34,058 bases of DNA, from the NCBI GenBank assembly GCA_024742305.1, contig JANSYQ010000035.1, positions 1 to 34,058 on the forward strand, in the 5' to 3' direction. Of the stretch, positions 1 to 34,058 are shown in pieces (within the stretch, counting starts at the first letter, position 1; every line of letters starts with the position of its first letter). Under the pieces are notes generated by a model that searched no databases, was not told where the DNA came from, and saw only the letters and a program-made list of their open reading frames with translations. This stretch comes from a bacterium (GTDB lineage: Bacteria; Bacteroidota; Bacteroidia; Flavobacteriales_D; Crocinitomicaceae). A program made the position numbers and the translations under genes.

Positions 1-111
1 TACAATCCCGTTCCGGGCTTTTCTCCGGGTCCTGCTGACCACCATTCTGGAATTGGACCAAGAGCGCTTTCCGGATCGGGACCTACGCCCATGTGTCCGG
101 AAGCAAGTGAA

Positions 112-1473
112 TCAACGTACCAAGTCAAAGAAACGGTGTCCTTCACATGATAACTCTAATCTTCTTTCATTCCAAATATCTTCAACAGAATTCACGGGAA
201 TTCCCGGAACCCCAGCTCTTGTTCTAACTTGATTCACGTACGCCTGCGCTTGAGATGTATTTCCGTTTTGGTAATGTGCCTCTGCTGCCATCAACAATAC
301 ATCTGCGTAACGAATCATGCGATAGTTCACTGGACTTGTCAAGTCATTATCGGGCAATCCGATTTCTCCTTGACGTTTGATGTACTTGTTGTTGTAGTAT
401 CCTGTGTGTCCACCGCCACCAATAGCGTAGGTAATATCTCCGGGGTTTGCTTGCTGTGCGATAAACGCGTCAATATCCAATATGGTTGCGTCACGACGTG
501 GGTCGATAGGAGAGAAAGCGTCGTACAATTCCTGCGTCGGAAGGTTGTAGCTGTTTCCGTCTCCGTACACGGGTCCGTTGTATTGACGAATTCCTTGAAA
601 TCCAGGTCCGGCATTTCCTTCCAAACAAACCAAACATCCGTAGCTTCCTCCTTCCAATCCTGAGTATTCTACATCGAAGACTGTTTCAGGGTTTCCTTCG
701 TTTGCCGCTGTGAAAAGTGAAGAGTAATCAGCCTCTAGTGCATACAATCCGCTGGAAATTAACAATTCAAATGTTGTAGCTGCCTGGTCAAATTTGTTTT
801 GGTACAAGTACACTTTACCTAGCAATCCGAGTGCTGCACCACGATCTGCACGCCCTTTTGCAGGGGCACCAAAGTTCAAAACAGCAATGGCGTCGTTCAA
901 ATCTGTTTCGATTTGCTCATACACTTCAGCTTTCGTAGCACGTGGTACTTGAAGTGCTTCGTCAACTCCCAATCGCTTGTCAATAATTAACGGCATTCCA
1001 CCGAAGAATTTCACCAATTCGAAGTAATAATAAGCGCGTAAAAATTTTGCTTCTGCCAAGATCAAATCTTTTCCTTCAAAGTCGATGTTGTCTTTGTGCT
1101 CCAAAATGTAATTGGCACGACTTACACCAGCATAGTTCCAACGCATTACGCTTCGAAGCTCGTTGTTCACCCCGCCGTGTGTCATGTTATCAATTTGGTG
1201 AAGTCCTTGTGTATCAAAAACGCTTTCGCCTCCCGCGATTGTATTGTCAGAGGCCATTTCCCCGATCCATACGGACATAAAGGAGGCTTGCAACAAATCG
1301 TAGGCACCAATGAGTGCTCTTTCGTAATCTTCTTCAGTTTGGAAGAAGTTGTCTGCATCTTGTGTGTAGGCTGGATCTACCGAGAGGAATTTCTTACATC
1401 CGGCAGAAGAGAGTCCGATCACTGTAATCAGGATCAGCCCTAGCGCTGTATATGTGAATCTTTTTGCTTTCAT
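112..1473 (-). CDS. SusD/RagB-family outer-membrane glycan-binding lipoprotein, C-terminally truncated
   Basis: This is the surface-exposed substrate-binding partner of the SusC transporter encoded just upstream. The 453-residue frame starts with a lipoprotein signal whose lipobox is LSSAGC (Cys26), followed by the typical SusD opening (KKFLSVDP), TPR-like helices (GLLGKVYLYQNKFDQAATTF, near residues 215-235) and the C-terminal SusD signature ending in GHRFFDLVR. Family members normally run roughly 40-60 residues beyond this motif, but here a TGA follows LVR at once. The start lies 3 bases after the susC stop, so the two are co-transcribed. The truncation sits 111 bases from the window edge. 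In the +1 frame after the stop the DNA reads through to position 1 and contains a PIP motif like that near the end of SusD proteins, so an indel near a contig edge is as likely as a real truncation. The substrate cannot be read from the sequence. Confidence 0.93.
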   Translation of the reverse strand: MKAKRFTYTALGLILITVIGLSSAGCKKFLSVDPAYTQDADNFFQTEEDYERALIGAYDLLQASFMSVWIGEMASDNTIAGGESVFDTQGLHQIDNMTHGGVNNELRSVMRWNYAGVSRANYILEHKDNIDFEGKDLILAEAKFLRAYYYFELVKFFGGMPLIIDKRLGVDEALQVPRATKAEVYEQIETDLNDAIAVLNFGAPAKGRADRGAALGLLGKVYLYQNKFDQAATTFELLISSGLYALEADYSSLFTAANEGNPETVFDVEYSGLEGGSYGCLVCLEGNAGPGFQGIRQYNGPVYGDGNSYNLPTQELYDAFSPIDPRRDATILDIDAFIAQQANPGDITYAIGGGGHTGYYNNKYIKRQGEIGLPDNDLTSPVNYRMIRYADVLLMAAEAHYQNGNTSQAQAYVNQVRTRAGVPGIPVNSVEDIWNERRLELSCEGHRFFDLVR

Positions 1474-1476
1474 GTC

Positions 1477-4400
1477 TTATAGTCTGATTTGTAGTCCTCC
1501 AATAAATGTTCTCGCCTGCGGGTAAATTCCGTAATCCACACCTGCTGAAAGTACGCTTCCTGATCCTACGTCTGGGTCGAATCCGCGGTAACGTGTGAAT
1601 GTCCATAAGTTGTTTACAGAAACGTAAATTCTAACGCGGTCGATATTTGCTTTTGTAATCCATGTAGAAGGCAAACTATAACCCAACTGGAGGTTTCTTA
1701 CGCGAAGGAAATCTCCATCTTCTACATAGTAAGACGAGAATTCTGTGTTACGTGTTGGTCCTGTTGTAAGACGTGGGTGTTCGTTGGATGTTCCCGGTCC
1801 TGTCCAGCGGTCGATTACGTAATCCAATTGGTTGGCGTAAGGCTGCTGACGCTCGAAGTTTCGTATGATTTCCTGACCCAATGCAGCGTAAAGTGTTCCT
1901 GAAATATCCCATCCTTTCCAACGCGCGTTCAATCCGAATCCCATGGTTACGTTTGGAATTGGAGATCCAAGGTTTGTTTTATCTGAATCGTCGCTGAAGT
2001 TGATTACACCGTCGCCGTTTTGATCAACAAAAATCAAGTCTCCCGGTTGAGCGCCCTCTTGCACTACTGGGTGATTGTCAATTTGCTCTTGTGTTTGGAA
2101 GATTCCGGCAGTTTCCAATCCGTGGAAGTAACCGATTTCCTGACCAACTTCGAATCGCGTTGCGGTTACACCACCAACACCAAAGTTTGCTCCTGGAATG
2201 AAATCTACTCCGTCTGGAACCGCAGTTACTTTGTTGTTCAAATAAGTAAAGTTGAAGTTTACGTTTCCAAGTAGGTTACGTCCTTCCTTCTCCTTCAGGT
2301 TGTAGGCCAACTCCAGTTCTACTCCGTTATTGGATACGTTTCCTGCGTTTACGATTGGTGGAAAACCTCCAGGTCCATAGGTTCCAAGAATAGCTGTTAC
2401 GTCTGGCTGGAACAAGAGATCATTCGTGTTTTTGAAGAAGTAGTTCGCAGTAACGTCGAATTGCTTCCAAAATGTCGCATCAACACCAAAGTTGAATTGG
2501 CGCGTAGTCTCCCATTTCAAATCAGGGTTTCCTGCTTTACCAATGGCAACTCCCGGAGTAATTACGTCATCCATTACGTAAACACCTTCACCATTCAAGA
2601 GTGCACGGTAGGCGAAGTTTTCAATTTGATCGTTACCCATGATTCCGTAACTCACGCGTACTTTTGCGAAGTCCATCCACTTGATATCGAAGAAATCTTC
2701 GTCTGATATCAACCAAGCAGCAGATCCAGAAGGGAAGTATCCCCAGCGATTGTTCGGTCCGAATTTGCTCGATCCATCCGCACGAATAACTGCTGAGAAG
2801 AAGTACTTTCTTTTAAGTTGGTATTCACCACGTAAGAAAGCAGAAAGCAATCGCTCTTTAAATTCCCACGAACCAACGTTGTTCAAGAATCCACCTTCTG
2901 CTGTGTTTGCAGAAATATCTGCGAATTCAAGTGAGTTGTTTGGAATTCCAAAGGCAGTTCCGCTCAACGATTCTCCTTTTCTTTGGAAAACGGTGATTCC
3001 GGCAGTTCCCTTCACACGATGATCTTCTTTAAAAGTACGATCATAGTTCATGAAACTTTCGAAAGTAAGGTCAAGGAACGAAGCTCGCTCCTCCCAAACG
3101 GAAGCACCACGCTCAATGAAAACACTGTCTGCAATCTCCACTACTGGTGATTCCAAATCGGCATTGAGTGCAGTATTTGCGAACTTTCCATCCCCGTACC
3201 AAACAAGTGGTGAAAATGCTTTGTTGTCTACAATTGCGTAGTTGTAGTTGAATCGGTTGGTGAATGTCAAATGCTCATTAAAATCATAGATAAATTCTTC
3301 TTTTCCAACGAATTTATCTGCCCAGCTCCAGTTGTATTGGTTCTCAATTTGTGCCACTGGATTAATGATGTCACTTACTTCTTCCAAGTATGAATAGTTT
3401 CCGTCTGATGTGCGAACTGGCTCATTCGGGAATGCGTTGATAGTATTGTACAATACAGATCCGATTCCGTTCTCCGGCAGGGTATTTCGATAATCATGCG
3501 AGAAAAGGAATACGGAATTAAGTCGGAAATTCTTTGCCAACTCCGTGCTTAGATTCAAGCGGGCGTTGTAACGTGAAAAGTGTGCTTTATCGCCACCCAC
3601 AATTCCATCTTGTGTGAAATATCCTAATCCCAATGAGTAACGCGTACTGTTGGAACCTCCTGTCATACTGATGTTATGACTTTGTACTGGAGACGATGTG
3701 AAAACAGAATCTTGCCAATCAGTTCCACGTCCAATGTTTGTGTTGTTGAAAGGAACAGGCTGACCTCCAAACGCAAATGCTTCGTTTTTAATAACCGCAT
3801 ATTCATTTGCTTCTAGTAGATCTAATCGTTTTGCTGTTTCTTGAATTCCGTAATAACCGTTGTACTCAATGGTTGGGTCGGCATTTAAGCGACCTGTTTT
3901 TGTTTCAATTAAGATTACCCCGTTTGCTGCTCGAACTCCGTAAATACCGGCAGTAGCATCTTTCAATACGTTTATTGATTTGATGTCTGAAGGGTTCAAT
4001 GCGTTCAATCCTTCTGCATCATAAACGACTCCGTCAACAAGAATTAGCGGATCATTATCTCCAAAGGTCGAAAGTCCACGAATTCGAATATTGGCAGAAC
4101 CTCCGGGCGATCCTGAGTTGGTGCTAATGTTCACTCCGGCCACTTGACCTTGTAAGGCTTGATCGACGCGGGCTTGATTCATTTTTTCAATGTCTTCGCC
4201 GCCTACTTTCGACGTGGCTCCGGTATATTCTTTTGTGGATGCTTCACCATATCCTACGACAATTACTTGATCCATTTCGCTGATCTCTGAGAACAAGGTC
4301 AGCTTAATGGTTGTTTGTCCATTGACTGGGACTTCTTCCGTAAGGTATCCGTTCAGTCGGAAAACCAAGGTGTCCGTAGCGGGATTTGATACTGGAATTG

Positions 4401-4581
4401 AGAATTTTCCTTCCTCGTCTGTGAAGGTTCCTTGATTTACTCCCTTAATTGCGACAGAAACGAATAATAGTGGTTCTTGCTTGTCGTCAACAACGACACC
4501 TGAAACAACATTTTCCTGCGCATGAACGGTCACGAACCCCAGTAAGAACAAACCGTTCAGAAGAATAGTTTTCAATAGCAT
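1477..4581 (-). CDS. SusC/RagA-family TonB-dependent outer-membrane transporter
   Basis: An outer-membrane beta-barrel that imports oligosaccharides with its SusD lid, powered by TonB-ExbBD. I place the start at the ATG at 4579-4581, giving 1034 residues. The frame runs 16 codons further upstream, but that extension would put hydrophilic residues before the signal peptide (LLKTILLNGLFLLGF...VHAQ) and would cover the likely promoter. In order: signal peptide; carboxypeptidase-regulatory-like domain (about residues 24-100); TonB-box-like DQVIVVGYG; plug domain with the SusC signature (DIKSINVLKDATAGIYGVRA); and a long barrel ending in an aromatic-rich strand with terminal RL. Length is normal for the family. 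It is followed by susD after 3 bases, and has its own promoter downstream of the terminator of the regulator gene, so it can be expressed apart from the GH3-regulator unit. Confidence 0.96.
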   Translation of the reverse strand: MLLKTILLNGLFLLGFVTVHAQENVVSGVVVDDKQEPLLFVSVAIKGVNQGTFTDEEGKFSIPVSNPATDTLVFRLNGYLTEEVPVNGQTTIKLTLFSEISEMDQVIVVGYGEASTKEYTGATSKVGGEDIEKMNQARVDQALQGQVAGVNISTNSGSPGGSANIRIRGLSTFGDNDPLILVDGVVYDAEGLNALNPSDIKSINVLKDATAGIYGVRAANGVILIETKTGRLNADPTIEYNGYYGIQETAKRLDLLEANEYAVIKNEAFAFGGQPVPFNNTNIGRGTDWQDSVFTSSPVQSHNISMTGGSNSTRYSLGLGYFTQDGIVGGDKAHFSRYNARLNLSTELAKNFRLNSVFLFSHDYRNTLPENGIGSVLYNTINAFPNEPVRTSDGNYSYLEEVSDIINPVAQIENQYNWSWADKFVGKEEFIYDFNEHLTFTNRFNYNYAIVDNKAFSPLVWYGDGKFANTALNADLESPVVEIADSVFIERGASVWEERASFLDLTFESFMNYDRTFKEDHRVKGTAGITVFQRKGESLSGTAFGIPNNSLEFADISANTAEGGFLNNVGSWEFKERLLSAFLRGEYQLKRKYFFSAVIRADGSSKFGPNNRWGYFPSGSAAWLISDEDFFDIKWMDFAKVRVSYGIMGNDQIENFAYRALLNGEGVYVMDDVITPGVAIGKAGNPDLKWETTRQFNFGVDATFWKQFDVTANYFFKNTNDLLFQPDVTAILGTYGPGGFPPIVNAGNVSNNGVELELAYNLKEKEGRNLLGNVNFNFTYLNNKVTAVPDGVDFIPGANFGVGGVTATRFEVGQEIGYFHGLETAGIFQTQEQIDNHPVVQEGAQPGDLIFVDQNGDGVINFSDDSDKTNLGSPIPNVTMGFGLNARWKGWDISGTLYAALGQEIIRNFERQQPYANQLDYVIDRWTGPGTSNEHPRLTTGPTRNTEFSSYYVEDGDFLRVRNLQLGYSLPSTWITKANIDRVRIYVSVNNLWTFTRYRGFDPDVGSGSVLSAGVDYGIYPQARTFIGGLQIRL

Positions 4582-4614
4582 AAGTATAGACTTTCGGTAA
4601 ATATACACAATTAA

Positions 4615-4627
4615 GGTACAAAGTACC
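4615..4627 (-). promoter_or_regulatory. Predicted susC promoter -7 box inside a 13-bp palindrome
   Basis: On the minus strand TACTTTG (4619-4625) matches the Bacteroidota -7 consensus TAnnTTTG with one base less between the halves, and lies about 38 bases before the susC ATG, leaving a leader of about 30 nt. It is embedded in the perfect palindrome GGTAC-AAA-GTACC (4615-4627), which could be an operator overlapping the promoter. No convincing -33 box was found. The start site is inferred. Confidence 0.5.
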
Positions 4628-4702
4628 AAAAGTGTCTTAAATTTTATTTTTCCCTGTTGGTAAAAGGTTTAGCTTAAGTTACGGAGGTATTCTGAATTAA
4701 TC

Positions 4703-4734
4703 AAAAAAAGGAGAACTTAGTCGTCCTCCTTTTT
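4703..4734 (-). terminator. Rho-independent terminator of the regulator/GH3 unit
   Basis: AAAAAGGAG (4705-4713) pairs perfectly with CTCCTTTTT (4726-4734) around a 12-nt loop. Read on the minus strand, the stem ends in a run of seven Ts (4703-4709). It lies just after the stop of the Nudix-like regulator and before the susC promoter, so it separates the kinase-GH3-regulator unit from susCD. Confidence 0.75.
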
Positions 4735-4754
4735 AAAAATTCTTTTGGTTGGAA

Positions 4755-5453
4755 TTACATTCTGAACAAGTAATTTTCTTCCTCTACCAACTGCTTATAT
4801 CTTTCTTCATCAAAGCGGAACAATTTCGCGGGGCGGTGTTTTACGTTCTTTTGCTTTTCATTCAAGGTTACCAACGGAATGGATTTGATTTTCTTTCGGA
4901 AGTTGGCCTTGTCCATCTCAACGTCGTACGCATACTCATACAATTGCTGCATTTCATTTAGTGCAAACTTTTCTGGCAAGAGGTTGAAACAAATAGGCTC
5001 GCTGTGCAATTTCTTTTTCAAATCCTCATACGTTGACATTACGATTTCACGGTGATCGAAAGCTAGGTTGGGAACTTCGTTAAGTGGCGCCCACATAACT
5101 TCTTCTGCCCAAGAATCAGCTTCGGCTTTGAGGTCATCAATTCGAACCAATGCGAAATAAGCACAGGTAATTACACGTCCTTGGGGGTGTCTGCCCGGAT
5201 TACCAAAGGTTTGTCCTTGATGCAAATCTACGCCTTCAAGTTTTGTTAGTTCGGTCAAAATTCTTGATGCAGCATCGGGTAGGTCTTCATCCGGATAGAC
5301 TAAATCTCCGGGAATTGCCCATTCACCGGAAAATGGTTCCATTGCACGTTTGATCAATAATACGTGAATCTTGCCGTCTTTGTATCCGAAAATAGCGCAA
5401 TCAAGCGAGAAGGAGTACGAAAAGAAGTGGTCGAATTTTATTTTGTAGGACAT
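4755..5453 (-). CDS. NrtR-like transcriptional regulator (Nudix-like sensor plus winged helix)
   Basis: A 232-residue protein of the NrtR type. Residues about 10-140 form a Nudix-like fold; residues about 150-232 form a winged helix with the family pattern LLPEKFALNEMQQLYE, NFRKKI and a closing RPAKLFRFD. The Nudix box is degenerate: where an active enzyme has REUxEE, this protein has RILTEL (residues 64-69), and the first conserved Glu is Asp55. Two catalytic glutamates are therefore lost, which fits a ligand-sensing rather than hydrolytic role. In Bacteroidota, NrtR-family proteins beside sugar genes act as repressors of those genes (family knowledge, e.g. arabinose AraR). It starts 4 bases after the GH3 stop and is in the same transcript. 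I infer that it senses a sugar or sugar-phosphate and controls this locus; the ligand is unknown. Confidence 0.88.
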   Translation of the reverse strand: MSYKIKFDHFFSYSFSLDCAIFGYKDGKIHVLLIKRAMEPFSGEWAIPGDLVYPDEDLPDAASRILTELTKLEGVDLHQGQTFGNPGRHPQGRVITCAYFALVRIDDLKAEADSWAEEVMWAPLNEVPNLAFDHREIVMSTYEDLKKKLHSEPICFNLLPEKFALNEMQQLYEYAYDVEMDKANFRKKIKSIPLVTLNEKQKNVKHRPAKLFRFDEERYKQLVEEENYLFRM

Positions 5454-5457
5454 ACAA

Positions 5458-7758
5458 TTACTTTAATTCAAAGTCTGCAGATAGCGTTTCTATTGTAGCA
5501 CTGAACATCCCCGGTTCACATATCCATTCGTCATCTCTTCCGTAAAACTGAAGATCTTCTGTAGCCAGCACAAATTTAACAGTCTTTTTGTCTTTTGCAC
5601 CTAATGTTACTTTTTCGAATGCGTTTAATGACTTTACGGCTGGTGTCATAGAGGCAAAATGATCTGAAATATACAGTTGCACCACCTCTTTTCCTTCACG
5701 GCTTCCAGTATTGGTAACATCCACGGTAATTACAATAGAGTCGCCTTCGGTAAGCGTGTTTTTATCCAAGGTTAAATTTGAATATTCAAAGGTCGTGTAA
5801 CTCAAGCCATAGCCGAACTCCCATTGTGGATCAAAAGCATCAAAATGATTTGCTTTGTGACGCGCCACACTTCTTGGATGATCGTAAAATTCGATTTGCC
5901 CGTCGTATTTCTGATAGGTGTACGGCAATTTTCCGGAGAAATTTTCCTCTCCGTAAATCAATTGCGCAAGAGCCTCACCACCAAAATCTCCTGGTAAGTA
6001 AGCTTGAACGATAGCAGAAGCATCGTCTACAATTTCACGAATAATGCGTGGGCGACCCTCAATCATTACGAGCACCACAGGCTTCCCCGTTGCGTAAGCC
6101 ATTTTTGCTAATTCGATTTGTGCTGAGTCAAGATTCAGAGAACGAATATCTCCCGGTTTTTCTGTTGATGGGAATTCTCCGAGACACAATAGAATCACAT
6201 CCGACTCTTCCGCTTTGGATATGAAATCTTCTGTATCGGAAAGTTTAGATGCTTCGAATCCTTCATCCATGTAGACTTCCGCACCTTGACTGAAGAGAAC
6301 ATTTTCGGTTCCTACATACGCTTCAATGGCCTCACGAACGGAAAATCGACCTTTTGTATTAAACAAAGGATTGTCTCCCTGCCAAGTATGTGTCCAAGCG
6401 CCATTCAAAAAGATCAAATTGTTGGATGTGGGTCCGGTTACAAGCACTTTTTGACTTTTTTTCAAAGGTAGTACTCCATCGTTTTCCAAAAGTGTAATGG
6501 ACTCCAATGCACTTTCCAATGCAAGTTGATGCATTTTTTCCGAGCCGAAATCAACGTACTTTTTCGCTTGATTCATTCGCTTTTCGTACAGACCAACAAT
6601 GTATTTTACACGCAAAATTCTTCGGACAGCATCATCCAAACGATCCGGAGTAATACTCCCTTCGTTCACTGCCTCAATCATCAATTTGCAGTACTCTTGA
6701 TATTGTGGCGCCAATGGAACCATACTCATATCGACTCCTGCGTTGATTGCGTTTATGATTCCCTCTTTTAACGTTGCCGCAGTTCGATGAACGGTATGTA
6801 GCATGATGAAATCCTCCCAATCTGAAACGGCAAATCCTTCAAATCCCCACTCGTTTTTCAAGGTTTCGGTGAGCAACTCGTAATTTTCATGCCCGGGAAT
6901 TCCATTCACAACTCCGCTGTTGATCATCACTGTCAATGCTCCTGCTTCTACCGCCGCTTTGAATGGGGGCAAATACAATTCTTGCATGTACTTTTCCGGA
7001 ATCCATGCGGGTGTTCTATCGCGACCGCTAGACGGGTGACTATACCCAACAAAATGTTTCATGCAGGCAGCCACGTGCTCAGAGTTAATTCCTCCCTTAC
7101 CTTGATATCCACAAACAATTGCCTTGCCCATTTCTGAAACGAGCAGTGGATCTTCACCCAAGGTTTCAAATGTTCTCGACCACAAAGGCTGACGTCCCAA
7201 ATCCAACACCGGCGAAAAATTCCAGTGGATTCCTGATGCACGCGTTTCGTAAGCGGTTGCCTGTCCAAACTGCATTGCCAATCGAGGGTTCCAAGTAGCG
7301 GCCAACCCAATTTCTTGAGGGAAAAGCGTACCACCAACAGTGTAGTTTACTCCGTGAATGGCATCAATCCCATACAAAATCGGAGCTTTCGCATCTTTAC
7401 TTTGGTACGGGGCATGAACACCTTCCATTACGCCTTCCCATTCTTCGAGAGAAAGTGTTTTCCAACCAACGTTCAATACAGAACCGACTCCATATTCTAC
7501 AATGGCTTCTTGTACTTTTGCCGGGTCGATTTCAACGGGTTCGATGAGTTTGCCTTCTGCATCTTTTTTCAAAAGAACATCCAAGGTAATTTGACACGTT
7601 TGTCCGACTTTTTCCTCTACACTCATTTTGGCCAAATCTGCCTCAATTTGTGCTTCGATCTCAGGTGTTGACAGTGACTTCTTATTTTGCGCAATCAGCG
7701 ACGAAGAGATGAGTAGTCCTGCAAGAAAGACAACCATTCGTGTTTTCATAATCTTCAT
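5458..7758 (-). CDS. Secreted GH3 beta-glucosidase (exo-beta-glucanase type)
   Basis: Glycoside hydrolase family 3, 766 residues, full length. An N-terminal signal peptide ends near SLIAQ (residue 24), so the enzyme acts in the periplasm or outside. Residues about 35-395 are the GH3 barrel with GEDP (201-204), KHF (234-236) and the catalytic nucleophile Asp313 in FAVSDWED. Residues about 420-640 are the second domain, with the likely acid/base Glu533 in GEFPSTEKPGD, the arrangement seen in ExoI/ExoP-type beta-glucan exohydrolases. A fibronectin-III-like domain (about 645-766) closes the protein. The start may be the ATG at 7758 or the one at 7749; the signal peptide is intact from either. It stands between a sugar kinase and a regulator and close to susCD, so it probably releases glucose from imported or surface beta-glucosides. 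Linkage specificity (laminarin-like 1,3, or 1,4) is not decidable here. Confidence 0.95.
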   Translation of the reverse strand: MKIMKTRMVVFLAGLLISSSLIAQNKKSLSTPEIEAQIEADLAKMSVEEKVGQTCQITLDVLLKKDAEGKLIEPVEIDPAKVQEAIVEYGVGSVLNVGWKTLSLEEWEGVMEGVHAPYQSKDAKAPILYGIDAIHGVNYTVGGTLFPQEIGLAATWNPRLAMQFGQATAYETRASGIHWNFSPVLDLGRQPLWSRTFETLGEDPLLVSEMGKAIVCGYQGKGGINSEHVAACMKHFVGYSHPSSGRDRTPAWIPEKYMQELYLPPFKAAVEAGALTVMINSGVVNGIPGHENYELLTETLKNEWGFEGFAVSDWEDFIMLHTVHRTAATLKEGIINAINAGVDMSMVPLAPQYQEYCKLMIEAVNEGSITPDRLDDAVRRILRVKYIVGLYEKRMNQAKKYVDFGSEKMHQLALESALESITLLENDGVLPLKKSQKVLVTGPTSNNLIFLNGAWTHTWQGDNPLFNTKGRFSVREAIEAYVGTENVLFSQGAEVYMDEGFEASKLSDTEDFISKAEESDVILLCLGEFPSTEKPGDIRSLNLDSAQIELAKMAYATGKPVVLVMIEGRPRIIREIVDDASAIVQAYLPGDFGGEALAQLIYGEENFSGKLPYTYQKYDGQIEFYDHPRSVARHKANHFDAFDPQWEFGYGLSYTTFEYSNLTLDKNTLTEGDSIVITVDVTNTGSREGKEVVQLYISDHFASMTPAVKSLNAFEKVTLGAKDKKTVKFVLATEDLQFYGRDDEWICEPGMFSATIETLSADFELK

Positions 7759-7788
7759 TTGAGTATTTATTCCACTAAGTATTATAGA

Positions 7789-8637
7789 CTACGCTTGCTC
7801 CAACAATCTCACGTGATAGTTCACTAGATTTTGCAAGGGTCTACGAACGATGCGACCCAACCGGATTCCATTGTCTGCGCAAACTACTCGCAATTCATCT
7901 TGTAGCAGATCAGAAATTGAACCAACAAAATTCACCTCACACGTGGTATGTTCTTTGAAGCACTTAACGTGTACATCAATAAACTCTTGAAAGCCTTTTC
8001 GGATAAGCTCTTGTGCGTAGGGAAGATCCTTATTTTCAATGAGTACCGGCATTAATGAAGCGATAAAAACGTTGGCTCCTGGTTTTTGATACACGCGCTC
8101 AACGATAGTTGCTTTGTTGAGTCCCATTTGAAAAAATGCATCGTGCATGGGTGCAGGCAACTTTTTGTACAAATAGTCTGCGAGCATGCGTTTACCAAAC
8201 CAATTTCCGCTTCCTTCATCGCCAAGAATGTGCCCAAGTGCGGGAACTTCTTCTCGAACAGTCAAACCGTCAAAATAACAACTGTTGGATCCCGTACCTA
8301 GAATGCAAGCAATCTCAGGTTCGCCATTGTAACAAGCAAATGCGCTGGCATTCAAATCATGATCTACGGTAATCATTGCATTGCGAAAAAACGCAGCAAG
8401 TCCGCTTTCGATTACAGCATTTAATTCAGGACTGGAACATCCAGCTCCGTAAAAATGCAATTGCTGCACGTCATCCTTAACGGACACGAGTGCACTATTT
8501 CCTTCCAACGCTTCTAAAATATCGGATTTTGAATGAAAATATGGATTGAAACCTTTTGTATTTGAGATAGTTTCATTACCATTATGTAAAATCATCCAAT
8601 CCGCCTTCGTTGATCCGCTTTCGACAACTATTAGCAT
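7789..8637 (-). CDS. BadF/BadG/NAGK-family sugar kinase
   Basis: An ASKHA-fold ATP-dependent kinase related to N-acetylglucosamine kinase. I choose the ATG at 8635-8637 (282 residues), because MLIVVESGSTKADW is the family's phosphate-1 loop at the true N-terminus; the longer open frame adds 40 residues unlike the family and would swallow the promoter. Further family motifs are the hinge DHDLNASAFAC, the adenosine/phosphate-2 element ILGTGSNSC and GHILGDEGSG. It is the first gene of the minus-strand unit, 30 bases before the GH3 gene. From this context it may phosphorylate the glucose released by the GH3 enzyme and so feed the divergent zwf operon. GlcNAc or glucosamine are the alternative substrates from family knowledge. 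Confidence 0.87.
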   Translation of the reverse strand: MLIVVESGSTKADWMILHNGNETISNTKGFNPYFHSKSDILEALEGNSALVSVKDDVQQLHFYGAGCSSPELNAVIESGLAAFFRNAMITVDHDLNASAFACYNGEPEIACILGTGSNSCYFDGLTVREEVPALGHILGDEGSGNWFGKRMLADYLYKKLPAPMHDAFFQMGLNKATIVERVYQKPGANVFIASLMPVLIENKDLPYAQELIRKGFQEFIDVHVKCFKEHTTCEVNFVGSISDLLQDELRVVCADNGIRLGRIVRRPLQNLVNYHVRLLEQA

Positions 8638-8669
8638 CTTATCGTTCGTATTTTGAGGTTTGAGTCCTT

Positions 8670-8677
8670 CAAATGTA
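8670..8677 (-). promoter_or_regulatory. Predicted -7 box of the kinase-GH3-regulator unit
   Basis: TACATTTG on the minus strand is an exact match to the Bacteroidota -7 consensus TAnnTTTG. It sits about 33 bases before the kinase ATG, giving a leader of about 26 nt. It overlaps GTACAAA (8675-8681), a 7-mer also present in the palindrome at the susC promoter. No good -33 box was seen. Confidence 0.5.
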
Positions 8678-8692
8678 CAAAAAAATATCTTA

Positions 8693-8723
8693 TTGTATAT
8701 TTTACAAAAAGTATATATCTTTG
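8693..8723 (+). promoter_or_regulatory. Predicted zwf operon promoter (-33 TTG, -7 TATCTTTG)
   Basis: TATCTTTG (8716-8723) matches TAnnTTTG exactly, with TTG (8693-8695) 20 bases upstream as a -33 element, which is close to the usual Bacteroidota spacing. The leader to the zwf ATG at 8740 would be only about 10 nt. The promoter lies back to back with that of the sugar kinase in a 102-bp intergenic region, a natural place for a shared operator. Confidence 0.6.
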
Positions 8724-8739
8724 ACCAAAGTCGTTTTAC

Positions 8740-10191
8740 ATGAATACCCAAACACATAGCTTACGCATCAAGGATTTCAATTTAGTGATCTTTGGGGGAA
8801 ATGGCGATCTTTCCAAGCGAAAGATTATTCCTGCTTTATTCCACAGATTTGCTGCTGGACAGCTCAAGGTGGATTTTGAAATTTTCTGTTTGAGTCGATC
8901 TCCGCAGGATCGCGCTGCCTTCCTGAAGGAAATTGAAGGGTTTTTGGGGAAAGTGGACGCGAAAAAAGTGAAAGCTTTTTTTGAACATTTATTCATTTTA
9001 GAGGTTCCAAAGAATAGTTCTGAACACTACGGAGAATTGAAAAGTAGGTTAGAGGCGCATCCGGGAAGACAGTCCATTTTTTACTTTTCGGTTCCATCAG
9101 CGGCATTTTCTGAAATCTGTACGGCCCTGAAAGAAACTTCTCTGAACAAAGAGAATAGTAAGGTGGTGTTGGAAAAGCCGCTAGGACATAATTTAAAGTC
9201 GAGCGAGGAGATTAATAATATCATCGCGGGTGCTTTCAAAGAGCGGCAGATTTTCCGTATCGATCACTACCTCGGTAAAGAAACGGTTCAAAACCTCATG
9301 GTATTACGTTTCGCCAATCATTTGTTCGAACGTGCTTGGAATGCTGAAAACATTGAGAATATTCAAATTACGGTAGCCGAAAGTTTGGGTGTAGAAAAAC
9401 GAGCAGGGTACTACGATAAAACAGGAGCCTTACTCGATATGGTTCAAAACCATCTGCTTCAATTGTTGTGTTTGATTGCAATGGAACCGCCTTCGAGCTT
9501 GAATCCAGATACGGTGCGAAACGAAAAGCAGAAGGTGTTAGAATCACTGCGACCTTTTACAAAGAAAAGTATAGAAACGGATATTGTTCGGGGACAATAT
9601 ACACGAGGTTCGTCCAACGGTAAAAAGCAGAATTCATACTTAGAGGACATCGACGCGTATGATTCAGAAACGGAAACTTTCGTGGCGTTGAAAACCTACA
9701 TTGATAATTGGCGATGGAAAAATACGCCCATTTATCTGCGAACTGGTAAGCGCATGAAAAAACGCTATTCCGACATTGTCATCAACTTCAAGGAACTGCC
9801 GCACAACATTTTTCAGGATACACAGCATCCGCTTCGAAACAAATTGATCATTCGACTGCAGCCTGAAGAGCGTATCGAGTTGGTGCAATTGAGTAAAATT
9901 CCGGGTCCAGGTGGTTATCGCTTCAAACCAATTTCCTTGAAACTGGACTTTATCGACTCGTTCAAGGACCGTATGCCAGATGCTTATGAACGATTGATCA
10001 TGGATGTTATTCGTGGAAATCAAACTTTGTTCATGCGCTATGACGAATTAGCTGCCGCATGGAGATGGATTGAATCAATTACAGACCATTGGAGAAAATG
10101 TACTCCGCTCAAATTGTATGAATCTGGGACCTGGGGACCTGGAGATGATATCTTGGAAGACAATACAGAATGGAAAACATCACCAAAATGA
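8740..10191 (+). CDS. zwf: Glucose-6-phosphate 1-dehydrogenase
   Basis: Oxidises glucose-6-phosphate to 6-phosphogluconolactone with NAD(P)+, the first step of both the oxidative pentose phosphate and ED routes. The 483-residue length is normal. The N-terminal Rossmann fold has the dinucleotide loop GGNGDLSKRK (residues 19-28; many homologues have GASGDL), then EKPLGH (145-150) and the substrate-binding signature RIDHYLGKE (173-181). The C-terminal half carries the family elements YLRTGKR and YERL. It is the first gene of zwf-pgl-edd-eda, all in the same direction, and its stop overlaps the next start as ATGA. The position directly before the ED genes suggests that its main role here is the ED route. 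Confidence 0.97.
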   Translation: MNTQTHSLRIKDFNLVIFGGNGDLSKRKIIPALFHRFAAGQLKVDFEIFCLSRSPQDRAAFLKEIEGFLGKVDAKKVKAFFEHLFILEVPKNSSEHYGELKSRLEAHPGRQSIFYFSVPSAAFSEICTALKETSLNKENSKVVLEKPLGHNLKSSEEINNIIAGAFKERQIFRIDHYLGKETVQNLMVLRFANHLFERAWNAENIENIQITVAESLGVEKRAGYYDKTGALLDMVQNHLLQLLCLIAMEPPSSLNPDTVRNEKQKVLESLRPFTKKSIETDIVRGQYTRGSSNGKKQNSYLEDIDAYDSETETFVALKTYIDNWRWKNTPIYLRTGKRMKKRYSDIVINFKELPHNIFQDTQHPLRNKLIIRLQPEERIELVQLSKIPGPGGYRFKPISLKLDFIDSFKDRMPDAYERLIMDVIRGNQTLFMRYDELAAAWRWIESITDHWRKCTPLKLYESGTWGPGDDILEDNTEWKTSPK

Positions 10192-10847
10192 GACATGATT
10201 TTGCATCAAAAGAAGAACTGGTAACTGCCTTCACTCCATGGTGTTTGGATATTTTGAGCGAATCCATTGACACTTTTGGAGAAGCACGTATGTTACTCTC
10301 CGGTGGAGGAACTCCCGGTCCTGCGTATGCGAAAATGAACGAAGATTGCACCTTCTTGGATCAATTGGAAATTGGCTTGGTTGATGAGCGTTTTGTCGGA
10401 TTGGAAAGCGACTTCAGCAATGAAAAGCTTATCCGCACCTCTTTTTCAAATGCGCCGGATACGCAAATCAAGGGAATGGTGCACAACTTAGAAGATTATG
10501 CCGGTAATCTTCGATTACTGGAAAGTGAATACCGTCATTTTACGCAAAGAACCGACATGGTCATTCTTGGAATGGGACCTGACGGACATACAGCTTCCAT
10601 TTTTCCTGATGACAAACCATCGGCAGAAGCCCTTACCACCGATGCCTACTTTATGAATACCAATGCACCTGCTCATCCAACACAGCGAATCACGTGTTCA
10701 ATAGAGCTTATTCGAAACGCTAGAAACATTGCATTGATTATAACTGGTGCTCAAAAATTAGAAGTACTGGAAAACAAAACGCTACAGTTACCTATTCATA
10801 CGGCACTTGAAAAATGCCGAAACATTAACATTTTTTACGCTGAATAA
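10188..10847 (+). CDS. pgl: 6-phosphogluconolactonase
   Basis: Hydrolyses 6-phosphogluconolactone to 6-phosphogluconate (DevB/NagB-like fold). I prefer the ATG at 10188 (219 residues), which overlaps the zwf stop as ATGA; an ATG six codons earlier, at 10170, is also open. Family motifs are LLSGGGTPGPAY (sugar-phosphate binding), LVDERFVG with the Asp-Glu-Arg core, and MGPDGHTASIFP containing the His of the active site. Its stop overlaps the edd start as TAATG, so translation is probably coupled along the operon. Confidence 0.95.
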   Translation: MRHDFASKEELVTAFTPWCLDILSESIDTFGEARMLLSGGGTPGPAYAKMNEDCTFLDQLEIGLVDERFVGLESDFSNEKLIRTSFSNAPDTQIKGMVHNLEDYAGNLRLLESEYRHFTQRTDMVILGMGPDGHTASIFPDDKPSAEALTTDAYFMNTNAPAHPTQRITCSIELIRNARNIALIITGAQKLEVLENKTLQLPIHTALEKCRNINIFYAE

Positions 10848-12643
10848 TGGTACACAAAAAGATAGAAGAAATAACCGAACGTATTCGTAAACGAAGTGAG
10901 AAAGCTCGTGCGGCATACGTGGCGACAAACGAATACAATTTTAAAAATCGGAAGTCGCGCGGACAGTTGAGCTGTGGTAATCTTGCCCACGGATTTGCTG
11001 GCTGCGATGCCCATGAAAAACCGCTAATCGCAGAAGGTGTTGAACCCAACTTGGGAATAATTACCGCCTATAACGACATGCTTTCGGCACACAAGCCCTA
11101 CGAGCGCTATCCGGATGAACTCCGTGGATATGCTCGTGAAATGAATGCAACGATTCAAGTAGCCGGAGCAACACCAGCCATGTGTGATGGTGTAACGCAA
11201 GGGCAAGAGGGAATGGATCTCTCGTTGCTAAGTCGTGATGTTATTGCGCTCTCGGCGGCCGTTGGACTTTCGCACGACATGTACGATGGAGTTGTTAACC
11301 TCGGGATTTGCGATAAAATTGTTCCCGGTTTGATGATCGGAAATTTGAGTTTTGGACATTTTCATTCCCTGTTCTTACCGGGTGGTCCAATGCCTAGCGG
11401 AATTTCAAACGAGGAAAAAGCACGCATTCGACAAGATTTCGCAGAGGGAAAAATTACCCGTGAGGAATTATTGAAGGGAGAGTCCGATTCGTATCATTCA
11501 CCGGGTACGTGTACGTTCTATGGTACTGCCAACAGTAATCAAATGCTGATGGAAATCATGGGAATGCAGTTGCCGGGGTCTAGTTTTGTAAATCCGGGTA
11601 CTCCGATGCGAAATGCCTTGAATCGACATGCGATAAAGGTATTGTTGAACAATATCCGAAACAAAGATTTTGATACAACGATAGGACAAATCATCGATGA
11701 AAAAAGCATCGTGAACGGAATTATTGGTTTGCTTGCCACAGGCGGGTCCACGAATCATACCATCCACTTGATTGCCATCGCAAGTGCTGCTGGAATCATC
11801 ATCAATTGGGATGATTTTTCCGATTTAGCAGAGGTTGTTCCATCGCTTTGTAAAGTCTATCCGAACGGAGCAGCAGATGTAAATCACTTCCATGCGGCAG
11901 GAGGAATGGCGTTCGTTATGCATACACTTTTGGAAGAAGGGTTGCTACATGAAGACGTGCGTACGATTATCGGAAAGGGATTGAAACAATTTACACAAGA
12001 GCCCAAGTTGGAGGATGGTGAAATTGTATACCGTGAAGGCCCTAAAGCATCGTTAAATGAGAGCATTGTACGTTCGGTAAGTAATCCGTTCCAAAAAACC
12101 GGAGGACTCAAGGTATTGAAAGGGAACCTCGGAAATGCTGTCATTAAGACGTCGGCAGTTGCTCCTGAGAATCACATAGTGGAAGCCGAAGCTATTGTTT
12201 TTGACGATCAGGATGATTTACTGAAAGCCTTCAAAGCAGGGGAGTTGGACAAGGATTTCATCGCCGTTATTCCGTTCCAAGGACCAAAGCAAAAGGGAAT
12301 GCCTGAATTGCACAAGCTGACGCCTTCATTAACCGTGCTGCAAAAACGCGGATTCAAGGTCGGTTTGGTAACAGACGGCCGAATGTCGGGAGCATCGGGA
12401 AAAGTGCCTGCTGCAATTCACGTGGTGCCTGAAGCTGCTTGCGGTGGACTCATCGGAAAGGTGAAAACAGGGGACAAAATCACCTTGGACGCAGTTAACG
12501 GAGATCTGAAATGTCATGCAAGTGATTTAGAATCCCGCCTATCACGCTCTGTCGAATACCAAAATCAATCTCATGGTAGACCTTTGTTTGATCGAATGCG
12601 AAGTTTGATTACCAATAGTGAAGCTGGAGCTAGTTTCCTTTAA
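10847..12643 (+). CDS. edd: 6-phosphogluconate dehydratase (Entner-Doudoroff)
   Basis: Converts 6-phosphogluconate to 2-keto-3-deoxy-6-phosphogluconate (KDPG) and is the committing ED enzyme. It is a 598-residue IlvD/Edd-family protein of normal length. The Edd-specific N-terminus [12 protein letters not shown] (residues 42-53) separates it from plain IlvD. Likely iron-sulfur cluster cysteines are Cys113 ([11 protein letters not shown]), Cys155 (GICDKIVPG) and Cys222 ([11 protein letters not shown]). [18 protein letters not shown] near the C-terminus is the family's conserved active-site segment. The oxygen-sensitive cluster is expected from the family, not shown by sequence alone. The gene overlaps the pgl stop by one base and is followed by eda. 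Confidence 0.97.
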
Positions 12644-12653
12644 AAAGAACGAA

Positions 12654-13217
12654 ATGATACAGAATAATATTGAAAGCGTATTGAAGAACAACAGCCGCAT
12701 TCCCGTGGCAACCATTTCTAAAATGGAACAGGTTGATCTTTACTACGAAAAATTGAAAGCACAAGGAATTTCATGTATTGAAATCACCCTTAGAAGCGAC
12801 ATTGCGTGGGATGCCATTGCGATGTTCAAGGAGAAATACGGAGACGAATTTCAAGTTGGGGTGGGTACCATTGTATCACCGGATGATATTCTCAATTGCG
12901 TAAAACTGAAGGTGGATTTCATGGTGAGTCCTGGTTTGACAACTTCCATGATTCAACAATTTGATTTCAGTGGAATTCCATTCTTACCCGGCGTTTCTAC
13001 TCCGAGTGAAATTATCCGTGGAATTGATTTGGGCTGGCAATACTTTAAGTTTTTTCCGGCGCATTTATTCGGTGGAGCGAAAGCCTTAGAAACGTACAGT
13101 GGCATTTTCAAAGATGTACGATTTTGTCCAACTGGCGGAATCAATGCTGATAACTACGAGGATTACCTCGCTTTAGACAATGTAATGTCTGTCGGCGGTA
13201 GCTGGCTGTTGAAATAA
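12654..13217 (+). CDS. eda: KDPG/KHG aldolase (Entner-Doudoroff)
   Basis: Splits KDPG into pyruvate and glyceraldehyde-3-phosphate, completing the ED pathway. I choose the ATG at 12654 (187 residues), 10 bases after the edd stop, because it gives an N-terminus aligned with known Eda proteins; the frame is open from another ATG at 12618 inside edd, which would add 12 residues. Class I aldolase features are all present: catalytic Glu43 and Arg47 in CIEITLR, the Schiff-base Lys132 in YFKFFPA, and the phosphate-binding CPTGGI and SVGGSW. It is the last gene of the operon, and the long hairpin at 13228-13337 begins 10 bases after its stop. Confidence 0.96.
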   Translation: MIQNNIESVLKNNSRIPVATISKMEQVDLYYEKLKAQGISCIEITLRSDIAWDAIAMFKEKYGDEFQVGVGTIVSPDDILNCVKLKVDFMVSPGLTTSMIQQFDFSGIPFLPGVSTPSEIIRGIDLGWQYFKFFPAHLFGGAKALETYSGIFKDVRFCPTGGINADNYEDYLALDNVMSVGGSWLLK

Positions 13218-13227
13218 ACGATTACAA

Positions 13228-13337
13228 TTTAGACGCTGAAAATTACCGGGCAACTAAAATGAAAGGTACCAAATACGTCCATTTGATCTTTCTTAGAAAT
13301 GTTTTAGTTGATAGTTGTTCGGTAGTTTTCGTCTAAA
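13228..13337 (+). other. 110-nt long stem-loop after eda (possible 3' UTR structure)
   Basis: Nearly the whole stretch folds on itself. UUUAGACG (13228-13235) pairs with 13330-13337. 13239-13254 pairs with 13314-13329 at 16 of 16 positions when G-U is allowed. UAAAA (13255-13259) pairs with 13302-13306, GAAAGGU (13261-13267) with 13286-13292, and CAAAU (13270-13274) with 13281-13285 around a 6-nt loop. The non-Watson-Crick pairs are all G-U on the plus strand, so the fold is better as plus-strand RNA than as minus-strand RNA. It could be a terminator-like or stabilising 3' end of the ED operon mRNA, or a small RNA. No U-run follows directly. I know of no named family that it matches. Confidence 0.6.
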
Positions 13338-13460
13338 ATCTCCTTGTTTTTCTCCATCAACAAATAGTGTCGAATCACGACTCTCGAAAACGTATTTAAT
13401 ACATCCCGTTCGAAGCGTAATTGCTTGTTTTTTTAGAAATACAAACACAGTTGTGAGTGT

Positions 13461-13660
13461 ACTACAAAGGCACTAAGGAAAGTGTGTAAAAGTATTTGAA
13501 AGAGGTGCACTATACCATGACAGAGTCATAAACCATAGTGTACTTCAAGAGTCTTGGGCTTTAAACTATTCTCCGTGCGCTCCGTGCCTTCGTTCCTTTG
13601 CCAAAGCCTTGCTTTGCTGAAGCTTCGCGAAGGCATGGCTACGGCGCAGGCGCTGTGGTG
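13461..13660. repeat. Intergenic palindromic repeat region, no gene
   Basis: ACAAAGGCACTAAGGAA (from 13463) and the inverted relative in 13571-13600 (CTCCGTGCGCTCCGTGCC...) flank an inner hairpin at 13496-13548: TTGAA/TTCAA, GTGCACTAT/ATAGTGTAC with one G-U, and a perfect ATGAC-AGA-GTCAT core. After it comes a GC-rich block (13571-13660) with GCCTT/AAGGC, GAAGCTTC and a final GTGGTGAAAAAAA. The wording of the arms (AAAGGCACTAAGG, CTCCGTGCCTTCG, GTGGTGAAAA) resembles dispersed intergenic repeats that I recall from many bacterial genomes; that link is from memory. No reading frame of interest crosses it. Confidence 0.5.
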
Positions 13661-13684
13661 AAAAAAAGACTGCATTCGCAGCAA
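13660..13684 (-). terminator. Possible weak terminator after the amidohydrolase pair
   Basis: On the minus strand, just after the stop at 13688, CTGC-GAAT-GCAG forms a short stem with a four-base loop, followed by a run of seven Ts broken only by TC at its start. The stem is only 4-5 bp, so this is tentative. Confidence 0.35.
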
Positions 13685-13687
13685 AGA

Positions 13688-14974
13688 CTACTCTTCCGTT
13701 TCATACTTTGCCTTGTACTTTTCGTATAGCTCCTTCTGAGAGTTCGTCAGGGAAACAAACTTCCCATCGATAAGTGCGACAGTAACATTGTTCGTGCGCA
13801 TGTCCAACGCGTCGCCAGTTGAGACGAATAATGTACCGGATTTTCCTTTTTCTACGCTACCATAACGCTTGTCAATGCCAATTATTTCGCAGGAGGAAAG
13901 CGATACCGAACGAATAGCCTCCTCTCTTGTTAATCCATAAGCTTGTGCAGTTCCAGCAAGAAAAGGGATGTTTCGAGCATTCATGGCTTCCATGTCACCT
14001 TCATTTTGAATGCAAAATTTAACGTCACCTTCTTGTAGTAACGATGCCAACTTGAAAGGAAGATCAATATGGTCCTCTTCATTTTCAGGAAGACTATGTG
14101 GACGCACAATCATCACTGGAATTTTAGCGTCAGCCAGTTTGCGGGTAATCAGATGCGCATCGTAACCACCAACAATCACCGGAAATTCAATTTCATAGGT
14201 TTGAACGAAATCAACAATATCCTGTAGCTGTTGAATTTCATCGGCGTGGAAGTACACGCGTTTGGTACCGTTAAAACAATCTTTCATAGCTTCCCAACGA
14301 CCATCAATCTCTTCATGATCGTCCTCTTGAGCGTACGCTTTTGCCTTGTCAAAAAAGGATCGGATTTCGGCCAATTGATCCGGATACTTCTCATTTGCTT
14401 TCTTTGGTGCTGGTTCTGCCCACCAACCGCCTCCTGTGAGACTAGCAGGCCAGTTTACGTGAATGCCATCGTCTGCCTTGATGGTCGCGTCTTCCCAGTT
14501 CCATCCGTCTAATTTCATTACGGCCGAGCTACCTGAGATTCGTCCGCCACGTGGCGTAGCTTGGCTGATCAAAACACCGTTGGTGCGTACCGTTGAAATC
14601 ACTTTCGACTCCACATTAAAGGCGATTTGAGATCGTACATGCGGATTGTAATACCCAATTTCTCGGTAGTCACGTGTTGCCTTTACAGCGTCAATTTCGG
14701 TGATTCCCAAGGTTGTGTTGGGAGCTACGAATCCTGGGTAGATGTGTCCACCTTTCAAGTCGATAATGGTATCCCACTCGGCCGGATCGTAGCGATACGT
14801 CATGGAGTTTCCAACGATGGTAATTGTTCCATTTTCAATTCCCACCAAAGCACTTTGCAAGGTGTCGCCGTTTCCGACGTGCAAAAATCCACTATGCAAC
14901 AAAATTTTCTTTGGCTCCTGTGCCTGTGCGGTCGAAACTGCAACAAGCGCGATAAGTAAAAGTATATGCTTCAT
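13688..14974 (-). CDS. Secreted amidohydrolase-like protein lacking the metal site
   Basis: A 428-residue protein with a clean signal peptide (MKHILLLIALVAVSTAQAQ), followed by a composite amidohydrolase fold: an N-terminal beta-sandwich piece, the barrel, and the usual closing pattern (YGSVEKGKSGTLFVSTGD, about 375-392). In active relatives the strand after GHIYPGF reads DxHxH; here it reads VAPNTTL, so the HxH metal ligands are gone. The usual late Asp region reads QNEGDMEAM, which also departs from the active pattern. I therefore expect a non-catalytic member, perhaps a structural or binding partner of the larger protein encoded upstream. The two genes are one base apart and surely co-transcribed. 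The related imidazolonepropionase/dipeptidase-like group is the closest family; the substrate is unknown. Confidence 0.85.
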   Translation of the reverse strand: MKHILLLIALVAVSTAQAQEPKKILLHSGFLHVGNGDTLQSALVGIENGTITIVGNSMTYRYDPAEWDTIIDLKGGHIYPGFVAPNTTLGITEIDAVKATRDYREIGYYNPHVRSQIAFNVESKVISTVRTNGVLISQATPRGGRISGSSAVMKLDGWNWEDATIKADDGIHVNWPASLTGGGWWAEPAPKKANEKYPDQLAEIRSFFDKAKAYAQEDDHEEIDGRWEAMKDCFNGTKRVYFHADEIQQLQDIVDFVQTYEIEFPVIVGGYDAHLITRKLADAKIPVMIVRPHSLPENEEDHIDLPFKLASLLQEGDVKFCIQNEGDMEAMNARNIPFLAGTAQAYGLTREEAIRSVSLSSCEIIGIDKRYGSVEKGKSGTLFVSTGDALDMRTNNVTVALIDGKFVSLTNSQKELYEKYKAKYETEE

Positions 14975-14975
14975 C

Positions 14976-17900
14976 TTAATGCTGATTTTCTTCTAGTGTA
15001 GCCTCTTCACCAAGAGTATTACAGTGATAATGCCCTTTCTTAATTTTGATAAACGGCTTCTTTTTTCCACCTGCTTCATTGTCGGCAAGCATTTTCGAAA
15101 TGATACGCGCTTTCTCTGCTTGATTGCTTTTGCGTTTTTCCGCATCGATCTCTGCATCATACAAGATTACGCCATCAATCATCGTTTTCTCTGCTTTTGC
15201 ACGAACTGAAAGTGGATTGTCGGACCAAATCACAATATCGGCATCTTTCCCAACTTTCAAACTTCCCATGTTTTCGTCTAGATGCAATAGTTTCGCTGGG
15301 TTCAAAGTCACCATTTTCCAGGCTTCTTCCTCGCTCATTCCACCGTATTTAACTCCCTTGGCAGCCTCTTGATTCAATCGACGTCCCATTTCCGCATCGT
15401 CAGAATTGATGGCAACAACCACGCCTTGCTCGTGCATAAGAGCAGCATTGTATGGAATGGCATCATTCACTTCGTATTTGTAGGCCCACCAATCTGAGAA
15501 AGTAGATCCTCCTGCGCCATGTTCCACCATTTTGTCGGCCACTTTATACCCTTCCAAAATGTGTGTAAATGTATTCACTTTGAAGCCCATGGAATCGGTC
15601 ACGTGCATCAACATATTAATTTCAGACTGCACATACGAATGACAAGAAATAAAGCGCTCTTCATTTAAAATTTCTACCAAGGCTTCTAGTTCAAGGTCTA
15701 CTCTTGGCTCGTTCTTCCCTCCTTTTTTATAATTGCTCCATTCTGCTTCGTATGCTTTCGCTCGGTGGAATCCGTCGTAGAAAACTTGTTCAACTCCCAT
15801 GCGCGTTTGTGGGAATCGATCGCCGCTGCCCCAATTCGAGCGCTTTACGTTCTCCCCAAGTGCAAACTTGATGAACCCCGGAGCGTCGTCAATTAACATA
15901 TCTTCTGCCGTTCCGCCCCATTTAAGTTTAATTAATGCGGATTGTCCACCAATTGGATTGGCTGATCCATGCAACAATTGAGCGGCTGTTACACCTCCGG
16001 CAAGCTGACGGTAAATATTAATATCCTGCGGATTTACCACGTGTCCAATGCTCACTTCAGAACTGATGGACTGTCCGCCCTCGTTCACTCCTTTGGAAAT
16101 GGCAATATGCGAGTGCTCATCAATAATTCCGGAAGTAACGTGTTTACCTTTCGCATCAATCACGATGGCCTTGTTATTGCGCGGACCGTTTCCAGTTCCT
16201 ACGTAAGTGATTTTACCATTTTCAATGGCGATGGTCGCATTTTTCAGAATTCCATCGGCCTCGTTGGTCCAAAGCGTGGCATTTTTTATGATGATGGGTT
16301 GTTGTTCCGGCAATGAATCGAAACCATACGCCATGTTCGGGAACCACGTGTAGTTCGTTGTGTCTGCTAGGGTGATTGTCGGCGTGTCCTCTTTTTTGTT
16401 TTCGCCTTTTTTGCTGCGAATGGCCGACCACTTTACCCAACTTCCATCCGGAATGAGTGCCTCTCCTTCGAAAACATGTAGGCGCGAGTTGTATTTACCA
16501 CGCATACTCACACTACCGTCAAGGTCCTGATTGTGAATGTTGAATTGAAAGGTGATGTTATTTTCAAAGAAGTCAGCGGATAGCTTAGTTGTAGTATCTC
16601 GCTTCGTTTCTTCTTCCTCAATTTCGTACGTCAACTTACCTTTCAGTTTGCCTCCTTGTTCGGTCAGTTCGATTTCGTAGCTTTTTCCTTCCAGTGAAAT
16701 TGAGTACTCTCCAGTAACTTGACTTACGTCGTTGATCACATGTTTTACCTCACGATTTCCCATGGACCATGCTTCCAAGATTTTTGCCGGTCCATGCAAT
16801 GGGTTGGAATCGAAAATAGTGAAGCTGGCCCACTTCCCTTTTTCTAAGGTTCCCAGTGCGTCCGACATCCCTAAAATCTTAGCTGGCTGCGTTGTCAATC
16901 CCTTCAAAACATCCTCTTCTGAAACTCCATGCGCCAATGTTTTTCTAAGATTGCTCCAAAAATCTTCTGCTTTTACACCCTCGCCAGTGAAACAGATATT
17001 CACACCGTTTTCGAGCAAGATGCGTGCGTTTGATGGAGCCATTTCCCAGTGCTTTAAATCACTCAGTGGAATTTGTCTTGCTACATAAGGATTTTGTACA
17101 TCATACGCTTCAGGATAGTCTAAGGGAAGAACGATTGTTGCGCTCAGCCCAGCAATTTCGGGAATTGATTGATACTCTTCTCCTGATCCAAGGAATACGA
17201 ACTCGAACCCAAATTCATTCGCAATTTTCGCAGCTCTCAACAACTCCAAGTCATCACGGGTCTTAAAAATCATGGTTCCCTCTTGTTGATCCAGCAAGGC
17301 TTCATAAGATAAATTCAATTCCTCTTTATTGTTTTCGTACCATTTGGCATCGTAAAACGCTTGTCGAAGCAAAGCAATTGATCCCATTTGAGAGGATGGA
17401 TACCCTTGCGGCGACGCTCCTCGTGAAAAGGAAAAATAGGAAGGGATATTCTCCGCAGTCATTCGTGCCGCTTCTGTTTCGTTAGTTGCTACCAACGTTC
17501 CTGTTCCTTGTGCAACACCGTTATCCTGACGCGAGACGGCAAATCCGAAGCCTTTTGCTACCAAAGCATCACTTCCTTTTCCATCAAAAGAGTAGAGGGA
17601 AGCAGCATCCAATTCAGGATGTATCGAGTAGTTCCAATGAACTGCTCCGTCTCTTGTTTTCGACTCCGGCGTCTTAACTTCCGGCATACCCATAGTGGAG
17701 TTTAGGTCGATGAAAGAAGGCAGAATGACTTTTCCCTTGCAATCAATTTCCACGGCATCCTTCGGGATTTTCATCAGTGGATTACTACTAACTTCCGTAA
17801 TTTTTCCATCCTTGATAATCAAAGTGGCATGGTTCATTACCTCGTCAGGTGAAACGTAAACCGTGGCATTCCTCAACGCGTAGGATGGAGCTTCAGAGGG

Positions 17901-17984
17901 AGCAAGACCATTTTCCGGTCGAATTTGTGCTGAAACGGCTACAATACAACAAGTAACTAAAATAAAGGTCAACAGGTGCTTCAT
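14976..17984 (-). CDS. Secreted tandem-domain amidohydrolase
   Basis: I set the start at the ATG at 17982-17984 (1002 residues), where MKHLLTFILVTCCIVAVSAQ forms a signal peptide; the longer frame adds 15 residues with no family support. There are two amidohydrolase modules in one chain. The first (about residues 30-410) has lost the HxH motif (FIDLNSTMG) and has FTGEGV where the catalytic Asp would be. A beta-rich linker of about 120 residues follows. The second (about 560-960) keeps IIDEHSH (His624, His626), later histidines in SCHSYV and TFTHILEG, and the Asp motif INSDDAE, so it is probably an active metal-dependent hydrolase on C-N bonds. The closing pattern MGSLKVGKDADIVIWSDNPL is typical. 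The natural substrate is unknown; cyclic amides or small peptides are possible from the family. Confidence 0.87.
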   Translation of the reverse strand: MKHLLTFILVTCCIVAVSAQIRPENGLAPSEAPSYALRNATVYVSPDEVMNHATLIIKDGKITEVSSNPLMKIPKDAVEIDCKGKVILPSFIDLNSTMGMPEVKTPESKTRDGAVHWNYSIHPELDAASLYSFDGKGSDALVAKGFGFAVSRQDNGVAQGTGTLVATNETEAARMTAENIPSYFSFSRGASPQGYPSSQMGSIALLRQAFYDAKWYENNKEELNLSYEALLDQQEGTMIFKTRDDLELLRAAKIANEFGFEFVFLGSGEEYQSIPEIAGLSATIVLPLDYPEAYDVQNPYVARQIPLSDLKHWEMAPSNARILLENGVNICFTGEGVKAEDFWSNLRKTLAHGVSEEDVLKGLTTQPAKILGMSDALGTLEKGKWASFTIFDSNPLHGPAKILEAWSMGNREVKHVINDVSQVTGEYSISLEGKSYEIELTEQGGKLKGKLTYEIEEEETKRDTTTKLSADFFENNITFQFNIHNQDLDGSVSMRGKYNSRLHVFEGEALIPDGSWVKWSAIRSKKGENKKEDTPTITLADTTNYTWFPNMAYGFDSLPEQQPIIIKNATLWTNEADGILKNATIAIENGKITYVGTGNGPRNNKAIVIDAKGKHVTSGIIDEHSHIAISKGVNEGGQSISSEVSIGHVVNPQDINIYRQLAGGVTAAQLLHGSANPIGGQSALIKLKWGGTAEDMLIDDAPGFIKFALGENVKRSNWGSGDRFPQTRMGVEQVFYDGFHRAKAYEAEWSNYKKGGKNEPRVDLELEALVEILNEERFISCHSYVQSEINMLMHVTDSMGFKVNTFTHILEGYKVADKMVEHGAGGSTFSDWWAYKYEVNDAIPYNAALMHEQGVVVAINSDDAEMGRRLNQEAAKGVKYGGMSEEEAWKMVTLNPAKLLHLDENMGSLKVGKDADIVIWSDNPLSVRAKAEKTMIDGVILYDAEIDAEKRKSNQAEKARIISKMLADNEAGGKKKPFIKIKKGHYHCNTLGEEATLEENQH

Positions 17985-18160
17985 GAGAGAAATTATTGAG
18001 AGGGTGAATTTAGCAAAAATGCAGCACAATGAGTGCGTGGTTTTGAACTACAGGATAGGCAGAAGGGAGCGAAGTTCAACCCTGTTCCATTAATAAGGGA
18101 TGTCTCAAGGAATATCAAGAACAAAGCACTACTAAGTCTAGCAAGTACTTCTCTATTTCG

Positions 18161-18168
18161 TATTTTTG
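18161..18168 (+). promoter_or_regulatory. Predicted -7 box of the 18187-20174 unit
   Basis: TATTTTTG matches the Bacteroidota -7 consensus TAnnTTTG and lies 19 bases before the ATG at 18187. No good -33 box is visible, so support is moderate. The rest of the 202-bp gap (17985-18186) between the divergent genes shows no gene. Confidence 0.4.
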
Positions 18169-18186
18169 TGGTAGAAATTTGGCTTT

Positions 18187-18642
18187 ATGGATATTTATGG
18201 AATATTAGTTCACTTGCACTCCGGATTGAGATGGGTAGTGCTACTGTTGTTGATTTACGCGATTATCAACGCGGCACGTTCAATCTCTTCAGGAAAGTAT
18301 TTGAAGAAAGATAAGATGATCAACTTATTCACGATGATCTCATTACACATTCAATTACTCATTGGATTGATCTTATATATCATTAGTCCAAACGTGAAGT
18401 TTATAGATGGTTGGATGAAGGATAGCATGCTGCGTTTCTTTGCTTTGGAGCACATCACATTGATGATTATTGCCATTGCTATTATTACTATTGGTCGCTC
18501 AAGAGCGGAAAAGAAATTGGAAGGAACGCGTAACAAACACCGCGCAATTCTTATCTCTTACATCATCGGTTTGATTCTCATTTTGGTATCTATTCCATGG
18601 CCGTTTGGTCGTTGGGCATCATTTGGAGCAGGACTCGGATGA
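18187..18642 (+). CDS. Four-TM membrane protein, cytochrome b-like
   Basis: A 151-residue inner-membrane protein with four predicted transmembrane helices at about residues 13-30, 45-66, 86-103 and 121-141, separated by short basic loops. Histidines near or in helices (His9, His11 and His54 in ISLHIQLLIG, His89 in LEHITL) could bind heme, and similar proteins in Flavobacteriia are often labelled cytochrome b; I cannot confirm heme binding from sequence. Its stop overlaps the start of the cytochrome c gene as ATGA, which supports a redox role for the pair. The alternative is a conserved membrane protein with no cofactor. Confidence 0.75.
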   Translation: MDIYGILVHLHSGLRWVVLLLLIYAIINAARSISSGKYLKKDKMINLFTMISLHIQLLIGLILYIISPNVKFIDGWMKDSMLRFFALEHITLMIIAIAIITIGRSRAEKKLEGTRNKHRAILISYIIGLILILVSIPWPFGRWASFGAGLG

Positions 18643-18974
18643 TCAAAAAAGGTGTGTTCATAGCAGCGGTTTCACTCTTTTCCTTCTCTTCTTGTGGAGA
18701 TGGTGGAGGACAACAGCCCTTCAATCCACCGAAAGGGTACAAATCGCGTTCAGGTAAACTCATTTACTCCAAGCACTGTACCTCTTGTCATGGCGACAAC
18801 GGCAAACTTGGATCAGGTGGAGCCAAGGACTTAACCGTTTCTAGAATGGACTCAACGGAAATCGTAGATATTCTTAGAAATGGCAAGAACGGCATGCCGC
18901 GCCAAATTCAGTATTTTAAATCAGACGAAGAAGTCGAAAATATGATTGATCACCTAAAATCCATGCGAAAATAG
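18639..18974 (+). CDS. Lipoprotein cytochrome c
   Basis: A 111-residue protein starting at the ATG that overlaps the previous stop (ATGA, 18639-18642). The frame extends 14 codons upstream, but that part lies inside the membrane-protein gene. A lipoprotein signal ends at FSFSSC (Cys19), followed by a flexible Gly/Gln/Pro linker. One class I cytochrome c domain has the heme site CTSCH (47-51) and the likely axial methionine Met86 in NGKNGMPRQ. The protein should be membrane-anchored and periplasmic, passing electrons within the respiratory chain or to the neighbouring membrane protein. The stop TAG is followed at once by the hflX ATG. Confidence 0.92.
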   Translation: MIKKGVFIAAVSLFSFSSCGDGGGQQPFNPPKGYKSRSGKLIYSKHCTSCHGDNGKLGSGGAKDLTVSRMDSTEIVDILRNGKNGMPRQIQYFKSDEEVENMIDHLKSMRK

Positions 18975-20174
18975 ATGGAGCAAGGACACGTTTTAGTTGA
19001 TGCAGTTGAGGAAAGTTGTGTACTCGTGGGAGTTATCTCCGGCGATATCACCGAATCTCAGGCAGAAGAATATATTGATGAGCTAGAGTTTTTAGCGTTG
19101 ACGGCAGGAGCGATAACGAAAGAAAAGTTCTTGCAGAAATTGCCATTGCCCAATCCGAAAACGTACGTGGGAAGTGGGAAGTTGGATGAAATCAAAGAAT
19201 ACATTGACGAGAATAATATCGACCTAGTAATTTTTGATGATGAGTTAAGTCCGTCCCAATTGCGAAATATTGAACGGGCCATGAACATCAAAGTATTGGA
19301 CCGAAACAATTTGATCTTGGATATTTTCGCCAGTCGAGCAAGAACATCCCACGCGAAAACGCAAGTTGAGTTGGCACAGTTGCAGTATTTGTTACCGCGC
19401 CTTACTCGAATGTGGACCCACCTTGAACGTCAAAAAGGGGGGATTGGAATGCGCGGACCGGGAGAGACTCAGATTGAGACCGACCGCCGAATCATTCAAA
19501 AGAAGATATCCCTTCTCAAAGAGAAACTGAAGAGCATTGACAAACAGATGTCGGTGCAGCGCGGTAATCGTGGACAATTGGTTCGCGTAGCTTTGGTGGG
19601 ATATACCAACGTAGGGAAAAGCACCTTGATGAACCTCATGAGCAAGTCGGAGGTATTTGCTGAAAACAAACTCTTTGCAACCTTGGATACAACGGTGAGA
19701 AAAGTGGTGATTGAAAACTTACCCTTCTTGCTGGCGGACACTGTAGGGTTTATTCGAAAACTACCGCACCAACTGGTTGAATCGTTCAAATCTACCTTAG
19801 ATGAGGTGCGTGAGGCAGATGTACTCATGCATGTTTTGGATATCTCGCACCCCAATTTTGAAGATCATTTCGAAGTGGTAAACGAGACCCTTGCAGAGAT
19901 TGATGATACCGAGAAGCCAACCATTGTTGTTTTCAATAAAATTGACGCGTACCAATACGACCCAACGTTAGAAGATCACGAAGTAGATTCTGAAACTGCC
20001 TTAGTGCCGCTTGAAGAACTCAAGAAAACGTGGATGGCGAAACTGCCTGATGCCAAGTGCGTATTCATTTCAGCGCAAAACAAAGAGAATATTGACGAGC
20101 TTCGTTCTGTAGTATATGAAGAAGTCAAGGAGATTTTCCAAGTTCGATACCCATATCACAACTTCTTGTACTAA
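18975..20174 (+). CDS. hflX: GTPase HflX
   Basis: A 399-residue ribosome-associated GTPase that, in other bacteria, splits or rescues stalled 70S ribosomes under heat or other stress. The N-terminal HflX domain includes the characteristic KTYVGSGKLDEI (62-73), a long helix, and GGIGMRGPGETQIETDRR (155-172), the signature of the family. The G domain has G1 GYTNVGKST (209-217), G3 DTVGFI (255-260) and G4 NKID (321-324). The start directly abuts the cytochrome c stop with no spacer, so translation must be coupled. The pairing with electron-transfer genes is odd functionally but tight. A terminator follows at once. Confidence 0.97.
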   Translation: MEQGHVLVDAVEESCVLVGVISGDITESQAEEYIDELEFLALTAGAITKEKFLQKLPLPNPKTYVGSGKLDEIKEYIDENNIDLVIFDDELSPSQLRNIERAMNIKVLDRNNLILDIFASRARTSHAKTQVELAQLQYLLPRLTRMWTHLERQKGGIGMRGPGETQIETDRRIIQKKISLLKEKLKSIDKQMSVQRGNRGQLVRVALVGYTNVGKSTLMNLMSKSEVFAENKLFATLDTTVRKVVIENLPFLLADTVGFIRKLPHQLVESFKSTLDEVREADVLMHVLDISHPNFEDHFEVVNETLAEIDDTEKPTIVVFNKIDAYQYDPTLEDHEVDSETALVPLEELKKTWMAKLPDAKCVFISAQNKENIDELRSVVYEEVKEIFQVRYPYHNFLY

Positions 20175-20212
20175 AAAAGGTCGATCCCCACATTGGAAAC
20201 CGACCTTTTGTT
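20173..20212 (+). terminator. Rho-independent terminator after hflX
   Basis: AAAAGGTCG (20175-20183) pairs perfectly with CGACCTTTT (20201-20209) around a 17-nt loop, immediately after the hflX stop. The gene on the other side runs toward it, so the hairpin may serve both strands: in the minus-strand sense the six As at 20173-20178 become a T-run. Confidence 0.75.
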
Positions 20213-20232
20213 AGGTTACTCTTCTCTTTTTA

Positions 20233-22494
20233 TTATCGTTCTACGTGCACGAAGCCGTGTCCTGAAATTACCTCTTCGGTAGTACCTTGCGCTTCGTAAT
20301 AGTAGAAGTAAACACCATCTTCTACAGGAGCACCATTTTGGTTGGTTCCGTCCCACGCTGGGTTCGGTCCTTGACCTTCGTAAATAAGGTTCCCCCAACG
20401 GTTGGTAATGGTAAGAACAATGTTCGTTGTATTCACTGTTTCTAAGAAGAACAAGTCGTTTACTTCATCTCCATTTGGTGTAATTACGTTCGGTGCAACT
20501 ACCTCAGGAACAGGGAAGATACAACTTCCGTCATCTTGAATAGCGCTTGGATCGTAGTTCAATGCATTCGGATCGGTACATCCACACGGTGTTACAGCAA
20601 TTTGAGCGTAAGCTGTGTCTGCACAACCCGTTGCGTCAGAGGCAATCAAGGTTACCGTTGAAGACTGTGTAAATGTGTGATTGACGTCTATCGCCGTTTG
20701 TGTTGGAGAGCCATCACCGAAGTCCCAAACGTAGTTAACAGTGTTCTGACTCGAGTTCACAAAACTAACTTGTACAGGAGAACATCCGCTAGCAGAAGGT
20801 GGTGTGAATTGTGCAATCGGCGGATTCTCAATATCAATGAATACACTGTCATCAACTTCACAAACTGCATCCGATAAGGTCACATAATACCAACCTGAAG
20901 GAACGTCCGTAATTACACTTGCATTCACTTGATTTGCTCCCGGTTGTCCTGGTCCTTCAAAGAACCAGTTCAATCCCGTTGTGGTGTTTGTGGAATCTCC
21001 TGAATAGAACGCCGAGGCCGCTCCAGTTGGATTACAAGCACTCGCATTTTGCACGAAGAAGGAATCTATCGAAAGCGTTTGATCTAGCGTAATTGTTACT
21101 GTATCCACACCCGTATATCCGCAGGCATCTGTTGCGGTGACGATGAATTCTGTCACACCCGAAGTTGCGTTTTGAACCGTTGGCAAATACGCGGTATCTC
21201 CTACTTGACTATTTGGATCATTCCAACTGTAGGTATAAGGAGGCTCACCGCCTGATAGTACTTCCGCAATCACTTGAATTGAGTCGTTGATACAGTAAGC
21301 CATCGGGTCAGGAGCACTAACATTTATATCAACCGAGTCAATGATCCAAAGCGTTCCACTAGAGACAATCGTATCACCACAAGCCGTAATAGTTGTGGCA
21401 GTAATTGTAATGTACTCCATGTTGTCAGGAATTCCATCTTGTATTGGGTCGATGGTTAATGTCAAAGTATCGTCTCCCGGTAAGAAGGTTACTGGGTTAG
21501 GCAATGCTGGGTAGTCTGTTCCATTTGTCGCGGTACCTGTAATGTCGTAATTGATGATCAACGTGTCTCCAATTTGCGACTGAGGACGAATGAACTGCAA
21601 TTCTGCTGTTGAACAACCTTCAATTACCGTTGTATCTCCTGAAACTGTTGCTACGGCAACTTCAACTGCTTCCGATGCAAATGAGTTCGCCTGAAGGAAT
21701 ACACCTGAGTCATATGACTGGTCACCCACGTTACAAATTGCAAGTTTAATGTGATACGTCTGACCACATTGAACCGATGCATTCGCAGACAAGGTCACTG
21801 TCGTCCCGTCATATTGGATAGCGGAACCGTAAGCGGCACCTCCTTGGTTATCTTCATAAAATTGCGGGTACTGACCTACACCTGGTCCAAGGTTGTTAAT
21901 GGTAACCGGAATGGTTGTCCCAGGAATAATTGCCAAATTTTCCCCTCCATTTGGATAGCCTCCTAGTGGGTATGGTCCTGAAATTCCTGGTCCCCACAAG
22001 AAGAATCCGAAGGCATCATTAAACGTGGATGGAGAGAACTCAGGGTACTCATCCGATCCAAAAATGTAGTTAAATGAAATAGTATCCCCGGAAGGAACGA
22101 AATCGAATTCCAAAACGGCTCCGTTTGTTGGAGCTGCGTTGGCAATCGCGTTTAAGTGAGGATCTGTCCCTACGTTTGGTGTCGGTGGGTTGTTGTTGGT
22201 AAACGATCCAATAGTATTTGGACCAACCGCACCAATTCCATTACCTGTTGTCAAAAGCACTCCCGATGGAATAGGAAATGTAGTCCCTTGCGAGTCGAAA
22301 AAAGTTACGTTGCCCTGAATTTGAGCCGCACTTACAGGCGATCCATTGTACGTGATGTTAGATGCCGTAACTCCGAATCCCAAAAGAACGTTTTGTACCA
22401 ATTCTTCAGGTGTTTGCGTGTTATCAACGGTGATTTGCGCTTGTGATACTTGTACCGCAGTAAGTAGTGCAATGACAGCTAGAAGGTGTTTCAT
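20233..22494 (-). CDS. Modular surface protein with gliding-motility type C-terminal (type IX secretion) domain
   Basis: The start is placed at the ATG at 22492-22494 (753 residues), where MKHLLAVIALLTAVQVSQAQ is a signal peptide; the open frame adds 34 upstream residues. In order: a choice-of-anchor L-type domain (about 20-265, with FNYIFGSDEYPEF and NDAFGFFLWGPG); a Calx-beta-like domain (about 275-385, GTATNGTDY...); a PKD/SprB-like repeat with YTYSWNDPNSQVGD; a PKD domain with VWDFGDGSPT; a small cysteine motif CTDPNALNYDPSA...DDGSC; and the C-terminal CHU_C region (VITPNGDEVND, ITNRWGNLIYEG, DGVYFYYYE). The last module is the type B signal for secretion by the type IX system. Probably an adhesin or surface-layer protein; ligand unknown. 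Confidence 0.92.
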   Translation of the reverse strand: MKHLLAVIALLTAVQVSQAQITVDNTQTPEELVQNVLLGFGVTASNITYNGSPVSAAQIQGNVTFFDSQGTTFPIPSGVLLTTGNGIGAVGPNTIGSFTNNNPPTPNVGTDPHLNAIANAAPTNGAVLEFDFVPSGDTISFNYIFGSDEYPEFSPSTFNDAFGFFLWGPGISGPYPLGGYPNGGENLAIIPGTTIPVTINNLGPGVGQYPQFYEDNQGGAAYGSAIQYDGTTVTLSANASVQCGQTYHIKLAICNVGDQSYDSGVFLQANSFASEAVEVAVATVSGDTTVIEGCSTAELQFIRPQSQIGDTLIINYDITGTATNGTDYPALPNPVTFLPGDDTLTLTIDPIQDGIPDNMEYITITATTITACGDTIVSSGTLWIIDSVDINVSAPDPMAYCINDSIQVIAEVLSGGEPPYTYSWNDPNSQVGDTAYLPTVQNATSGVTEFIVTATDACGYTGVDTVTITLDQTLSIDSFFVQNASACNPTGAASAFYSGDSTNTTTGLNWFFEGPGQPGANQVNASVITDVPSGWYYVTLSDAVCEVDDSVFIDIENPPIAQFTPPSASGCSPVQVSFVNSSQNTVNYVWDFGDGSPTQTAIDVNHTFTQSSTVTLIASDATGCADTAYAQIAVTPCGCTDPNALNYDPSAIQDDGSCIFPVPEVVAPNVITPNGDEVNDLFFLETVNTTNIVLTITNRWGNLIYEGQGPNPAWDGTNQNGAPVEDGVYFYYYEAQGTTEEVISGHGFVHVER

Positions 22495-22645
22495 AGCGAG
22501 GGTTTTGCTTAAAGTTAATTGTTCGTTACAATACAAAGACTCAATGTATTCATCTTTGGTTGCACGAAAATCGAACATTCTGAGAGGAATTCCCAAATAA
22601 TCCTCGGAAAATTGCGATTTTTGATCTGCAAAAAATTGAAATCTT

Positions 22646-24037
22646 ATGGAGAATACTCAAGCTTTTATCAACGAGAACAAACAACGATTTTTAGACGAAT
22701 TATTGGATCTATTGCGTGTTCCGTCAGTTTCGGCGGACCCTGCATTCGCTGTTGACGTGCGCAAAACAGCGGAAGTAATTTCCAATCGATTGAAAGAAGC
22801 TGGAGCAGACAACGTAGAGATTTGTGAAACAGAAGGATATCCAATCGTTTATGGAGATAAAATTCTTGATCCCTCCTTGCCAACGGTTCTAGTATATGGA
22901 CATTACGATGTGCAGCCAGCGGATCCGATTGATCTTTGGGATAGCCCTGCGTTTGAGCCGGTAGTCAAAAAAACAGAACAACACCCTGATGGAGCCATTT
23001 TTGCGCGTGGTGCTTGCGATGACAAAGGTCAAATGTACATGCATGTGAAAGCGTTTGAAGCAATGATGCAATCGAATGAATTGCCTTGCAACGTCAAGTT
23101 TATGATTGAAGGAGAAGAGGAAGTAGGAAGTGCCAACTTGGGAACCTTTGTCAAGAATAACAAGGAGAAACTCTCAGCTGATGTAATTTTGGTGTCGGAT
23201 ACCGGAATGTTGGCAAACGATGTACCTTCCATCACAACGGGGTTACGCGGATTGAGCTACGTTGAAGTGGAAGTTACCGGACCCAATCGCGATTTGCACT
23301 CAGGACTTTACGGAGGTTGCGTAGCAAACCCATTGAATATTTTGGCAAAAATGGTAGCGTCTCTGCATGACGAAAACAATCATATTACCATTCCAGGTTT
23401 CTACGATAAAGTTGTAGAGCTTACGGATGAGGAGCGAGCGGAAATGGCTCGTGCACCGTTCAGCAAAGAAGCTTATTGTAAGTCTATAGATATTGCCGAC
23501 GTTTACGGTGAAGAAGGATATACAACCATGGAGCGCGGTTCCATTCGACCTACTCTAGATGTTAACGGTATGTGGGGCGGATACACAGGAGAAGGAGCGA
23601 AGACTGTTATTCCTTCAAAAGCTTACGCGAAAATTTCTATGCGCTTGGTTCCGGATCAGGACCCGGATGAGATTACACAATTGTTTATGAATCATTTTAC
23701 TTCGATTGCTCCAGCAGGAACAAAAGTCAAAGTGACACCACATCATGGAGGGGAGCCAGCGGTAACACCGATAGACTCGGACGGATACAGAGCTGCAAGC
23801 TTGGCTTATGAAAAAACATTCGGGAAAAAGCCAATTCCGGTGCGCAGCGGAGGTTCCATTCCAATTGTTGCGATGTTCGAGAAAGAACTTGGATTGAAGA
23901 CGATTTTGATGGGCTTTGGATTGGATAGTGATGCTATTCACTCACCGAATGAACACTACGGATTGTTCAATTATTACAAGGGAATTGAAACAATTCCGCA
24001 TTTCTACAGTTATTTTAAAGAACTCCTTAATAATTGA
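22646..24037 (+). CDS. M20-family dipeptidase / metallopeptidase
   Basis: A 463-residue di-zinc exopeptidase of the M20 family (dipeptidase/CNDP-like subgroup) with normal length and no signal peptide, so cytoplasmic. Metal and catalytic motifs are GHYDVQP (His86, Asp88), RGACDDKGQ (bridging Asp125), IEGEEEVGS (catalytic Glu157, metal Glu158), and HSPNEHYGL near the C-terminus, which supplies the last His. The dimerisation lid contains DLHSGLYGG. It probably cleaves dipeptides taken up or made during protein turnover. The following lipoprotein gene begins 3 bases after its stop. Confidence 0.95.
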   Translation: MENTQAFINENKQRFLDELLDLLRVPSVSADPAFAVDVRKTAEVISNRLKEAGADNVEICETEGYPIVYGDKILDPSLPTVLVYGHYDVQPADPIDLWDSPAFEPVVKKTEQHPDGAIFARGACDDKGQMYMHVKAFEAMMQSNELPCNVKFMIEGEEEVGSANLGTFVKNNKEKLSADVILVSDTGMLANDVPSITTGLRGLSYVEVEVTGPNRDLHSGLYGGCVANPLNILAKMVASLHDENNHITIPGFYDKVVELTDEERAEMARAPFSKEAYCKSIDIADVYGEEGYTTMERGSIRPTLDVNGMWGGYTGEGAKTVIPSKAYAKISMRLVPDQDPDEITQLFMNHFTSIAPAGTKVKVTPHHGGEPAVTPIDSDGYRAASLAYEKTFGKKPIPVRSGGSIPIVAMFEKELGLKTILMGFGLDSDAIHSPNEHYGLFNYYKGIETIPHFYSYFKELLNN

Positions 24038-24039
24038 TT

Positions 24040-24528
24040 ATGAAGAAAATCCTCTCCCTATCATCACGAATAACCCTCGCTATCACACTGACACTCCTCC
24101 TGTCCTCTTGTGGTTGCTTGGACTTCAATACCCCCGAAATGCGTGGTGGTGAAGACTTTTCCGTGAACAAAATCGACGGAAATAAAATTGATTTAAACGT
24201 CAAAGCGAATATTTACAACGATAATTGTTTCGGTGTGAAAATTAAACCATCCGACCTTGAACTTTTCGTGGAAGGTGAAAGTATCGGTACGGTACGCTTG
24301 AACAAGAAGGTGAAGCTCAAGAAACGCAAAGAAACGCCCATTGATGCCAATTTAACGGCAACTTTAAATGACGGAGCGTTGATGAAAATGATGGGCTATG
24401 CAGCCAAAGGTGAAGTGGAAGTTCGCCTTAAAGGCAAAGCCAAGGGAGGGGTGTTCATTTTCTCCAAGAAGATTGACATCGACGAAACAAAGAAGATTTC
24501 TACCTCTGGAATGAGGATGGGAAGGTAA
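24040..24528 (+). CDS. LEA14-like lipoprotein of unknown function
   Basis: 162 residues from the ATG at 24040 (a TTG two codons earlier is less likely). A lipoprotein signal ends in the lipobox LLLSSC, followed by a short Cys-Gly-Cys segment. The mature part, roughly residues 40-150, is a single beta-sandwich rich in alternating hydrophobics with patterns such as DLNVKANIYNDN and KIKPSDLELFVEGESIG. This is the layout of LEA type 2 (WHy-like) domains found as lipoproteins in Bacteroidota. Likely anchored in the inner or outer membrane facing the periplasm. The family's role in bacteria is unclear, with stress protection suggested by plant relatives only. Confidence 0.8.
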   Translation: MKKILSLSSRITLAITLTLLLSSCGCLDFNTPEMRGGEDFSVNKIDGNKIDLNVKANIYNDNCFGVKIKPSDLELFVEGESIGTVRLNKKVKLKKRKETPIDANLTATLNDGALMKMMGYAAKGEVEVRLKGKAKGGVFIFSKKIDIDETKKISTSGMRMGR

Positions 24529-24579
24529 GTACCTCTCGGCTCCTTTCGACAAGCGCAAGGCATCGCCCTCGAAGTAGTA

Positions 24580-26856
24580 TCAATCCTCCACATACAGTCG
24601 CTGAACACGACGTGAAATCCCGGTAAGCACCTCGTAAGGAATGGTGTCCATGCGGCGCGCCACCTCCACAAGTGACATGGTGTCTCCGATAATTTCCACG
24701 GGGTCTCCAACCTCTGCTGGCAAGTCGCTGATATCTAACATAGTCATGTCCATACAGACATTTCCAATTACAGGGCAAGGATGTCCATGAATAACCATGT
24801 GTCCGTTCCCCTGACTCAGTGATCTTCTGAATCCATCGCCATATCCAACAGGAATTACGGCAATTCTTGTGGACTTGTCTGCAACGCCAGCTCGACCGTA
24901 GCCTATCGTTTCTCCGGCTTTAACCGATCGAATCTGAGAGATAACGCTGAACCAACGAACCGCCTCTCGCAAGTGGCGTCTATCTTGCTCCAAGCTGGTA
25001 AAGCCATACATTGCAATGCCAATGCGCACCATGTCAAACTGATATTCGGGATAGTGCAAAACGCCTTCTGAGTTGGAAATATGACGAATTACAGGATAGG
25101 GCAGATGTTGCATAAGTGCCTCACTGTCGCGCTCAAAATTGGCGACTTGTTCTTTCACGTAATCCGAATTGATTTCGTCAGCAGTGGCAAAGTGAGAGTA
25201 GATGGACTTCACCCGTATCTCAGGGTGCGTTTGTAGCATTTGTAACAATTCTGCGATGGAACTCGACTCAAATCCCAATCGGTTCATGCCCGTCTCCAGT
25301 GTAATATGGATGGGATAATTTGTTTTTCCTTCGTAAATAAGCTGAAGAATGAAGGCGTTGAGTTGTTCGATGGAGTAGATACTCGGTTCCAAATCATGAG
25401 CAATACAATCTGCAAAGGCTCCTTCTTCCGTGTTCATCACCAAAATGGGAAGTTTGACGCCAGCCTTGCGTAATTGCACGCCTTCATCGGCATACGCTAC
25501 GCCCAAGTAATTCACGCCAATTCTTTCGAGGTAAACGCCCATTTCATCAATTCCGGTGCCGTAGGATGAAGCTTTCACCATCACCAAAACTTTTGTCTCA
25601 GGATCCAATTTCGATTTGCAGTACGAGAGATTGTTCCGAATCGCCGACATGTTTACCTCCACGTATGTTTTGTGTTTTCGTTCACGCATACGCATCGCCA
25701 ATTGCTCCATGCGAAGCTCCCTTCGACCTTTGATCAGGATCACCGAGTTCGAAAATTCAGGCAGTGGATCGTTGGCACTGGAAACAAAATGATATTCAAT
25801 CGGCTCAAAATCATGCAAGATTTTCTTGATTTCCTCATGATCAAAGTTGGTCCCGATAATTACTTTTCGGTCGCGGCCCTGAGCCACAGATAATTGATAT
25901 TCCAACGAAGATCGGAACGCATCCAAATCGAGGTTGTAGGTATCATTGATGATGAGGCAATTATTGTTTCCGTCAAAGGTTTCCAGGCGGAGTGGAATAC
26001 GCGCCAAACTTGGAAGTACACGCTCTATGATCGCATCCTCTAAGTCAAAATGACGGCTTGTAGCAATAGCGAGAGATATATTGTGAGAACTAATCTCATC
26101 ATCAAACGGTAACAATTTCAGGAAGGAAGCATAGGATTGCTCGTGCACAACCTTCATTTTCGGGTCACTGAAATCTACCGGGATGGAATGATGGGCAAAT
26201 ACTGTCTCACAAGTCTCAAACAGGCGAAGCTTTTCCATCATGTGGGCATCTCGCGAAGGAAAGTTTTGAGCATGAGCTGACCCAAGTGATGTGAAAACGC
26301 CGTGTGTTGGTTGGATCATTTCCGCTAATGATTCCATATCACCCGGACCGGAGATTCCCGCTTCAATCAATGCGACATCACAATCTTTATGTATCTCCAA
26401 AAGTGAGAGTGCAACGCCCAACTGAGAATTGTAGCTTTTCGGACTTCGAATCACGCGATACTTTTGATCAAGCAATTGTCCTAACCATTCTTTTACGATT
26501 GTTTTTCCCGAACTTCCGGTAATACCAATTACTGGTATGGAGAATTTTTCACGGTGTCGCTTGGCGATAATTTGCAAGGCTTTCAATGTGTTCTCCACCC
26601 GAATAAAAGTGGCACCTTCAAACGCATCGATAGACATAGAGTTCGACACAACGAAGGTTCTCACCCCTTTGTCATAAGCAGCTTGAATGAAATCGTGTCC
26701 GTTGCGAAATTCTCCCTTCAAGGCAAAAAACATCACATCTTCTCCGCTAACGATACGTCGCGTGTCAAAGGCTACCGTTCGAATAATACGATTAGAGTCG
26801 GGGAGGGTAGTGTTAAGTTGTTCGGAAAGGTCTTGGTAGGAGAGTGCTAATTTCAA
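24580..26856 (-). CDS. MurF-like / alanine racemase fusion
   Basis: 758 residues with two peptidoglycan-precursor modules. Residues 1-395 are MurF-like: VAFDTRRI and GEFRNGHDF (domain I), the P-loop GITGSSGKT (111-119), and NDTYNLDLDAF in domain III, which is shorter than in free-standing MurF. Residues about 396-758 form a fold III alanine racemase with the PLP lysine Lys428 (VMVKASSYGTG), SNSEGVLHYP and the Tyr loop GYGRAG. The fusion would make D-alanine and join D-Ala-D-Ala to the UDP-MurNAc-tripeptide; Bacteroidota commonly carry it. The only plausible start is TTG at 26854-26856: an in-frame TAG lies three codons earlier and the first ATG is 41 codons inside. The TTG follows the thymidine kinase stop after one base. 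The shortened domain III leaves ligase activity a little uncertain. Confidence 0.93.
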   Translation of the reverse strand: MKLALSYQDLSEQLNTTLPDSNRIIRTVAFDTRRIVSGEDVMFFALKGEFRNGHDFIQAAYDKGVRTFVVSNSMSIDAFEGATFIRVENTLKALQIIAKRHREKFSIPVIGITGSSGKTIVKEWLGQLLDQKYRVIRSPKSYNSQLGVALSLLEIHKDCDVALIEAGISGPGDMESLAEMIQPTHGVFTSLGSAHAQNFPSRDAHMMEKLRLFETCETVFAHHSIPVDFSDPKMKVVHEQSYASFLKLLPFDDEISSHNISLAIATSRHFDLEDAIIERVLPSLARIPLRLETFDGNNNCLIINDTYNLDLDAFRSSLEYQLSVAQGRDRKVIIGTNFDHEEIKKILHDFEPIEYHFVSSANDPLPEFSNSVILIKGRRELRMEQLAMRMRERKHKTYVEVNMSAIRNNLSYCKSKLDPETKVLVMVKASSYGTGIDEMGVYLERIGVNYLGVAYADEGVQLRKAGVKLPILVMNTEEGAFADCIAHDLEPSIYSIEQLNAFILQLIYEGKTNYPIHITLETGMNRLGFESSSIAELLQMLQTHPEIRVKSIYSHFATADEINSDYVKEQVANFERDSEALMQHLPYPVIRHISNSEGVLHYPEYQFDMVRIGIAMYGFTSLEQDRRHLREAVRWFSVISQIRSVKAGETIGYGRAGVADKSTRIAVIPVGYGDGFRRSLSQGNGHMVIHGHPCPVIGNVCMDMTMLDISDLPAEVGDPVEIIGDTMSLVEVARRMDTIPYEVLTGISRRVQRLYVED

Positions 26857-26857
26857 A

Positions 26858-27433
26858 TCAGTGTGCTATTTTGTTGTAGCACATTCTGCAAAGCGGTTTG
26901 TATTGTTCCACAGCACCTACAAGCACTTGTTTTTTATCGGCAACCGTTCGATGCGAGAATTGCGCTAGATCGCCACAAGATACACAAATCGCATGTACTT
27001 TCGTAACGTATTCGGCAATAGCTAGCAATTGTGGCATGGGTCCAAACGGAGTTCCTGTAAAGTCCATATCTAGCCCGGCGCAAATAACGCGAACACCTTT
27101 TTTCGCTAATTCGTTGCAAACAGCCACCACGCCCTCATCAAAAAACTGTGCTTCGTCAATCGCAACTACCTTTTCCTTTTTCCAAATATCCATGATTTCA
27201 GAAGAGCTGTCCACACAAATCGCTTCGAAACTGCGCCCCTGATGGCTCACTACTTTTTCTTCATGATAGCGATTGTCAATGGTGGGCTTAACCAGCAAGA
27301 TTTTTTGGTTGGCGAATTCAGCGCGTCGCAACCGACGAATTAATTCTTCCGTTTTACCTGAAAACATAGAGCCACAGATTACTTCAATCCATCCGTGTTG
27401 GCGTCCTTCACCGGGAAAATGTTCCAAAAACAT
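26858..27433 (-). CDS. tdk: Thymidine kinase (type II)
   Basis: Phosphorylates thymidine with ATP for pyrimidine salvage. 191 residues, normal for the family. It has the P-loop GSMFSGKT (residues 21-28), the Walker B-like [10 protein letters not shown], the substrate lid region GLDMDFTG, and four zinc-binding cysteines as CVSC and CRMC near the C-terminus. The ATG at 27431-27433 is the sensible start, giving 20 residues before the P-loop. It is first in a two-gene unit with the murF-alr fusion, the stop being one base from the next start. Confidence 0.96.
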
Positions 27434-27614
27434 GCAGTCGTTCGCTTTGAGGTTATCAACAAATCATCGAAGAGAAAATGACAGGATAGTAGCAGTCCTC
27501 GCTTCGATCTTCATTAAATTTGAGAGATCAATGTCGGTATTTTCTTGCCTTGTTGGAAAACTTGGTTAGCAACTTGGCAAAAATGTTGATAAGTTAGCAA
27601 TAGCAATAAACTAT

Positions 27615-28454
27615 ATGGAAGGATATAAAGAACTTTTGGACCAATTGAACGGACTCGTTACAGCTCTTGAAAAAGGCGAGTTGAGCTTGGACGAATTGAA
27701 TGAACTGGAATCGGTAACGCGCAGCTTGCATGAGAGAAGTATCATTCTCCGATACAAAGCGTTCGAATCTTCGGTATTGAACGAAACGGAAAAACAAGAA
27801 GAGGAAGAAGTTTCCGAAGAACCGGTCGCAGTTATTGAACCGGAAGAAGAAACACCTCAAGAGGAGCCTGCAGCAGAAGAACCTGAATCGGAAGAAGAGG
27901 AAGAGCCAGCCTTCGATTTTGCCATTTTTGATGAACACGAAGAAACGCCTGGAACTCAATCTGTTGATATTGAAGAGGAAACGAGAGCAAAAGCAGAAGC
28001 TGAAACGGTGGAAGCTACACCAATAGAACCGGAAACTGTTGAGGAGGTAAAAGCGGAAATTGATCCTGTTTCTCCGCCGGAAGCCGTTGACGAAGTAAAA
28101 CTAGAAGAAGAGGAAATTCCTCCTGTTCCTGCACCAAAGCCCGCATCAAGTTCGGGTTCTTCCTTTATGGATCGTTTCGAACAACAAGACAATTCCGTTG
28201 CAGGGCGTTTTTCAGCAGGGCCATTGGACTCTTTGATTGGTGCCTTTGGACTGAACGAACGCTTGCGTTTTATCAACGACCTTTTTGATGGTTCTAGCGA
28301 AAAATTCTCTGATGCCATTAAGGCCTTGGATTCACAGTCGGATATTGAAGCAGCCAAGGCTAAAGTAGCGGGGTATGCAGAGGAAAACGAATGGGATCCG
28401 GAAGAGGAAGTCGTTGCGGAGTTCATGAACTACTTGAACCGTCGCTATGCGTAA
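27615..28454 (+). CDS. Acidic three-part protein of unknown function
   Basis: 279 residues, no signal peptide or membrane segment. Residues 1-50 are two amphipathic helices (LVTALEKGELSLDELNEL...), followed by about 120 residues of low-complexity Glu/Pro/Ala/Val linker that is strongly acidic, then a compact helical C-terminal domain (about 195-279: SLIGAFGLNERLRFINDLF... NEWDPEEEVVAEFMNYL). I recall proteins of this layout in Bacteroidota but no known role. The N-terminal hairpin looks a little like the exonuclease VII small subunit, which may be coincidence. It overlaps the following M28 peptidase start by 8 bases, so the two are co-translated. A possible -7 box, TAAATTTG, lies at 27515-27522. 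Most likely cytoplasmic with a flexible tether between two binding modules. Confidence 0.8.
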   Translation: MEGYKELLDQLNGLVTALEKGELSLDELNELESVTRSLHERSIILRYKAFESSVLNETEKQEEEEVSEEPVAVIEPEEETPQEEPAAEEPESEEEEEPAFDFAIFDEHEETPGTQSVDIEEETRAKAEAETVEATPIEPETVEEVKAEIDPVSPPEAVDEVKLEEEEIPPVPAPKPASSSGSSFMDRFEQQDNSVAGRFSAGPLDSLIGAFGLNERLRFINDLFDGSSEKFSDAIKALDSQSDIEAAKAKVAGYAEENEWDPEEEVVAEFMNYLNRRYA

Positions 28455-29721
28455 ACTCCTTTTCCTTGCTGGAATTCTACTCACAGGATTTTCCTCTCAA
28501 GCTCAAATTGAAGAGATTCGTCGAATTACTGAGACTTTATGTTCTCCGGAATTCCATGGTCGGGGGTACGTGAATAAGGGAGATTCTATCGCAGCCGATT
28601 ATCTTGTAAGCGAATTCAAAGCGCTGGGTTGCGAACCTTTTAAAGGAGATTACTTGCAGCATTTTGCCATCGATCAAGTGAACACTTTTCCGGGAAAAAT
28701 GTCTGTTCTTCGCAACGGCGTTCAACTCGATCCGGGAATTCACTATGTGGTACACCCTTCGTCTCCCGGATATCAGGGAAAATTGGATCCTGCTGTTCTC
28801 ACGGGAGAGCAAATGTTTGATCAAGACGCAGTAACCGAAGCACTCGGAGGAATTCTCGAAGGAACTTCGGGGAAAAATGCTCTCGCTCTGCGCCTCTTCG
28901 ATTTAAGTGCGGATTCACTGAAAGAATTACGCGGTATCACAGAGGTACTTTCCGATTTTGTTCCCGTAATTGAATTGGTTGACGAAAAGTTTACTTGGTC
29001 AGTGGGACGCAGTCAGTTGAAAAACCTATGCCTTCAGGTTAATGAAGGCGGATACGAAGGTGGAGCGCTAGTTTTTACAGTAGACATTGAAGCAGAACTA
29101 CAAAAGGAATATCAGTCGCAGAATGTCATGGCGTATATTCCGGCTCAGAAAAAGTGCAAAGAAACCATTGTTTTTACCGCTCATTACGATCATTTGGGTC
29201 GCATGGGTACAGAAGCTTATTTCCCCGGCGGAAATGATAATGCCAGCGGGACAGCTATGTTGCTTACAATGGCGAAATACTTTCAAGAGAATCCAAGCGA
29301 GTACAACATTTTGTTCATCGCCTTTGCGGGAGAAGAAGCAGGTTTACTAGGTTCGAAATATTTCGTTGAGAACACGCCCATCAAACTGAAAAAGATCCGT
29401 TTTCTGCTGAATCTCGACATCATGGGATCCGGTGAGGAAGGTATCACGGCAGTCAATGCTACGCTTTTCGAAGAGGAATATAATTTACTCAATGAGATCA
29501 ATACGGAACTGGGATTGCTGGCCAAGGTAAAGCGCCGAGGTCCTACTCAAAACTCTGATCATTATTGGTTTACCGAACAAGGTGTACCTTCGTTTTTCAT
29601 CTATACCATGGGAACGAACAAAAACTACCACGATATCCATGATACTTATGAAAATCTGACGTTTTCTGAATACGAGGATATCACGAAATTGCTCGTAAAG
29701 TTCGTAGATCGACTGGATTAG
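28447..29721 (+). CDS. Secreted M28-family aminopeptidase
   Basis: 424 residues with a signal peptide (MRKLLFLAGILLTGFSSQAQ), so periplasmic or secreted. The M28 di-zinc catalytic domain occupies the second half: AHYDHLG (His246, Asp248), GGNDNASG (bridging Asp264), AGEEAGLLGS (catalytic Glu296, metal Glu297), LNLDIMG (Asp324) and YHDIHDT (His398). The first half (about 25-220) is an N-terminal region with a PA-like insert, as in other secreted members. It releases N-terminal residues from peptides; the exact preference is not readable. The start ATG lies 8 bases inside the previous gene, before its TAA. Confidence 0.93.
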   Translation: MRKLLFLAGILLTGFSSQAQIEEIRRITETLCSPEFHGRGYVNKGDSIAADYLVSEFKALGCEPFKGDYLQHFAIDQVNTFPGKMSVLRNGVQLDPGIHYVVHPSSPGYQGKLDPAVLTGEQMFDQDAVTEALGGILEGTSGKNALALRLFDLSADSLKELRGITEVLSDFVPVIELVDEKFTWSVGRSQLKNLCLQVNEGGYEGGALVFTVDIEAELQKEYQSQNVMAYIPAQKKCKETIVFTAHYDHLGRMGTEAYFPGGNDNASGTAMLLTMAKYFQENPSEYNILFIAFAGEEAGLLGSKYFVENTPIKLKKIRFLLNLDIMGSGEEGITAVNATLFEEEYNLLNEINTELGLLAKVKRRGPTQNSDHYWFTEQGVPSFFIYTMGTNKNYHDIHDTYENLTFSEYEDITKLLVKFVDRLD

Positions 29722-29810
29722 AAGTGTATAGATTGCCGGAATTGATGCACAAATTCCCTCGCATCGACTCACCAAATTTCCGTAAATTCGAAAAAGCAAC
29801 GCACTACTTT

Positions 29811-32800
29811 ATGAAAAGCTTACTCATTCTCGTGGCCTTTTTCACATCCGCTATTGTATGGGCACAACCCTACAACGGTTCTGAAAAACCGAATCCAATT
29901 ACCCCAATTTCTAAGGCGGCGAACTGTAAACCGCCAAGTACCACGTCATTCATGGAGCTGAACAATGTTCGAGCGATGGTGCATACCGCTGGAAACCTGT
30001 GGCAAGTGCCCGGTCAGAACCTTGCCTTGTATGAAGTTCCAAAGAATTCGGGCATTATGGCGTTGTTTACCTCAGCCTTGTGGCTCGGAGGAACAGATGT
30101 TAACGGACAATTAAAATTGGCGGCGTTGCGTTATCGTCAAGGAACCGATTACTGGACAGGTCCTCTTTCTGAAGGATCAGCTGAAACAACAGTCGATAAC
30201 TGTTTGGCGTATGATCGACACTTTATCACCATACAAGATGAAATTCGTGAGTTTGATGCTTGGTACACAGCCGGAGAGCAAGATGCCATTAACGGAACGA
30301 ACACACAACAGGAGCTTTTTCCCAATTATGAGGTTCCATTAATTATTCAGGAATGGCCGGCACATGGCGATATTACACAAGGACAAGGATACTACCTCGC
30401 TCCATTTTATGATCGTAACGAAGATGGACAGTACAACTGGCAAGATGGTGATTACCCTTGGCACGATATCAACAAAACAAAGGAATGTAATGTAGACCGA
30501 AGCGTTTCCTTGTATGGCGATTTGAACTTTTGGTGGGTGATGAACGATAAAGGAAACATCCACACAGAAACCGGTGCTGAGCCTATCGGAATGGAAATTC
30601 GAGCGCAGGCGTTTGCATTTGCGAGTAACGATGAGGTGAACAACATGACCTTCTACAATTATGAGTTGATCAATCGCAGTACGCAAACACTTCAAGATAC
30701 CTACTTCGGATGCTTCACTGATGGTGCACTCGGTGACCCGCAAGATGATTACGTCGGATGTGACGTAAACCGCGGATTAGCGTATTACTACAACGGCGAC
30801 AACTTTGATGGCGATAATGCCGGATGGTTGGGCTATGGAAACAATCCTCCTGCAGTGGGGGTCGACTTTTTTGAAGGACCCTATCAAGACAACGACGGAA
30901 TTGATAATGCGGTGGGAATTGGTCCGGGTGAGGCCCTCAATGGAATTGGATTTGGCGATGGAATTATAGACAACGAGCGCTACGGAATGCGCCGATTCTT
31001 GTATTATTCGAACAGTGGACAAGGTGCTGATCCAAGTCAAACCGACCCTATCATCGCCATCGACTATTACAACTACTTGAAAGGGTTTTGGAAGGATGGA
31101 ACGCCGTTTTATTACGGTGGATCGGGACATATTTCCGATGCACAAGCAGATCCAACAGTAATTGCCGATTTCATGTTCCCAGGCGATACCGATCCATTGG
31201 GATGGGGTACGGATGGTGTGCCGCAAGCACCTTGGACAGAACAATCTGCCAATAACCCACCGGATGATAGACGATTCGTACAATCTGCCGGACCATTCGT
31301 ATTGAAACCGGGCGCTGTAAATAACATTACCGTAGGAGTTGTTTGGGCTCGCGCCAACTCGGGAGGACCGTTTGCTTCGGTGGAGGCAGTGCGTCGTGCA
31401 GATGATAAAGCACAAGCATTGTTCGAGAATTGTTTCAAAGTTTTAGATGGACCTCACGCGCCGGATATGGAGGTGCAAGAACTGGAAAACGAGTTGATTT
31501 TGACATTGAGTAATGCAACGAACTCCAACAACTTTAACGAGGAATACATCGAGTTCGATCCCTTTATTTCAACTTCTGACAGTACGGCCGACCGATACTA
31601 CCGATTCCAAGGATATCAAATTTTCCAATTGAAAAACGATGAGGTTGCGCCGTCTGATGTAGACGATCCAAATTTGGCACGCTTGGTGGCGCAATGTGAT
31701 ATTGAGGATGGTGTAAGTCGCCTCATCAACTTTGAGTTTGACGGAGACCTATTGCAAAGTATTCCAACGGAAATGGTTGATGGCGCCGATGAAGGAATTC
31801 AACATAGTTTCCGCGTTACAGAGGATCAATTTGCGCAAGGAGATAGAAGACTGGTCAATTTCAAAACGTATTACTACGTCGCATTGGCGTATGCCTACAA
31901 CAATTACAAAACCTACGATCCGAATGATCCAAACGGACTTGATGGGCAGCAAAAACCGTACATCCGAAGTCGAAAAGCTTCCTTTGGAGAAGTAAAGATT
32001 ATCTCGGCGATTCCACACAATCCAATGCCTGAATCGTACGGTACGGGGCCGAATATTGAGTATGGGGATGGACCAAGAATTACGCGTATTGATGGTCATG
32101 GAAATGGAAATCGTGCCTTGGAACTAACACGAGCATCCAAGGACTATATCGTAAACAACGGATTCATGGAAGAACCGGAATACGAATACGGAAGTGGTCC
32201 CATCAATGTGAAAGTGATTGACCCGTTAAACGTGGCTGATGGTTACTTCGAATGCGAGTTTTTGGATTATGCTACCTCATTTGAAAATGGAGCCGATACT
32301 GCTTCTTGGGTCATTAATCGTTATGATTACGAAGGTGGAAATCTGCTAGAGTCTATTCCATCCGAAAAAACAATAGCTTTTAATAATGAACAGCTCATTC
32401 CCGAATGGGGAATATCCGTACAGATTGAGCAAGAGAAGTACTTTAATTATGATGGTGTGAACGGCGGAACCGAGGCCAGTGCTACCAATTTGATCAGTGC
32501 TGATTTGACCTTTGCTGATAGTTCAATAATTTGGCTTACTGGAGTCAGCGATAACGATCAATTCTTCCCAACCAACTGGATTCACGCGGGAACATATTTG
32601 CCAGAAGATGACCCATTAGATCCGGCGTATGAATGTTTGGATAATACATTGCCCTCGTACCGAGATTATTTGGACCCGTGTATGTACGGAGATTGGCAGC
32701 CGGGTAATTTTGCCGATCCGAATAAAAATTGGTCACGCATCTTAGATGGAACGATCGCTCCACACAAATTGGTCGGATTTGAGTCATCGTACATGCCAAT

Positions 32801-33893
32801 GGCTTACTTTAATTATCCTGCTCCTACAGCGGCTAAGAATGGTGCTTCCATAAGCTTCTTACCTTCGGTAGACATTGTGTTAACCAACGATAAATCGAAA
32901 TGGACACGTTGCCCTGTGATTGAATTGGGTCGTGAACCATCGTTGAATGTTGGCGGAGCAGAACCGGGAGCGATGCGTGCCAGCCCTTCAGTGGACAAAG
33001 AGGGAAATCCGCAGTCTGGTTCTACAGGCATGGGCTGGTTCCCTGGGTATGCGATTGACTTAGAGACAGGAGCCCGTTTGTACATGGCATTTGGAGAGAA
33101 TTCCTTCTTAGCCTCGGAAAACGGTGCAGATATGTTGTGGAATCCAACGGATCAATTGGTCGATAATTCAGGTGCGCCACTCATGGGAGGAATGCATCCG
33201 GTGTATGTTTTCTCCAAAGACAACGCTGCAATCAATAACTTTTCGCAAGGGTATGATTTCCCGGAATATATTCCTTCGCAAGCGAGTAATGATGGGCAGA
33301 ACCATGCACGAACCATGATGTTGGATGTCATGGCAAACAATACGGCTTCAAAACGATACTTCTACAGCAGTATTAGCTGGGTGGCGTATCCAATGGCCAG
33401 TCCGAATTACGAGATTGATCCAAGGAATTTACCGACGGACGTAACGATTAAATTACGCGTCAGTAAAGAGTACAAGAATTACGTCGCGACGGGAGAGAAC
33501 GCGGGTAGTCCTAAATACAGCTGGAACATGGAAACTGTGGCAACGGAACTTGGAAGTCAAGATCGATTGGCAGAATCACTCAAGTTGATCAATATCGTTC
33601 CGAATCCGTATTACGCGTATTCGGAGTATGAGCGTAATCGACTGGATACCCGCGTTAAGATTACGAACCTCCCGGAGTTTTGTACGGTGAAGATTTACAC
33701 GGTGAACGGTAAGCTGGTTCAAACAATTCGGAAAGACAACCCATTAACGTATGCCGATTGGAACTTAACGAATCATGCGAACGTTTTTGTGGCATCAGGA
33801 GTTTATTTGGTTCACGTAGATGTTCCTGGAGTTGGCGAACGCGTCTTGAAAGCGTTTATTGGAATGCGCCAAGTGGATTTGCAGGGGACATAG
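29811..33893 (+). CDS. Large secreted protein with type IX secretion-like C-terminal region
   Basis: I choose the ATG at 29811 (1360 residues), which begins a clear signal peptide (MKSLLILVAFFTSAIVWAQ); the frame is open 29 codons further upstream with no family support. The body is rich in Asp, Asn, Gly and aromatic residues and holds DxDxDG-like loops such as DRNEDGQYNWQDGDYP, suggesting calcium-dependent folding, and a conserved segment with YELINRSTQTLQDTYFG and DDYVGCDVNRGLAY. Near the end, NIVPNPYYAYSEYE, KITNLPEFCTVKIY and ASGVYLVHVDVPG form a beta-sandwich like type A sorting domains, closed by KAFIGMRQVDL. From memory, this large family is widespread in Bacteroidota and often sits before a PorV-like outer-membrane gene; that position is beyond the window. 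No catalytic site seen. Confidence 0.85.
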   Translation: MKSLLILVAFFTSAIVWAQPYNGSEKPNPITPISKAANCKPPSTTSFMELNNVRAMVHTAGNLWQVPGQNLALYEVPKNSGIMALFTSALWLGGTDVNGQLKLAALRYRQGTDYWTGPLSEGSAETTVDNCLAYDRHFITIQDEIREFDAWYTAGEQDAINGTNTQQELFPNYEVPLIIQEWPAHGDITQGQGYYLAPFYDRNEDGQYNWQDGDYPWHDINKTKECNVDRSVSLYGDLNFWWVMNDKGNIHTETGAEPIGMEIRAQAFAFASNDEVNNMTFYNYELINRSTQTLQDTYFGCFTDGALGDPQDDYVGCDVNRGLAYYYNGDNFDGDNAGWLGYGNNPPAVGVDFFEGPYQDNDGIDNAVGIGPGEALNGIGFGDGIIDNERYGMRRFLYYSNSGQGADPSQTDPIIAIDYYNYLKGFWKDGTPFYYGGSGHISDAQADPTVIADFMFPGDTDPLGWGTDGVPQAPWTEQSANNPPDDRRFVQSAGPFVLKPGAVNNITVGVVWARANSGGPFASVEAVRRADDKAQALFENCFKVLDGPHAPDMEVQELENELILTLSNATNSNNFNEEYIEFDPFISTSDSTADRYYRFQGYQIFQLKNDEVAPSDVDDPNLARLVAQCDIEDGVSRLINFEFDGDLLQSIPTEMVDGADEGIQHSFRVTEDQFAQGDRRLVNFKTYYYVALAYAYNNYKTYDPNDPNGLDGQQKPYIRSRKASFGEVKIISAIPHNPMPESYGTGPNIEYGDGPRITRIDGHGNGNRALELTRASKDYIVNNGFMEEPEYEYGSGPINVKVIDPLNVADGYFECEFLDYATSFENGADTASWVINRYDYEGGNLLESIPSEKTIAFNNEQLIPEWGISVQIEQEKYFNYDGVNGGTEASATNLISADLTFADSSIIWLTGVSDNDQFFPTNWIHAGTYLPEDDPLDPAYECLDNTLPSYRDYLDPCMYGDWQPGNFADPNKNWSRILDGTIAPHKLVGFESSYMPMAYFNYPAPTAAKNGASISFLPSVDIVLTNDKSKWTRCPVIELGREPSLNVGGAEPGAMRASPSVDKEGNPQSGSTGMGWFPGYAIDLETGARLYMAFGENSFLASENGADMLWNPTDQLVDNSGAPLMGGMHPVYVFSKDNAAINNFSQGYDFPEYIPSQASNDGQNHARTMMLDVMANNTASKRYFYSSISWVAYPMASPNYEIDPRNLPTDVTIKLRVSKEYKNYVATGENAGSPKYSWNMETVATELGSQDRLAESLKLINIVPNPYYAYSEYERNRLDTRVKITNLPEFCTVKIYTVNGKLVQTIRKDNPLTYADWNLTNHANVFVASGVYLVHVDVPGVGERVLKAFIGMRQVDLQGT

Positions 33894-33903
33894 AAAGTTG
33901 GAG

Positions 33904-33933
33904 CTTAACTTTATAAGTTAGGAATAATTTTTT
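33904..33933 (+). terminator. Possible terminator after the large secreted protein gene
   Basis: CTTAACTT (33904-33911) pairs with AAGTTAGG (33915-33922), with one G-U, around a TAT loop, and six Ts follow at 33928-33933 after a 5-base spacer. The AT-rich stem and the spacer make this moderate only. Confidence 0.42.
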
Positions 33934-33970
33934 GCAATAGCTAGAGAAAACTCATTTGGTTGTTAGACAT

Positions 33971-34058
33971 TTGCCTAATTGCCTAATTGCCTAATTGCCT
34001 AATTGCCTAATTGCCTAATTGCCTAATTGCCTAATTGCCTAATTGCCTAATTGCCTAA
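33971..34058. repeat. Tandem octamer repeat (TTGCCTAA x 11)
   Basis: 88 bases that are exactly 11 perfect copies of TTGCCTAA (other strand TTAGGCAA), running to the last base of the window. No variation between copies is seen, so the true copy number may be larger: assemblies typically stop inside such arrays. It is preceded by CAT (33968-33970) in intergenic DNA downstream of the 1360-residue protein gene. There are no spacers, so it is not a CRISPR array. Confidence 0.97.

Follow-up and report, generated by a model that had tools for sequence, protein, structure and literature searches.

Bacteroidota are leading glycan degraders, and their polysaccharide utilization loci (PULs) have mostly been described as far as the release and import of sugar. 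The Entner-Doudoroff (ED) pathway gives less ATP than glycolysis, has a lower protein cost and can give NADPH. In Proteobacteria the edd operons are controlled by HexR, which belongs to a family other than the NrtR/AraR Nudix regulators. Excerpts of a Pseudomonas study (PMC11544825) show linked ED genes serving glucose, as predicted here, but without joined SusCD. The laminarin PULs of marine Flavobacteriia share GH16, GH3, SusCD, a surface lipoprotein and a transporter with the present locus, which adds a sugar kinase and zwf-pgl-edd-eda; among the matches listed, PMC6298971, PMC6246565, PMC11345257 and PMC13188888 contain "laminarin" and lack "Entner-Doudoroff". The carrageenan regulon of Zobellia galactanivorans is also a PUL regulon with catabolism to pyruvate and glyceraldehyde-3-phosphate, but its substrate is 3,6-anhydro-D-galactose, degraded in four steps via 2-keto-3-deoxy-galactonate, whereas here glucose would pass through Zwf and Edd (excerpts of PMC5698469). 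BtAraR and XylR of Bacteroides are NrtR-family Nudix repressors with a degenerate Nudix box, and their semipalindromic operators lie at susCD and at operons for sugars, much as proposed here; BtAraR binds arabinose, whereas the present locus is a beta-glucan/ED locus with a different candidate operator (PMC4666351, in part). MurK of Tannerella forsythia shares its kinase family and ATP motifs with the ED-linked kinase, but its Thr94 and Ser133-Pro134-Leu135, mapped via 1zxo and 8oqw, become His and Pro-Ala-Leu (PMC10465942, in part). Among the matches listed from the open-licence literature, covering titles and the starts of abstracts, there was no report of zwf-pgl-edd-eda joined to susCD.

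The window, a stretch of 34,058 nucleotides from a member of the Crocinitomicaceae, carries such a junction (Table 1). ORFs and profile matches confirm the gene families named in an earlier note, with susCD, a GH3 enzyme, a kinase and an NrtR-like regulator opposite zwf-pgl-edd-eda, except that susD is corrected to a 3'-truncated gene. The kinase and zwf diverge across a gap of exactly 102 bp (8638-8739). The mechanical call starts the kinase ORF at 8757; the relatives' alignment begins at Met 8637, and with that start the 102-bp spacing claimed earlier is borne out. The likely true start of susC, judged by eye, is 4581, and that of eda is 12654. We consider it probable that this is a beta-glucan (laminarin-type) PUL regulated jointly with a glucokinase and an ED operon of its own. 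The glucan would be cut and then imported, GH3 would release glucose, an SSF symporter would take it up, and the kinase would make glucose-6-phosphate, which Zwf-Pgl-Edd-Eda would convert to pyruvate and glyceraldehyde-3-phosphate. An AraR-like Nudix protein would repress both sides via TTGTA-N5-TACAA until a glucan-derived sugar binds. The locus would thus extend from polymer to pyruvate, and it supplies a concrete regulator, operator and kinase as test objects.

Table 1. Features at the PUL/ED junction of the window (PWM, position weight matrix of the palindrome)
Feature	Position	Strand	Evidence
Probable assembly artefact at contig edge, copy of a stretch internal to a PKD lipoprotein-like gene	1..125	.	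All 125 bp identical (100%) to L211:12769-12893 (contig C48)
susD-like lipoprotein, 3' end missing	112..1473	-	Pfam SusD_RagB 44-233 of 297; SusD-like_3
susC-like TonB-dependent transporter	1477..4581	-	TIGR04056 805.7 bits
Weak candidate operator AGGTACAAAGTACCA, starting some 33 bp ahead of susC	4614..4628	.	PWM 9.8, third of six window matches of at least 8
Terminator-like hairpin between nudR and susC	4703..4739 (about)	-	70-base stretch folds at -17.8 kcal/mol
nudR, Nudix-type regulator of NrtR/AraR family, degenerate Nudix box	4755..5453	-	PF21906, PF19368, PF00293; best PDB BtAraR 5bs6, E 7.8e-48
Palindrome TTGTAGGACATACAA at GH3/nudR junction	5443..5457	.	PWM 11.1
GH3 beta-glucosidase-like enzyme, N-terminal signal-like sequence	5458..7758	-	PF00933, PF01915, PF14310; best PDB BoGH3B 5jp0
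ED-linked sugar kinase, predicted glucokinase	7789..8637	-	A1 profile matches 1zxo and MurK-type kinases; co-occurs with edd
Candidate operator TTGTATATTTTACAA in 102-bp divergent promoter	8693..8707	.	PWM training site; conserved at the aligned position in 8 loci, as judged by eye
zwf, glucose-6-phosphate dehydrogenase	8740..10191	+	TIGR00871 531.6 bits
pgl, 6-phosphogluconolactonase	10170..10847	+	PF01182 134.1 bits; TIGR01198 118.7 bits, slightly below 124.45 cut-off
edd, 6-phosphogluconate dehydratase	10847..12643	+	TIGR01196 918 bits, cut-off 708.25
eda, KDPG aldolase	12654..13217	+	TIGR01182 180.3 bits; motifs

As the earlier note had claimed, all four ED steps are present, Pgl scoring below its NCBIfam cut-off and above that of Pfam. 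The motifs are intact: GGNGDL and RIDHYLGKE in Zwf, GMGPDGHTASIFP in Pgl, EITLR and KFFPA in Eda.

On the PUL side, susC and susD are adjacent, the 3' end of susD being lost at the contig edge where the protein terminates at FFDLVR and a stop codon. The truncated join is most likely an assembly artefact, because positions 1-125 repeat an internal stretch of a gene carried by contig C48 of the same genome. In addition, G000:C14:3-128 matches residues 129-170 of the PKD protein in the related locus L037, where the PKD-protein gene comes after a SusD-like ORF of 492 aa. The end of C48 encodes a PKD lipoprotein, a GH16 enzyme, a T9SS protein, an SSF symporter and an isomerase. In the relative G038 a single contig has the order MGS-PGI-SSF-T9SS/CBM48-GH16-PKD protein-SusD-SusC-NudR-GH3-kinase, divergent from zwf-pgl-edd-eda; by analogy, C48 would be the continuation of the locus beyond susD. 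The linked glycan-degrading enzymes are thus GH3 in the window and GH16 on C48, the latter on one contig with susCD in G038. These families fit a laminarin (beta-1,3-glucan) PUL, with substrates predicted from family.

The kinase had no Pfam match at E 0.001. The relatives with solved structures carry names of MurNAc or GlcNAc kinases, of an ATPase and of hypothetical proteins, and its homologues of known activity use these amino sugars, so the kinase might instead act on GlcNAc or MurNAc while glucose-6-phosphate for the ED enzymes comes from elsewhere. A source is at hand in a ROK-family protein of the same genome (C1:29761-30666), possibly another glucokinase, and there is a weak match to the N-acetylglucosamine kinase model NF046058, at 31.7 bits against a cut-off of 370. 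The pocket, however, is unlike those of 1zxo and 8oqw. Among 19 aligned kinases, picked by the analyst, His93, which precedes the catalytic Asp, is invariant (19/19). Compared with the MurK pocket residues (PMC10465942, in part), His93 stands for Thr94, Ala133 for Pro134 and His/Tyr136 for Phe137, the MurK numbering being transferred via 1zxo and 8oqw with MurK itself outside the alignment. In place of the small residues of a MurNAc kinase at T94 and S133-P134-L135 there are His93 and Pro132-Ala133-Leu134, again by transfer to an alignment outside which MurK stands. Such a pocket appears a poor fit for MurNAc and compatible with glucose. No amino-sugar genes were found among the neighbours scanned with Pfam, and in L069 a kinase of the same clade adjoins GH13-GH65-HAD-MFS genes, of which free glucose would be the expected product. 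An amino-sugar kinase is therefore judged improbable, and context and pocket together predict a glucokinase. A kinase match was found in 55 of 61 edd-bearing genomes, being missing from the other 6, and in 3 of 89 other genomes of the family, counts that are not independent because the genomes are related. The threshold of at least 200 bits was the analyst's choice, the next lower match being 115.7. Relatives of the kinase at 24-33% identity lie elsewhere in the family beside a recurring gene set, recognised by length.

The regulator has a Nudix-like domain and an NrtR-type winged helix, with PF00293, PF21906 and PF19368 all above their cut-offs. Its Nudix box is impaired, RILTEL replacing the REUXEE motif (PMC4666351, in part). 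A classical NrtR would sense NAD-derived ADP-ribose, and the operon could then serve mainly to supply NADPH for biosynthesis or stress, with the ED steps as disposal. In keeping with this, gnd was detected in none of 150 family genomes (9 of 14 control genomes were positive), which leaves Zwf as the sole enzyme of that branch; the regulator also matches the ADP-ribose-responsive NrtR equivalog NF050029, although at 135.7 bits, well below the cut-off of 400. The gnd result speaks for the PUL/ED reading as well, as it leaves 6-phosphogluconate without a known oxidative pentose-phosphate exit. Against it, BtAraR, which binds a sugar, is the nearer relative of the regulator (166 bits, compared with 77 bits for 3gz5, SoNrtR), and candidate operators lie at glucan genes. 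We give the NADPH reading little credence, and TTGTA-N5-TACAA is proposed as the candidate operator of an AraR-like, sugar-responsive repressor.

The matrix for this palindrome was built from 8 aligned loci out of 13 selected. At the position of the divergent promoter site the degenerate palindrome is matched in 7 of the 8, being imperfect in L042. The window holds two degenerate matches against 0.05 expected; one is that at the GH3/nudR junction, which overlaps coding sequence and was left out of the promoter count. A held-out scan of 12 loci (L213 trimmed against overlap with L037) gave, with training sites excluded, 19 promoter matches in 9,737 bases versus 14 in 224,404 bases elsewhere, matches that are not independent since the loci are related. 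With 40 permuted matrices the promoter matches averaged 1.45 (maximum 5). None of the 19 is in the window and two are on C48. The weak site ahead of susC and its counterpart at L037:7777 (PWM 10.7) fall outside the 19 because they score below the cut-off of 11. Promoters of symporter, T9SS and transporter genes, and in L045 that of susC, also carry the palindrome seen between kinase and zwf, so both sides of the locus are likely to form one regulon. It adjoins the kinase in loci with an A-type regulator and in 0 of 13 loci with the B type only. L045 carries it at both kinase/zwf and susC, yet has no Nudix gene within the stretch covered; of the five selected loci outside the matrix set, L059 has a degenerate palindrome near a 459-aa gene, and L039, L046, L054 and L070 have none beside the kinase. 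A genome-wide regulon drawn from the exact palindrome was rejected: the window's own genome, G000, has 16 sites (control pattern 5), two of them in the window, and of the 14 others 7 are within ORFs, with neighbours lacking a clear sugar theme by eye.

A terminator-like hairpin divides nudR from susC, with a similar one in L037, so susCD is probably a transcript separate from kinase-GH3-nudR; the hairpin is missing from the pattern-scan terminator list. The generic scans were uninformative (promoters 37 against 31.7, sd 6.3, in shuffles; terminators 12 against 17.9, sd 4.2). The one regulated pathway proposed earlier thus gains from the common palindrome at held-out promoters and loses from the likely separate susCD transcript and the susC score of only 9.8. 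A probable control switch is common to both sides, and the cell may therefore run polymer degradation and glucose catabolism as a single programme.

The hairpin and the weak susC site would also suit a PUL and an ED operon that are accidental neighbours, expressed independently. Gene order bears on this. The 57 linkage loci came from 56 of the 61 edd-bearing genomes, G017, G051, G068, G081 and G089 being excluded for short edd contigs; for G051 and G081 the kinase contigs were used instead. Kinase and zwf are head to head in 29 loci and not in 21, and 7 contigs are too short. Outside genus g22 the arrangement is present in 28 of 33 evaluable loci. Within g22 it is present in 1 of 17, and in the other 16 the ED genes and kinase lie apart, which favours accident and goes partway to refuting the linkage claimed earlier. 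In L110, L149, L153 and L171 kinase and ED genes are neighbours on one strand. Recurrence across the family argues for more than chance, as does the palindrome shared by held-out promoters, and accidental neighbours seem unlikely; common control of PUL and ED operon is the preferred reading.

The Bacteroidota sample yielded a full Edd in 2 of 345 genomes, both Crocinitomicaceae; within this family 61 of 150 genomes have one, as do 13 order-sample genomes outside it. ED as a general Bacteroidota trait was therefore rejected; full Edd marks the family lineage, and its rarity in the phylum sample makes a linkage from PUL to pyruvate notable. Excerpts of PMC10655711 report ED genes, identified by KEGG, in all of its Flavobacterium genomes, which conflicts with this equivalog-level result; perhaps Eda alone was counted there. 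In the bloom genomes of PMC4620155 (in part) ED genes were in Proteobacteria only. The earlier suggestion of a lineage using ED for glucan-derived glucose agrees with this distribution, but the window's own genome keeps phosphofructokinase (PFK; C9:325-1152), so ED need not be its only route and EMP is possible.

Among 114 good genomes, PFK is missing from 23 of 50 with edd and 5 of 64 without (Fisher P 4.9e-6), although some absences may be assembly gaps because pfkA lies near a contig end in many genomes. Outside g22 the figures are 7/32 and 5/64 (P 0.097), and the idea that PFK loss accompanies ED throughout the family was rejected, the signal coming mainly from g22. The finding points to that genus, where PFK is mostly undetected, and the arrangement makes it possible to test directly whether specialists on glucans give up ATP yield in return for cheap catabolism. 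Tentatively, at somewhat less than even chances, the ED operon, kinase and Nudix sensor may be a cassette that joins different (beta- or alpha-) glucan loci, each polymer bringing its own route to pyruvate, with ED having replaced phosphofructokinase glycolysis in g22. G038 has two full ED operons, one by a beta-glucan locus and one by an alpha-glucan locus.

The window is the whole of a 34,058-base contig in a genome of 4.09 Mb and 56 contigs. Its minus strand carries susD, susC, a Nudix regulator, GH3 and a kinase; its plus strand carries zwf, pgl, edd and eda. The earlier note had put a 102-bp divergent gap between the kinase and zwf, and this length is exact once the kinase start is aligned to relatives (Met 8637). 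Its claim that all four Entner-Doudoroff (ED) steps are present was also borne out; Zwf, Pgl, Edd and Eda have intact motifs. The structure, uptake genes together with an ED operon, is real and recurrent. The locus is a variant of the polysaccharide utilisation locus kind.

The window's susD ORF ends early, and the first bases of the window are identical to the interior of another gene, encoding a PKD-domain protein, on contig C48 of the same genome (read as L211). A PKD-domain protein gene comes after susD in locus L037 of G038, a relative placed in the window's genus. The end of C48 encodes a GH16, a T9SS-sorted protein similar to CBM48, an SSF symporter, an isomerase of the bacterial PGI type and an MGS-like protein. 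In G038 these genes share one contig with susD and run up to it. From this arrangement we infer that C48 adjoins the window, in which case the earlier note covered just part of the uptake side. By eye, the last 100 or so bases of C48 are G+C-rich, unlike the rest of the contig, likely a second assembly artefact.

Coordinates of features, and loci with the two recurring arrangements
Feature	Location	Detail
Stretch identical to part of C48	window 1-125
Candidate site of susC	window 4614-4628
A-type Nudix regulator	window 4755-5453	minus strand
Palindrome in kinase/zwf gap	window 8693-8707
Stretch taking in the eda end	window 13151-13400	fold energy -67.6 kcal/mol, without shuffle control
Long gap 3' of eda	window 13218-13687
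Single ORF	window 24580-26856	combines Mur ligase middle domain and alanine racemase domains
MGS-like protein and PGI-type isomerase	L211:6850-8203; L213:13066-14413; L041; L038	accompany symporter near glucan locus
Form A	window, L036, L037, L038, L040, L041, L042, L043; split contigs L091/L092	A-type Nudix regulator and GH3 adjoin kinase
Form B	Pfam-verified in L069 only	kinase and second Nudix type adjoin GH13-GH65-HAD-MFS genes

Among 57 edd loci, drawn from related genomes and so not independent, the kinase is head to head with zwf in 29, whether or not a Nudix gene intervenes; seven contigs end too soon, and 21 loci lack a kinase at zwf, 16 of them in the genus g22. This head-to-head arrangement is seen in 28 of 33 evaluable loci outside g22 and in 1/17 within it. 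Several g22 genomes (e.g. L071, L072, L080) have zwf-pgl-edd without an adjoining eda. A same-strand kinase adjoins the ED genes in L110, L149, L153 and L171, and GAPDH genes flank the clusters in L042 and L069.

The locus takes two recurring forms (table). A GH16 relative accompanies form A in the window's own genome (on C48), L037/L213, L038, L040, L042, L043 and L091; it was not found in L041 or in L036, where the contig begins. The form B Nudix type has 38-44% identity to the window's regulator, and loci other than L069 match this form by gene-length pattern. Some of these (e.g. L105, L108, L113) have no ED genes in the fetched stretch, an indication that the kinase-Nudix pair was part of glucan loci independently of the ED genes. 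In G038 each form is represented by an ED operon, L037 (A) and L049 (B), whose Edd proteins share 92% and 71% identity with that of the window and lie on separate branches. Both zwf-pgl-edd-eda operons are complete, one by a beta-glucan-type and the other by an alpha-glucan-type locus.

Full Edd (727 bits or more) occurs in 61 of 150 family genomes; the 87/150 obtained at E 0.001 includes IlvD-like matches of about 59-201 bits. Edd was found in 60/249 genomes of an order sample (59 above the cut-off, 13 outside the family) and, at a threshold of 1e-200, in 2/345 of a phylum sample whose share of family members is not stated, both from the window's family. Kinase matches of at least 200 bits occur in 55/61 edd genomes vs 3/89 without edd. 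The best 80 of 569 named kinase loci are mostly labelled Crocinitomicaceae, Cryomorphaceae or Flavobacteriales MAGs, a few otherwise (e.g. Pedobacter, Chitinophagales, Aureispira), and 12 of these 80 have edd within the fetched stretch. The window's family is probably Crocinitomicaceae. An ILVD_EDD_N family search of the window's whole genome returned Edd alone, without IlvD; this genome may lack branched-chain amino acid synthesis.

gnd was detected in 0/150 family genomes (9/14 control genomes were positive). PFK is present in 112/150, the window's own genome included. Among 114 good genomes it is absent from 23/50 with edd vs 5/64 without. This association rests mainly on g22, where PFK went undetected in 16/18 genomes.

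Sequence supports control linking the uptake and ED sides, with relatives contributing more of this support than the window itself. A TTGTA-N5-TACAA-like palindrome, recognized by eye, is conserved in the kinase/zwf gap of eight loci, and a degenerate pattern fits seven of the eight sites. A matrix trained on these eight sites only was run against 12 loci, leaving out the sites used for training. At a score of at least 11 it gave 19 matches in 9,737 promoter bases vs 14 in 224,404 other bases, and at 14 or above, 12 vs 1; over forty permuted matrices, promoter matches averaged 1.45 (maximum 5) and those elsewhere 9.6. The window contains none of the 19 promoter matches and C48 contains two, one preceding the SSF symporter gene and one the T9SS/CBM48 protein gene; further ones precede susC in L045 and separate GH3 from a sugar transporter gene in L043. 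The window's susC site scores 9.8, under the cut-off, and its L037 counterpart 10.7. Exact palindromes number 16 in the window's genome vs 5 for a reversed control, and 7 of the 14 outside the window are inside ORFs.

The palindrome is beside the kinase in none of 13 loci with only a B-type regulator, which is what binding by the A-type regulator would predict. L045, with a palindrome and no Nudix gene in the stretch examined, is a misfit with such binding. The window's Nudix protein probably acts in sensing and not in catalysis, since its Nudix box is broken and its closest relative is BtAraR, an arabinose-responsive repressor (PMC4666351).

The physiology of the glucan/ED locus is a prediction. 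Profile searches with the kinase pick out, among others, 1zxo, 1zbs and entries that bear the names N-acetylglucosamine kinase and putative MurNAc kinase. MurNAc use by MurK is attributed to the small size of the residues at T94 and S133-P134-L135, with F34, F35 and F137 tied to the N-acetyl pocket (PMC10465942). This numbering was transferred through 1zxo and 8oqw, MurK itself being outside the alignment. The residues found at these positions in the ED-linked clade argue, short of proof, against MurNAc and are compatible with glucose as the predicted substrate: the T94 position is His in 19/19 sequences, P134 is Ala or Ser, F137 is Tyr or His, and F34 is Tyr in 15 and Phe in four.
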